From NCBI GenBank assembly GCA_025174535.1, contig JALBUN010000014.1, positions 124,001 to 188,000 of the forward strand: a DNA stretch of 64,000 nucleotides, written 5' to 3'. The stretch comes from Cantharellus purpuraceus (lineage: Eukaryota; Basidiomycota; Agaricomycetes; Cantharellales; Hydnaceae). Both the position numbers and the translations under genes were made by a program. Every line of letters starts with the position of its first letter. The stretch's first letter is position 1. The notes below the pieces were generated by a model. The model did no database searches. It was not told where the DNA came from and was given only the letters and a program-made list of their open reading frames with translations. This document shows positions 1-64,000 of this stretch, piece after piece.

Positions 1-495
1 TGTGGGGTATTAGCTCTGGATGTGAGGGAACATGGTTGCTATGCAGTCGGCATCATACTATCAGTCATCAGGTATTGGCAGGTTTTTCCGACTGTATGCT
101 GCATGACACCTTATGAAGCCCTAAATTTGTTCCAGAGCTTGCAAGGCTCTCGGAAATTTTGTGGAGAGCTGTAATTAAACTATCTACTAATTATTTACAC
201 AAAAACATCGCGTCCTGAAACAAGGGATATGAAGATTAGAGCATATATCTCCCAGGCCATGCCCTCATGCATGTAGTTAGGCCTGCCGGACCATGCTAAC
301 TCGCTCTATTTTCTTGTAAAATTACCAACACTTGTAAATAACACATAAAACATTTATGGCTATTTATATGCTTGAAAAAGAACGATGAGTGTCCTATAAA
401 ATATTTTTTTTCATATCGCGTTGATTTCAGACACCTGGTGACAGATAGTAGCATAACCGCATTACACTTGTATTAACTAGTCTATCACATTTACA
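1..495. other. 3' flank of the RIX7-like gene, no gene seen
   Basis: AT-rich sequence downstream of the minus-strand RIX7-like gene. I see no ORF with recognisable protein character, no RNA gene and no repeat shared with the rest of the window. It probably holds the 3' UTR of that gene and then intergenic DNA. Confidence 0.4.
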
Positions 496-2993
496 CTACT
501 TTTCGTCTTCTTTCTCCGGCCTACTCATCCTTACGGGTAATCCTGCAAACTTAGCTCGGAGCGACTCGTACTTTCGCCGTTGTGCGACGCTAACGCTAGG
601 CCCGAGATTTTCCAAGGCCAACTCAAACTCCTTCGCTTCCAATCTCACATCTGTACCCTCTTCTTGTGCCACACTCAGTTCACGACCAGCCTCGAGATCC
701 CCGATTCTTTGTCTCAATGCGCCAACAGCTGCTTCTCGTACAAGAGCAGCCAAGTCTGCGCCACTGTACCCTTCACATTTGGTCCGCACAAGTGTTTCAA
801 TAGCCTGGAGGGCACCGTCTTGAAGCGGGACGCTACGCGACTGGATCATGGTACGGATGATTTCAGCCCGCTCCTCCGCAGATGGAAGATCGACATAAAG
901 TAGTTTGTCAAGCCGTCCTGGGCGACACATGGCAGGGTCGATCATATCTGGACGATTCGTGGCCGCGATGACGTAGACGGCTTTACGGGAGTCGAGGCCG
1001 TCAAGCTCTGTGAGCAGCGTATTGACAACTCGTGCAGAGGACTCCGACTGTAATACATTTTATCAGTCTGAGGAATTGGATCCAGTCTGAAAACGCCGGA
1101 CTTACCAAATTATCATCTCGTCGTGGAACAAGGGCATCAAGCTCGTCAAAAAAGATGATGCAAGGAGACGAAGCTCGGGCGCGCGCAAAGACTTGACGAA
1201 CGGCACGCTCACTTTCACCAACGTACTATGCCATTCGACGTTAATCAAAAAGCTTCGTCATCTCACTACTCCACTAACCTTATTCAACAACTCAGGTCCT
1301 TTGACAGAAATGAAGTTTGCGCGACTTTCATTTGCAACAGCCTTGGCCAGAAGCGTCTTCCCGCATCCTGGAGGCCCCCACAGCAAGACACCACACGGTG
1401 CATCCACTCCTAGCTTTTGAAATAGTTCCGGACGGCGAATGGGCTGCACAATTGCCATGTGCAGCTCCATTCGTGTTGCATGCAAAGCACCAATATCGGC
1501 CCATGTTACATTTGGCACAGTTGCGAACCCTTCTCGAGTGGAAGACGGTTGGATTTGTCCCAAGGCTGTCGCAAAGTCTGAGGGTATAATGTTCAGAGGT
1601 GAAAGTTGGGTATCTGTAAGGGGTGTTGGATGGGCGCGGAGGAAAGATGCGATTGAAGGATCAGGAATGGATGCAAAGAGGACATGCTTTGTCGGAGCAT
1701 CGCCGTTGTCGCCTGAAAATTTTGGGAGCGCGGCATTGTCCACTTGAATGGCTGTATCGACTTCGATCGCATTTGGTAGACGAGGATCGTCAGGAAGAAT
1801 TAATGTACCACTGGATAATTGTTGAAATATTCGCTTGACAGCGATAACACCCGCAGCCCCAGTCAGAGCCGCAAGGTCGGCACCGACGTAGCCAGGCGTG
1901 GCCTTTGCCATCGCCTTAAAATCAAAGTCACCGGATAGTTTCAACTTCGCACACAGGACACGCAAGATACTAGGAATGAAAAGTTAAGATGTGGTGATAC
2001 ACTGAAAATAAGGTCAAAGACGCACTGGGCGCGAGCGTCATCATCCGGAACGCCCATGCTGATCTCATGATCAAACCGTCCAGCTCTACGCAAGGCTGCA
2101 TCGAGAGCGTCAGGTCGATTCGTGGCACCAATAACTACCACAGGTTTGTTGTCAGTCTTTTCCCATGACAAATCTAAAACATTAGTATGAGCGCCTTGGA
2201 CAGTCAAATGAAGCCTGAAATTGACTTACCATCCATGCATGTGAGAAACTGTGCCACAATCCGACGCTCCATCTCTCGCTGAGCGCTTTCGCGTTTAGGG
2301 GTGATAGCGTCAATTTCATCAATGAATAGGAGACAGGGTGCAACACGCTGAGGTTGAGTACATTTCAGTTGAAGACGACGGAAAAATAGTAGGAACGGAC
2401 CTTTGCCTCGTCAAAGGTATCACGAAGTGTTTTCTCTGATTCACCAGACATGCCAGATACAATTGATGGCGCAGAAACGCTAATGAAAGGGAGTCCAAGT
2501 TCCTACGTTGCATGTCAGCCATTTTCATCATGCTCGGATTTAGGGTGCATATACTTACCCCAGCTATTGCATTTGCGAGCAATGTCTTCCCACAGCCTGG
2601 TGGGCCGTGCAATAATACACCTCTAGGCGGCGGTATCCCAGTGTGTATATAAAGCTCAGGATGGGACAATGGCATAGCCACCAGCTCCAGCATCTTCTCC
2701 ACGCAAGGCTGGACGCCTCCGAGGTCTGATAATCTCGTGCTAGGAGGGTTATGATCCTTGGAAATAGACGATGTCCTGATACGTTTGCGGCTGCGCTCTT
2801 CGGGGCAATCAGAGGTATGTATAGAACGAGTTTGACGTTTCGACACTGGTACGGGAGATGGAGCGAGAGTCGGGACGTTTAGATTCACTTGATTGCGTCT
2901 CTGGCTGGTCCATAGACCTTGTACGCCTCGATTAAGAGCATTCTTCGCCTGACCAACAGTTAGATTTCTAAAAAGGGCGCCACATAATGCCAT
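496..2993 (-). CDS. RIX7: RIX7/NVL-type tandem AAA ATPase, ribosome biogenesis
   Basis: Nuclear AAA ATPase of the Rix7/NVL family, which uses ATP to release assembly factors from pre-60S ribosomal particles. Seven exons read in phase: 2993-2559, 2502-2401, 2347-2230, 2173-2026, 1969-1279, 1225-1106 and 1047-496, giving 721 aa; every intron is short and GT-AG. The first AAA domain has Walker A GPPGCGKT (about residue 128), Walker B LLFIDEID and the [14 protein letters not shown] segment. The second repeats the pattern with GPPGCGKT (about 474), [19 protein letters not shown] and CRPGRLD. The N-terminal ~100 residues are basic and low in complexity, with a candidate nuclear signal RSRKRIR, and are shorter than in yeast Rix7, so an upstream exon cannot be excluded. 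The family assignment comes from the tandem AAA architecture; Cdc48 is less likely because its long N domain is absent. Confidence 0.88.
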
Positions 2994-3360
2994 GAAAGGC
3001 TGCTCACAGATGTCTCCATACTGCTTGTTTCAGCGGCAGCGCTCGTCGGTGAGAAAGTCGAATTTTAAATAAACCGTTGTCTTCAAAGAGGGTTTAAACT
3101 GAGCGCGAGGCTTCAGTTCACCTAAGATGACGGCAGGATAGACAAAGGAGAATAATTGCCCAACTACTTGATGGTGGGAGCAGGTGGACGTGAAGGAAGG
3201 ACAAGGAGTGTAAGGATTACAACTGAGCGCGAGACTTCAGTTCACCTAACAACCAGAACCGCTTGGTGGTGGGAGTAGGCGAACGTGGCGGAAGAACGAA
3301 GAGTGTAAGGATTTACAACTGAGCGCGAGGCTTCAGTTCACCTAACAACGTGCAGCGGGA
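2994..3360. repeat. RIX7 upstream region with three reverse copies of the ~92-bp repeat
   Basis: Three reverse-oriented copies of the window-wide ~92-bp repeat (cores near 3102-3125, 3222-3245 and 3319-3342, each reading ACTGAGCGCGAGRCTTCAGT) lie within 350 bp of the RIX7 start codon, so they fall in its promoter or 5' UTR. Most of this segment was copied together with the start of exon 1 to 23.3-23.9 kb in the opposite orientation. Confidence 0.75.
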
Positions 3361-3570
3361 GCAAAGAGTAAGCGTAAGAATCTGAGTTTGTCGGAGTTTG
3401 AACGACAAGCAGGTACCTGTGAGGGATATATGTGCCACCGCATTTCTCTACTCGTGTCACGACATTTCCTATTCACGTCCACAACAACGAAAACCTTCAT
3501 ACAGTATCACTCTATACCGACCCAGGTCAGGGGAATTATTTATGTTTCTATTTTTTTTAAATGTATACGT
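3330..3570 (+). repeat. Left inverted terminus of block alpha
   Basis: Contains the motif TTTGTCGGAGTTTGAACGAC, then a GTGAGG...TGTGCC segment and a stretch ending in ATTTCTCTACTC. The reverse complement of this ~150 bp recurs at 5790-5900, so block alpha (about 3.33-5.9 kb) has long inverted ends. Relatives of the same terminus lie at 10.45-10.79, 14.50-14.53, 22.44-22.56, 26.34-26.48, 57.05-57.40 and 62.23-62.27 kb. Confidence 0.65.
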
Positions 3571-3758
3571 AAGCAAACGAAGGGGAGCGAGCGCCATCAA
3601 TGCATCAAAGCTCTAGAGTGTTGACTCGATAGCATACGACTCTTGAATCTATACTTCACTGTGCAACCCCTTCATTCTCCACCACACGCTGCCCGCGAAT
3701 CAGCCCCAACCTCCACCTTGAAACGCGACGAGCACGGCCACCTTCGCATTCTCATAGT

Positions 3759-4054
3759 TGTTGAACAGAACAGGGCGTCCCTTGGGATCCACTACGGTCC
3801 ACAAACGTGACTACGGATCTTCGTTGGTGAACGCTGATGATAGGAGCATAATACTGAACGTATATAAGTTTTGTTACTTTGTAGTTTAGTACCTCAGTCA
3901 CTCGTTTACACGAGACTGAGGTAGAGTTCTTCTTTATCTTATGTTTGACAAGTAGCTGACAAACTATGTAGTTTATACTAGGTTTGTCATAATACAGTCA
4001 CTCATTTACACGAGACTGAGTTTATACTAGCTTTCGCTGCGTTATCCTTCAATA
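3759..4054 (+). mobile_element. Solo copia-type LTR L1 (296 bp)
   Basis: Starts TGTTGAAC and ends CTTCAATA, flanked by the 5-bp target duplication ATAGT (3754-3758 and 4055-4059). The empty site is visible in the related sequence near 8135-8150, where CTCATAG runs straight into TGAGGAAC on the opposite strand. A TATA-like box lies at 3861-3868. Leader exon E1 (3898-3920) is followed by a 51-nt GT-AG intron (3921-3971) and a micro-exon X (3972-3981). After a 16-nt linker, E1 and X recur without the intron (3998-4030). Confidence 0.85.
3892..3921 (+). promoter_or_regulatory. Leader stem-loop of LTR L1
   Basis: CCTCAGTC pairs with GACTGAGG, and inside it CTCG pairs with CGAG. It starts about 31 bp after the TATA-like box, where transcription should begin. 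The left arm ends in a 3' splice-site-like CCTCAG and the right arm runs into a 5' splice-site-like GAG/GTAGAG. Confidence 0.7.
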
Positions 4055-5497
4055 ATAGTGAGGAACAGCAAGGTGCTGACGATATCTGTCACTAGCGTAT
4101 AGCAAAAGGGCCCATGATTGTTATGATTCCAGTCGGCCATGTCCGATAAACTCTCCACCATCCATCTAGACTGCATACACTGGCGACCCAACTGGACCGA
4201 GGTACGATGAATACAACCCACCGCACACGATATACAAGCACGACTCACCCCATTTTTTATCTTTCTCCAAGACCCTGACGCCAAATTTCGCGAAAAAGTA
4301 CATGCCTTTGTCCGCGCCAACAACAACTAGATTATTGACGGCAACTACAAACGTCTCATGGTCGACATCACCTTTGCCCATGCTACCTGCATCCTCTGTT
4401 TGTAACTTAACACATCCCTTCCTACCCTACCTCTCTTTCCTACCTCCCTCTAACACCCTCACACACACTCTCTCTGTCTAGGGCTCGACCCCCCCTTCGC
4501 ACTCTACTTCCCCCGTCTCCTCCGCCTCACGCACCCTGCAGCCCCGGCTTCCCTGAGCACCTCACAGGCGTACTCTCCTGCAGCGACTGCAGCATCCTCT
4601 GGTGGGCCTGGATGCACCACACCCCACAATGCAAGTCCTGCAAGGCCCGGATGCAGCAGCTTGGCGACGACCGTGAGAGAAGTGGGTGAGGCTGGGCGGG
4701 TGGAATGGGGAGGTCGCTGCGTGTCTCCGAGAGGCGAACTCATTCACCAGGGCTCGGTGAGCTAGTGCTGGCGAATTGGGGACGCCAGTAGTGTTTGAAA
4801 CCAGTTTTCTTCACTCGTATGAATACGTGTTTCAATGCATCAATGTTTGTCACTTTGACTGAGGTAGCATTGTGCATTAATACCACCAATGATCAGTGTC
4901 GTATCACAGCATGCCAGAATGCTATCAATACTGGCACTAGCATCAGTCACCAAAATCAACGAAAATGATACTGCACAGTCTACCCTCTCAAATTCGAATG
5001 AAACCGTCTGTGTGAGCATTGACAAGGCTGGCAACATCAATCACCAAAATCAACGAAAATGAAGTTGAATACTCTTTTCATTGAACAATTCGACTTTGAT
5101 GACGATATGTTGATTGTGGAGGAATAGCACCAAGCTTGTTGTCACCAGGGCCAGTCTCATATTTTCCAAACCGTTGGACAAACACTCCGACTTGACACTG
5201 CACAGCACATGCTTTCAGCCAATATTTCAATGAAAATGTCTATATGAGGATTGACGAGGCTAGCCACAGTCTCGCGATGACAGACGACATTAGTCTCACA
5301 CAGATGGCGGAAGATGCGGCAGACAGTGAGCTGCCTAATAGATTTGGGAACAAGGAAGTATGTGACTCAACTGCTAATGAAAGGGATAAGATGACGGGTG
5401 TGATGGGCAAGAATAAAGTGTCTGCGACATGTTATAGCGGTGCCAGCCGTCCAAGTATCCAGCCTGTCTAGGACAACTCGTCTTTGCATCGCAATAC
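4055..5497 (+). pseudogene. Degenerate cargo of block alpha, function unknown
   Basis: Several short reading segments resemble one decayed gene that recurs in reverse at 26.57-27.9 kb and in part at 9.7-9.95 kb. One frame from about 4170 reads IHWRPNWTEVR, then a TGA, then ARLTPFFIFLQDPDAKFREK; the stop sits where a CGA could have become TGA. Further on, a cysteine-rich segment near 4560-4680 reads LSCSDCSILWWAWMHH followed by QCKSCKA, a possible metal-binding CxxC pair. The last piece, 5244-5471, reads MRIDEASHSLAMTDD and has a close partner on the minus strand at 26568-26780. I do not recognise the family and assign no function. Stops and frame changes make it non-coding now. Confidence 0.5.
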
Positions 5498-5710
5498 TGT
5501 TGGGAGCGGAACTATGCCGTAGTTCAGCTAAGGCATGGGTAGACGTGAGTACAAATGGTGAACAGTAACTAAGTAGAATATCTCACCTCAGTCTACACGG
5601 TGTGAGTGTAAAGACTGAGGAGAGAGGACGGAGGTATAACGTCGATATATACTACTTTGTTGTGGGTGTTTGTAGGCTCACGATCTATGACTCTCGATCC
5701 AATTCCAACA
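5498..5710 (-). mobile_element. Solo copia-type LTR L2 (213 bp)
   Basis: TGTTGG at one end and CCAACA at the other, with the 5-bp target duplication AATAC at 5493-5497 and 5711-5715. The inverted block copy near 26.53 kb shows the empty site. On the minus strand a TATA-like box (5653-5645) precedes a CCTCAG/CTGAGG stem-loop (5620-5586). This LTR has only one copy of the leader, unlike L1, L3 and L4. Confidence 0.85.
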
Positions 5711-5739
5711 AATACTAGTTGAAAAACACAAACCGAAGT

Positions 5740-6165
5740 CAACTCACTCTATATGGATCGACTTGCTGTGTGTTTTAGTAAGTCGTGCGAGCAGAGAAAT
5801 ACGGCGGCACATACCTCACATGCACGTACTTATCTTTCAGACTCCGACAAACTCAGATTCTTACTCTTTACTCCCACCATCACGTTGTCAGGTGAACTGA
5901 CCTCGCACTCAGCTGTAAAATCATCAAGGCTTTACCCTCTTTGTTTTAACCGCCGGCTTTCTATTTTAATTTCTTCACCCTCTATCCAAACTAGCAGATT
6001 GGACTCAAGTGAACTGAAGCCTCGCGCTCAGTTGTAAAATCCTTAACCCTTTTTGTTTTTGCCGCCTGCTTTTGATCTCAACTTTTTCACTCTCTATCCA
6101 GACTCGCGGATTGGACTCAGGTGAACGGGGAAGCCTCGTGCTCAGTTGTAAAATCCCTAAGGCCT
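5740..6165 (+). repeat. Right inverted terminus of block alpha and three ~92-bp repeat copies
   Basis: Reverse complement of the 3330-3480 terminus (about 5790-5875), followed by forward copies of the ~92-bp repeat at about 5892, 6017 and 6128. The same arrangement in reverse closes the duplicated block at 26.2-26.5 kb. Confidence 0.65.
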
Positions 6166-6486
6166 TGATCGATATTTCTCAAATCTCAGAACTTAGATAG
6201 CTCACACACGCGTAACTCGCCGTCGTCTACAACAGAATATTAGAACATTGTATATCGTATTAGGATGACTCTACACTGCGCGCTTTGCTCATTCTCCCTA
6301 CTGTCCTTATCATCATTACCCAGAATGATAGGAGGCCCCTACACGCACAGTCGCTCAGTGTCTTACCCTCTACGTTTTGCCCCGGGCTTTCAATTTCATT
6401 TGCTTCACCCCTCTGTCCAAGTCAGGCTTTCTCAACCGTGCTCCCATCTATACTGGCTTTTTCTAGACTTTTAACCCTGATCAACC

Positions 6487-7081
6487 ATGTCCTTGTATCC
6501 CTCCGTTGAACAGAGTTTCAAGTACGTCTTGACAAACAATGATAAGTTCGCGACGCGCGAATCAGAGTGGTATGCCCCGTGGCTTCTTGCCCTCGACACT
6601 CTTTCAACCCGAAAGACAGATTTGAAATGGCTGCGTGCCATGCCACACAGTTTCCTGGCAATCCACATGCAACGGTCCACTTTCGTGTCAACTCACGCAA
6701 AACCCCTATTTGCTTTCTTGAAGTGAAGCCGCCCACCACCGGAAGGACGACAGGAAACGTAATGCAGCAGACTTGCAAATGCGCAGCCGCTTCCGCGACT
6801 TTGCCAGACATCTCAAGGTCAAACGAATGTATGGGGTCTTAGCGATGGGTTCAAACTTCTGTGCTTATCACATGGACAACCCAAAACTGTCAGTTCAAGA
6901 GCACAGACACCCAATTGTAGTCAACGTCACCCCCCAGCCGCTGAGGCTCACGAAGGCAAACCAAGTGATTTCGCGTACTGACACATCTTGGTGGAATAAT
7001 GAGATCCTTTCTAATGAGGGCTACATGCAGCTGCACATTATGGCGGAAGAAATCAGTGCGATGGTCAGTCAACCAACGTGA
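6487..7081 (+). pseudogene. PD-(D/E)XK-like fold protein remnant
   Basis: Three overlapping frames together resemble a lineage-specific agaricomycete protein with a restriction-endonuclease-like fold. The N-terminal frame starts MSLYPSVEQSFKYVL and includes ESEWYAPWLLALDTL. A second frame (from about 6600) carries ICFLEVKPPTTG, with the ExK element of the PD-(D/E)XK core. The third frame (6773-7081) gives RFRDFARHLKVKRMYGV, AMGSNFCAYHM and a C-terminal ILSNEGYMQLHIMAEEIS. At least two frameshifts separate these pieces. The acidic residue expected before the core strand reads as His (TVHFRV), so even an unshifted protein would lack a catalytic position. The role of the family is unknown to me. 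The upstream 6170-6486 region is pyrimidine-rich, like a promoter or 5' UTR. Confidence 0.5.
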
Positions 7082-7430
7082 GCACAAAGCATGCTTGAAC
7101 ATGAAGGCAATGACCGCTACGTGCTACCATCGGATTCAGAGAGTGAGCAAGGATCTACAGGTCAGAGCTCTGATCCTACGGTAATGGAATGAATATGCTC
7201 CTGGAACGTAGGCTCGTGTGGTGAGTGGCTCATACGTTCATGCCAGTCAAAAGTCTCTGATTGATTGTATTTTGTCAAGTCAGATCAAAAAAATTGACAC
7301 TACATTATGAATCGGCTCTCAGCGGAATATGTTTTTGGGCAGTTTTGGCTACATCATGAAGAATGAGTAGTACCTAAAGTATCTACCCACAGCTTGAACA
7401 CGCGCAAGTGCGCAAACACTCGTAAACAAT
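7082..7430. other. No gene recognised
   Basis: Sequence after the PD-(D/E)XK-like remnant. One short open frame (to 7184) continues without recognisable motif. No repeat shared with other blocks was seen until the gene D tail near 7.44 kb. Confidence 0.35.
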
Positions 7431-7575
7431 CTTGTTCTGAAACCGTGCAATGTAATTTATTCGATCTCAAAAACTTGTCCGTGGGTTTTGCGAATATAAC
7501 TTTTTCTCCAAGATTTCCATGTACATTCCTTTTTTGCCTAAGAGTCACCCGGTGGCCCACCTTCGAGCAGCGTGT
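7430..7575 (-). pseudogene. Gene D tail fragment (copy D4)
   Basis: The minus strand carries only the last codons of gene D (EGGPPGDS then TAG) followed by its 3' flank, matching the region after 12619 with scattered substitutions. Upstream it changes abruptly to unrelated sequence shared with the 27.7-kb block, so this is a truncated duplicate joined to another repeat. Confidence 0.6.
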
Positions 7576-7661
7576 ACTTTTTCGGGGAATTCGACGTCGG
7601 GGGTATTGGAGAAGGAGAGAATTTGGGGTGAGCCGTCCAACGACACCACAGTGAGGGAGGG

Positions 7662-7984
7662 TATTGGAGTATGTGAAGTGTGCGCGTGTCGTTGACACAT
7701 CAGAGCGTATCATGCACATTACTGCCGCGTTTCAAGCCTCAATATATTACGTATACACACTTAAATTTTTCACCACCGCAGACATATATAACACGTCTGT
7801 GGTTGCTTGTTCTCCCTCAGCCGTATTCACAATATACGGGCTGAGGTGAGGAGCACTAGAATATGCATTCCCCGCCCACTTGCTTATTTCTTTTGTTATC
7901 TAGTCTTGATCATTATCAGGTATATATAACCCAGCTGTATTCACGATATACGGGCTGAGTCTTGATCATTATCAGACTTCAATA
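7662..7984 (+). mobile_element. Copia-type LTR L3 (323 bp) with a short internal stub
   Basis: Starts TATTGGAG and ends CTTCAATA. The preceding AGTGAGGGAGGG resembles the polypurine tract before the copia-1 3' LTR (33.61 kb), so this may be a 3' LTR whose body is lost; I found no clean target duplication. TATA-like box 7784-7790. E1 7821-7845, 58-nt intron 7846-7903, X 7904-7919, linker 7920-7934, intron-less second copy 7935-7975, then the final 9 nt. Confidence 0.75.
7815..7846 (+). promoter_or_regulatory. Leader stem-loop of LTR L3
   Basis: CCTCAGC...GCTGAGG outer pairing, with CCGTAT/ATACGG inside. Same place relative to the TATA-like box as in the other LTRs, about 31 bp downstream. Confidence 0.7.
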
Positions 7985-8335
7985 TATTTCATCGTACCTC
8001 GGTCCAGTTGGGTCGCCAGTGTATGCAGTCTAGATGGATGGTGGAGAGTTTATCGGACATGGCCGACTGGAATCATAATACAATCATGGGCCCTTTTGCT
8101 ATACGCTAGTGACAGATATCGTCAGCACCTTGCTGTTCCTCACTATGAGAATGCGGAGGTGGCCGTGCTCGTCGCGTTTCAAGGTGGAGGTTGGGGCTGA
8201 TTCGCAGGCAGCGTGTGGTGGAGAATGAAGGGGTTGCATAGTGAGGTGTAAATCAAGAGTCGTATGCTATCGAGTCAACACTCTAGAGCTTTGATGCATT
8301 GATGGCGCTCGCTCCCCTTCGTTTGCTTACATATA
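7985..8335 (+). repeat. Duplicated flank related to block alpha
   Basis: Matches the reverse complement of 4060-4200 joined to 3580-3757 and, in forward orientation, 27.82-28.11 kb. It lacks LTR L1 and so shows the empty insertion site. No intact coding sequence. Confidence 0.65.
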
Positions 8336-9950
8336 CATCACTAATGTAAGTATACCCCGGTTTCCCAAGTGGAAACACCTATCATTAACAACTCCCACCG
8401 TCGCGCATATCACAACCTCGATGGCCGTCAGGGAAGAGATAAAGACATGGGAGCACGGGTTCTGTGCACGGTATGGGCGCAGTGCGACTGTAGACGACGT
8501 GAGAGCGTTGCCAGATGTAGGTATGTTGATGCCTCTGGTGCTCTTTGGGAGCGGGTGTGCTGACGTTGTGGGAAGCGGAGAGGTACAGGTTGTATAAGAG
8601 ACTTACGACGGAGGCGGAGCGGGGGCGCCGGGGGAGGAGGGTCAGAAGCGTGGTGTGCAGCCGTTGCAGCCACCGCGGACGCCATCTCCTGCTGCGCATG
8701 TTCATGCCACCAGACCAGCTGGACCTGAGCCAGCGAGGATGTTTCTGGCAGCCGTCATACTCTCCAAATCGCGTTCTGTCGCGTCGTCTTCGTGGCACGC
8801 AGACTCGCGAAACCCCTTCTCGCCTGCGAGAAAGACGCGCTTGCACGCGTCCCAGCCTAGCACCAGCATGCACTGCGGCTCCAGTATGAGCATCAACCCA
8901 TTTGTCACCCCGGTCAAGATGGTGCAGAGGCTCACGCCCCCACACTCCCGCTCTCCGTCACGCTCTCCGCCTCCGCGGCGAGTCCGTCTCTCCCTCCCTC
9001 GTGCCGCGCGACAAACGCCGCCGCGCCAACGGCCTCGACCCCCCTCGCGCATGCATGACCGTCTCCGGCGGGGGGAGAAACAAGGGCAGGGACAGTAGCA
9101 TGGGCGAGAACGACGGGGAGGATGAGGAAGAAACCTTTGTGGCAGACTCGCCTGTGAAGGTGGTGGCGGGTACCGAGGCGTTTGTACCGCTTTTTGAGGA
9201 GACCCGAGCTGGGCCGGCACATACTAAAGCGGGTAGTGGAAACGCATCGCCTGGGACGGCCTGGACATCTCGGAAGCGTACCCTGTCAATAGGCGGTGGA
9301 AGAGCATGCAGACAAGGAGGGCCTGGACAAAGGCGGCCCCGGTGGTATTTGTTACCGCCGTCTCCCCCACCTCAACAGCGGTAATGCAAGAGGCAGAAAG
9401 AAGAAGAGCCACAAGAAAGCGAGGGTGGATGAAGAAGAAGGGACGGTGTGGAGGTGACACTGGTGGCGTGTCGGGCTCAGTGTGCAGAAGCGCAAGAGAA
9501 TGAGGCAACGTTAACGGTGGATCCAGAGCTGCAGCTGTTTCGTGTGCGGGAGGGGACTCCGGAGACGGCTAGTGTGGAGCGGTTCAAGGTGTATCTGCCG
9601 GAGGAGATGTGGCAGGTGCTGTGTTGGAGCGGGAGGAGGAATATGTGGTGGAGGGGATGGTGCGGAGACGGCGGAATGTGGGCGGAGACGTGTGGGCACC
9701 TGGATAAATGGGAGGAGAGGAGGGAGAGGACTGGGAAACGGAGGGTATCCCATGGCAGGCAGCCGAACTATATGAGTACATACACTCGCAACCCAACTGG
9801 ACTGAGATATGATGAACACATCACGCCGTGGACGATAGCAACGCACGACTCACCCCACTCTCCCCATTCCTTTCCAAGACCCATTATGCCGAATTCCGCC
9901 AAAGTCCACTCCTTTATCTGGACCAACTGGTTCACGCTTTGGACTTGATC
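8336..9950 (+). pseudogene. GC-rich remnant region with degenerate ORFs
   Basis: Long open frames occur on both strands, but their codon pattern is dominated by GC and simple-sequence bias. The segment RMFLAAVILSK near 8740 resembles the core helix of PHO80-type cyclins (usually RMFLAALILASKF), and proline/serine-rich LTPP text follows, so a decayed cyclin-like gene is possible but weakly supported. From about 9720 the frame EGIPWQAAELYEYIHSQPNW followed by tandem TGA and then ARLTPLSPFLSK matches the unknown alpha cargo at 4.17 kb. I regard the region as decayed coding sequence rather than a working gene. Confidence 0.3.
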
Positions 9951-10051
9951 CTGATCGTAATATAATTATCCTTCAGTATATTATTCATTGAGATGGAGGG
10001 GAACAGCACTGATCATTTTCTAAACTGCGGGGAGCGGTAGACATTCGGGCC

Positions 10052-10378
10052 TTGAGACTATTTACGGCAAGTTCCATGGTATACATGCTATATCCCTGCA
10101 AACCGGAAGGCTCGATCTCCTTCCACTGGACGCTTCCAATGTCCCAAAACAAAGAGAATGGTAGGACGGGGGCCTCGCGGGGCTGGGAGAGATTGGGCAG
10201 AGTCCTTGTGCAGGCGCCGACCTCGGTCAGCCATTCCCCTGGTGCACCCCTGGGGCACTGACGGTACTAGGCATTGGGACGGACACCGTCCTACATTTCA
10301 ACGTTGGAAACATCAGAAATGGGCAGTGGTCAGGGTGGAGGTCCTTGGGCGAAAGATGCATCAGTCGAGTGGGGTAGG
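10052..10378 (+). pseudogene. PLL-like beta-propeller lectin remnant, copy 1
   Basis: Reads LETIYGKFHGIHAISLQ and later NGQWSGWRSLGERCIS, typical of WxxW-type beta-propeller blades (PLL-like / DUF346 repeats). The middle is out of frame relative to the better copy at 56.67-57.0 kb: it has an in-frame TAG after PKQREW and a small insertion near 10240. Flanks on both sides (9950-10880) also match 56.57-57.4 kb, so lectin remnant and flanks were duplicated as one block. Carbohydrate binding is inferred from the blade pattern only. Confidence 0.45.
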
Positions 10379-10449
10379 ATAAGTGATTCTCCCGCCGTAG
10401 TTGTTTTTCACGAGTAGTTCTTGTGTGACTAGCCTTATTGATATTAGTT

Positions 10450-10880
10450 ACATATTTGCATGCTGTTCAAGTCTGTACAGATAGAACTACAACGTAGTAC
10501 ATGAGTAGTTGTAAAAATTGAAACATAACCAATTCCCCTACCTGAGTCGGTATAAAAAAAATATTACTGGCGTGAAGGTGGACGCGCCTTAATATGTTCG
10601 CTGTTGTGGACGTGGACAATAGGAAATGTCGAGGCATGAGTAGAGAAATGCAGCGGCACATACCTCACATGTATGTGCTTGTCGTTCAGACTCCGACAAA
10701 CTGAGATTCTTACTCTTACTCTTTGCTCCCACCATCACGTTGTTAGGTGAACTGAAGTCTCGCGCTCAGTTGTAAATCCTTACACTCTTCGTTCTTCTGC
10801 CACGTTCACCTACTCCCACCATCGGGCGGTTTTGGTTGTTAGGTGAGCTGAAGTCTCGCGCGCAACGTCCAAAACAACGA
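10450..10880. repeat. Terminus-type repeat plus two ~92-bp repeats before gene D
   Basis: 10450-10710 matches the reverse complement of the block-alpha left terminus and also 57.05-57.3 kb. Two forward ~92-bp copies follow (about 10750 and 10848), the second ending only ~20 bp before the gene D reading frame opens. Confidence 0.65.
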
Positions 10881-10894
10881 AACAAGGCAAGACG

Positions 10895-12619
10895 GTGGGC
10901 TACACCCGCTTCCTTGATTTTATCAATAAGCGTGTGATCTGGTTGGATACTATTGAGGTGGGATCGATGGCTACACGCTCTAGCAACATTCATGCTCGCT
11001 ATGATGACAGTGAGGGTGGGGACTTCTTGATGGAGGATGATAGGAATAGGTCCTATGAGAGATGTCTGTCCCCTGAATGTTTTCAGGGACATTCCTTTCC
11101 CCCGAGCATTTCCTGGATCGATTTCAATTCTAAACTGCGTCATGAGCCGTCCAATTGGGTATGGAAATGTGATAAGCATCCGGACCCGGTAGCAGAGGAC
11201 TCCCCATTCAACATTGCTGAGGGCTTGTGTGAACCATCTGACCGGCAGACTCTTCTGTCATTGGCTGGCGTGGAGCGGTCGTCCGAGTCGCGTTCTTCAG
11301 CGCAGCAGTCCATTCCGGCGTTCATATCGATAGAGCAACCTCGTACACTGCGACCTTCCGATGCATTATCGCACCCATCCTCCATAAAAGCTCCGTTTAG
11401 TTCTTGCTCTCCTCGCTACTCACGTCAGCGGTCTCCCTCTCCCTTCCGGCAACCCTATGGTTCTTCCTGTAGGCGTTCGAACTCCCGCTCCCTATCTCCA
11501 CATCGCTTCACACCTCGAGCGCCCCGACGTCGTTCTCCAGTATTACGGCAGGAAGGAGACATTAGACATGGACAACGTGCTATTGAGGTACAGGATCACT
11601 TTGGACAGGAACGAAGGCGTTCACGTTCTCCCATCCATCCACCCTTGCCGCCGGCGGAATCCTCCACAAGACTACTAGGGGGGTATCCAGCACCATCTGA
11701 TGCCGCGACCTCACGCTCAATGATCGGGTCAACGAATAAGATCCCATTGAAGGATTGGAGTGCAAGAAGGCGGAGTGGTGGTGGTCAACCCAAGGCATCC
11801 CACCCGCCACTCGCGCCATCTATCGTTCCGGCCCCAACCCCCATCGATCTGGAGCGTGAGCAGGCAGGTGGCTGCCTATCGGTGTCGCGGCCCTCAGTGG
11901 AGGAGCTGGGAAGCAACACAGCAGGGAGTACACTGCCTGTTGTTGGCATGGCACCTCTGGCAGATCAGGCGCCAGCGGATCCCCTTGTCTTGTTCGGCAA
12001 GGAGGAAGGTGCCCGGCTTAGTGACCTCCCCGCGGCTTTGCCCATGGAGGTACAGGAGAGCAATGAGGAGCGCCTCCCGCCTCCGCCAGCTCCCACGTCT
12101 GGACCTTTGCCCATGGAGGTGCAGGAAAGCAGTGAGGAGCGCCTCCCGCCTCGAGCAATCCCCCTGTCTACGCTAGGGGTCGCACTGCCTGCTGCAGATC
12201 AGGCGCCAACTCCACCAGCTCCTACGTCTGGACGTGCAGCACGCGCAGGCTTAAGCCGCCGCCAGTGGCGTAAAATGCAAGCTGCAGGCAAAGGTCGTGG
12301 CAGTACTGAAGACAACCATGGGCCTCGACCGGGCAAAGGACGAAAAGGCAGAGCGGAACGTCTCCTCGAGGAGATGGAATCTAGGATAGCAGCTACCGTC
12401 CGTCAAGAAGTGCACAAAATCTTTGACTTAGCCACTGTCTCCAGCTCCGAGCCTGGCCAATCTTCCTCAGGCCCTTCGAGTATCAGTCAGGAAGGAGACG
12501 CTAAGCATACCTTAGGAACATCTGCTAGTAGCGGCAGTAGTTCCGAAGGTATAGATAATTCGACTCTTCTTCAAGAGTTGCAGAGGCTGCTCCAAGGTGG
12601 GCCACCGGGTGACTCTTAG
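10895..12619 (+). CDS. Gene D: low-complexity SR/Pro-rich protein of unknown function
   Basis: A single uninterrupted 574-codon ORF; an internal ATG at 10967 is an alternative start. Residues 50-110 are the only compact-looking part, with SPECFQGHSF, SISWIDFNSKLR and WVWKCDKHPDP. Residues 150-300 are arginine/serine/proline-rich with many RSRSP-like stretches. Around 385-430 the unit LPMEVQES(N/S)EERLPP occurs twice. The C-terminus has a basic patch (RRQWRKMQAAGKGRG), a likely helix (RAERLLEEMESRIAATVRQEV) and ends LLQELQRLLQGGPPGDS. No known domain is recognised; the SR-rich middle suggests disorder and possible nucleic-acid association. It converges on HNH copy A with 308 bp between stops. 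At least five partial copies (7.5, 22.0-22.4, 56.1-56.4, 58.3 and 59.1 kb) show it travels with duplicated blocks. Confidence 0.55.
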   Translation: MGYTRFLDFINKRVIWLDTIEVGSMATRSSNIHARYDDSEGGDFLMEDDRNRSYERCLSPECFQGHSFPPSISWIDFNSKLRHEPSNWVWKCDKHPDPVAEDSPFNIAEGLCEPSDRQTLLSLAGVERSSESRSSAQQSIPAFISIEQPRTLRPSDALSHPSSIKAPFSSCSPRYSRQRSPSPFRQPYGSSCRRSNSRSLSPHRFTPRAPRRRSPVLRQEGDIRHGQRAIEVQDHFGQERRRSRSPIHPPLPPAESSTRLLGGYPAPSDAATSRSMIGSTNKIPLKDWSARRRSGGGQPKASHPPLAPSIVPAPTPIDLEREQAGGCLSVSRPSVEELGSNTAGSTLPVVGMAPLADQAPADPLVLFGKEEGARLSDLPAALPMEVQESNEERLPPPPAPTSGPLPMEVQESSEERLPPRAIPLSTLGVALPAADQAPTPPAPTSGRAARAGLSRRQWRKMQAAGKGRGSTEDNHGPRPGKGRKGRAERLLEEMESRIAATVRQEVHKIFDLATVSSSEPGQSSSGPSSISQEGDAKHTLGTSASSGSSSEGIDNSTLLQELQRLLQGGPPGDS

Positions 12620-12927
12620 GCAGAAAAGGAATGTACATGGGGTTTTTAGGAAACTTGTAGAAACCCACGGACAAGGTTTTGAGCCCGAGTAGATTACAAC
12701 GAACGTACGGCCTCGCCATATCTTCTTATACATTCCTTACACCACCACAAAAACCCACACACCTTATACACGCTTTGCAAGACTGCAAAATTCCCGAAAA
12801 CATCTTGTATTCACTACTAACACTATGTATGGCAACGCAAGACTATACACTGTCTTGCAAGCACCGCCGACTCAAGCAAGGCTCCGCCGGTTTTCCTGAT
12901 CCAGACGGTCAACCGATCAGCTTGTAG

Positions 12928-14296
12928 TCAAAGACACACGCCTTGTCGCCACTGCTCCATATAGTCACTGCGTTCCTGCTCTTTCTTGCGATGGCGTTCC
13001 ACTGCGGCTGGAGAATTTCCCCAGAAGAAGAGCATTACATCATCCTCATCCCATTGTGCATGGTCATCCTTGGAGTCCATAACCCCCCCGGGCTGGTCTC
13101 CGGCTGCAACACTCCCAGCACCACCTTCCCTCGGACGCCTCGCCGCATCACGTTTTTGGATTGTGGATGCCCTATCATTCACTGTCTTTGTAGGTCCCAT
13201 GAGAGCCGGAGTAGGCACAGCTGGGCGAGGAATGTTGGGGCGCTTGTTAAGGACCTCTTTCCCGTGTCCCCACCACTTGACAGCAGCGGCACCATAATTG
13301 TAGTGCAGCAACAAGCCCGATGGCGTTAATTCTGGGGCAGGTCTCTTGAAAGCAGCGTCAATATTGTTTGGGGCGAAATACAATGCGCCCGGGCTTGGTT
13401 CTATCAGCCACTGCAGCGTATAACGCATGTTGCATGGGTAAGTGACCTCTTCAGGTAGCTCAACGGGTCGGTTGTTTTGGGGAATGTCAGTTGTAGCAAG
13501 AAAGTGGTTTGGAGTCTGAGAAGTGATGGGCTTGAAAAGGACCGATCAAATTTGGTCCGAAGAGACGCACCTTGAGCATCACAATGTTGCGTAGATCAAA
13601 CGCGGGATGGATTGAACAGGTTACAAAGACACCATTGCGAATATCGTTGATGTCCGTCATGTCGCCCACTTCCTCCCTATACTTTGGACGATTCTGTACG
13701 ATCAGCCAAAACCACTGAGGTGGAAGGGCAGGTGATCAGATATCATCCCAGCGCAATAATACTGTCGGGCATACCTCAGAGCCCCTGCTATAGGGAATGA
13801 TATGCATCCCACTTCCAAGAAAGGCATCAGATCCTGTGAACACACAACAAGTATCACGTTCGAGCAGGTTGTTGCGGAATTGATTGCGAGTGGCCGTGCT
13901 TCCCGAAGGCACGGTTGACCGTTGCTTAATTACTTCTAGGTCAATTGCCTGGCCAAGGCCTTTTCTCGACGAAAATCACACGCTCAGCATTTTGTTTTCA
14001 CAACGTATTTGATATAAAAACTCACCAGTACCCGCGGGTGTGTCATAATAGTACAAGCCTCCGTCATCCAGATCGCCGTTGAGGCCCAACGATGTAGTAC
14101 TGTCACCCTCCGTCAATGAGCCCTCAGCACCAAGGACGCACCAACCAAGGTAGGCAAGGTATTTCCGAGGTTTCAAACACAAAGAAGAGATGACTTTTAA
14201 AGGGATTTCGAGGTAGAACGGCGGATAGCGCACAAGCACGAGGCGAACATGGTCTGAGGGAATATCATCTTCGGATCCGGAATGGGAGTTAGACAT
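12928..14296 (-). CDS. HNH endonuclease-like protein, copy A
   Basis: Member of an agaricomycete HNH_2-type family. Exons: 14296-14026 (MSNSHSGSEDDIPSD, LYYYDTPAG), about 13964-13775, 13714-13571 and 13515-12928. The nuclease core reads RNNLLERDTCCVFTG, then GMHIIPYSRG, then DINDIRNGVFV and IHPAFDLRN, supplying the His, Asn and His of an HNH site and a Cys that could bind metal. The C-terminal exon encodes a conserved tail with HYNYGAAAVKWWGHGKE and DDVMLFFWGNSPAAVERH. The last two introns are in phase, but the obvious GT-AG choice for intron 1 does not keep frame (271-nt exon 1 against an exon needing phase 2), so either I have missed the true junction or the copy is damaged. Endonuclease activity is inferred. 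Confidence 0.65.
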
Positions 14297-14427
14297 GGTC
14301 CTTCTTTGCAATCGACTCGTGCCAGCAATTATACAAAGCAGATTGAGGCAGGGTCAAGGCGGCCTGACTTGGATAGAGGGAAGTTGAAACCGAAAGCCGG
14401 CGGCAAAACAAAGAGGATAATGCCTTA

Positions 14428-14740
14428 AGGATTTACAACTGAGCGCGAGGCTTCAGTTCACCTAAGAACCAGACTTACTTGAAGGTGGTAGGTGGCGGCA
14501 AAATGAGTTGCTTGTCGTTCAGACTCCGACAAACTCAGACTTTACTGTTACTCCTTGCTCCTACGTTCACCTACTCCTATCATTAAGTAGTTCTGGTTGT
14601 GAGGTGAACTGAAGTCTCGCGCTCAGTTGTGAACCCTTACACTCCTCGTTCTTCCGATACGTTTACCCACTCCCACCATCAAATAGTTCTGGTTGTTAGG
14701 TGAACTGAAGTCTCGCGCTCAGTTGTAAATCCTTACACTC
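14428..14740. repeat. ~92-bp repeats between HNH copy A and the LCB1 fragment
   Basis: One reverse core (14428-14455), a piece of the terminus repeat (14505-14535) and forward cores at about 14603 and 14707. They separate two divergently oriented genes. The equivalent spacer in the 60.9-63.9-kb duplicate (61.80-62.40 kb) has the same repeats plus LTR L4. Confidence 0.7.
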
Positions 14741-14794
14741 CTTACAGGAAGCCAACCCAGACGGTGGTTCTCGCTGTGCTATCCGGCAGTGGCT

Positions 14795-15610
14795 ATGTCA
14801 ATACTCGACAGCACTGGCACCCTTGGCTCCAATAGCAACCTAGAACCACTCTTCATATTCTTGCAGTCTTCATACTCAATAATTTTGTCTACATGGAATT
14901 ACATCCCAGGCTCAGCCGTTATCACGCGATACATCAGGTCTTCACACCGTGACGATCCTGGACGCACCGTACTTGAAATTCTGCTATTTCTCTTCGCAGT
15001 CAGGACTGCTCCAATTGCGAACACGTGCTCAAGAGTCGGGAAAGAACTTCATCAAGCTTAGCGAGAAGGCAAGCCATTCCTACCTTTCATTGTTAATGCT
15101 ATGGCTCAACTGTTGCGGGAAATAGACGAGTTCGTGGATGAATGGGCACCAGAGCCTCTCGTTCCTCCGCCAGACGTTTATGAAGAACTTGAGTTCAGCA
15201 ATTTACCAATTGTTCAAGGCGCCGTGAGCCCCAAGCCTAAACTCGTAAACACTGGGAAGACTGCTCTAAATCTTTGCCAGTTACAATTTCACTGGGTTCG
15301 CAGGTAATGAATGAACGTGTCACAGCTCGCGCCATCGAGACACTGTGCAACTATGGTCTCGGTAGTTGTGGACCGCCTGGGTTTTATGGGACCATGGGTA
15401 CATCTTGTGTTCTCTTCTCACATTGATATCTCTAACTATTCACAAGACGTTCACATGACGCTCGAACGGGATATTGCATCGTTCCTTGGGACCGAGTCGG
15501 CTATCATTTATTCACAAGCATTCTCAACAATATCCTGTGTCATCCCTGCTTTCTGCAAACGTGGAGATATAATTGTGGCTGACCGTGGTGTCAGTTTGCA
15601 GTACACTCGA
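14795..15610 (+). pseudogene. LCB1: Serine palmitoyltransferase LCB1 fragment, copy 2
   Basis: The N-terminal half of a SPTLC1/Lcb1-like aminotransferase-fold protein (long-chain-base synthesis, ER membrane): [58 protein letters not shown] (across frames), [15 protein letters not shown] and [12 protein letters not shown]. It is broken in several places compared with the copy at 61 kb: a 2-nt deletion near 15006, a GC instead of GT after SEK (near 15066), an extra T near 15273, a 4-nt ATGA duplication near 15308 and a switch to unrelated sequence after 15600. Divergent from HNH copy A, as in the other duplicate. Confidence 0.75.
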
Positions 15611-15671
15611 ACGTCATCTAGACTATCTCCCTCACCAACGCCTCCCGGACCGTTAGAGTCGAGCAGCGCCG

Positions 15672-15905
15672 TTGTCCAGCCCGCAGATGCTCATTGCCAA
15701 TCTCAGCCTTTGTCAGGACCGTCAACCTCAGGTGGCATCCAGTTTTGCCGCTGATCATGACGTTCACTATGCTCAGCTACAAAGCTCACTTGCTGGTGGT
15801 GGCAACGTTAACCGCTTTAACAACCTCCTTAATGGTGCTCAGGCTGATGCTCGTCAGACGTTGGCTCAGGATCTTCCTGACGTTTCTTATGAGCTCATCA
15901 TCTAG
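15672..15905 (+). CDS. Short ORF of unknown origin fused to the LCB1 fragment
   Basis: Open frame of 77 codons ending DVSYELII, with a Gln/Asn/Ala-rich stretch ([20 protein letters not shown]). It begins about 60 bp after LCB1 homology stops. No family recognised; it may be the end of an otherwise absent gene or chance coding. It carries no sign of being expressed. Confidence 0.2.
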
Positions 15906-16181
15906 AGTCCAATCTCACCGTGACTCTGTTCACCACTACTTGATCGCATGAGTTTCTGTTGACTCTAAACCTTCTTTCCATAGGATGCATCATCTGAACA
16001 CACTCGTCATTCTCACTACAGATTTGAATGGTGTTGGACATATATAGGCCAATGACATGCCATACTAAACATGTGAGGAGCGTTTCGTATCCAGGATCAC
16101 ATGTCCCGGCCAAGAATCTAGCAAGCACACCGTTGACCCAGCTATACTCTCCCGCCAGAAGTTCCGGTGTCGAAGGGGTAT
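15906..16181. other. No gene recognised
   Basis: Non-repetitive sequence between the LCB1-fused ORF and the WD40-like remnant; no motif or repeat seen. It may include the C-terminal part of the WD40-like remnant beyond its stop. Confidence 0.35.
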
Positions 16182-16560
16182 CTAGCAGCTGTATAGTGCG
16201 TGTTCACCAATTATCCAGTCCTTATTCTTGGGTATAGACAAGATGTATGCAGGTGTATTGTTTGTCGCCCCCTGGTCAGCTGGATCGTAAATGTGAACCT
16301 GGCCATGGCCTAAACGATGGAGTCGAGTGCCATCTGGCAATTGGAGTGGTCCAGATTTCAAACTAAACTCGGTTGTCTCGTTTGTTGTCATATTCCATAT
16401 CCAAACTACCGCTTTGTCGTACAGTCCATATACCACATAACTGCTGTCGTGCGAGACGGCGACGGACGACGGGAAGCCCCCGGACTCTCTACCTTGATCT
16501 CAATGTGGCCCGTCCTTGGGTTCCAAATTATCCAGACCAGGAGCAGGACTAGAATCAGTT
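16182..16560 (-). pseudogene. WD40-type beta-propeller remnant
   Basis: Minus-strand frame with blade-like sequence SVAVSHDSSYVVYGLYDKA followed by VVWIWNMTTNETTEF, then LPDGTRLHRLGHGQVHIYD. The pattern (SxDSxxVxxGxxDKxVxxW) is that of WD40 repeats, as found in F-box or NACHT-WD proteins. Only about one and a half blades are visible; upstream frames are broken and no start fits. Binding partners and role cannot be stated. Confidence 0.4.
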
Positions 16561-18916
16561 CTGGTCCTCAAGAAAAAAACTAAAGGTAGTAGTAGACCCG
16601 CTAGGACCAGTGAGGAGGGCTCCATGAATGGAATTACCCTGCATCGCGAAACGTTTTTGCGGGTAACTGAGACTCGGAATGTCCTGGTTCTTGCTATCCA
16701 AAGGCATTGATGGCTAGTTTAGGACTAGGTGTTGAGAGTTCGGGTATACACGAAAACGGCTTCGATGGCACAACCAAAATACCACGAATGTAATGTGTAT
16801 GGGCGCGTTGCTTCTAAGGTTACTCCTTGTATCTATTTTCAACGTTACCGTAATAAATCAAAGGGATGAGGTCCATGTGAAGTTGTGCTTCAGAGTAGCC
16901 TCCCCTCCGGGGACGACCATTGCAGAGTATAGATAGTAACTTGTTTTTAAACGGATTTCAAACGCACAAACAGTTAATTGATCCTTGGCAAAGAATCGTC
17001 TCCCAATCCATTCAATCACTTGGAGCTCGGAGTATAGCTCCACCTAAATAATGCAGCTCCGAGGCTCGCTGGACTGCTGCCACGGCGATTTCTCACCATG
17101 AGAGGCCGAGAGCATCTCAAAACATGGTCCGTACTCAGTATGTAAATTAGCTGTGCGTTAATCACTCCATGTATGTGAAGGATATGGACGCGAAGAGGGA
17201 CTAGATATATAAACTTCAGCTGTGCGGGGAGCAATCAACTGTAAATTCAGTAGCTACCTAGATATATAACTACAGAGCTCGCGGTTAATGTAGTTAGACA
17301 TGTGAGAATGAAATGGGACGTACACTTCAGTTGTGCGGGGAGCAATCAACTGAAGTGTCCGATAGAACAATATCGTGTCCAGCTTCGAGCAGACTCTCCC
17401 AAACATGATGCCCAACCAGGACACTCTCGCACATATTTCGACAAGTTTTCAAACGCCTGCATCAGTGCACTACGACACACAATTGTATGTGCCTCTCACG
17501 CAGGCCAACATCTTCATAGCCCGTTTGGACGTCTAGGGAAGCGCCCCAGTAACACCCACGACTCATAATATTTTTGCCTACCACTTCGGAGTCAGCAACG
17601 TACACAACCAGAACATCATCATCCAGAACCCTCTCGCTCAAGTTCATTCCACCGTACATTAACAACTAGTAGGTTCAGGCGGTGAGCTGGACCTTAAGTC
17701 TACAGCTGGAGTTCACGGACAAAGACGTATATTAGATTAGAGATAGACAGATCATCACAGTATGCGTACCTGGAGTTCACGGACAAAGACGTGAACTCCA
17801 GCAGGCGCTCGAAAAATTTTCTTGTATGCCCTGCCGAGCCATGGACCTACATGCGTCCACTTTGAGGTCGAGTCGCTTCATAGTCAAATCTTCGTCATAC
17901 ATGTCTTCATGTACGGGTTTGGCCACACCCAGGCTTGCAACAGCCTCTGACTGCAGGGGATTTGCAGCATTGCAGACTCTAGTCTGGGCTGGTCCTCCCC
18001 CACCAGTAACAGAGGGGATGGAAACATAGAGTACTGCTGGTATTCACTCACCCAGCCTAATTATAGCAAGAGCGTAGGGAAGGAACTTGAAAGCACATCC
18101 GATTTCTTCAAACATATCGACGTGAAGAGCTGGGCATGTGAGTGGTAAGTTAAGTTATTCAATATATTTGCTGGTTGATGCGCTTGGAGCGGGTAATTGT
18201 GCTTGTTCGTGATTATCCGTGATTATCTCTAGCACTCGATGTTGGAGCTTTGATCGCATCGACTTCTTGGGCGGAGTATTTATTTACATTTTTAGAAGCT
18301 TCTTCTCTTTTGATTTCATGTATCGCATGCTAATCTTGTCATTCCTAAACGTCTCTCCCCCAAGCAGGAAGATTATTACTAGCAAATGGACCTTCGTGAG
18401 GCATGTCATCAATGGTGAGCCGTGCTGAAACTGATTCTTGCTCATTTCAGCATAACCCACTTTCAAAAACCGATGCTAACTGCGGTATGAAGTCATAGGA
18501 AGACATGCCGCCAGGGTTGTGTAGGCGCTGCCTGAAGGAGACAGGAAAGGAGGATGCTAGCGGTGATCGTACATAATGAGAGAAGATTTGCTCAAATTTA
18601 CTAGTCGCGAAGCAAATATCTAATTACTGCTGTACATGTGAGGTAGCTCCAAACGACTGTTGAATTGGTGATCTCACCTGCATCGCCTCTGCTTGGCAGA
18701 CGGGTGATTTGGGGAACAGTTTCTCAAATAGGAATGAGAACAAAGTCTTCAATACCAGTTTCTTGTTATGTATTCATAGAGGTGTGAAACGTGACACCAT
18801 ACCGTCATACGCGTCACGTATACTCTAACGATATTTGACACATGTTCGAAAATATCAAGTGACTACAAAATTGCCCTATGAGATTGCTTAGAATGTCGGT
18901 AAATCATGAATGCATT
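16561..18916. other. No gene recognised; two perfect small hairpins
   Basis: About 2.3 kb of AT-leaning sequence with only short frames. It holds a 9-bp perfect hairpin at 17326-17356 (CTTCAGTTG...CAACTGAAG), a degenerate form near 17216, and a 12-bp perfect hairpin near 17768-17799 (CTGGAGTTCACG with its complement, 8-nt loop). No LTR, tRNA or protein motif was identified. Confidence 0.4.
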
Positions 18917-19077
18917 CTAGGTAGATGATTGTGCGGCCTTTTGGACGGAGGTGTTCGAATATGCCTCCGCGCTGCTGAGAGTTGCTCCCGTCTGTAACAA
19001 AGGTATTTATTTGATACCGACACGGAACGGACGCAAACCTTGTTAATCCTGTTTTCTCTATCCTCGTCGTCGTCCAT
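18917..19077 (-). CDS. Possible two-exon small protein (37 aa)
   Basis: ATG at 19077 opens MDDDEDRENRINK (19077-19039). A 47-nt GT-AG intron (19038-18992) joins in phase to TGATLSSAEAYSNTSVQKAA and a stop at 18917. The intron ends TTGTTACAG, a good 3' splice site. The start lies 273 bp from the divergent start of the Zn2Cys6 gene, so they could share a promoter. No family is recognised, and the length is too small for confidence; it may be a truncated gene. Confidence 0.3.
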
Positions 19078-19259
19078 GGCGTCCAAAGGGGGAGCAATGG
19101 TAGCCCCGTCGTCACGTGACGGATATCAAACAGCGACAAGTCACAAGTCCTCGTGTGGTTCACACCACCTCCACAACACACTCAGCTACAAAGAACAACT
19201 ACACACTACGATCCTACATCCTTCCTGGGCTGCGGGAACCCTCGTTTATTTTCATTGGT

Positions 19260-19310
19260 TGTTAGGTGTACTGAAGCCTCGCGCTCAGTTGTAAGATCCT
19301 TACTCTCTTG
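19260..19310 (+). repeat. Single ~92-bp repeat core in the transcription-factor 5' region
   Basis: Forward core (GTACTGAAGCCTCGCGCTCA) about 60-80 bp upstream of the Zn2Cys6 ATG, so it lies in its promoter or leader. Confidence 0.7.
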
Positions 19311-19349
19311 CAGCGGGGGTCCGACCAAGGAACTTTCGTTCTTCATTCT

Positions 19350-21567
19350 ATGCCTCCCAAACGCAAGACAGGTGGGGGTGGTGGACGTGGCAAACGCCCA
19401 AGGCAGTCTCCCGCAGACGTTGAAAACTCTGAAGAGCAGATGCAGACCCGTCAGAAGACAGACGACAAAGATGCACCACCTATGCTACCAATGACAGAGG
19501 AAAGATCTTCGAAATTGCTCAAGACGCTTCCCATAGGAGAGGCAGATGCCGATGGGGAAGCCGATGATGACAGGATGGATGCAACGCACGATGAGGACGC
19601 AGAGGGCGAGAAAGAAGAGCTCGGAAAAGCCGACACCGGGGAACAGCAGCAACAGAGCGCCAGTAATGAGCCTGGAAACAAGAGCTACGGAGACCAGCTC
19701 TCAGACCATGCAGCTGATATCACCGAACCACCGCCACCGACATCCACTCGCGGGCGTGGACGCGGCAGACCGAAGCGCGCTCGAGGCGCTGCCTCAGGAC
19801 CGACGAGGAGCAGTTTGCGCAAAGCACCCCAAGGGACTCAGACTCAGCTCACATCCGAGCCTCTTAATACCCGCGGTCGAAAGGCCGCTCGAGGCAGGGG
19901 GAGAGGAATGGTCGCCTTCGACCCTTCACGTATTGAACTACCACCAACTGAAGGGACAACTGCTGGAGCTGGAGCAAAAGGAGGGGCTGTGACTGAGGGG
20001 ACGGAACGAACGGACGAAGAAGATGAGGAAATAGAGGGAATAGCCGGAGCCGTCAGCCATCAATCGCTCCCCCAACCACCTCCGCTGGGGCAATCCCAAC
20101 AAGTCCAACAGACACAAAACTCACCACAAGAGTCCTCTCACCAGATACATGGTGTAGGCCAAAGTGGCCATTCCCCTGCTGGCCCATTTCCGCCACATCA
20201 CCCTGCTTATTATCCGAGCTATCCGCCGCAAGCAGGATCCTTTCAGTACTCTTACGGTGCACCTTCACCTGCTGCAGTATCAAGTGCGCCTGACGGACAG
20301 TCATACCTGGCACTGCGCCCAGATGAGGCGCAGTCCATGTACACCACTAGCTTCGCAACGACTGTCGGGACTGGGAATGAGAATTCGGCTTCATCATCTT
20401 TCAATGCACCATATCCATCCTCAGCACTGCCTGCACATCCCCTTGACGCGAATGCGCCACAGGGCAACCCATTCCCTCCGACCGCGGCGCCCACCATGCC
20501 TGTCTCAACGTACGGCCCAGCCGTGTATAAAGTCACCATGTCTGATGATGATGGTGACCGAGACCAACCAGAAACCTCAGGCTTATCTTCCCCGAAAAAG
20601 AAAGCAGGATCAGCGGCCAAGGGTGGGGGGAGGACAGGTCGTGGCGATCACGTCGCTTGTCACTTTTGTCGAGGTGTCTGTCATTTCCTGTCTCCTCTCC
20701 TGTCAATAGCTCACATCCCTCCTTTTCATTAGGCCGAAAGCTCAAATGCGATGGCCGTCGTCCAACGTGTGGACACTGTGCACTGCGTAATCAGGCATGC
20801 GCATTTGACGCAAGTATCCGGCGTCGTGGTCCAGGACGCAAAGAAAAGAACAATCGACGTGATCGAAACGCAACGAGTAGCAAACAGACTGAAGGTGCCA
20901 TTCCCGCTTTGAGTGCCGACCCGCAGACGTCGACACAGTCGCAGTCGCAGATGTCGACCTCTTCAACTGATGGTGTCAAACGAAAGCGTCGTCACCCGCA
21001 TCAAGCCAATGGCCAGAGTCAGACCAGTATCCTTAGATTCGAGGATGCAGATGGAACGGGTATTACGGTTTCGCCCATGAAACCAGCCACTGCTGCGTAC
21101 GGTATAGAGAACAACGAGCGTTTAGGGTTCTATTATGCGGGTGAAGGGCCGGGACAATTCGGTGCACCATATTCTCCATATGGAGATTATAATCAGGCAG
21201 CAAGTGCCCATCCTCCACCACAGCAGGCAACATACGGGTATGCACAGGATGGGGGAGAAGATGATGCTGATGCAAATGCGGATATGGACGCAGATGGTGA
21301 AGATGATGGCGAACGTGAGGTGTACGGCTCACGGCCTGAAGAGGGTGGTGTGAGTATTCATTCATTTTCCCATACCGTTCCTTTTGAAGGATAAACATAC
21401 AAGCTGTCTCACGTTACATTTTTTTCTGTATCTTTTGCTTTGGCAACATGTTTCTAATAGGTCACGCTTTACAGTCTTATGGCCAGCCGCCGAATGGAAA
21501 TTATTCCCATGCCTGGCCCGCTGAGCCTCCCGGTGGTGTACCTATCTCCCACCCGCAGCACATGTAA
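19350..21567 (+). CDS. Zn2Cys6 binuclear-cluster transcription factor
   Basis: Fungal-specific DNA-binding regulator. Three exons join in phase: 19350-20673, 20733-21347 and 21461-21567, 681 aa in total. The cluster is split by intron 1 and reads CHFCR/GRKLKCDGRRPTC then GHCALRNQAC, matching C-x2-C-x6-C-x6-C-x2-C-x6-C at about residues 439-466. The long N-terminal region is acidic, has AT-hook-like GRGRGRP/GRKAARGRGRGM motifs (about 130-195) and then a Pro/Gln/Tyr-rich activation-like stretch. C-terminal to the cluster is a basic linker (RRRGPGRKEKNNRRDR) and an Asp-rich tail, ending GGVPISHPQHM. No fungal_trans middle homology domain is visible. Target genes are unknown. The start at MPPKRK is chosen because it opens the basic N-terminus; an in-frame ATG 42 bp upstream exists. 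Confidence 0.85.
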
Positions 21568-21892
21568 GATTGCGAAAGGTGTTCACAATAGGCATGCGAT
21601 CTCACTCGTGTATGCGCGTGTGTTTCTTTTGACATTATATGCTGTCTACCGTTTTGCGGTATCGTCGCCACATGTTTTAATAACCACTGCGGCAACACTT
21701 TCGGCTACTAGTTCAGACTTGTCTTAAAGACTTTTTTATGCCCGGCTTCATGGGTTCGTTCCATCACTTTTAGTGATTTTGGTCAGGTCATGTTGGCTAT
21801 CTGATCAACCCATCCGGGGCATACTGCTCTTGGTCTGACAATCCAGCAGAGTCCATTGGAAAGATAAAATCCTAACACAATAAGATATGGCG
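21568..21892. other. 3' flank of the Zn2Cys6 gene
   Basis: AT-rich sequence after the stop codon, likely 3' UTR, up to the point where the gene D flank begins. No other feature seen. Confidence 0.4.
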
Positions 21893-22440
21893 AGGCCGTA
21901 CGTTCGTTGTAATCTACTCGGGCTCAAAAACTTGTCCGTGGGTTTCTACAATTTGCTAATATAACATTTTTCCCAAAAACCCCATGTAAATTCCTTTTCT
22001 GCCTAAGAGTCACCCGGTGGCCCACCTTGGAGCAGCCTCTGCAACTCTTGAAGAAAAGTCGAATTATTTATGCCTTCGGAACTACTGCCGCTACTAGCAG
22101 ATGTTCCGAAGGCATGCTTAGCGTCTCCTTCCTGACTGATATTCGAAGGGCCTGAGGAAGATTGGCCAGGCTCGGAGCTGGAGACAGTGGCTAAGTCAAA
22201 GATTTTGTGCACTTCTTGACGGACGGTAGCTGCTATCCTAGATTCCATCTCCTCGAGGAGACGTTCCGCTCTGCCTGTTGTCTTCAGTACTGCCACGACC
22301 TTTGCCTGCAGCTTGCATTTTACGCCACTGGCGGCGGCTTAAGCCTGCGCGTGCTGCACGTCCAGACGTGGGAGCTGGCGGAGGCGGGAGGCGCTCCTCG
22401 TTGCTCTCCTGTACCTCCATGGGCAAAGCCGCGGGGAGGG
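21893..22440 (-). pseudogene. Gene D fragment, copy D2 (C-terminal part)
   Basis: Minus strand matches the last ~150 codons of gene D plus its 3' flank: PMEVQESNEERLPPPPAP, RAARAGLSRRQWRKMQAAGK, RAERLLEEMESRIAATVRQE and LLQGGPPGDS. It carries only one copy of the PMEVQES unit (D1 has two), a frame break after STEDN near 22290 (the GPRPGKGRKG stretch is missing) and no upstream part. At 22440 homology stops exactly where the terminus repeat begins. Confidence 0.8.
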
Positions 22441-22560
22441 CACGAGTAGAGAAATGCGGCGGCACATACCTCACATGTATGTGCTTGTCGTTCAGACTCC
22501 GACAAACTCAGATTCTTACTGTTACTCTTTACTTCCACCATCGCGTTGTTAGGTGAACTG
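22440..22560 (+). repeat. Terminus repeat and first half of a ~92-bp repeat
   Basis: Matches 5795-5890 and 10640-10755. The ~92-bp repeat is cut after GTGAACTG by the solo LTR that follows and resumes at 23267. Confidence 0.75.
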
Positions 22561-23266
22561 TGTTGATTATGGGAGAAAGGGGTTAGGAGAGAGGGGGAAC
22601 AGGAGTACATAGGAGGCTCAGGAGGTTGAGGGGGAGGTAGGAAAGCAAGGGGAAATGGTTATGAGGGAAGAGGAGAAGCCCCTGTAAGCTCCACACCCAT
22701 CAGATTATTCTCCTATATTTCTTTTATATTATTTCATCATTTTTCCCTATTGACTCCACCCCCATTTCGTTTTTATCACAAGATTCTTTCCCATGATTCA
22801 AATGATTCAGGACTTTTATCACATGTTTTCAGGACACATATCTTGTATAAAACATGCCTAGCTAGATATGAAATGGACCAGAGAATTTGCTCTCACTTGT
22901 TTTTGTTGACTGTGTCTGAACTATTCATTTCTAGAATAACTCCAGAACGAACGCGTATTTCTACAATCTTTTGCATACTCTTCCAGAGTATTGCAACATC
23001 TGTTCGAATCCCAGTTTACGAAGCCTAAGCTCCACTGGCTGATTTTCTATTAAGCATTTACTCTTGTTCGAGTCATCTGCTCCTGATCCCTGCTCAAATT
23101 GTCAATATCTAGATGAGGACTACACCAAATCTCATCAAACTTCGTATGAGGACACTCCCAAGATATATCTTCAATTTGACTATCATACACCCAGTTCCCA
23201 TCACTCCCTCTGTCACTATTCAAAATCTACTTTCCACACCCCCCCAGCAAGGCGAAATTTTCAACA
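22561..23266. mobile_element. Solo LTR, 706 bp
   Basis: TGTTGATT at one end and TTTTCAACA at the other, flanked by the target duplication AACTG (22556-22560 and 23267-23271); removing it restores an uninterrupted ~92-bp repeat. No related internal region is present. Orientation is not settled. It is unrelated in sequence to the 1432-bp gypsy LTR and the copia LTRs. Confidence 0.85.
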
Positions 23267-23514
23267 AACTGAAGTCTCACGCTCAGTTGTAAATCCTTAC
23301 ACTCTTCGTCCTTCCCTCATGTTCACCCACTCCCATCATCTAGTAGTTCTGGTTGTAGGTGAACTGAAGTTTGGGGCACTCAGTTGTGAATCCTTACACT
23401 CCTCATCCTTCTGTCGCGTCCACCTGCTCCCACCATCAAGTAGTTGGGTAATTATTCTCCTTTGTCTATCCTGCCGTCATCTTAGGTGAACTGAAGCCTC
23501 GCACTCAGTTTAAA
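23267..23514 (+). repeat. Forward ~92-bp repeats, inverted duplicate of the RIX7 upstream region
   Basis: Three cores (about 23267, 23361 and 23490) in the same order and spacing as the reverse copies at 3100-3350, including the unique spacer around TAGTTGGGTAATTATTCTCC. Part of the segmental duplication that carries the RIX7 fragment. Confidence 0.75.
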
Positions 23515-23912
23515 TCCTCTTTGAAGACAGCGGTTTATTTAAAATTCGACTTTCTCACTGGCAAGCACTGCTGCTGAAACAAGTAGTATGGAGACATCTG
23601 TGAGCAGCCTTTCATGGTATTATGTGGCACCTTTCTAGAAATCTAACTGTTGGTCAGGCAGAGAATGCTCTTAATTGAGGTGTACAAGGTCTATGGACCA
23701 GCCAGAGATGCAATCAAGTGAATCTAAACATCCCAACCCTCACCCCATCTCCCATACCAGTGTCGAAACGTCAAACTCGTTCTATATGTACCTCTGATTG
23801 CCCTGAAGAGCGCAGCCACAAACATATCAGGACATTGTCTATTTTCAAGGATCATAACACTCCTAGCATGAGTAGGAGTGGATGCACCATGTGGTGTCTT
23901 GCTATGGGGACC
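23515..23912 (+). pseudogene. RIX7 duplicate: exon 1 start fused to the second Walker A region
   Basis: An inverted copy of the RIX7 upstream region and first half of exon 1 ([20 protein letters not shown] region, here [20 protein letters not shown]). After HNTPSM it jumps to sequence matching RIX7 1370-1410 ([12 protein letters not shown] region), so a large internal part is deleted. Substitutions are mostly C-to-T or G-to-A at former CpG sites. No function. Confidence 0.85.
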
Positions 23913-24536
23913 TTGGCATCAGAAGTCCAGAGTGAGGGCTTGGTGGGAAGATCGCATTGTAAGCATAGAGTCCTTGTCTGTCTTCTCCACATGTTGCTGA
24001 TGATTATGCAGTGCTGCCATGGTACGGGCGTGGATTTACCAAGGGTGTCCTGTTTGTCAAAGAAAGAATGAGGGGGAACAGACATCATAGACATGCATAC
24101 ATACATGTTGTGTGAATGACAGATGCTTTTTCATTTGATCCCTATTATCGCAAGCTGTATTACATGCATGCGCTCATTATTATTTGTTTTTTCTTTGCTC
24201 TTCTACATCATGCTGTGTTTCAAGAACAGTCATGTGTACGAAGTGCATTATGTGGCACACATTTCTATTGTACATCAGGGAGTGAATCAAGAAGGATTAT
24301 GTTTGTACGACATTTTGACATTGATTGGCTCGCACTCGACTTCCATTGGCATTTGAAAAGTGCATTTAGTCTTCACATGCTCAAGGAGTAATGCGCACAG
24401 GGCATCCTATGGCATAACCGATATCCTCTTTTGGGGTTTCTGTATTAGTGGGGAGCCTGTACCCTTCCAAGTACTTCCTCACATCTCGTGCAGACAGGTT
24501 ATGGATAGCCTGTGTGGTGTGTAAAGGAGGAAGACG
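23913..24536. other. No gene recognised
   Basis: AT-rich sequence between the RIX7 duplicate and the heptad-repeat gene; short frames only, no repeat of other blocks seen. It may include 3' exons of the heptad-repeat gene that I cannot define. Confidence 0.35.
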
Positions 24537-25320
24537 CTAGACATGCCAACACACATGAGAATAGAATAGGGGTGAGCGACATAGGACATACATGATTGCC
24601 TGGGGGTGAAGTACCATCCTTGAAATGGAGAACCTTGAATGGACAAATACCATTGTAGCATTGCAAATTGAAACTCTGCAGAGGATTTTAATTTGGTTGA
24701 GGAGATATACTGATTCAACTACCTGGCTCACAGTTTGCAATGCTTCCCTCACTCTGGCATCAATCAAATCCAGCTTGTCCTTGACTTGATCCAGCTTTCT
24801 ATCCACCTTCTTTTCCAGATTGTCTACCTTTTTCTCCAGATTGTCTACCTTTTTCTCCAGATTGTCTACCTTTTTCTCCAGATTGTCTACCTTTTTCTCC
24901 AGATTGTCTACCTTTTTCTCCAGATTGTCTACCTTTTTCTCCAGATTGTCTACCTTTTTCTCCAGATTGTCTACCTTTTTCTCCAGATTGTCTACCTTTT
25001 TCTCCAGATTGTCTACCTTTTTCTCCAGATCTTCAAGCCCTGTCTCCACCATCTTTTCCAGATTGTCTAGCCTTGTCTCCAACGGTTCTAATGCAGCTTG
25101 CATGGCACCATGGAACCAGGGCGGCGCCACAGCTGCAATTTCCTCAGTGTAATGTCTGCGTTCTAGGTAACATATCAGGACTCACCCTCAGCTGCATTTG
25201 TGCTAATTACTGCAGCTTGGTAGATATGGGCTCTTGCCAGATCATGCATTGTTGCAGTGCCAGGCCGGTGGGTCACTGCAAAACTCATATGAATGGGGAA
25301 TGCAAACAGTTGGCTGGCCA
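24537..25320 (-). CDS. Hypothetical coiled-coil protein with tandem heptads
   Basis: The main exon reads EEIAAVAPPWFHGAMQAALE, then LETRLDNLEK, then ten near-identical DNLEKKV heptads, then DRKLDQVKDKLDLIDARVRE. A probable upstream exon (about 25315-25190: GTATMHDLARAHIYQ) joins through a GTGAGT...GCAG intron near 25189-25157. Leu and Val in a heptad pattern predict a long parallel coiled coil. The C-terminus after VSQVVESVYLL probably runs into an intron, so the frame to 24537 is not the true end. Proteins starting PPWF...AMQAALEP with variable coiled coil occur in agaricomycetes as uncharacterised families, as far as I recall; function unknown. Confidence 0.5.
24811..25030 (-). repeat. 21-bp coding minisatellite, ten units
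   Basis: Ten almost perfect tandem 21-bp units, each encoding one DNLEKKV heptad, on the minus strand. Unit-to-unit identity is close to complete, which suggests recent expansion; copy number can change without a frame change. Confidence 0.95.
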
Positions 25321-25534
25321 CTGACATGCACTTGTCCTGACTTGGGCTACATAATTGACGGCATTGGAAACATCATCCAATGTTGGTGGATCCTGGGCCT
25401 CATAAGGACCTAAGTATTTCTTGGAGTTTCTTCAATGGACAGGTGGTCCAGAAATGTTTGGCCTTAACAAATACTTTGTCTCTGATTTGCAGGTCCAGAG
25501 CTGGAATGCGGCATTGGTCACCTGTCTCCACAAT
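25321..25534. other. No gene recognised
   Basis: Sequence between the heptad-repeat gene and the long hairpin. A 61-codon minus frame overlaps the hairpin, but nothing recognisable is encoded. Confidence 0.35.
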
Positions 25535-25592
25535 AAGCGATGTGTCTCCCTGGATCGCTGACAGGCGTGCGATCCAGGGAGACACATCGCTT
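25535..25592. repeat. Perfect 24-bp inverted repeat with 10-bp loop
   Basis: Left arm 25535-25558 (AAGCGATGTG...) and right arm 25569-25592 are exact reverse complements. No coding feature explains it; see findings. Confidence 0.95.
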
Positions 25593-25668
25593 TGAATGCT
25601 TTATGCATTGGCAGTTCCCTGTCTTTTGCTCCCATAAACTTTGTAGAATGGTGCGAGAAAAGGAACAC

Positions 25669-25807
25669 TGGAGATATAATTGTGGCTGGCCGTGGTGTCA
25701 GTTTTGCAGCACACAAGGGCATTCAGGTGTCCTGGTCGATAGTACGATGGTACGACCACAGTGGCTTGAACAGCCTGGAGGAAGTCCTGCAAGGTGCCGA
25801 GAAGGAA
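25669..25807 (+). pseudogene. LCB1: LCB1 fragment, copy 3
   Basis: About 46 codons of the Lcb1-like protein: GDIIVAGRGVSFAAHKGIQV, WYDHSGLNSLEEVLQGAEKE. It begins and ends abruptly inside the coding sequence relative to 60.86-61.01 kb. The aminotransferase neighbourhood is otherwise absent, so it is a duplication scrap. Confidence 0.8.
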
Positions 25808-25857
25808 TGAATCAAGTTGAAATTGAAAGCCAGCGGCAAAAACAAAAAAGATTAAGG

Positions 25858-26350
25858 ATTTTACAACTGAGTGTGAGGCTTCAGTTCACCTAACAACCAA
25901 ATCAACCTGAAGGTGAGATGGAGATGGCAGCAGAACTGCAAGCCTGTACAACGGCTCTGGCTCTTAAGAAGACGGTAGAGGATACAAAGGAGAGACTGTG
26001 TTCATGTCTCTTGCAGTTGTGCAAAGAATAAAATTGACAACGGACGGTGATGGTGATGTATGCTTGAAAATCATGGTAGATGTTGGGACGAGTAGTAAGG
26101 TCAACCCCAGCAACTACTAGTACAACTACCAGATACAACTGAGTGCAAGCAGGGCACAGTGGTGCAGATGAGAGGGAGAAAGTACCAGGACGAGTATGCT
26201 CGATTTAACCTTCGCCTTCTTGAGGATTTACAACTGAGCGCAAGACTTCAGTTAACCGAACAATGAGGACTACTTGGTGGTGGGAGTGGAAGAACGTGGT
26301 GGAAGAATGAGGAGTCTAAGGATTCACAACTGAGTGTGAGATTTCAGTTC
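25858..26350. repeat. Reverse ~92-bp repeats and a segment shared with 52.57-52.80 and 53.6-53.82 kb
   Basis: Reverse cores near 25864, 26226 and 26326. Between them, 25970-26200 matches 52560-52760 and the reverse complement of 53640-53830, including AACGGACGGTGATGGTGATG. Confidence 0.65.
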
Positions 26351-28118
26351 ACCTGACAATATGATGGTGGGAGTAAAGAGTAAGAGTAAAAATCTGAGTT
26401 TGTCGGAGTCTGAAAGATAAGTACGTGCATGTGAGGTATGTGCCGCCGTATTTCTCTGCTCGCACAACTTACTAAAACACACAGCAAGTCGACTCATATA
26501 GTGAGTTGACTTCGGTTTGTGTTTGCTAACTAGTATTACGATGCAAAGGCAAGTTGACCTAGACAGGCTAGATACTTGGACAGCTGGCACTGCTACAACA
26601 GGTCGCAGACACTTTATTCTTGCCCATCACACCCATCATCTTATCCCTTTCATTAGCAGTTGAGTTACACGCTTCCTTGTTCCTAAATCTAGTAGGCAGC
26701 CCACTGTCCACCGCATCTTCTGCCATCTGTGTGAGACTGGTGTTGTCTGTCATCATGAGACTGTGGCTATCAATACTCATATAGATGTTTTCATTGAAAT
26801 ATTGGCTGAGAGCATGTGCTGTGCAGTGTCAAGACGGAGTGTTTGTCCAACGGTTTGGAAAATATGAGACTGGCCCTGGTGACAACAAGCTTGGTGCTAT
26901 TCCTCCACAATCAACATATCGTCATCAAAGTTTGAATTGTTCAATGAAAAGAGCATTCAACTTCATTTTCGTTGACTTTGGTGATTGTTGCTAGATGCTC
27001 ACAGATGGTTTCATTGAATAAAACTATTGGCTCAAATTTGAGAGGGTAGACTGTCCAGTATCATTTTTGTTGATTTTGGTGACTGATGCTAGTGCCAGTA
27101 TTGATGCATTCTGGCATGCTGTGATACAACACTGATCATTGGTGGTATTAATGCACAATGCTACCTCAGTCAAAGTGACAAACATTGATGCATTGAAACA
27201 TGTATTCATACGAGTGAAGAAAACTGGTTTCAAACACTACTGATGTCCCCAATTTACCAGCACCAGCTCACCAAGCCCTGGTTAATGAGTTCGCCTCTCG
27301 GAGACATGCAGCGACCTCCTCGTCCCACCTGCCCACCCTCACCCACTTCTCCCACGGTCGTCGCCGGGCTGCTCCATCCGGGCCTTGCAGGACTTGCATT
27401 GTGGGGTGTGGTGCATCCAGGCCCACCAGAGGATGCTGCAGTCGCTGCAGGAGAGTATGCCTGTGAGGTGCTCAGGGCAGCTGGGGCTGCAGGGTGTGTG
27501 AGGCGGAGGGGGCAGGGGAAGTAGAGTGCGAAAGGGGGGTCGAGCACTAGAGAGAGAGTGTGTGTGTGAGGGTGTTGGAAGGAGGTAGGAGAGAGAGGTA
27601 GGGTAGGAAGGGATTTCAAGTTACAAACAGAGGATGCAGGTAGCATGGGCAAAGGTGATGTCGACCATGAGACGTTTGTAGTTGCTGTCAATAATCTAGT
27701 TGTTGTTGGCGTGGACAAAGGCATGTACTTTTTCACGAAATTCAGCATCAGGGTCTTGGGGAAAGATAAAAATTGGGGTGAGTCGTGCTTGGATATCGTG
27801 TGCGGTGGGTTGTATTCATTGTAACTCAGTCTAGTTGGGTTGCCAGTGTATGTGGGCTAGATGGATTGTTGGAAAATGCAGGATGGTGGAGAGTTTATTG
27901 GTGATGGTTGACTGGAATCATAATACAATCATGGGCTCTTTTGCTATACACTAGGGACAGATATCGTCAGTACCTTGCTGTTCCTCACCATGAGAATGTG
28001 AAGGTGGCTGTGCTTGTTGCATTTCAAGGTGGAGGTTGGGGCTGATTTGCAGGCAGCGTGTGGTGGGGAATGGAGGGGTTTGCATAGTGAGGTATAGATT
28101 CAAGACTCGTATGCTATC
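26351..28118 (-). pseudogene. Inverted copy of block alpha (alpha')
   Basis: Reverse complement of about 3.58-5.88 kb without LTRs L1 and L2. It retains the terminus repeat (26.36-26.48 kb), the MSIDSHSLMMTDN segment (26780-26568), the KPVFFTRMNTCFNASMFVTL segment (27.23-27.03 kb), the CSDCSILWWAWMHH region near 27.4 kb and the DPDAEFREKVHAFVHANN stretch near 27.7 kb. The far end is cut at 28118 by a truncated gypsy LTR. Intact coding is not visible. Confidence 0.7.
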
Positions 28119-28630
28119 TGTTTTGGAACCTGCAAAATTATGGTGTTAGGGCAAACTCTAAATCACCACAATTCCATGAATGAACAGCTGAGAAGAATAT
28201 CAAATCCTACTGCAGCACAACTCCAGAAACAATTTAACGTTTGTACTTTGGTTACAATCCATTGTAATGGTCAATGCAGACGATACGCAGGAAGGTAATA
28301 TGTTTCTTAGCAGTAGGGAATGAATAAGACTTCCAGAGTCTAGAGTTCACAGACGCTTAGGGGTCCAGATATTCCAAAAAGAGGGGAATGCACTTAGAGG
28401 CTAGAGGAAGTAGGTGGATGAATCCAACCGTCCAACCAGTGACACTCTGAAGCGGGTAACAGCAATGTGTGAAGTAGTCTAGCAACTGCTTCACACGAGT
28501 TCAAGATCCTAATGTTCTGCAAAGGCAGTACACACTAGTAACTTAAACAGAGAGCACTAATGGCAGGACTATCGACAGACAATCTCACCCTGTAGATTCG
28601 TAGTCACATGAGGTAGATACTACACTCATT
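28119..28630 (-). mobile_element. Truncated gypsy LTR A
   Basis: The terminal ~510 bp of the 1432-bp gypsy LTR in minus orientation (starts TGTTTTGGAACC on the plus strand), diverged from the three full copies. It is cut at the point where the next LTR copy starts. Confidence 0.8.
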
Positions 28631-28937
28631 GTTTTGGAACCTGCAAAATTATGGTGTTAGGGCAAACTCTAAATCACCACAATTCCGTGAATGAACAGCT
28701 GAGAAGAATATCAAACCCTGCTGCAGCACAACTCCAGAAACGATTTAAATAAATGATTCTGGGCCGAGTTCTGCATGGAATATTCCCAGAAAAATATGGA
28801 AAAATAGAGAATATTTGAATAAGTCCATTCCAGGTACAAGCATCAAATATATGCTGATATTTAGGAATGGAAAAGCAAAGAATAGCACATTGGTGCTGCA
28901 TAAATGGAATTTGATAGGGAAAAGGTGGTTCCCATAC
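28631..28937 (-). mobile_element. Gypsy LTR B with a large internal deletion
   Basis: Has both LTR ends (TGTTTTGG and CCCATACA on the plus strand), but about 1.1 kb is missing between ACGATTTAA and ATAAATGATTCTGG. The right flank is the damaged copia-2 LTR; the flanks show no target duplication, so the A/B pair is probably a rearranged junction. Confidence 0.8.
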
Positions 28938-29940
28938 AGGCTCTAATATTAATCAAACTCAGAGAAGAGGTTAATACGGAGTAACTGATTAGTAATTAAC
29001 ACACTACAAGCCCACTCGGAGCAGTAACTTGAAGTGTATTAATTGTTATTCATTGATCAAGAACCTTACATGTGTAATTGAGACTCTGAGGTTAGTCAAA
29101 TTATCACGTATTGGGCTATTGGTTATAATCAAGAATCTTGCACATTTAATTGAGACTCTGAGGTTAGTCAGGTTAATACGTACTAGGCTATTGATTGGTC
29201 AAGAATACTGCACGTTTAATTGAGACTCTGAGGTTAGTCAGGTTAACACGTACTTTGCTATTGATTGGTTGGTTCAATTGTGGGCATTTCAATAAATCAA
29301 CAACACAGTCTATTAACTCACCTCTTTGAGACGAGATTAATATCCCTTGACTGTTGATTCTATCACGGATAAACACGTACAGTGAATACGCTTGTTCAGA
29401 AGGAAGTGTTCAAGTGCATATCTATCTTTTTATGTTGAAGGGATTATTGTTAGCTTTAATCCACTCAACCTGCGGTACTAAGGCACTAGGTTACTTCCCC
29501 CTTTGAAGTATCTGAACCCTTGAACGCCTGTCAAACTTTGACTTTACATTGCATCAGTAAAGTGTGAACTACACGTGACAAGCATAAATCTCTATTGCTT
29601 CACTTCCTGTGGCAACATTGATTGTGATTGCTCACCGGAGTATAATTTCTTAATTGGGTTCTCCGTTAAAATAGTTTCAAGCTTATTGCTAGCCTTGAAA
29701 GGTCATACATCCTTGGGCTAAACTTAGATTGTGATTAACACCACAGTTTAGGTTGAAGTTCACGGTTCCAAAACATTACCTTCTACTCCCACGGATCCCA
29801 GGTACAGCACCATAACTATGAGCTTTCATACTAGATTCTGAGAGACTTACCTTCTACTCCCATGGATCCCAGATCCCAGATCATAGAATACGAACTATTC
29901 CGCATAACGCTCCGAACTTCATAACTTAATACCCTTTTCA
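28938..29940 (+). mobile_element. Copia-2 5' LTR, left end missing
   Basis: Ends ...CCCTTTTCA immediately before the half-tRNA primer site at 29941, so it is the LTR of the following gag. Its start has been removed by gypsy LTR B. It includes a tandem repeat of 69-73 bp (29077, 29149 and 29219, each with TTGAGACTCTGAGGTTAGTC), likely enhancer-like elements. Confidence 0.65.
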
Positions 29941-29955
29941 GGTTATGGGCCCCAG
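29941..29955 (+). promoter_or_regulatory. Copia-2 primer binding site (half initiator-Met tRNA)
   Basis: GGTTATGGGCCCCAG directly follows the LTR. It is complementary to the anticodon stem-loop of initiator methionyl-tRNA, not to its 3' CCA end; this is the priming mode described for Drosophila copia. Confidence 0.75.
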
Positions 29956-29958
29956 CCT

Positions 29959-30495
29959 TTGACCAGAACAAAAGAACATATCGACACGACAGATATCGAG
30001 AACAAGAGCTACAAACCCATCAGACTAACCAGCACAAACTACAATGTCTGGGCTATTGGCATGCAGGGCAAGCTCATGACGGCGAACGCATGGTGGATCA
30101 CTATTGGTGAATCAGAAAAGCCCAAGGATGCCGCTGAGCTCATGAGATGGGTGCTTAAGAGAGAGGAAGCAGCCGGTCTCATACTCAGATCTCTCACTCA
30201 CACCCAATATGTACACATTGAAGGTTTTATGGACGATCCCACAGCCATGTGGAGGCACCTTAAGAGCGCGCATCGATCTCAAATAGCAAACAGTAGGTAC
30301 CACGCGATGCAGAAATTGCTCAATACCCACAAGGACGACATGGAGTCACTCACTGATTACTATGCGTGCATTAACATCGCAAAAAACAACCTCATCGCCT
30401 TAATACCAACTTCCCTCACAGCATCAGACATCGTAGACGAGATTAGTATTCATGCAGCAATATCAGGATTAGACCAAGCGGAGTATGGAGCGTTC
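29959..30495 (+). pseudogene. gag: Copia-2 gag, truncated
   Basis: The N-terminal 179 codons of a copia-type Gag (UBN2/gag-polypeptide pattern): KPIRLTSTNYNVWAIGMQGK, MWRHLKSAHRSQ, and SLTDYYACINIAKNNLIAL. It is cut at 30495 by a gypsy LTR; the rest of the element is not found in the window. Gag would form the particle that packages the element RNA. Different in sequence from copia-1 Gag at 50 kb. Confidence 0.8.
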
Positions 30496-31594
30496 TGTAT
30501 GGGAATCACCTTTTCCCTATCAAATTCCATTTATGCAGCACCAATGTGCTATTCTTTGCTTTTCCATTCCTAAATATCAGCATATATTTGATGCTTGTAC
30601 CTGGAATGGACTTATTCAAATATTCTCTATTTTTCCATATTTTTCTGGGAATATTCCATGCAGAACTCGGCCCAGAATCATTTATTTCTGCTGTGCTACA
30701 GTTGTGGACCCATAGGCGCCCACAAACCTTCGCGCAGCCGCCTCTCCCCTTTTGGACCAGGCATTTGGCCTCAATTCAAGCTCAGATGTCTCTGATCAAT
30801 AAATATTCTCTAACTTAACAACCACAGCCTCTCAGGGCACTATTTTCCGTGCAGATCATCACATGACATGTGGCTATCCATGGCTGTCCAAACCAGTGCA
30901 GAAAACAGGGTGGACACCCTTCTTTTTGCCTGATCAGTGCCTAGCTCAGGGATCAGATCAGCTGATGGGTGATCAAATCAGGTGATTGCCTTGGAATATT
31001 CTACCCCTTTCCATAACATTCTAGCTGTTTCCCTCTATTATTAGATAGAACTTTCCAGAACCATTATTCAGCTCCTGATCAGTGTTAGTGCTGTGATCAG
31101 ATCCTGTGATTGGCTTGGAATATTCTACCCCTTTCTCCCACCTTCCACAACCTTCCAGTAGTTTCCATCTATTAATAGGTAGAATATTCCAGAAGCATTA
31201 GTCAGCCCCTGTAAATACAATATATAAGGAGGCCATTCTGCCTCTGAAAGAATAACATATCATCATATTCTACCCATCTTCTGCACACCAGTGTGACTAG
31301 AGTGACATACAGTGTCATCCTCTATCTCAGTAACTGTTGATTACCAGTTCAAGGATCTTTTACAGTTGTGTAACTGTACTTGATTGCACTCGAAGTAGTG
31401 ATATTCCTGCTTTGGGCGTGAGTGTAGTATCTGCCTCACGTGACTACGAATCTACAGGGTGAGATTGTCTGTCGATAGTCCTGCCATTAGTGCTCTTGTT
31501 TAAGTAACTAGTGTGTACTGCCTTTGCAGAGCATTAGAAGCTTGAACTCGTGTGAAGCAGTTGCTAGACTACTTCACACATTGCTGTTACCCGC

Positions 31595-33029
31595 TGTCGG
31601 TTCGCTTAAGGAATAGATCCTATAAGCCTGCGCGCAACGGTCCTAGCAAACAGACGGTGTGTAATGCAGTTGTTCAGCACTCCAAAGATCAATCAGGGCG
31701 AGGGGTACGTAACAGGGAAGTGGGATAGTGCTCTGTGGTTGGATGAGGATGGGAGCAAAAGGTCGGTCCCGATGGCTGATCGTGCTCTGTGACTGGATGA
31801 CAATGCGGAGCCCGGTTGGGAGGTACGCGAAAGCTGGTTTCAGGAGAATCAACCTCTCGGTGGCGGAGGGAAATCTGATCGTTGAACCAAGGTGTTTTAC
31901 CTCAGTGTAGAGATGATGGATTGTGATGTAGAGCGTAGAGCGTAGACTTAGAGCGTGGACTTTGACTTTAGAGCGTGGACTTTGACTTTAGAGTGTTGGC
32001 TGAAAACTTGTTGATTGATTCCAAAGGCGAAAACTAGCGCCCTTTTATATACAAATCCCCAGGGCACAACGACACAATATGAGGAGCAAATGATGTGATA
32101 TGATGCAAGAAATGCTGATCAAGCCAGCTGACGAAGCGTGTGAAGTTGAACTACTAAAGGGGAAATCATGGAGAAATGAAACGACAGATAGGGGTAATCT
32201 TTGTAAGAATAGGGGGTGATGAGTAATAAAAGAACCAAAAATAGAACAAGGATGAGTAAGTCGTGTATGAATGAATTAAAAGATGAAACAGGGGTGAGTC
32301 ATATAAAAGAACAATAGAAACGTCCACCAATACCATCTTCCCTACGGCTCCGAAGGTTAATTGACCCTGAGTCACATGAGGACTTCAGTCAGCATCCACA
32401 ACAAATACTCCTTATTGTCTTAGTGATCCGTCTCCATATGGTATCCCGCTCCAAGAGTATTTGGTCCCTTTGCCTGACACGATGTAACCTGAGTCGGATT
32501 GAAGTGGGAGGATAGGTCGGCAATGGCGACTGAAATTCTACCTCACGTTCGACTCTTCTATCCGTGTTACGATATAGAGGTGAAATGTCGAGGAATGTAT
32601 ATGGTTCAACGGAATTGTGAAAGAATATGGGATCGCCAATGGCATAAGAGAGGCATGGTGGGGATCTTGGACGTTGAAAGAGTTTTGGAAGTATTTTGAC
32701 ACATGGAGGTGGCTTAACATGCCCGTGGAGCTCGGCGTATTTTTGATAGTCCTCTGTGTCCAGAGACCAGTGTGACGTATTATTAGAAGTGATGTTGGAG
32801 AGGGGAATAGAATGGGAAGCCATGTGAATGATGATGAAAGGATCGGTGTGAATAGAAGGCTGATAATGATCGATGGCGATGAAACACGAGTGACGATCGA
32901 TGGCTAGAATTAGAGACTGAGGTGGAGAGGGAGTTGCGGCGCTATTTAAAAGTTGATACGAAAAGACGCTGGCGGAGTTGGACTGTCAGAGTGGTTCGAT
33001 ATGCGTCCTCGATGCGTCCTGGCTCGTCA
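31595..33029 (-). mobile_element. Nested solo LTR, 1435 bp
   Basis: TGTCGG...CGTCA inserted in LTR X with duplication CCGC on both sides. Read on the minus strand, a TTTTAAATAG box near 32950, a CT-rich leader and an ATG at 32823 follow in promoter-like order, so minus orientation is likely. Short direct repeats of AGAGCGTGGACTTTGACTTT occur near 31.95-32.0 kb. Unrelated to the other LTRs here. Confidence 0.75.
32389..32823 (-). CDS. 144-codon ORF inside the nested LTR
   Basis: Starts MASHSIPLSNITSNN and ends RRITKTIRSICCGC. It lies wholly within the 1435-bp LTR, downstream of its promoter-like region. Composition is not biased, but no domain is recognised. In a full-length element this frame would occur twice, once per LTR. 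It could be the start of a longer gene that normally continues beyond the LTR, or chance. Confidence 0.3.
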   Translation of the reverse strand: MASHSIPLSNITSNNTSHWSLDTEDYQKYAELHGHVKPPPCVKILPKLFQRPRSPPCLSYAIGDPIFFHNSVEPYTFLDISPLYRNTDRRVEREVEFQSPLPTYPPTSIRLRLHRVRQRDQILLERDTIWRRITKTIRSICCGC

Positions 33030-33371
33030 CCGCTTCTGAGTGCCACTAGTTGGACGGTTGGATTCATCCACCTACTTCCTTTAGCCTCTAAGTGCATTCC
33101 CCTCTTTTTGGAATATCTGGACCCCTAAGCGTCCGTGAACTCTAGACTCTGGAAGTCTTATTCATTTCTTGCTGCTAAGAAACGTATTACCTTTCTGCGT
33201 ATAGTCTGCATTGACCAATACAAAGGATTGTAACCAAAGTACAAACGTTAAATCGTTTCTGGAGTTGTGCTGCAGCAGGGTTTGATATTCTTCTCAGCTG
33301 TTCATTCACGGAATTGTGGTGATTTAGAGTTTGCCCTAACACCATAATTTTGCGGGTTCCAAAACAAATAC

Positions 33372-33521
33372 CACTACACACGCGAACGTGTCCAGAACAA
33401 GGATGTTTCGTTCTGATACATTCCCACTTCTGAAATGCCCGCTGATATTCTAACGAAGGCTCTATCCTGTTCTAAGCACGAAAAGTTCACTCACATGCTG
33501 GGCTTACGCTCATGTGCTTGA
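33372..33521 (+). pseudogene. pol: Copia-1 Pol C-terminus (displaced piece)
   Basis: Reads HYTRERVQNKDVSF, an in-frame TGA, then YIPTSEMPADILTKALSCSK and HEKFTHMLGLRSCA with a stop. It is the end of the copia RNase H domain. The preceding residues (HIDVQY) are at 46.94 kb on the minus strand; the AATAC duplication links the two. Confidence 0.85.
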
Positions 33522-33626
33522 AGGTGCATGTTCCGGCACTGCATCACCTACCAGCATTGCAGCGAGGGGGAGTGTTGACGCATATATCCACACTATGATA
33601 TCTACCGGCATCATAGTGAGGGGGAG

Positions 33627-33889
33627 TATTGGAATGTGGAACGTATACACATACCACAATGCGTCAACATGATTGTGGTTAAGCATGCCATGTTCCACTT
33701 GTCTCATCACTACTATTCCGCTGTTCCACACTCCACACTGGTGACCATATATATAGTGGCCACCAGTCATTCCTTCCCCTCAGTCGTATTCTCTACATAC
33801 TGACTGAGGTAAGGAATTAAGTCTTATTTATTTACTGTCGGTCCACTCATGTACTACGTCATACAGATCTGTCTGTACAGATTCTAACA
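33627..33889 (+). mobile_element. Copia-1 3' LTR (263 bp)
   Basis: TATTGGAA...TTCTAACA preceded by the polypurine tract GTGAGGGGGAG (a second copy of this tract lies ~55 bp upstream) and followed by the target duplication GTTGA (33890-33894). TATA-like box near 33747-33755. E1 33784-33808, 58-nt intron 33809-33866, X 33867-33880, then 9 nt to the end. It lacks the 54-bp spliced leader copy present in the 5' LTR. Confidence 0.9.
33778..33809 (+). promoter_or_regulatory. Leader stem-loop of the copia-1 3' LTR
   Basis: CCTCAGTC/GACTGAGG with GTAT/ATAC inside, about 30 bp after the TATA-like box. Confidence 0.7.
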
Positions 33890-35217
33890 GTTGACACCAC
33901 CGGTGGTGTAGTATTCGCAGAGCTCGTTGGTGGCACCCTTAAGGGCAACAAAGATACGTGCGAGATGATATAAGGAAGATGTCTTGGATAATTGAAGATG
34001 GGAGTGAGGGATTAAATAGCAGGGCGGTTGTGCCAAATGACACCTGCGATAGCGAGTTGACTTCCTGCAGAGGGATGAGAGGGGGAAGGTGATGATCAAA
34101 AGGAAGAGGATGTTAAGGAGGGTGCTGACCTACGACAGTTAAGAGGAAGGCGGGAAAAATGCCTTTCTTCTTGTTGGCCTCGTTGTAATTCCAAGTGTAA
34201 TAGTAAGCAGCCGCTTGGTACATGGCCTCACCGTTGGAGCCGCAGGCCTCCTTTCTTGCTTTGATGAGGAGAAGAGGATGGTTATCCTTGGACTTGAGGA
34301 CAGCATCCATGTCACTGGGATAGCTTGAACCTTTCCGCTTTGATATGGATTTGTTCAAATCATCATCGACAATTGGGGGAACCTTGTGACTACTAATCTG
34401 GAGGCCATAGTTGCAAAAGAGGTGGATGAGATCAGCAGTGCAGGACTGTTCAGAGGGATGATACTTGGCCATGGTTTTGGAGAGACTGTCGACAAAGGTA
34501 TTGTCGGCGGTGTTGATTTCGAGATCGAGGTCTTGATAGTCTTGGATGAACTTGGAGAAGACAGGGTGGTAGTGAAGGATGCTCATAGGTAAGGCAGCGC
34601 CTTCGGGGCGTTCATGGTAAAACATGGGATCGTTGGGGTCGGCCTGGGAGTGGCAAGAAGCGATGGCAATGGAGGAAGGGGCATGTATATCGGGGCGAGT
34701 TGCTTTATTGTGCCTGAGGCGGAGATTGTAGATGGGGTGGGCGAAGCTGCGAGGAGCGGAAGGAGGGGTAAAAGGAATGATGTACTGGGGTGTGGTGACA
34801 GGGACTGGGATGATGGGAAGAAAGGAATCAATATGATATGATAAGAGGAGGACGAGGATGATGAGACGAGAATGATGATGAATGAATAATGGATGATTAG
34901 GATGAAGGGTGAGAGACCGACCTATGACGACGTGGATGGCTTGCTCGTGGTTGGGATCGACAGGGTGAAGGGGCCAATGGGCGCCGATTCTGCGGTTGCG
35001 AAGGCGTATGGCGAGTGAGGGGTTGGAATCAAGACTAGCGAGGAAGGTTTTGACCATGTTGAGGATGTCATTGTCGCTGAGGCCGTCCGTGATAAGGAGG
35101 GGTGTGAGAGGCTGAAGAGAGGAGGGGTGAGAAGGGGGTGGATTCGGTTAGAAAGAGAGGGGACCTTGAGGATGGTCCAGTTATCAATGAATGTGTGGGA
35201 TTTTGGGATGGTGTCGC
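33890..35217 (-). pseudogene. Nuclease-kinase (Crinkler-like) gene, 5' half
   Basis: Minus-strand exons: 35217-35165 (DTIPKSHTFIDNWTILK), from about 35110 (LITDGLSDNDILNMVKTF...HEQAIHVVI), about 34758-34132 (YNLRLRHNKATRPD...IFPAFLLTVV) and about 34079-33890 (SQLAIAGVIWHNRPA; ARIFVALKGATNELCEYYTT in another frame). The third exon has a PD-(D/E)XK-like strand (HPLLLIKARKEACGSNGEA), but the position usually held by the catalytic Glu is Lys. A stop and a frame change follow in the last exon. The 3' half, a kinase-like domain, is at 51337 on the plus strand; the shared GTTGA/TCAAC duplication shows that copia-1 inserted between them. The start is lost beyond 35217. REase-plus-kinase fusions are known among eukaryotic Crinkler-type proteins; the role here is inferred. 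Confidence 0.6.
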
Positions 35218-36649
35218 TGTTTTGGAACCCGCAAAATTATGGTGTTAGGGCAAACTCTAAATCACCACAATTCCGTGAATGAACAGCTGAGAAGAATATC
35301 AAACCCTGCTGCAGCACAACTCCAGAAACGATTTAACGTTTGTACTTTGGTTACAATCCTTTGTATTGGTCAATGCAGACTATACGCAGAAAGGTAATAC
35401 GTTTCTTAGCAGCAAGAAATGAATAAGACTTCCAGAGTCTAGAGTTCACGGACGCTTAGGGGTCCAGATATTCCAAAAAGAGGGGAATGCACTTAGAGGC
35501 TAAAGGAAGTAGGTGGATGAATCCAACCGTCCAACCAGTGGCACTCAGAAGCGGGTAACAGCAATGTGTGAAGTAGTCTAGCAACTGCTTCACACGAGTT
35601 CAAGCTTCTAATGCTCTGCAAAGGCAGTACACACTAGTTACTTAAACAAGAGCACTAATGGCAGGACTATCGACAGACAATCTCACCCTGTAGATTCGTA
35701 GTCACGTGAGGCAGATACTACACTCACGCCCAAAGCAGGAATATCACTACCTTGAGTGCAATCAAGTACAGTTACACAACTGTAAAAGATCCTTGAACTG
35801 GTAATCAACAGTTACTGAGATAGAGGATGACACTGTATGTCACTCTAGTCACACTGGTGTGCAGAAGATGGGTAGAATATGATGATATGTTATTCTTTCA
35901 GAGGCAGAATGGCCTCCTTATATATTGTATTTACAGGGGCTGACTAATGCTTCTGGAATATTCTACCTATTAATAGATGGAAACTACTGGAAGGTTGTGG
36001 AAGGTGGGAGAAAGGGGTAGAATATTCCAAGCCAATCACAGGATCTGATCACAGCACTAACACTGATCAGGAGCTGAATAATGGTTCTGGAAAGTTCTAT
36101 CTAATAATAGAGGGAAACAGCTAGAATGTTATGGAAAGGGGTAGAATATTCCAAGGCAATCACCTGATTTGATCACCCATCAGCTGATCTGATCCCTGAG
36201 CTAGGCACTGATCAGGCAAAAAGAAGGGTGTCCACCCTGTTTTCTGCACTGGTTTGGACAGCCATGGATAGCCACATGTCATGTGATGATCTGCACGGAA
36301 AATAGTGCCCTGAGAGGCTGTGGTTGTTAAGTTAGAGAATATTTATTGATCAGAGACATCTGAGCTTGAATTGAGGCCAAATGCCTGGTCCAAAGGGGGA
36401 GAGGCGGCTGTGTGAAGGTTTGTGGGCGCCTATGGGTCCACAACTGTAGCACAGCAGAAATAAATGATTCTGGGCCGAGTTCTGCATGGAATATTCCCAG
36501 AAAAATATGGAAAAATAGAGAATATTTGAATAAGTCCATTCCAGGTACAAGCATCAAATATATGCTGATATTTAGGAATGGAAAAGCAAAGAATAGCACA
36601 TTGGTGCTGCATAAATGGAATTTGATAGGGAAAAGGTGATTCCCATACA
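35218..36649 (-). repeat. Gypsy 3' LTR
   Basis: TGTATGGGAA...TTCCAAAACA in element sense. It differs from the 5' LTR at only a few sites (for example near 36410 and 36639). Confidence 0.95.
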
Positions 36650-36663
36650 TTCATCCCCCCTTC
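36650..36663 (-). promoter_or_regulatory. Gypsy polypurine tract
   Basis: GAAGGGGGGATGAA on the minus strand, directly before the 3' LTR; primer for plus-strand synthesis in this class of element. Confidence 0.8.
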
Positions 36664-36681
36664 AAATATTCTTTCCCTGAC

Positions 36682-37710
36682 CTAGTCACGCACATCTTTC
36701 CTCCCTTCCGTCCTCTCATATCCTCCAGAGTTACCCGTGGCATAAGGATTTTTGAACACACGAGTCGTGAGTCGAGTCCGACGAGTCAATATAGGTTTAG
36801 GAACTCGAGGATCATAGGAGTGAGTTGAGTTTTTGTGATAGGGAGGAGGAGCTGGTGAGTTGGGAGGAGTGGTGATAGAAGACGTGGGAGCAGAGTATGA
36901 GCTAACATATCCACGTGAAAGGGAAAGGTACATCTCTTGAAGTTGGGTCGCTGAAGGTTGCCACAACACAAGTTGTTTCTTGTTGGCATCGTCACCATCA
37001 CGATTGGCCTCGAAAGGGGGCGACCAGCGGGGTCTTTTGAGACCATCAGGTTCAGCATGGGCTCTGAAAGCATGAACGACTGGGAGAGAGGGGAGAGAGG
37101 ACTCGGATATAGTGGAGTTCACCTCAGTGGCTTGGGAGATTCCGTCATCAAATTCTGACACGTCATCCAAAGGATGGGAGTAGAGTGGTGAAGTTGGCCA
37201 CCTCCAGGAGCAGCCTGGGAGGCGTGCACTATTGATTTTGGATTTGCAGATCCATGCAGAGAGCTGGCGAGACTGATTCTGCCAAGCACGGATCCATTCA
37301 CGTATGACAGAGGGTTTCTCTGGGAGGAGGAAGAAGTTGAATGAGAGTTGGTTACGAGCTGGAAAAGGAGGGGGAATCATATCTATCTCCTGGAGCTTTC
37401 CAAGAGGAATCTCAGAAGGGAGAGGTTCGAGGGCTGACTTGCCGTCCCATCCGTGAGCAGCTGCGAGAATGTATCGAGTTTTCATCTTCAACGTCTCCCA
37501 GAAGCTGCTGGCAAGGTCATTGCGTAGTATGGCATACTCACTTGCCGGTGCTTCAAGATAGATGAAGTCAAAACGATTGGGTTGGTAGAAGTCGAAGTTG
37601 GAAGTGAATTGGAGTCCGTAGTTAGGTACAGGAACTCCACCTTGTATATATGTATCGTTTTCTTTATGAATCACGAAGTCAATGACAGACACATCAGGGT
37701 AGTTAGCCAT
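36682..37710 (-). CDS. Additional gypsy ORF downstream of Pol (342 aa), unknown
   Basis: Intact same-strand ORF 197 bp after the Pol stop, in the position where retroviruses carry env. It starts MANYPDVSVIDFVIHKENDT, has an aromatic-rich N-terminal part (FDFYQPNRFDFIYLEAP, MKTRYILAAAHGWDGKS), a Trp-rich middle (IREWIRAWQNQSRQLSAW) and a Ser/Pro/Tyr-rich basic tail. I see no signal peptide, membrane segment or cysteine pattern, so an envelope protein is not supported. The first ~180 residues look globular; the rest looks disordered. Expression would need a subgenomic or spliced RNA or an internal promoter. Confidence 0.7.
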   Translation of the reverse strand: MANYPDVSVIDFVIHKENDTYIQGGVPVPNYGLQFTSNFDFYQPNRFDFIYLEAPASEYAILRNDLASSFWETLKMKTRYILAAAHGWDGKSALEPLPSEIPLGKLQEIDMIPPPFPARNQLSFNFFLLPEKPSVIREWIRAWQNQSRQLSAWICKSKINSARLPGCSWRWPTSPLYSHPLDDVSEFDDGISQATEVNSTISESSLPSLPVVHAFRAHAEPDGLKRPRWSPPFEANRDGDDANKKQLVLWQPSATQLQEMYLSLSRGYVSSYSAPTSSITTPPNSPAPPPYHKNSTHSYDPRVPKPILTRRTRLTTRVFKNPYATGNSGGYERTEGRKDVRD

Positions 37711-37907
37711 AGTGGAAAGAAGTAGATAGGTGGAAAGACTAAAGATTTGCTGAGGTTTTTCAAAAGTTAGATGCGGTTGGGATTGAGTAAAATGAAGACA
37801 TCATGATATTGGGTTTATAGAACAGTAGGGAAAGGATCTGGAATAGCTAGGAAGGGGAAGGAATAGGGTAGAAGGCCGAGATAAGAGAGTCATAGATAGA
37901 GGAAGCC

Positions 37908-40900
37908 CTAGTGGCGAGAGATACCCCGATCGCGTCGATCCCAATCGCGAAGGAGGTCGGGAGCGTTGCGAAGGTTCTTTCGCGGGAGCCACTCGTCATA
38001 TGATGAGTCGTATCCGATGAAACGCGTGAGGAGCTCCTGGACACGCCGGCCATTACGGGCCTTTCGCCATTGTTCACCGATGATGGACTCGACCTCGAAT
38101 TCTGGGAGTTGCGTGAAATCAGCGCGTTCGAGAGATCTGAGAGGTCGTGAACCGAAGGAAGGGGGTGAGGAGGAGTAGAGCTCGAGGTGAGCAATGTTAA
38201 GGACAGGGTGGAGCCCGTATGACGCGGGCATGCAAAGGCGATAGGTAGCCGGCCCTAATTTTTGTATGATATCAAAGGGGCCATCATATTTCATTTGGAG
38301 CTTCTTACCTAGGCCTTTCTGAGCATGCAATAGACTGAGGGAATGGGGATTGATGAGAACGCGATCGCCAACGTCGAATTCTTGAGCCAGACGACCGGTG
38401 TTGAAATTCTTTTGCTGAGCAACCTGCGCAAATTGCAGGGCTTCTCTAGCCTGAGATCGGTAAGTAGCTAATTCACTTAGGAAGTCCATAGCTTTCGTAC
38501 TTTCAACTTCATTGGCAGGGGACTTGATTAAATCAACGCGATCGACCGATCCAACTGGTCGCGGGGCCGGCGGGCTGGAAGGCCGGTGAACGCCGTGAGT
38601 AGATGAATGAATGTAGGAAGATGGAGTGCGTGGATGGTAGCCATACAGTAGAAATGCCGGCGCGAATCCAGTCGCGGAGTGTGGGAGGTTATTGTAGGAT
38701 AGAGCAAATGGAGAGAGGAGAGCCGCCCAGTTGTCGCGCGTCGGGCTTACATAAGAACGTAGTGCGGTTTCAAGCGTCTGGTTCAACACCTCAGTTTGAC
38801 CATCTGCTTGAGGGTGATAGGCTGTAGTTAGAGCTCTTCTAGTATTTATTTGCTTGCATATCTCTTTCCAGAAGGTGCTGGTCCATCTGGGATCTCTGTC
38901 GGATATAATTTGTTTGGGAATTCCATATTTGGATAGCACATGTTCAAACAGTATCCGAGCAGTTCCCTCCTCATTAATAGTGCTTTGAGTAGGGACAAAG
39001 ATGCCAAACTTTGTAAGTTTATCCACTATCACCAGGATGGAATCGTACCCATTGCTATCGGGTAATTCCATAATGAAGTCCATGGTGATAACTTCAAAAG
39101 GATTTTCTGGAATAGGTATGGGCTGCAACAGTCCAATAGGTGCGTGTCGCCTTGGTTTGGCTTTCTGGCAAATATCACAGCTTACAACAAACTTCTTGAC
39201 ATCTCTACTCATTCTAGGCCAATAGAAGGTAGAAGCCAGTTTGTTGTACGTTTTATGATAACCCGCATGAGCTCCTTCAGTGATTTCATCATGAATTTCA
39301 CTTAGAAGATTAGATTGCTCAGCCTTGGGTACACATAGCCTGTAATTGCCATTCCAATCTTCAAAGTAAAGCAATCCATCCTCATTTTCAAAAAAGAGTG
39401 GATGCTTCGGACTGATCCAATTAGACTCCTGTCGTAATTCAGATCTGACCCTTTTGAAGTAAGGATCTTTGGCATACGCATCAACTATTTTCTGAATCTC
39501 TTCCTGAGCAAGGCTAGAGACTAGATTATAGCCTTTGGCTGTCACGTATGGAATGGTGAAATCTTCTTCCAGGCTGGTATTGACTTGGATGGAAGAAGCA
39601 TGCACGTTCAGTGGAATTCTCTGGTTCTCTTCTTCATATGCAGCCATTAACATTAAAGTTCTGGCTTCAAAGTGAGGAGAGATATCAGAATAAAAATCCA
39701 CAAGTGGATCCTGTTCCGAGTCCAGGATAGTAGGAATGGAGTCATCAGAAGAAGGCCCATCTTGATATGGAACATTCCTTCTGAGTCTGGAAATAGGATC
39801 TACATTAGAGTGAACCCGTCCTGCTCGGTGTACGATTTTTAATTCAGGGTATGCAGCAAATACAGTTCCCCAAGTTAATAACCGCCGATTAACATTTTGG
39901 TAGGTCCGACTCCAGATGAGGGCTGCATGGTCTGTGATGGCTACTACTTTCTCCCCTTCAATGTAGGGTTGAAATTTGATAAGACCGTCTCGTAATGCAA
40001 GTGCCTCCCTTTCTGTAGGAGAGTAATTCCTTTCAGCTGGTTTCAAGGTACGAGACCAGTAAGCAATGACTCGTTCTACTGAAACCGTAGTGTTTTCAAA
40101 GTCTTTATCCCAAGTACCTGGCTTAGGGAGAGTTTCATCTTTTAACACAGGAATCACCAATTGTGGTACAGGTAATCCTTTGTCATAAGCTGATTTGAGT
40201 TTCTCATACCCTTTGGTACCTTTGAGATCTCTGATTTTGAGAGGTTGAATCTGCTGAAGTATAGCAGCGATTCCGACATCACATGCATCAGAGTAGACTC
40301 TATATCCGAGACCAGGAATGGCATACGCTCTGACTGGCGCACTGACAAGGGCATTTTTAGCCAAATCAAAGGCTTCTTGTTGAGTATTGCCCCATTCCCA
40401 AGTTGAATTCTTTTTGAGCAATTCAAACAAGGGAGCTACAATCCATGCATAGAATGGTATATATGAGGAGAAGTATACCACCATTCCGAGGAAGATTTGT
40501 AGGTCATGCACATTCTTTGGTTCTGCCAATTCCAGTATAGCATCTATCTTCTCCTTGTGAGTTGATAGACCTAACCGTGATACCTTTTGTCCTAACAGTA
40601 GCAATGACTGGTAGGCCAAATGGCACTTAGCAGGAGATAAGGTGATACCAGACTTTTCTATAGCTCCGAACACTTTGTCTAGATGATCCAAGTGTTCTTT
40701 GAATGTCTTGGAATATATGACAATATCATCAATATAGACCAGGGCAAACACCCATAGAAAAGGTGCTAGGACACCTTGCATCACTCTTTGAAAGACTGCA
40801 GGTCCATTCCGATACCCAAAGGGCATCTGTTTGAACTGATACAGTCCTCTATGAGTTCTGAATGCAGTTTTTTCTTTGGCACTGTCCAACATTTGCAGCT

Positions 40901-43900
40901 GTGTGAAACCCGCTAATGCATCCAAGGTGGATAACCAACGAGATCCAGTGAGTGCCTGCAAAATGGAATCTTGTCTTGGCAAGGGAAATTCATCCGGGAC
41001 CGCAATCTCATTGAGTTTCCTATAGTCTATACACATTCTTGGTTTCCCATTACGATAGGCTATAAGTGCTGGAAAACCCCAAGGACTTTTGGATGGTTCA
41101 ATGACTCCAAGACTGAGCCAAGCATCCATTTGCTTGTCAATGACTTCCCTTTTGGCAGGTGAGGCATTATAAGGAGGTAGTGAAATTTCTTTGGCCTCAG
41201 GCCTGAGATTGATTTCAACTTTTGCATCATAATTGCCAAGTCTGCCATCAAGACCAAATGCGTCTTTATGTGCCAGAACTGTATCTTGGAGAGCCTTCCT
41301 ATTGGCATCATTGAGCTCTGGTGAGAAGTCAATTTCATCCAACAGTTGGTTTTCAGGAACATCCTCAGGGGGAATTTCCTGAGCCTTAGGTCCTCCTTGT
41401 ACCACCTCTCCATCTGATTCAAGAGAGGCAACAGTAGGTACCGCACCAGTCTCAAAGTTCTGTTGAGCAAGAGCTTTTATGAGTCTGGCGTGAGAGAGAC
41501 AAGTCTCTAATTGAGTCTGGTTCAAATTAGAAGTCCGATCCAGCCAATTGGAAGGATTTCTAGCATGACCCAGGAGTTGTCCTTGATGTATAGTAACTGG
41601 TTGTGATGAAAAATTGCTAACATGTAGGCACGGGTTATTCCGAGATACAATTGCATCTGAGATGCCATAGAAATCTTCAGGCCCATGATTGGAGTGAAGC
41701 ACTTTTTCCACATAAACTTCATTACTATTCCCAGGGAAATAGATAGAAGCAGGAATTAGAGAAGCAGTTTCAGGAGGAATTGTGACGGGATGTAAGGCCC
41801 TAACACTTGAATCCGAAATGCATGCTCTAATCCGTTTCCGAGATTTCTTAATACGTCTATGAGCCTTGAACTTTGCAGTTAGAGATGCAAGGTCAGGAAG
41901 GGCTCTTATTTTAAAGGTGTGACCATTCTCATCCAATAAGGGTGAGCTCACTGAGTTCTCAATCTTGGCTTTCCGTCCAGTATTACCAAACATAAGATAG
42001 CTATCTGAGCCTTCTCTTATAAGCGAGATAGAGTACTGATCAGCAAAATCATTCCCAAGAATGACAGGGGTAGTCATGCCTTTGACCACATAAGCTTCAA
42101 CTTCAATCTGAACTGGTCCAGAGTCAGAGTCAAAGTAAATGGGCACCGTAACGTATCCAGAAATTTTGGATGTGCCAGTAACTTGTATCAAGTTAATTTT
42201 CTGACCTGTTTTGATCTTAGGAGGATTCTCCATAGAGCAAAGAGCTTTCTGAGAGATAAGGGTTATGTCTGAACCAGAATCAGCTACAAGGGTAGTTTGA
42301 TTCTTTCCATATTCTCCCAGCCAAACATTAGTAGTGGTTGCAGAAGATCCAAGGAAGGCACAGCCTGCTGGTCTGGACATGAAACGCTTGAGTTTAATCA
42401 AGGAGTTAGGAGCCCAACTAGTAAGCTTAGAATTCCTTAGGAAAGCAGCTACATGTTTGGAATCTTTCATTAACCTTCTCCTCTCTTGACGAGATTTAGG
42501 AGTGAATGTCTCAGAAAAAGAGTTTTCCAGAGACAAAGGCTCAGAAGATTTTTCTCTATTAGGTATGGATCCCCCCAGTCGGGACATACTTTCCAGCAAG
42601 CTCATGGCTGGTTTAGCAAGTTGACAATGTGCCTCTGTATCCTGAGCAGATTCCTGTTGATCCGATGAAGGTTCTTCAGGGATATTCTCAGTTGCAACAT
42701 TATTAACATGAGCATTGTCTGAACTTAAATCCACTTCTGATTCATGAAGTGATTCAAGGTACATATCCTCATAGGCAAGGTCTGCATTAGCTTCTTCATT
42801 AGAAACCTTGTAACGTGTATGGGCAGAGCGAGATGCTGAACTGGCATGTTTGCACTCATTATCCCAATGCTTGTTACTGCCACAATGCCTGCAAGGTCTA
42901 GCTCCTTTGGATTCAGGTGTGGAATTTTTAGACACATTAGAATCATCCCGAGGGAATTTTGGAGGATTCAATTTGGATGACCATCCAACCAGATGAGCTC
43001 TAGCATCTCTAAAAGATCTGTTTGAGTCAAACCTAGGTTTGGTTTGATGCAAAGAATTTTCCAAATTTCTAATACGTCTTTCCAGGTTGTCTCCTGAAGA
43101 GAAAGGAGCATGTGACAATGATTCCTCGTGATACTTGATAGCAGTTTGGAATTCCACTGCAGATGAACACCTGTGAGCATCAATGACTGTGTGCCAATAT
43201 GGTGGAGCACCATTCATGATTTCCAATATAAGCTCTGAGTCTGACAGCTTGCTGACCAGTCTCAATAGCTCTGACTTTCTAACGTAATACTCACTAGGAG
43301 TCTCATTAGTAAAGCCAGGCTCTCTGAAAGTAGCACGAGTTGCTCTAGCTTTCTGCCTATCCAACCAGGCTCTGTTCATATAGTATGAACCAATGACTTC
43401 TCTGATGGACTTCCAGTCCTCAGTTGCTTCTTGGCGATATGACAATGGTAAGGAGAAAAACCATCTCTCAGCTCCTTTACGCAACCGCAAATGGATAATT
43501 TGTCCCAATTGCTTGAAGACCATAGGAGATCGCTGAGCCAAATGATTTACTTTCAATATCCATTGAGCCAAACTGTCAGGGTTTCCATCCCACTCAGGGA
43601 CTAAGTCCTGACGCAACTTGTTATCAAAGTAAGCTTCCAGCTTGCTCTGAGTCACTGGAGCGTCTAATCCGAGATTAGGATTTCTCTGATCAAGATCCCC
43701 CCAGTCTGGACTATGACCATAACCTCCACCATCACCTCCATCAGGAGGACCTGAGCCTCCATGCCTACCCAGAGGGGGAGGATTACTCCTTCCACTTCTA
43801 TGTGGCAATGATGGTCTAGGCAAAAATGGATTAGGTGTATGAGGGGGACCAGAAGATCCGTCATCATCAGGAGGTTCTCCTCCAGGAGGTGGAGCACCTC

Positions 43901-45371
43901 CTCCAGAAGCTCCATAAGTTCCGTGAGGAACCCTAATGGATTCTGGAATGCCTAAAGTACCCCTGCTCTGAACTTGAGGAGGAGTATAGAACATTTCTTC
44001 CAAACCTGCAGATCCCGTAAGTTTACTAGGATCCTGATGGTAAGGAGAATTGAAAAGAGTAGAGGGTCTGGGACCACGATTGTAAACCGCAGACTGTCTC
44101 TGTCTAATCCGTTCATGATCAACTGGAAATTTTTCTCCTTGATCCAATCTGGAAATCAAGGGAGCTTCCTTAACAGTATAGGCAACAGTTGACTGCTGAG
44201 CATCCCTGACAGGCATAGCTGCAAGAGTGGGAAGATCATGTCCAAGGACAGGATTCACCGATGCATTAATGACTTTAGCTTCATAAAAACTAGTATCCGC
44301 AGCAACCTTTCTCTGCAAAGCAGCTTGGGCAGCAGCGAAGCGAATTTTGAAACCATTAATGTCAGAAGACATCTCAGAAATGTCTGGGAGAGCAGGAGAC
44401 AGAAAGTCATCCTTTACTGGTTTCCAAGAACCCTTGTACTTGGATACAGCATCCCAATAAAATGCCAAAAAGTTTTCTACATCTTCACGTAGTGTAACAC
44501 AAAGCACTTCCAGGTCTTTGGAACTCCAAAGGGAGTCACTAGGCCATTCCGAAGGCAATGTAGGGACAGTAGGAGGAGGAAGTTTCATCTGCTGCAGAAC
44601 ACTTTCTCTCTCATTTGCAATATGATTAAGAGTGTCTAACAGTTGCTTATACTTCCATGGATCAAGATAATACCCAGTACTACCATGCTGACTAACTCGT
44701 CCAGGATGTCCGAGCAGTACCACATTGAGTAACGCTAATTCTTTCCTGAAGAGTCCAGTAGCAAGGCGATTCAGAGCTCTAGTACCTGGTGCTTCCGCAC
44801 GATTAAAGCTCATCTCTGCAATGCTAAGGAGTGAATCTCTTCTGGAAGAGAGTAGGGGATCAAGTCTGACCTCTCTCCGTACTCTTGCTGCACTGAAGCT
44901 TTTCAAAGGCTTACCAGGCACTACGAAGACATTTTGTAATGGTCCTGTGATCAGGGGTCCATCAAAAGTCCAATTGGTAAGTGCATGGTTAGTCTGATCA
45001 ACTTCCACAGCAAAAGAGGCATCAGCAGCACTAATCTCTTCATCCGTAGTAAATGTCTGGTCAAGATCATTCACAGGAGTGAGTGGGGATCTAGTGTGCA
45101 AGAAGCCAGGAGTGATAGGGGCAATAGGTCGCTCTGGTTGAGCAGCCAAAGGAGTAGACGGGTCGTCCTCGAGTTGTTGTTGTTGTCGAATTGTTGAAGT
45201 AGACATGTTGCTCAGCTTGAATGAGGTCAACTTGTCACGAGGTCGATACGATTCGAAACGAGTTTGTATACGAGTTGGTGTTGGATAAGGGTTTAGATAA
45301 AGAGGAGAGTTAGGATTAGAGGAGGAGGGCAGACGAGTGTGACTATAGAACTTGTCTTCTGGAAATTCCAA
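37908..45371 (-). CDS. gag-pol: Gypsy Gag-Pol polyprotein with chromodomain (2487 aa)
   Basis: One uninterrupted frame. Gag has a capsid-like stretch (about 600-760) and a CCHC knuckle CRHCGSNKHWDNEC (about 825-838). Aspartic protease LVADSGSDITLIS (about 1028) with downstream VILGNDFA. Reverse transcriptase with CIDYRKLN, QMPFGYRNGPAVFQ and YIDDIVIY (about 1545). RNase H with VYSDACDVGIAAIL and TEREALALRDGL. Integrase zinc region HAGYHKTYNKLA...CDICQKAK (about 2035-2065) and catalytic D (ITMDFI), D (SDRDPRW) and E (GQTEVLNQ, about 2190). C-terminal chromodomain FEVESIIGEQW...FIGYDSSYDEWLPRKNL (about 2427-2475), which in chromoviruses guides integration to marked chromatin. Gag and Pol share one frame, so their ratio must be set after translation. 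A second ATG at codon 55 (MSTSTIRQQQ) may be the real start. All catalytic residues are present. Confidence 0.95.
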   Translation of the reverse strand: MEFPEDKFYSHTRLPSSSNPNSPLYLNPYPTPTRIQTRFESYRPRDKLTSFKLSNMSTSTIRQQQQLEDDPSTPLAAQPERPIAPITPGFLHTRSPLTPVNDLDQTFTTDEEISAADASFAVEVDQTNHALTNWTFDGPLITGPLQNVFVVPGKPLKSFSAARVRREVRLDPLLSSRRDSLLSIAEMSFNRAEAPGTRALNRLATGLFRKELALLNVVLLGHPGRVSQHGSTGYYLDPWKYKQLLDTLNHIANERESVLQQMKLPPPTVPTLPSEWPSDSLWSSKDLEVLCVTLREDVENFLAFYWDAVSKYKGSWKPVKDDFLSPALPDISEMSSDINGFKIRFAAAQAALQRKVAADTSFYEAKVINASVNPVLGHDLPTLAAMPVRDAQQSTVAYTVKEAPLISRLDQGEKFPVDHERIRQRQSAVYNRGPRPSTLFNSPYHQDPSKLTGSAGLEEMFYTPPQVQSRGTLGIPESIRVPHGTYGASGGGAPPPGGEPPDDDGSSGPPHTPNPFLPRPSLPHRSGRSNPPPLGRHGGSGPPDGGDGGGYGHSPDWGDLDQRNPNLGLDAPVTQSKLEAYFDNKLRQDLVPEWDGNPDSLAQWILKVNHLAQRSPMVFKQLGQIIHLRLRKGAERWFFSLPLSYRQEATEDWKSIREVIGSYYMNRAWLDRQKARATRATFREPGFTNETPSEYYVRKSELLRLVSKLSDSELILEIMNGAPPYWHTVIDAHRCSSAVEFQTAIKYHEESLSHAPFSSGDNLERRIRNLENSLHQTKPRFDSNRSFRDARAHLVGWSSKLNPPKFPRDDSNVSKNSTPESKGARPCRHCGSNKHWDNECKHASSASRSAHTRYKVSNEEANADLAYEDMYLESLHESEVDLSSDNAHVNNVATENIPEEPSSDQQESAQDTEAHCQLAKPAMSLLESMSRLGGSIPNREKSSEPLSLENSFSETFTPKSRQERRRLMKDSKHVAAFLRNSKLTSWAPNSLIKLKRFMSRPAGCAFLGSSATTTNVWLGEYGKNQTTLVADSGSDITLISQKALCSMENPPKIKTGQKINLIQVTGTSKISGYVTVPIYFDSDSGPVQIEVEAYVVKGMTTPVILGNDFADQYSISLIREGSDSYLMFGNTGRKAKIENSVSSPLLDENGHTFKIRALPDLASLTAKFKAHRRIKKSRKRIRACISDSSVRALHPVTIPPETASLIPASIYFPGNSNEVYVEKVLHSNHGPEDFYGISDAIVSRNNPCLHVSNFSSQPVTIHQGQLLGHARNPSNWLDRTSNLNQTQLETCLSHARLIKALAQQNFETGAVPTVASLESDGEVVQGGPKAQEIPPEDVPENQLLDEIDFSPELNDANRKALQDTVLAHKDAFGLDGRLGNYDAKVEINLRPEAKEISLPPYNASPAKREVIDKQMDAWLSLGVIEPSKSPWGFPALIAYRNGKPRMCIDYRKLNEIAVPDEFPLPRQDSILQALTGSRWLSTLDALAGFTQLQMLDSAKEKTAFRTHRGLYQFKQMPFGYRNGPAVFQRVMQGVLAPFLWVFALVYIDDIVIYSKTFKEHLDHLDKVFGAIEKSGITLSPAKCHLAYQSLLLLGQKVSRLGLSTHKEKIDAILELAEPKNVHDLQIFLGMVVYFSSYIPFYAWIVAPLFELLKKNSTWEWGNTQQEAFDLAKNALVSAPVRAYAIPGLGYRVYSDACDVGIAAILQQIQPLKIRDLKGTKGYEKLKSAYDKGLPVPQLVIPVLKDETLPKPGTWDKDFENTTVSVERVIAYWSRTLKPAERNYSPTEREALALRDGLIKFQPYIEGEKVVAITDHAALIWSRTYQNVNRRLLTWGTVFAAYPELKIVHRAGRVHSNVDPISRLRRNVPYQDGPSSDDSIPTILDSEQDPLVDFYSDISPHFEARTLMLMAAYEEENQRIPLNVHASSIQVNTSLEEDFTIPYVTAKGYNLVSSLAQEEIQKIVDAYAKDPYFKRVRSELRQESNWISPKHPLFFENEDGLLYFEDWNGNYRLCVPKAEQSNLLSEIHDEITEGAHAGYHKTYNKLASTFYWPRMSRDVKKFVVSCDICQKAKPRRHAPIGLLQPIPIPENPFEVITMDFIMELPDSNGYDSILVIVDKLTKFGIFVPTQSTINEEGTARILFEHVLSKYGIPKQIISDRDPRWTSTFWKEICKQINTRRALTTAYHPQADGQTEVLNQTLETALRSYVSPTRDNWAALLSPFALSYNNLPHSATGFAPAFLLYGYHPRTPSSYIHSSTHGVHRPSSPPAPRPVGSVDRVDLIKSPANEVESTKAMDFLSELATYRSQAREALQFAQVAQQKNFNTGRLAQEFDVGDRVLINPHSLSLLHAQKGLGKKLQMKYDGPFDIIQKLGPATYRLCMPASYGLHPVLNIAHLELYSSSPPSFGSRPLRSLERADFTQLPEFEVESIIGEQWRKARNGRRVQELLTRFIGYDSSYDEWLPRKNLRNAPDLLRDWDRRDRGISRH

Positions 45372-45486
45372 ATTGGTTTGTTCCAGATTACGAGAAACTA
45401 TATTGAGTAAAGACTTAGTGATAGAAGGTCGGGTTATATCTGCAATGGTGCTTAGAATCTACACTCTAGACACTGCTTAAGCAATT

Positions 45487-45502
45487 CCCAGAGCGTCCAC
45501 CA
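45487..45502 (-). promoter_or_regulatory. Gypsy primer binding site
   Basis: TGGTGGACGCTCTGGG on the minus strand, two bases after the 5' LTR. TGG fits pairing with a tRNA 3' CCA end; the tRNA species was not identified. Confidence 0.6.
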
Positions 45503-45504
45503 AA

Positions 45505-46936
45505 TGTTTTGGAACCCGCAAAATTATGGTGTTAGGGCAAACTCTAAATCACCACAATTCCGTGAATGAACAGCTGAGAAGAATATCAAACCCTGCTGCA
45601 GCACAACTCCAGAAACGATTTAACGTTTGTACTTTGGTTACAATCCTTTGTATTGGTCAATGCAGACTATACGCAGAAAGGTAATACGTTTCTTAGCAGC
45701 AAGAAATGAATAAGACTTCCAGAGTCTAGAGTTCACGGACGCTTAGGGGTCCAGATATTCCAAAAAGAGGGGAATGCACTTAGAGGCTAAAGGAAGTAGG
45801 TGGATGAATCCAACCGTCCAACCAGTGGCACTCAGAAGCGGGTAACAGCAATGTGTGAAGTAGTCTAGCAACTGCTTCACACGAGTTCAAGCTTCTAATG
45901 CTCTGCAAAGGCAGTACACACTAGTTACTTAAACAAGAGCACTAATGGCAGGACTATCGACAGACAATCTCACCCTGTAGATTCGTAGTCACGTGAGGCA
46001 GATACTACACTCACGCCCAAAGCAGGAATATCACTACCTTGAGTGCAATCAAGTACAGTTACACAACTGTAAAAGATCCTTGAACTGGTAATCAACAGTT
46101 ACTGAGATAGAGGATGACACTGTATGTCACTCTAGTCACACTGGTGTGCAGAAGATGGGTAGAATATGATGATATGTTATTCTTTCAGAGGCAGAATGGC
46201 CTCCTTATATATTGTATTTACAGGGGCTGACTAATGCTTCTGGAATATTCTACCTATTAATAGATGGAAACTACTGGAAGGTTGTGGAAGGTGGGAGAAA
46301 GGGGTAGAATATTCCAAGCCAATCACAGGATCTGATCACAGCACTAACACTGATCAGGAGCTGAATAATGGTTCTGGAAAGTTCTATCTAATAATAGAGG
46401 GAAACAGCTAGAATGTTATGGAAAGGGGTAGAATATTCCAAGGCAATCACCTGATTTGATCACCCATCAGCTGATCTGATCCCTGAGCTAGGCACTGATC
46501 AGGCAAAAAGAAGGGTGTCCACCCTGTTTTCTGCACTGGTTTGGACAGCCATGGATAGCCACATGTCATGTGATGATCTGCACGGAAAATAGTGCCCTGA
46601 GAGGCTGTGGTTGTTAAGTTAGAGAATATTTATTGATCAGAGACATCTGAGCTTGAATTGAGGCCAAATGCCTGGTCCAAAAGGGGAGAGGCGGCTGCGC
46701 GAAGGTTTGTGGGCGCCTATGGGTCCACAACTGTAGCACAGCAGAAATAAATGATTCTGGGCCGAGTTCTGCATGGAATATTCCCAGAAAAATATGGAAA
46801 AATAGAGAATATTTGAATAAGTCCATTCCAGGTACAAGCATCAAATATATGCTGATATTTAGGAATGGAAAAGCAAAGAATAGCACATTGGTGCTGCATA
46901 AATGGAATTTGATAGGGAAAAGGTGGTTCCCATACA
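45505..46936 (-). repeat. Gypsy 5' LTR
   Basis: 1432 bp with TG...CA ends, TATA-like box near 46.21 kb on the minus strand. It interrupts copia-1 Pol after HIDVQY. Confidence 0.95.
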
Positions 46937-48393
46937 GTATTGAACATCAATGTGTTTCAAGCGGGCGTGGAAAGTCGGGTCTTTTGTCAGAACAATGGAA
47001 CCTGAATTGTCACTATGAAGAGTGGATGTAGCCTGCTTATGGCCGAGTATGTCAAGTAAACGACATAGCCACATAGCTTCCTTGGTTGCATGGCAGCTGG
47101 CGACGTATTCAGCTTCGCAAGTGGAGGTCGTGACGATGGCCTGACGCTTGGAACTCCAAGAGATTGATCCACATCCCAAGGTAAATGCATAACCTGAGGT
47201 GGATCGACGAGTGTCAACACAACCAGCATAGTCGGAGTCTGTGTAACCGTTAAGAATGATCTCCCCCTGTCCTCCAAGAACCAGGGCATGGTTGTGTGTG
47301 TGCTTCAGATAGTGCAAGACTCATTGGAGGGCAGTCCAGTGGGCCAGACCGGGGTTTGAGTTGAACTGACTCAGTCTGTTTGTTGCGAAGGTAATGTCTG
47401 GCCGGGTCGCCAGTGATGCATACATGAGAGAGCCCACACCAGCGAGGTAAGGAACCTTCTTCATGCATTGTTTCTCCTCCTCGGATGTGGGTGACATAGA
47501 CCTGGATAGGATTACATCGGGGTCGAGAGGGGTAGATACACCATAGCTGTCCTCCATACCGAAACATTTCAGGATTGTATCAATAAAAGCACCTTGAGAA
47601 AGGGAGATGGTTCACGCCTCGCGATCCCGTGTTACAGCCATTCCAAGGAACCAGTGAATATCTCCCATGTCGACAACATCGATAATTTGTTTAAGATTAT
47701 TAAAAGTTGTTGTCAGAGTCTGCATGTTGCTAGTTGCAACAGCCATATCGTCAACATGAATCGTGACCATTGCGTCACCCAACGGGCTTTGTTTGATAAA
47801 TACACTGTGGTCGACGCTCACCCGGGTGAATCCAACTTTCTGCATTTCTCCACAGAGTCTCTCATACCAGCATCGGCCAGCCTGACGTAATCCGTAGAGA
47901 GACTTGTGCAACTTGCATACCCAGTCCTCTTTACCCTTTTCCTTACGTCCCTCAGGCTGCTCCATAAATATTTCTTCAGTGAGGTTGCCATGTAGAAATG
48001 CAGTTTTTACATCAAATTGATGGATTTCCCAGTCAAGTGACGTGGTGATTCCAAGGACCATTCGAACAGATTCCAGTCAAGCAACAGGGGCAAAAGTGTC
48101 TGTGTAGTCCACCCCTTCGACTTGTGAGTAACCCTTTGTCTAGTGATTTCATTTTTTTCATCCCTTTTTCGGAAGAAAACAGCTCAGCTGCCAATAATTT
48201 GGCAGCCTTTAGGAACTGTAGAGCGTGGAACTAAGCTCCAGACCCCATGACGCTGGAGTGATTTCATCTCATCATCATATCCCTTGTCCCAGTAAGGAGC
48301 GTCATAAGCCTCAGTAGCCTGCTTATAGGTGCGGGGGTCATCATCTGTGACTCCGAGAAAGTCATCTATTGCTTTGTCAGTCATAGTGAACAT
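46937..48393 (-). pseudogene. pol: Copia-1 reverse transcriptase/RNase H, decayed
   Basis: Continuous homology in several frames. RT N-terminus: AYDAPYWDKGYDDEMKSLQR and VPRSTVPKGCQIIGS, followed by TGA at 48181. A deletion near 48135 removes the usual YKARLVA stretch and shifts frame before GYSQVEGVDYTDTFAPVA. Then WEIHQFDVKTAFLHGNLTEE, HKSLYGLRQAGRCWYERL and the active-site IHVDDMAVATSN. RNase H follows: YTDSDYAGCVDTRRSTSGYA, TSTCEAEYVAS, FHARLKHIDVQY, where the gypsy element interrupts it. Several stops are TGA or TAA at places where CGA or CAA would restore a residue. Not functional. Confidence 0.9.
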
Positions 48394-48447
48394 TCCTTCA
48401 GAAAGTGAGTTAATTTCGGTGACTTCTGTTTGCTGTCCTGATTTCTC

Positions 48448-50976
48448 TCAGATCTCACGTTTGGCCCGCTCAAGCAGTGATTCATGAGCAATGCCCCGCA
48501 TTGCAGCTCCTGCAGCAGATGCCTTTTTGGGACGGTTTGAGTGTCGAGGTAAACTAATAGGTTGCTCATTAGGTAAGTCAATTTCGGTCTCCCTGTTTCC
48601 ATCCTGTTGATCAGGTTCCTCCGCCTCGGTTGATTGTCCAGGGCTATGATGCACAAATGGGATTGGCTGTTCAATATCGTTGTCCTGATCTTCTTGTATG
48701 TCTGTGCCAACCTCCACTCCTGGACGATAAGGCCGTGGTCTGGCATCTTGGGACACGATGAAGGAGACATGTCTCGACACGATGATACGACCAGTGGGGG
48801 GGTAATAGCAGCGGTAAGCTTTCAAGGTCTGTGAGTACCCAATGAGGACCCCCTCAACTGATCGATTGTATATCTTCGGACGATGTTCAGATTGGAGGAG
48901 AATGAATGCCCTGCAACCAATCTCTCGCAAGTGTGATACGTTTGGTTTTGAACCAAAGTATGCCTCATGTGGGGTCATGTTCTTCAAGGTACGTGTGGGG
49001 ATTCGATCCTTGATATATGCAACAGTTTTGATACATTCCCCCCAAAGCTTTGGTGGGAACTTGTTTTCAGACATGATTGCACGAGCATGGTTGAACAGAG
49101 TTCGATGGAGACGCTCTGCCTTCCCATTCTGTGCTGAGGAATAAGGTGCAGTTGTTTGATGTTTAATGCCATCATCTCGTAGGTATTTCTCAAACTCTTT
49201 TGATGTATATTCACCCCCGTTATCTGTGCGGAATATGTTAACTGTGAGATTTGTTTCACACTCAACACAAATCCTCCATTCTTTGAAGCAATCGAATGCA
49301 TCTGCTTTTCGTTTGAGAATGTAGACCCATATTTTTTGGGAGAAATCATCTATCATGTTGAGTGTATACATGCCTCCATGCGGTGTCTGCACGTCTTCTG
49401 GACCAGTGATATCTGAGAAAACTTTTTCAAGTAATCTCTTTGCCCTCCCCCCCTCCCTCACCCTCGGAACTGGTGTTCTTGTCTGCTTGCCAAGAACACA
49501 GTGGTCACAAAGGGGCGGGAGGTTAGAAAGATTTGTGGGCATACCAGTGACAAGGTCCTTTTCAGCCATGCGAATAATGGCAGGGTAGCCGACATGTCCA
49601 AGTCGCCTATGCCATGTTTCAAGGTCAGGTGCTGCACGTGCAAGGAGTAGATGTTCAACAGTGATGTTGTCAGATAAGTGATACAAGCCAGTGCCAGTCC
49701 TGATGCCTTCAGCGATAGTGCGAGATCCACGTACAATGGAACAATTGGTAGCAGTAAACATTGCTGACAGACCCATATCACTAAGCCTTCCAATGGAGAT
49801 GAGGCGAAGCCGTGCGTCTGGAATGTACAGTGCATCACAAAGCAGAAGCTGTCGGCCCTTGCCACACCTTAGTTTGATGGTCCCTACTGCCATGGCTGAT
49901 ATACTTGACCCATTGATACCACGAATTTGACGAGGAGAAATAGGGCAAATGTCAGAGAAGTCGTCCCGGTTAGGTGAGCAGTGACTAGTTGCACCAGAAT
50001 CAAAGTAGTATGGTGGGGAAGTTATGGCAGATGCAATGACATGATCCCAGTTTACAGAGCAATCAGTGGATTGAGAATGGTTGTGATCTGAGAAGTCTTG
50101 AAGAACGGCACATGACTCTGAGCCAGAGTCACTATCTGAGACCTTGGAAATTGCTGCATGAGCTTGCTCCTTTTTCTTTTTATCACCGCCCTTGTGTTTC
50201 TTTTCCTTGGCCGTTTTCCACCAGTCGGGAGCCTTCCCTTCACTTCCCCCACCCTTTTCCCAGCATTTCTCGATTGTGTGACTGGTTTTCTCACAATTTG
50301 AGCACTTTAAGGATTTGTTGGAACCCTTCGTCTGCTTCTGTCTGGCAGCAAGGAGGGTATCTTCATTTTTGATCAGCTCTCGATGGTGTGAATCTTGTGT
50401 TTCGGCTTCAATATGTTGGATGATACTAGAGGGGGTGAGTGTGGATGAAGAGACTACGAGGATTTTATGCAGGTCATCGAAGTCACTGTTGCACATTGCG
50501 TGGAGCAGAATCCCAACAGTCCATTCGTCTTTGGTAGGTGCCCCATCACTGTAGATCGCCTCCATATAGTCTTTGAGGTTGGTGAGAACTGAGGAAGCGG
50601 TGGTGGCGGTGGTGAAATGCAACCGCATAGCATTTTGAAGAGCATTAAATTTTGAGTTTACACCACTTTGATAGGTTTTCTTTTTCAGGTGCTCCCAGGC
50701 CGTCGAGGCCGTAGTGTAGCGTTCAATTTCCTGAGCAAGAGAATCTTCAACGACTTGGCAAAGTGCCCCCACGATCCGGTCATTTATTTCATTCCAGTCA
50801 ATCAACTTGGCGGCATCTGTAGGAGGCTGTTTTCTGTCTCCATCAACATAGGACCACATGCCACTTGAGCGAAGAAGTGCGCGACATTTTCTGGACCATT
50901 GTGGCCAGGTGCCAATAGTGAGTATACCAACTGTTTTTTCAGTAAGTCTAATGTCTGTCATGTTGAGTATGCACAA
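48448..50976 (-). pseudogene. gag-pol: Copia-1 Gag-protease-integrase frame (842 codons)
   Basis: Starts MCILNMTDIRLTEKTVG; Gag part IGTWPQWSRKCRALLRS and FNALQNAMRLHFTT; CCHC knuckle CSNCEKTSHTIEKC; protease YYFDSGATSHCSP; integrase zinc region WHRRLGHVGYPA...LCDHCVLGKQT and catalytic D, D, E in FSDITGPED, FRTDNGGEYTSKEF and AQNGKAERLHRTL. The frame is open to a TGA at 48448-48450 after ERAKREI; the RT part then continues in the next piece, so this stop is probably a secondary CGA-to-TGA change. With the downstream lesions and the gypsy insertion the element cannot move by itself. Confidence 0.9.
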
Positions 50977-51004
50977 GAATTATTCTGGTTGTTAAAGCGT
51001 GGAC

Positions 51005-51019
51005 GGGAAGCCCATAACC
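51005..51019 (-). promoter_or_regulatory. Copia-1 primer binding site (half initiator-Met tRNA)
   Basis: GGTTATGGGCTTCCC directly after the 5' LTR on the minus strand; its first ten bases equal those of the copia-2 site. Confidence 0.75.
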
Positions 51020-51336
51020 TGTTAGAATCTGTACAGACAGATCTCAGTCAGTATGTAGAGAATATGACTATATTCCAAGTACCTGTACAGACAGATCTGT
51101 ACGACGTAGTACATGAGTGGACCGACAGTAAATAAATAAGACTTAATTCCTTACCTCAGTCAGTATGTAGAGAATACGACTGAGGGGAAGGAATGACTGG
51201 TGGCCACTATATATATGGTCACCAGTGTGGAGTGTGGAACAGCGGAATAGTAGTGATGAGACAAGTGGAACATGGCATGCTTAACCACAATCATGTTGAC
51301 GCATTGTGGTATGTGTATACGTTCCACATTCCAATA
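51020..51336 (-). mobile_element. Copia-1 5' LTR (317 bp)
   Basis: TATTGGAA...TTCTAACA in element sense; flank 51337-51341 TCAAC is the complement of the GTTGA after the 3' LTR. E1 51179-51155, 58-nt intron 51154-51097, X 51096-51083, linker 51082-51068, second intron-less copy 51067-51029, then the same final 9 nt as in the 3' LTR. The 54-bp difference from the 3' LTR is exactly linker plus second copy. Confidence 0.95.
51154..51185 (-). promoter_or_regulatory. Leader stem-loop of the copia-1 5' LTR
   Basis: CCTCAGTC/GACTGAGG with GTAT/ATAC, about 30 bp after the TATA-like box near 51208-51216. Confidence 0.7.
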
Positions 51337-51977
51337 TCAACCAAGAAGTTAGGGATGGCATTCCCTGCTGGAACTCCTACAAAGACTTCCAGGATCCCCC
51401 CATCTCCCACCGCATCACCTATGAACATGAATTAGATCGCTTTTGTGCGTCTTCTTCCCCCCCCTCAATCTGGTTTGCCACCCACGACGATGCTCCCGGA
51501 ACTTCCCTTTGTGTCAAAATTTCTGATCGTTATGGCCGAGAGGTCCATGCCTTCATGGAACGCAATGAATGGGCTCCCAAGCTTCTTGGTTACCGTTCTG
51601 TTCCTGACCACTGGCACTTGGTCTTCATGGAAGATCTGTCCTCTCAAGGCTTTGAATCCCTCAACCCAACCCTCAACCAGAAAAATACCAGAGATACATG
51701 GGATGCATTCATCAAGAAACTTACGGAAGCCATCACCACCATGCATGGTGAAGGCTTTGTGCATGGTGACCTACGTGACGCCAATATTATGGTCCAGCCA
51801 GATCTTACCAAATTCAAGATCGTGGATTATGATTGGGCCGGTCGCATCAACAAGGCCCGCTACCCAAGGTCCCTCAACTGTGCGCCTGAACTACACCGGC
51901 ATCCAGATGCCCGGGATTGTAGGCTTATCCTGAAAGAACACGACTTGCACTTGATACAGTACCTTGCCACCTGGTGA
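51337..51977 (+). pseudogene. Nuclease-kinase (Crinkler-like) gene, 3' half: kinase-like domain
   Basis: Open frame from the copia-1 LTR to a stop at 51975-51977. It reads RITYEHELDRFCASSSPPSI, LCVKISDRYGREVHAFM (Lys of the ATP site), WAPKLLGYRSVPDHWHLVFM, catalytic-loop MHGEGFVHGDLRDANIMV and metal-site FKIVDYDWAGRINKARYP, the HGDLRxxN and DxDWAG pattern of fungal kinase-like domains. A glycine-rich loop is not evident. It lacks its own start because the 5' half is at 33890-35217. HNH-derived sequence begins about 20 bp after the stop, so the original C-terminus may be altered. Kinase activity is inferred. Confidence 0.75.
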
Positions 51978-51989
51978 AATCTTTTCAGA

Positions 51990-54438
51990 TCCAGAATGAG
52001 AATTAGATATGGCCCTTCTTTGCACTCGACTCGTGCCAGAAATTATACAGAGCAGATTGAGGCAGGATCAAGGCGATCTAATCCAGCGCTCGGTGTTTCA
52101 CACCTGTATACAGCTTTGCATTCCGACGCGAATTTGTAGTACACCTACCTAAGTAGACTTGAAGGGCCCCTTGCTCGTCCTAGCATTAGAATATTAGTCA
52201 CAGGCGCAAACACGGCATGGATGCGTGATGTAAAAAGCTCGAATAAACATAACGACTTTCTCAAATTCTCACATCCGAAGATTATTTATTGTAGATCCTA
52301 TCTGTTATCAATAAACCAACTCCACTCAACAGTCCACCTAACACCCCGACGGCTTCCAAGCGGCACACGTGCCCTTATAAGACAAAACGCTCAAATTTGG
52401 AAATAGGATCAGTGCCAGTAATTAGGGACAGATGGGAAATGACCGTGGAGCGTCGCAACCACAAGTGTAATTGAATACAAGATGTGTTCACTAATTTTGC
52501 AGTCGTGCAAGCGTATACGAGACGTGTCCGTGTCTGTTGCAGTCGTGCAAGGCGTATACGAGAGGTGTTCATGTCTCTTACAGTTGTGCAAGGAATAAAA
52601 TTGACAACGGACGGTGACGGTGATGTACGCTTGAAACTCGTGGATGATGTTGGGACGAGTAGTAAGGTCAACCCCAGCAACTATTAGTACGACTGCCGGA
52701 TACAACTGAGCGCAAGCAGGGCACAGTGGTGTAGATGAGAGGGAGAAAGTACCAGGACGAGTATGCTTGATTGCACCTTCGTCTTGTTAAGGATTTACAA
52801 CTGAGAGCAAGACTTCAGTTCACCTAACCAGAACTACTTGGTGGTAGGAGGAGTGGGTGAACGTGGCGGAAGAACGAGGAGCGAAAGGATTCACAACTGA
52901 GCGCGAGATTTCAGTTCACCTAACAACCAGAACTATTTGATGGTGGGAGTGGGTGAACGTGGTGGAAGAACGAGTGTAAGGATTCACAACTGAGCGCGAG
53001 GCTTCAAGTCACCTCACAACGGAACTACTTGATGGTGGGAGTAGACGAACGTGGGAGCAAGGAGTAACAGTCAAGTCTGAGTTTGTCGGACAAGCGCTCT
53101 TCGTTTTGCCGCCGTCTCCCTCCCACCTTCAAGTAGGTCTGGTCCTTGGGTGAACTGAAGCCTCGCGGTTTTAAATCCTCAAGGCCTTACACTCTTTGTT
53201 TTTGCCGCCGGCTTTCGATTTCAATTCCACCCTCTATGCAGACTCGCGGATTGGACCCAGGCGAACTGATGCCTCGCGCTCAGTTGTAAAATCCTTAAGG
53301 CCTTATCCTCTTTGTTTTTACCGCCGGCTTTCGATTTCCAACTCCACCGTCTATGCAGACTCGCGGATTGGACTCAGGTGAACCGAAGCCTCGCGCTCAG
53401 TTGTGAATCCTTACACTCGTTCTTCCACCACGTTCACCCACTCCCACCATCAAATAGTTCTGGTTGTTAGGTGAACTGAAATCTCGCGCTCAGTTGTGAA
53501 TCCTTTCGCTCCTCGTTCTTCCGCCACGTTCACCCACTCCTCCTACCACCAAGTAGTTCTGGTTAGGTGAACTGAAGTCTTGCTCTCAGTTGTAAATCCT
53601 TAACAAGACGAAGGTGCAATCAAGCATACTCGTCCTGGTACTTTCTCCCTCTCATCTACACCACTGTGCCCTGCTTGCGCTCAGTTGTATCCGGCAGTCG
53701 TACTAATAGTTGCTGGGGTTGACCTTACTACTCGTCCCAACATCATCCACGAGTTTCAAGCGTACATCACCGTCACCGTCCGTTGTCAATTTTATTCCTT
53801 GCACAACTGTAAGAGACATGAGCACGTCTCGTATACGCATGCACGACTGCAAAATTAGTGAACACATCTTGTATTCAATCATCAGGCACTTGTGACTGCG
53901 ATGCTTCACGGTCATTTCCCATCTGTCCATAATTACTGGCACTGGTCCTATTCCCAAATTTGAGCGTTTTGTCTTATAAGGGCACGTGTGCCGCTTGGAA
54001 GCCGTCGGGGTGTTAGGTGGACTGTTGAGTGGAGTTGGATTATTGATGACGGATAGGATCTGCAATAGATAATCTTCGGATTTGAGAATTTGAGAAGTCG
54101 TTATGTTTACTCGAGCTTTGTAAATCACGCATCCATGCCGTGTTTGCGCCTGTGACCAATATTCTAATGCAAGCGAATTTATGAGAAAGGTCATGATCAG
54201 TAGTTTTCTCCAAGCTTTTCCGCACACAAGTATACATCTCAGTGTTTGGGCCTGTGACCAGTATTCTAATGCAAGGACGAGCAAGGGGCCCTTCAAGTAC
54301 ACAAGTGCATAACCAATGCGGGTCGGAATGCAGAGCTGAGTACAGGTTTGAAACACCGAGCGCTGGATTAGGCCGCCTTGATCCTGCCTCAATATGCTTT
54401 GTATAACTTCTGACACGAGTCGATTGCAAAGAAGGGCC
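51990..54438. repeat. Large imperfect palindrome
   Basis: About 51995-53060 matches the reverse complement of about 53400-54445 with scattered differences and small indels (a ~80-bp segment near 54220-54270 is extra in the right arm). Both arms end at the HNH start region; the left one has ATA in place of the ATG. The arms include reverse (52.79-53.02 kb) and forward (53.39-53.60 kb) ~92-bp repeats; the centre (53.14-53.40 kb) has two more forward copies. The minus-strand ORF 53703-54440 is not convincing. Confidence 0.75.
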
Positions 54439-55815
54439 ATGTCTAACTCCCATTCCGGATCCGAAGATAATATTCCCTCAGACCATGTTCGCCTCGTGCT
54501 TTACCCGCCGTTCTACCTCGAAATCCCTTTAAAAGTCATCTCTTCTTTGTGTTTGAAACCTCGGAAATACCTTGCCTACCTTGGCTGGTGCGTCCTTGGT
54601 GCTGAGGGCTCGTTGACGGAGGGTGACAGTATTACACCGTTAGGCCTCGACGGCGATCTGGATGACGGAGGCTTGTACTACTATGACACACCCGCGGGTA
54701 CTGGTGAGTTTTTATATGAACCATCGTTGTGAAAACAAGATGCTGAGCGTGTGCTTTCCGTCGAGAAAAGGCCTTGGCCAGGCAATTGACCTAGAAGTAA
54801 TTAAGCAACGGTCAACCGTGCCTTCGGGAAGCACGGCCACTCGCAATCATTTCCGCAACAACCTGCTCGAACGCGATACGTGCTGTGTATTCACAGGATT
54901 ACCCCCAATTTCAGGAAGTGGGATGCATATCATTCCCTGTAGCAGGGGCTCTGAGGTATGCCCAACAGTATCATTGCGTTGGAATGATATCTGATCACCT
55001 GCCCTTCCTTTGTCCACCTCAGTGGTTTCAGCTGATCATCCAGAATCGTCCAAACTATGAGGAAGAAGTGGGAGATATGACCGACATTAATGATATTCGC
55101 AATGGTGTCTTTGCAAATAATTTAATACATCCCCGGTTTGATGTACGCCACGTTGTTATACTCAAGGTTCGTGCCTTTGGACCAAATTTGATTGTCTCTC
55201 TAACCCCGTCACTTCTCAGACTCCAAATCACTTTCTTGCTGCTACTGACATTGCCCGAACCAACCGACGCTTTGAGCTGGCTGAAGAGGTCACCTACCCA
55301 AGTAACATGCGTTACACTCTGCAGTGGCTTGTAAAACCAACACCGAATGAAGCCGATATCTTTCAAACAATATTGACGCTGCTTTCAAGAGACCTGCCCC
55401 AGAATTAACGCCATCGGACCTGTTGCTGCACTACAATTATGGTGCCGCCGCTGTCAAGTGTTGGGGACATGGGAAAGAGGTCCTTAACAAGCGCCCCAAC
55501 ATTCCTCGCCCAACTGTGCCTACTCCAGCTCCCGTGGGACCTACGGGGGCGGTGAATGATAGGGCATCCACAATCCAAAACTGTGATGCGGCGAGGCATG
55601 CGAGGGCAGGTGGTGCTGGGAGTGTCGCAGCCGGAGACCAGCCCGGGGAGATTATGGACTCGAAGGATGACCATGCACAATGGGATGAGGATGATGTAAT
55701 GCTCTTCTTCTGGGGAAATTCTCCAGCCGCAGTGGAACGCCATCGCAAGAAAGAGCAGGAACGCAGTGACTATATGGAGCAGTGGCGACAAGGCGTGTCT
55801 TTGACTTCAAGCTGA
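54439..55815 (+). pseudogene. HNH endonuclease-like protein, copy B
   Basis: Same gene as copy A: exon 1 from 54439 (MSNSHSGSEDNIPSD), second exon ending 54955 (RNNLLERDTCCVFTG, GMHIIPCSRG), third 55023-55166 (DINDIRNGVFANN, IHPRFDVRHV) and last from 55220. The HNH residues are kept, but a 1-nt shift near 55365 breaks the last exon between NEADIFQ and DAAFKRP, giving early termination at 55405-55407. The tail resumes in frame from 55423 (HYNYGAAAVKCWGHGK) to 55815. Copy A's exon 3 is also 144 nt. The 3' flank and the convergent gene D tail match copy A. Confidence 0.75.
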
Positions 55816-56039
55816 TCGGTTGACCGTCTGGATCAGGAAAACCAGCGGGGCCTTGCTTGAGTCGGCGGTGCTTGCAAGACAGCGTATAGTCTTGGTTGCC
55901 ATACATAGCGTTAGTAGTGAATACAATATGTGTTCAGGAATTTTCCAGTTGTGCAAGCGTATACGAGACGTGTTCATATCTCTTGTATAAGATATGTGTG
56001 GGTTTTTTGTAGTGGTGTAAGGCATGTATAAGAAGATAT

Positions 56040-56374
56040 GGTTAAGTTGTATGTTGTAATCTAATCGGGCTCACAAACTTGTCCGTGGGTTTCAACAATT
56101 TGTTAATATAGCATTTTCCCTGAAAGTTCCATGTACATCTTTTCTGCCTAAGAGTCGCCCGGTGGCCCACCTTGGAGCAGCCTCTGCAACTCTTGAAGAA
56201 GAGTCGAATTATCTATGCCTTCGGAACTACTGCCGCTGCTAGCAGATGTTCGGAAGGCATAGTTAACGTCTCGTTCCTGACTGATATTCGAAGGGCCTGA
56301 GGAAGATTGGCCAGGCTCGGAGCAGACAGTGGCCAATTCTAAGATCTTGTGCACTGCTTGACGGACGGTGGCTG
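56040..56374 (-). pseudogene. Gene D fragment, copy D3
   Basis: The C-terminal ~75 codons (TVRQAVHKILELATV, NSTLLQELQRLL, GGPPGDS) and 3' flank of gene D. It faces HNH copy B tail to tail, 332 bp apart, as D1 faces copy A. Homology ends at about 56374, where lectin-like sequence starts on the other strand. Confidence 0.8.
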
Positions 56375-56998
56375 TCTTTGCCGTCGATCATCATGATAAT
56401 GCACTCTATCGTCACCGTTGGAGTGCGGAGTCGCAGCATTGGGTTAGGCGGAGAAAATACCAGGTCATTGGGCGGGGTCGCAGCAATGGGGTCGCGCAGA
56501 GAAATTACCAGGTCATTGGGCGGATTCTCCGAAGGCAATTTCGGACCAACCTGGGCACATAGACGTTTTTGGACTTGATCCTGATCGTAATATAATTCTC
56601 CTTCAGTATGTTATTCATTTAGCTGGAGGGGAACAGCACTGATCGTTTTCTAAACTGCAGAGAACGGTAGACATTTGGGCCTTGAGACTATTTACGGCAA
56701 GTTCCATGGTATACATGCTATATCCCTGCAACCCGAAAGGCTCTATCTCTTTGCACTGGACGCTTCCAATGTCCTGAAACAAAGAGAATGGAAGGACGGG
56801 GCCTGGCAGGGCCGGGAGAGATTGGACAGAGTACTTGTGCAGCCGCTGACCCCGGTCAGCCATTCCCCTGGTGCACTGACGGTATTAGGCCTTGGAAAGG
56901 GCATTGTCCTGTATTTCAACGTTGGAAACATCGGAAATGGGCAGTGGTCAGGGTGGAGGTCCTTGGGCGAAAGATGCATCAGTCGAGTGGGGTAGGAT
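56375..56998 (+). pseudogene. PLL-like beta-propeller lectin remnant, copy 2
   Basis: A first blade AVFAVDHHDNALYRHRWSAE near 56370-56430 is followed by a short duplicated stretch (QVIGRGRSNGVAQRNYQVIG) and a stop. A second open piece, 56675-56995, reads LETIYGKFHGIHAISLQ, LYLFALDASNVLKQREWKDG, TPVSHSPGALTVLG and NGQWSGWRSLGERCIS. The repeated FxxDxxNxLxxxxW / WSGW pattern is typical of PLL-like (DUF346) propeller lectins. About two and a half blades of the usual seven remain, without a start. Copy 1 is at 10.05 kb. Confidence 0.5.
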
Positions 56999-56999
56999 A

Positions 57000-57310
57000 A
57001 GTGATTTACCCCCTGCAGTTGTTTTTCATGAGTAGTTCTTGTGTGACTAGCTTTTTTGATATTAGTTACGTATTTGCAAGTCTGTACAGATAGAACTGTA
57101 CAACGTAGTACATGAGTAGTTGTAAAGATAGAAACGTAACCAACTCCCCGACCTGGGTCGGTATAAAGTGAATATTACTTGTGTGAAGATAGACACACCT
57201 TCATATGTTCGCTGTTGTGGACGTGGACAGTAGGAAATGTCGTGGCATGAGTAGAGAAATGCAGCAGCTCATACCTCACATGTGCTTGTCGTTCAGACTC
57301 CGACAAACTC
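57000..57310. repeat. Terminus-type repeat
   Basis: Duplicate of 10380-10710; includes the GCGGCACATACCTCAC-like segment (here degenerate) and TTCAGACTCCGACAAACTC. Confidence 0.65.
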
Positions 57311-57344
57311 AGATTTTACTGTTACTCCTTGCTTCTATGTTCAC

Positions 57345-58190
57345 CCACTCCCACCATCAAGTGGTTCTGGTCGATAGGTGAACTGAAGCCTCGCGCTCAG
57401 TTGCGAATCCTTAGACTCGTCGTTCTTCCGCTACGTCCACCCACTCCCACCATCAAGTAGTGCTCATTTTAAGGTGAACTGAAGTCTCGCGCTCAGTTAT
57501 GAGTCCTTAGACTCCTCGTTTTTCCGCCACGTTCACTCACTCCCACCATCGGGTCGTTCTGGATGTTAGGTTCAATGAACCCTCGCGCTCAGTTGTGAAT
57601 CCTTAGACTCCTCGTTCTTCCGCCACGTTCACCCACTCCCACCATCAAGTACTTCTGGTGAACTGAAGTCTCGCGCTCAGTTGTGAATCCTCAGGCTCTT
57701 CGTTCTTCTGCCCACTCCCACCATCAAGTATTCTGGTTAGGTGAAACTGAAGTTTCGCGCTCAGTTGTAACTCCTTACACTCGTTCTTCCACCACGTTCA
57801 TCACTCCCATCATCAAGTAGTTCTGGTTGTTAGGTGAACTGAAGTCTCGTGCTCAGTTGTGAATCCTTAGACTCCTTGTTTTCCGCCACGTTCACCCACT
57901 ACCCACATCAAGTCGTTCTGGATATTAGGTTCAATGAAGCCTCGCGCTCAGTTGTGAATCCTTAGACTCGTTTTTCCGCCACGTTCACCCACTCCCACCG
58001 TCAAGTAGTTCTGGTTGTTAGGTGAACTGAAGTCTCGCGCTCAGTTGTGAATCCTTAGACTCCTCGTTCTTCCGCCACGTTCACCCACTCCCACCAAGTG
58101 GTTCTGGTTGTTAGGTGCTGAAGTCTCGCGCTCATTGTTAATCCTTAGACTCCTCGTTTTCCCGCCACGTTTACCCACTCTCATCTTCAA
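57345..58190 (+). repeat. Tandem array of the ~92-bp repeat, nine units
   Basis: Nine forward cores at about 57380, 57476, 57575, 57658, 57738, 57835, 57931, 58023 and 58112; spacing 80-99 bp. Each unit has the core AACTGAAGTCTCGCGCTCAG, then GTGAATCCTTAGACTC, CGTTCTTCCGCCACGTTCA and CCCACTCCCACCATCAAGTA. Largest array in the window. Confidence 0.9.
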
Positions 58191-58254
58191 GTAGCCTAGT
58201 GGTTGCTGGGGTGGACATTACTACTCGTCTCAGCATCCAGAATACGTCTTACGA

Positions 58255-58470
58255 GAGATGTCTGTCCCCTGAATGTTTTCAGGGACATTCCTTTCTTCCC
58301 GAACATTTCCTGGATCGGTTTCAATTCTACACTGCGTCATGAGTCGTCCGATTGGGTATGGAAGTGTGATAAGCGTCCGGACCCAGTAGCAGACTCGGAA
58401 ACGAAAAGATCATTGGTCACACGCTCAAGTACATTGAAGACACGAAAAGATTCATACATTATAGCGACCT
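58255..58470 (+). pseudogene. Gene D fragment, copy D5 (N-terminal part)
   Basis: Matches the compact part of gene D: ISWIGFNSTLRHESSDWVWK, CDKRPDPVAD, preceded by CPLNVFRD in another frame. The part after PVAD differs. Shows that gene D duplicates are not only 5'-truncated. Confidence 0.75.
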
Positions 58471-59125
58471 AACGAAAAAAGACGCGGAATAGCCTAAGCT
58501 CCTCCTCATTTCCTAATACAATTGTAACGCTAACATTGCACCCATCTCTAGCAGTTTCCTGCACAGATATCCTCAACCTCCGGCTCTCGTTTTATGCTGG
58601 TCTCATAAAGGGAACAACCCCGCCCTACGCCTCCCACTTCAGTCGATCTGTACAGAAAACCCAACACGACAAGGCCGGTCACCCCATAACATGCCCGCTC
58701 CCCTACAACCCTTTCCTTATAATCCCACACCCCCACTATAATCTAGACACTAGACGCATGAGCTCCCTGCATCGGTGATACGGGGAGTTTTGACTGCACC
58801 TGGAGGACCAGGTGCGGGATCCCTACGCAGCAAGAGGAAAGATAACCCAGGGTGTAGACAACCCTATAAGTGCGATAGGTTTAGAACCGCGTCACCAGCC
58901 ATTAAGTTGGCCAAATGCACAGCTCATGCTTTCAATTCATCACATTTAGTATCACACCATAAGCACATCCTACTCTACATTCCATACTAGATCTCTAGTT
59001 AGGGGCCCGGCGTAGAAATAATCTTTAATAGCAGTAACGGTGCACCGTAAGCGCGCAAGCGCTTCGAGCACCTTAATTGAACGTTCATTCACTCACTCCC
59101 ACTCACCTGGTAGTAGAGGACCCCA
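58471..59125. other. No gene recognised
   Basis: Short frames on both strands without recognisable motifs; no match to other blocks was noticed. Confidence 0.35.
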
Positions 59126-59366
59126 TTTTGGATGTGCAGCACGCGCAGGCTTAAGCCGCCGCCAGTGACGTAAAATGCAAGCTGCAGACAGAGGTCGTGA
59201 TACCCAGGCTCATGGTAATACTCCACAATCTTTTGCTTCCCTACTGTGCCTTCATTCAGATCACTCAACTACATTAAAGGAGTTAGCTCATCTGGTAAGC
59301 TGTGATTGTGATTATGATAATGACGACGTCGATACGCTTCTCAATGCTGTGCTACGCTTACTATGA
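59126..59366 (+). pseudogene. Gene D fragment, copy D6 (middle), with foreign tail
   Basis: Begins RAARAGLSRRQ, TGA, RKMQAADRGRD, matching gene D near residue 447, and then continues into unrelated open sequence (FASLLCLHSDHSTTLKELAH, DYDNDDVDTLLNAVLRLL). A scrap joined to unknown sequence. Confidence 0.55.
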
Positions 59367-59802
59367 CATGAACCCAAATAACATCTCGATTGCCAATCCC
59401 TGCTTCTTTGTATACTCTGCTGATGCAGCAGCACCACCGGTGACAACTTAATGTAAATACATCCATCGCGAAGTATCTCAGTTGGCGTGCTGAACAATAT
59501 TGAACTCTCCCCTCAAGCGTGGTGTGAAACTTCGTCGGCGAAATCTCACGTGTAGTGCCTTCTTCCCGTGAGTTACGTGTATATCAATCACCTGCTTGCT
59601 CTCGGGCCCATGCATGGCGATATGCATGGGAAATGTCACAGCTCAAAGTCGCAACTGGCACCTCTAATGTGCAGGACAGAGTCCGCGTCTTGGGCAGAGA
59701 CATCATTATTATGCTGCCGAAGGTAACGCCGCAGTTAGATCTACGCTAGCCACACATTATATTCAAAATAATTTGGCCTTGACGTCTCCCTTATACATGA
59801 AC
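59367..59802. other. LCB1 3' side, no gene recognised
   Basis: Sequence downstream of LCB1. A plus-strand frame 59555-59749 is open (GRDIIIMLPKVTPQLDLR) but has no recognised family. Confidence 0.35.
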
Positions 59803-61753
59803 CTATGAAGCCAGCTTCTTGCGCTTTGCAAGCATTTTGGTCAACGCATTCTTCACTACTTGCAAAGCCTCTTCTGTGTCCTTGCTCAATGCCGCAGTGA
59901 TGGCCAACTTGATCGTAGGACGCGGTTCAACAACCTCTTGTCTCTGCAAACGCTTTGCACGTGTGATCAACACTCCCCGGTTCAGTGCCTCATCCACAAC
60001 CTCCTGCAACAACCGCTCTTCAGCCTCCACATCAAACTGGAGGGGATATGCGGAAAGGATGGATTGCGGATTGGACGTCTTCATTTGGGGTACCGTTGGA
60101 TCGATGTTGAGTGAGCGCTGAGCGATTGCCGAGGGCCGTTGATTAACACTGACATATTGGGAAGTTGTTGAGATGGACGCGCGAGGTTCAGCGGGCGAAG
60201 GGAGTTGGATGTGGATAATAGGTGCAGCTGGGTGTGATGGTATGTGAATGTCATCCATTTTGTCTAAGATGGTCCGAGCAAGCCTGACGTTCTCGTGTAA
60301 TATACTGAGTGTTGAGGGGTTGTCGGTAAGGATTTGGATTCCTTCTGAAGCAATGACGGCAAGGAGTGCTGGCATAGAGGCGGAAAATATGAAAGCAGTA
60401 CCGTTGGTGCGCTATACAGATATGAGACCCAGAATGGTGTGACAGTAGAGGACGCCATCGCACCTGATGGTTGACAACATGTTTTGTTCCAGCACAAAAT
60501 CCGCCCATAGCGCAGAGGCCAGTTGCAAGGGAACCCACAAGCAGATCGACTTCGGTAGCCTAAAAGAAATTAAGCAGATATCCTTGCGACTATGGTCAAA
60601 CAACGTACTGGCACGTGGTACAGCTCCGTGAGGCCACGGCCTGTCCGGCAAACTGTGCCAAAGGAAAGGCTTTCATCTACGCATGAACGAAATCTGTACC
60701 TGTTCTTGAGAGCAATCTGGGAAGAGGGGTAGATGTGAGAGAAGGAAACAGTGGAGCGACGAGTAAACATACGATCATTGGTAAATCGATCATCGCACCA
60801 TCGTTCTCGAAAATGCCTTCCGTCACGATGAATCTCCTTGTCAGAGGAAGTCCCTTCTTGATTCGTTCCTTCTCGACACCTTGCAGGACTTCCTCCAGGC
60901 TGTTCAAGTCGCTGTGATCGTACCATCGTACTGTCGACTGGGACACCTGAATGCCCTTGTGTACTGCAAAACTGACACCACGGTCAGCCACAATTATATC
61001 TCCACGTTTGCAGAAAGCAGGGATGACAGAGGATATTGTTGAGAGTGCTTGGGAGTATATGATAGCCAACTCGGTCCCAAGGAACGATGCAATATCCCGT
61101 TCGAGCGTCATGTGAACGTCTTGTGAATGGTTAGATCAATGTGGGAAGAGAACACAAGATGTACCCATGGTCCCATAAAACCCAGGCGGTCCACAACTAC
61201 CGAGGCCATAGTTGCAGTGTCTCGATGGCGCGAGCTGTGACACGTTCATTACCTGCGAGCCCAGTGAAATTGTGACTGGCAAGATTTAAAGCCGTCTTCC
61301 CAGTGTTTACGAGTTTAGGCTTGGGGCCCACGGCGCCTTGAACAATTGGTAAATTGCTGAACTCAGGCTCTTCATAAACGTCTAGCGGAGGAACGAGAGG
61401 CTCTGGTGCCCACTCATCCACAAGACCGTCTATTTCCTGCGACAGTTGGGCCATGGCATTAACAATGAAAGGTAGGAATGGCTTACCTTCTCGCTAAGCT
61501 TGACGAAGTTCTTTCCCGACCCTTCGGCACGTGTTCGCGATTAGGGCAGAGTCGTGACTGCGAAAAGAAATAGCAGAATTTCAAATACGGTGCGTCCAGG
61601 ATCGTTACGGTGTGAGGACCTGATGTATCGCGTGATAACGGCTGAGCCTGGGATGTGATTCCATGTAGACAAAATTATTGAGTATGAAGACTGCAAGAAT
61701 GGTTCTAGGTTGCTATTGGAGGCAAGGGTGCCAGTGCTGTCGAGTATCGACAT
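59803..61753 (-). pseudogene. LCB1: Serine palmitoyltransferase subunit LCB1, near full length
   Basis: Lcb1/SPTLC1 is the non-catalytic partner in the first step of sphingolipid synthesis (serine plus palmitoyl-CoA) at the ER. Exons cover [143 protein letters not shown] and FIFSASMPALLAVIA, ending AKRKKLAS at 59803; introns are 45-60 nt. Compared with the 14.8-kb copy it has an in-frame TAA at 61543-61541 (CAA there) and a 2-nt loss near 61213 before [11 protein letters not shown]. These make it a pseudogene unless they are sequence errors. Divergent from HNH copy C across 92-bp repeats. Confidence 0.8.
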
Positions 61754-61799
61754 AGCCACTGCCGGATAGCACAGCGAGAACCACCGTCTGGGTTGGCTT

Positions 61800-61877
61800 G
61801 CTGTAAGGAGTGTAAGGATTTCCAACTGAGCGCGAGACTTCAGTTCACCTAACAACCAGAACTTGATGGTGGGAGTG
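61800..61877 (-). repeat. Reverse ~92-bp repeat, left part
   Basis: Core near 61826; cut at GGGAGTG by LTR L4 and resumed at 62188. Confidence 0.75.
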
Positions 61878-62187
61878 TTTTGGATACTGAATAATAAAGC
61901 TCAGTCCGTATATTATGGATACGGCTTGTTTAATCTACCTGAATAATAAAGCTATACAAGATGGATATAAGCAATGGGTAAAGATAATAAGTGTCAATGT
62001 TTCTCACCTCAGTCCGTATATTATGGATACGGCTGAGGGTGAGGAAACCATTACAGAAGTATTATATACGTCTGTAAAAGAAAATAGGGAACGGAGTTCC
62101 GACGGGTATCCGATTCCGTGGTGTGTCATTAATGCGGACATACTCAGCACATGTGCTAATACTGCACATATATTCTATATTCCAACA
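61878..62187 (-). mobile_element. Solo copia-type LTR L4 (310 bp)
   Basis: TGTTGGAA...TATCCAAAA in minus sense with target duplication GAGTG (61873-61877 and 62188-62192). TATA-like box near 62062-62068. E1 62032-62008, 56-nt intron 62007-61952, X 61951-61939, linker 61938-61925, intron-less second copy 61924-61887 (identical to E1 and X), final 9 nt. Confidence 0.85.
62007..62038 (-). promoter_or_regulatory. Leader stem-loop of LTR L4
   Basis: CCTCAG...CTGAGG outer pairing and CCGTAT/ATACGG inner pairing, downstream of the TATA-like box. Confidence 0.7.
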
Positions 62188-62420
62188 GAGTGGGTAAACG
62201 TAGCGGAAGTAGGAGCAAGGAGTAACAGTAAAGTCTTGAGTTTGTCGGAGTCTGAACGACAAGCACTTCGTGTTGCCGCCATCTCCCTCCCACCTTCAAG
62301 TAGGTCTGGTACTTAGGTGAACTGAAGCCTCGCGCTCAGTTGTAAATCCTTAAGGCATTACCCTCTTTGTTTGCCGTCGGCTTTCGATTTCAACTTTCCT
62401 CTATCCAAGTCAGGCCGCCT
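62188..62420. repeat. Repeats upstream of HNH copy C
   Basis: Rest of the ~92-bp unit cut by L4, a TTTGTCGGAGTCTGAACGAC terminus piece (62240-62260) and a forward core near 62318. Counterpart of 14.38-14.56 kb. Confidence 0.7.
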
Positions 62421-62491
62421 TTATCCCGCCTTGATCCTGCCTCAATCTGCTTTGTATAATTGCTGGCACGAGTCGATTGCAAAGAGGGACC

Positions 62492-63870
62492 ATGTACAAC
62501 TCCCATTCCGGATCCGAAGATGATATTCCCTCAGACCATGTTCGCCTCGTGCTTGTGCGCTACCCGCCGTTCTACCTCGAAATCCCTTTAAAAGTCATCT
62601 CTTCTTTGTGTTTGAAACCTCGAAAATACCTTGCCTACCTTGGCTGGTGCGTCCTTGGTTCCGAGGGCTCGTTGACGGAGGGTGACAGTATTACACCGTT
62701 GGGCCTCGACGGCGATCTGGATGACGGATGCTTGTACTACTATGACACACCCGCGGGTACTGGTGAGTTTTCATTTAAACCATGGTTGTTGTCCCCAGTG
62801 CAAGAAAACACCTGACGTGTTCGCTGTCGAGGGAAGAACTTGACCACGCAATCGACCCAGAAGTAATTAAGGCACGGTCAACCGTGCCTTCAGGAAGCAC
62901 GGCCACTCGCGATCATTTCCGCAACAACCTGCTCGAACGTGATACGTGTTGTGTGTTCACAGGATTCCCTCCCATTTCTGGAAATGGGATGCATATCATT
63001 CCCTATAAGAGGGGCTCTGAGGTCCGCCTAGCTGTATTATTGCACTGGCATCATATCTGATCACATTTTTCCACCTCAGTGGTTTCAGCTGATCATACAG
63101 AATCGTCCAAACTATGAGGAGGAAGTGGGCGATATGACCGACATTAATGATATTCGTAATGGTGTCTTTGTAAACGCTTCTATACATCTCACATTCGATG
63201 CACGCCACCTTGTAATACTCAAAGTGCGCCTCTTCGGACCAGATTTGATTTGTCTCTCTCTAAACCCATCACTTCTCAGACTCCAAACCACTTTCTTGCC
63301 ACTACTGACATTCCCCAGCGCAACCGACTCGTTGAGCTGCCTGAAGAGGTCACCTACCCACACAACATGCGCTATACTCTGCAGTGGCTTACAGAACCAG
63401 CACCGAGCGTAGTCCATACAGCCAATACCGACGCTGCTTTCAAGAGAGAAACCCGACAACCGAAACCATCGGACCTGCTATTGCACTACAACTATGGTGC
63501 TGCTGCCGTCAAGTGGTGGGGATACGGGAAAGAGGTCCTTGACGAGCGCCCCAACCTTCCTCGCCCAACTGTGCCTACTCCAGTTCCTATGGGACCTGCT
63601 AGAACAGCGCACGATAGAACATCCACAATACAAAAACGTGATGCGGCGAGGCGTCCGAGGGAAGGTGGTGCTGGGAGTGTCGCAGTCGGAGACCAGCCTG
63701 GGGAGATTATGGACTCTAAGGATGACCATACACAATGGGATGAGGATGATGTAATGCTCTTTTTCTGGGGAAATTCTCCAGCCGCAGTGGAACGCCGTCG
63801 CAAGAAAGAGCAGGAACGCAGTGACTATATGGAGCAGTGGCGACAAGGCGTGCCTTTGACTTCAAACTGA
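62492..63870 (+). CDS. HNH endonuclease-like protein, copy C (best preserved)
   Basis: Exon 1 from 62492 (MYNSHSGSEDDIPSDHVRLV; LYYYDTPAG), second exon ending 63021 (LDHAIDPEVIKARSTVPSG, RNNLLERDTCCVFTG, GMHIIPYKRG), third 63080-63223 (DINDIRNGVFVNA, IHLTFDARHL) and last 63280-63870 (NHFLATTDIPQRNRLVELPE to WRQGVPLTSN). The His of HIIP, the Asn of DINDIRNG and the His of IHLTFD form the HNH triad, on which metal-dependent DNA cleavage would depend. No stop or shift is seen in the last three exons; the first intron junction is unresolved, as in copies A and B. Intron 2 begins GTCCGC and intron 3 GTGCGC, weaker donors than in A. LCB1 lies upstream in divergent orientation. Confidence 0.65.
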
Positions 63871-64000
63871 TCGGTTGACCGTCTGGATCAGGAAAACCGG
63901 CGGAGCCTTGCTTGAGTCGGCTGTGCTTGCAAGTCAGCTTGTAGGTTAGTAGTGAATACAATGTGTTCAGGAATTTTGCAGTTGTGCAACGTGTGTATAA
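63871..64000 (+). other. 3' flank of HNH copy C
   Basis: Matches the sequence after HNH copy B (55816-55960), which leads into a gene D tail; the window ends before that tail would appear. Confidence 0.7.

Follow-up and report, generated by a model that had tools for sequence, protein, structure and literature searches.

The window, by which we mean the whole stretch of 64,000 nucleotides analysed here, holds a copia-type element, copia-1, whose two LTRs lie on opposite strands, and the leaders of further LTRs. In the 5' LTR of copia-1 a short segment, E1, is followed by a candidate intron, a micro-exon X and a linker, and then by a second copy in which the same two segments (E1' and X') are joined directly. 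This layout, E1-intron-X-linker-E1'X', is referred to as form A; form B has the intron and X without a second copy, and in form C E1 is directly joined to X. The features are listed below.

51020-51336, minus strand: 5' LTR of copia-1, form A, 317 nt, with putative intron and apparently spliced second copy; GTTGA on its outer side
51155-51181, minus strand: E1 of copia-1, 27 nt, from the likely RNA start (the A of CTCAG) to the donor
51097-51154, minus strand: candidate leader intron of copia-1, 58 nt, GTAAGG...TACAG
51083-51096, minus strand: micro-exon X of copia-1, 14 nt
51070-51082, minus strand: linker body of copia-1, 13 nt, starting with GT
51029-51069, minus strand: second, intron-less copy E1'X' of copia-1 (E1' 51069-51043, X' 51042-51029)
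51010-51019, minus strand: primer binding site GGTTATGGGC of copia-1, adjoining the 5' LTR and presumably of the half-tRNA type
48451-50976, minus strand: gag-integrase reading frame in the 5' part of copia-1 (Pfam gag_2, gag_pre-integrs, Pol_BBD, rve, SH3)
33627-33889, plus strand: 3' LTR of copia-1, form B, 263 nt, with putative intron and X, without linker and second copy (E1 33782-33808, intron 33809-33866, X 33867-33880)
33890-33894: target duplication GTTGA, directly after the 3' LTR of copia-1
3896-4054, plus strand: L1 leader, form A (E1 3896-3920, intron 3921-3971, X 3972-3981, linker body 3982-3995, E1'X' 3996-4030, U5 4031-4054)
7819-7984, plus strand: L3 leader, form A (E1 7819-7845, intron 7846-7903, X 7904-7919, linker body 7920-7932, E1'X' 7933-7975, U5 7976-7984)
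61878-62034, minus strand: L4 leader, form A (E1 62034-62008, intron 62007-61952, X 61951-61939, linker body 61938-61927, E1'X' 61926-61887, U5 61886-61878)
5498-5619, minus strand: leader of a further LTR of another family, form B (E1 5616-5587, intron 5586-5528, X 5527-5512, end at about 5498; bounds counted by hand)

Pfam finds copia-type gag, gag-pre-integrase and integrase in this order in the minus-strand frame at 48451-50976. The nearest relatives of this frame also carry PF07727, which we take to be RVT_2. Its relatives in named fungi include Rhodofomes roseus, Grifola frondosa and Trametes pubescens, which makes a basidiomycete host likely. With this gag-integrase order, a primer binding site, and paired LTRs flanked by a 5-bp target duplication, the elements are copia-type LTR retrotransposons. 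The LTR at 33.6 kb, on the plus strand while the 5' LTR is on the minus strand, was considered as a separate element and rejected, since GTTGA stands at both outer ends. This, together with a single differing site in the 263 columns shared by the 5' and 3' LTRs, indicates that the two belong to one insertion that has since been split by rearrangement. A gypsy-type element lies between the two opposite-oriented halves of copia-1 (window 28119-51336); its frame at 37911-45371 carries RVT_1, RNase H and an integrase zinc finger, with a chromodomain match below its cut-off, and its direct repeats stand at 35218 and 45505, with a third copy at 28119. The opposite orientation of the copia-1 halves around this element suggests a later inversion. 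Elsewhere the window holds an array of 21-bp tandem units (24739-25090) and, in many copies, a roughly 96-bp repeat with AACTGAGCGCGAGACTTCAGTTCACCTAA or a near variant (3073-3349, 10739-14769, 52565-53609 and 57283-58196).

Read directly from the sequence, the four form-A leaders of the window contain a GT...AG segment of 51-58 nt and an X of 10-16 nt. The preliminary description had reported the order E1-intron-X-linker-E1'-X' in four LTRs, and it is present in all four at the places given, to the base; in each, E1' is joined to X' without the intron, so the second copy is exactly what splicing of the first would give. X' ends 9 nt before the LTR end in three of them, as described, and 24 nt before it in L1, and the copia-1 3' LTR does end without linker and second copy. 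Two points are amended. The linker starts with GT, but the AG that had been taken as its end is better assigned to the first two bases of the copy, since E1 itself starts with AG and has CTC before it. The four LTRs, which had been called independent, fall into four leader clusters of one related group (the L3 and L4 leaders form one cluster at a looser cut-off) and are not four separate inventions.

The layout is far more widespread than had been claimed. All genome searches were made in one genome, the window's own (40.15 Mb, 50 contigs), where DNA searches with the four window leaders gave at least 27, at least 40, at least 41 and at least 43 matches. The palindrome CTCAGYC-N13..19-GRCTGAG occurs 207 times in this genome, against 2 occurrences of the reversed pattern. 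A slightly wider pattern, applied to the retrieved part of the genome and so to only some of the 207 sites, yielded 185 hairpins. GGTTATGGGC or a near variant lies downstream of 34 of these 185, three of the matches belonging to a second copy or lying beyond the end of a 3' LTR. Orientation was assigned to 163 hairpins; the 22 left out include second copies with a linker ending in CTCAG. Among the 163 oriented leaders, 69 are form A (assigned by script), 26 form B and 43 form C (both assigned by eye), and 25 are of other or damaged form, namely one intron-less repeated leader, one form A with a 5'-deleted intron and 23 other or truncated ones. For 30 of the 43 form-C leaders X is known from form-A copies in the same cluster, and the other 13 were assigned by analogy. 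Clustering at 82% identity gave 14 clusters with at least two members and 17 single leaders; over the 14, form A occurs in 11, form C in 11 and form B in 7. The census sites are not all separate insertions, since segmental duplicates (C16/C22/C43 and C4/C6) are counted in.

Several leaders depart from these forms. The leader of L044 (about 1547-1755), outside the 163, has the intron followed by two linker-E1-X units, and that at C1:3152620 (minus strand, locus L074) has four E1-X units and three linkers and no intron. No form A was found in the clusters F8, with five sites, and F10, with three; E1 is directly joined to X in all five F8 sites and two of the three F10 sites, the third having a donor and being truncated. 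F8 and F10 are possibly lineages with fixed intron loss. Outside this genome, a protein scan of viral contigs yielded no relative that could be confirmed, and one contig from a pattern scan outside the genome (L224) was set aside as a chance match, with no second copy after the hairpin in 441 nt.

The borders of the second copy were analysed in 55 fully parsed form-A LTRs, which comprise 15 types by E1 and X; the form-A sites left unparsed have damaged second copies or short flanks. The parser demanded AG at the end of X and, after E1', a string recurring before the linker, and it demanded neither GT after X nor AG at +1. Over the 55 LTRs the copy-to-copy match is 0.39 at -1 and 1.00 at +1, with 0.84-1.00 inside E1 where measured. 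At the donor G it drops from 1.00 to 0.00, it recovers at the AG preceding X, and beyond X it drops from 1.00 to 0.01. The copy breaks sharply at +1, at the GT and at the AG in all 15 types, and these borders, together with the excess of the palindrome over its reversed pattern, speak against a chance pattern.

The segment between E1 and X is 48-63 nt long in the 15 types. A GT donor is present in all of them (GTGAG in seven, GTTCG and GTTTG in two each, four others once each) and a YAG acceptor in 14, the exception being a 2-nt X/X' offset in one type. The branch-site motif CTRAY occurs in the last part of the segment in 7 of the 15 types, against 2.2 ± 1.4 in shuffled sequences; a looser motif is found in 13 (8.0 ± 1.7 shuffled) and the loosest, YTNAY, in all 15 (12.6 ± 1.4). 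Judged by its sequence, the segment carries the donor, branch-site motif and acceptor of a spliceosomal intron, and form C and E1'X' would be traces of splicing in DNA only. That these LTRs have an ordinary repeat structure, with GT and AG at its ends by chance and no intron, appears barely credible in view of these donors, acceptors and lengths, a branch-site motif above shuffles, and an exact intron-less copy in 15 of 15 types (although the types were supplied by LTRs parsed as form A).

In 11 of the 15 types the copy begins (CTC|AG) 31-37 nt after the first T of a TATA box; the box was sought 22-60 nt before +1 and the other four types gave no match. The preliminary description had placed the start of E1 at the expected RNA start after a TATA-like box. 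We likewise infer that the A of CTCAG, which we take to fit the initiator consensus, is the likely RNA start. The donor follows 24-30 nt after it. The linker, 13-22 nt long including the AG, starts with GT in all 15 types; this GT after X is donor-like in each, although a linker of that length is too short for an intron; the GT may be a second donor or a U1 site.

Could the repeat have come first? Reverse transcription might have doubled R into E1-X-linker-E1-X, the intron being gained later in the first copy only. Formally, form A amounts to two repeat units of which the first contains an intron, and an intron-less repeated form does exist at C1:3152620. That form is one leader among 163, however, and may be derived, and the intron would have to have been gained exactly at the unit's internal joint in a common ancestor. 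We regard this order of events as distinctly improbable.

The two copies within an LTR are alike. E1 and E1' differ on average by 1.13 of 26.5 nt and are identical in 18 of the 55 LTRs, X and X' by 0.16 of 13.1 nt with identity in 47, and CpG decay makes up 31 of the 62 E1/E1' differences. Between types of equal length, E1 differs at 1-8 nt. The type's own letter stands in both copies in 77 of 82 differing E1 columns and 96 of 100 X columns, counts that are biased to identity by the use of one representative per type with the fewest copy differences and that come from type pairs which are not independent. Most kinds of E1/E1' difference are confined to one LTR (27 of 29 non-CpG and 20 of 25 CpG kinds); the two non-CpG kinds found in both LTRs are adjacent and have the look of a single earlier CpG with two different decay products. 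The families themselves are far apart. Seven pieces of 1.2 kb were taken from the expected reverse transcriptase region and compared by their longest open frames, their identity as reverse transcriptase being judged by eye. Among six of them 13 pairs are 28-75% identical over 113-329 aa and two pairs gave no match, while the seventh, L222, matched itself only. With differences in E1 and X this small and reverse transcriptases down to 28% identical, the two copies must have been kept alike, and the layout must be older than the families or have spread among them. The copies are not reset at every insertion, since both LTRs of the element C9:1085636/1090955 show the same two CpG-type copy differences, one in E1, the other in X, and these probably predate the insertion.

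Ten insertions were found with both LTRs and matching 5-bp target duplications (in one, four of the five bases agree). Left out of this set are a C4 element and its C6 duplicate, both with truncated 3' LTRs, and a C22 duplicate of one C/C element. Written with the 5' LTR first, four insertions are A/A (one of them with its 3' LTR cut short when another element inserted later) and two are C/C; the pairs A/C, C/A, B/C and A/B each occur once. Unlike LTRs, copia-1 with its 317 and 263 nt (A/B) included, are found in 4 of 10 insertions and in both directions.

The preliminary description had derived the second copy from cDNA of a spliced leader and, from the contrast between the two copia-1 LTRs, had concluded that its insertion was recent. 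The intron marks speak for the first part, and the copy, which starts at the likely cap site and crosses a perfect splice junction, is the product that would be expected of spliced-leader cDNA. The second part finds no support. The LTRs do differ, but a recent loss of the unit from the copia-1 3' LTR appears more likely than a recent insertion into the 5' LTR, since form A leads in copia-1's own leader cluster (8 of 12) and is present in 11 of 14 clusters, and the linker is conserved within families. More generally, form A is most simply ancestral to B and C, as the linker is common within families and absent from both; neither could regain it, since nothing is left in B or C to rebuild it from. 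The difference between the copia-1 LTRs had also been presented as a puzzle; it stands, but it is not special to copia-1, and plus-strand transfer of the HIV-1 type would produce such pairs. In the parts of the HIV-1 study covered here, 26 of 88 proviruses have unlike LTRs, and the proposed cause is misaligned synthesis with subsequent plus-strand transfer from one co-packaged genome to the other (PMC9278108). The copia-1 group shares with HIV-1 the occurrence of unlike LTRs in one insertion, whereas the HIV-1 deletions reported in those parts vary in place and here the same precise modules are missing each time.

In fold predictions the palindrome around the likely RNA start hides the splice donor in 3' RNA and leaves it more open in 5' RNA. 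The predicted mean cost of opening the donor (-3 to +6) in the 15 types is 6.1 kcal/mol for RNA that begins at +1 and 14.2 kcal/mol with 40 nt of upstream sequence, and it is higher with the upstream sequence in all 94 form-A and form-B sites. Shuffling the upstream 40 nt lowers the predicted cost to 8.6 kcal/mol, and 14 of the 15 types then reach 0.05 or less; when CTC is kept and the rest shuffled, 12.7 of the 14.2 kcal/mol remain, with 3 of 15 types at 0.05 or less, and in 3 of 15 types the observed cost is below the mean of this control. The predicted effect comes mainly from the CTC arm, which is fixed by the search pattern. As a weak measure, the mean unpaired probability of the donor falls from 0.22 to 0.16 with the upstream sequence and is lower in 71 of the 94 sites, but it rose in clusters F1 and F7; the opening cost gives the clearer signal of the two. 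Beyond the fixed arms the inner hairpin averages -12.1 kcal/mol against -10.5 kcal/mol in shuffles (smallest fraction as stable, 0.017), barely above shuffles, and we claim no covariation. Form C has the hairpin too, although it lacks a donor at that place. A similar arrangement is known from foamy virus, where SHAPE showed that 13 upstream nucleotides make the donor region fold differently in 5' and 3' LTR RNA (PMC3694450, in part). The foamy virus donor stands in R, close to where the RNA begins, and is probably blocked at the 3' end by sequence before +1 that 3' LTR RNA alone contains; in the copia-1 group the putative donor would have a similar place and may be masked in a similar way. A switch of the foamy-virus kind would also have U1 binding suppress 5' polyadenylation. 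The parts of that paper covered describe no intron wholly within the LTR and no stored spliced copy, whereas in the copia-1 group donor and acceptor both lie in the LTR.

We lean, narrowly, towards a model in which the element RNA would be spliced at its 5' end and unspliced at its 3' end, with the stored E1'X' as the terminal repeat for strand transfer. RNA would start at the A of CTCAG, inside the palindrome CTCAGYC...GRCTGAG|GT. The transcript of the 5' LTR would be without the CTC arm, so that its donor would be more open and its leader spliced (E1-X), while RNA entering the 3' LTR would hold the whole palindrome, the donor would be hidden and the intron retained; RNA 3' cleavage would occur beyond E1' or E1'X'. 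Spliced 5' and unspliced 3' ends would by themselves share only E1, and an LTR ending in E1'X' would give both ends E1X, with E1'X' in the role of R, the terminal repeat. Minus-strand strong-stop DNA made on the spliced 5' end would pair with E1'X' and restore the intron-bearing LTR (form A). Pairing with the upstream E1 would give the intron-less form C, pairing through X would give form B, and an extra unit, as in L044 and C1:3152620, would result if the tip of an E1-X-linker-E1'-X' cDNA paired with E1'. An efficient loss step, such as slippage of the repeat, or an early strand transfer must be added to this scheme, since a YAG acceptor before X predicts one extra unit per cycle and extra units are present in these two LTRs only. 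The alternative acceptor at E1'|X' ends in GAG, which is a poor acceptor site. It also counts against a spliced genome that B and C could arise by deletion between direct repeats without splicing, as do the copy differences that both LTRs of C9:1085636/1090955 have in common.

Another reading we consider unlikely but not negligible: the layout would have arisen once from spliced cDNA, the genome RNA would now be unspliced, and form A would be inherited through a long R reaching from E1 to E1'. Splicing would then serve the messenger only, and B and C would be deletions between the X/X' and E1/E1' repeats, made during reverse transcription or later in the chromosome. An unspliced genome explains the single unit in form A (69 of 163 leaders with one; L044, with more, lies outside them), the unlike LTRs in 4 of 10 insertions, as slippage may strike either LTR, and the copy differences common to both LTRs of C9:1085636/1090955. 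Taken alone, however, it provides no upkeep of E1=E1' and X=X' across reverse transcriptases down to 28% identical, unless slippage or conversion is very frequent, and no single deletion turns a one-unit form A into C1:3152620, which has kept the linker. With slippage added, an unspliced genome would do better than the spliced-genome model on the one-unit limit and worse on the co-evolution of the copies.

Returning to the spliced-genome model, we put forward as a tentative extension, possible rather than probable, that the intron would be self-restoring: the LTR would store its spliced leader as R, the palindrome cut by the RNA start would limit splicing to the 5' end, and the intron would survive a cycle through spliced RNA. 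Passage through spliced RNA is the classical route of intron loss in retrotransposons, and intron loss has served as proof of an RNA intermediate. Penelope-like elements keep introns in a retroelement with terminal repeats (pseudo-LTRs), but they are target-primed and have no tRNA-primed strand transfer. Ogre, EVADE and BARE1, as described in the parts of PMC12786077 covered here, are likewise LTR retrotransposons that use splicing; their introns lie outside the LTR and their splicing yields subgenomic RNA (EVADE loses its protease part), whereas here the putative intron lies in the LTR leader. A lentiviral vector (PMC5542766, in part) was not used as a precedent for an LTR intron, its intron being in an engineered leader. 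Among the top full-text matches, judged by title and the start of the abstract and drawn mostly from outside subscription journals, no description of an LTR with an intron and a stored spliced copy was found.

If the model is true, an LTR that carries both an intron and its spliced product would be a way round the intron-loss rule, and the idea developed for foamy virus, that the RNA start decides which LTR is spliced, would extend to copia elements of fungi. Forms A, B and C would then be a natural record of strand-transfer sites.
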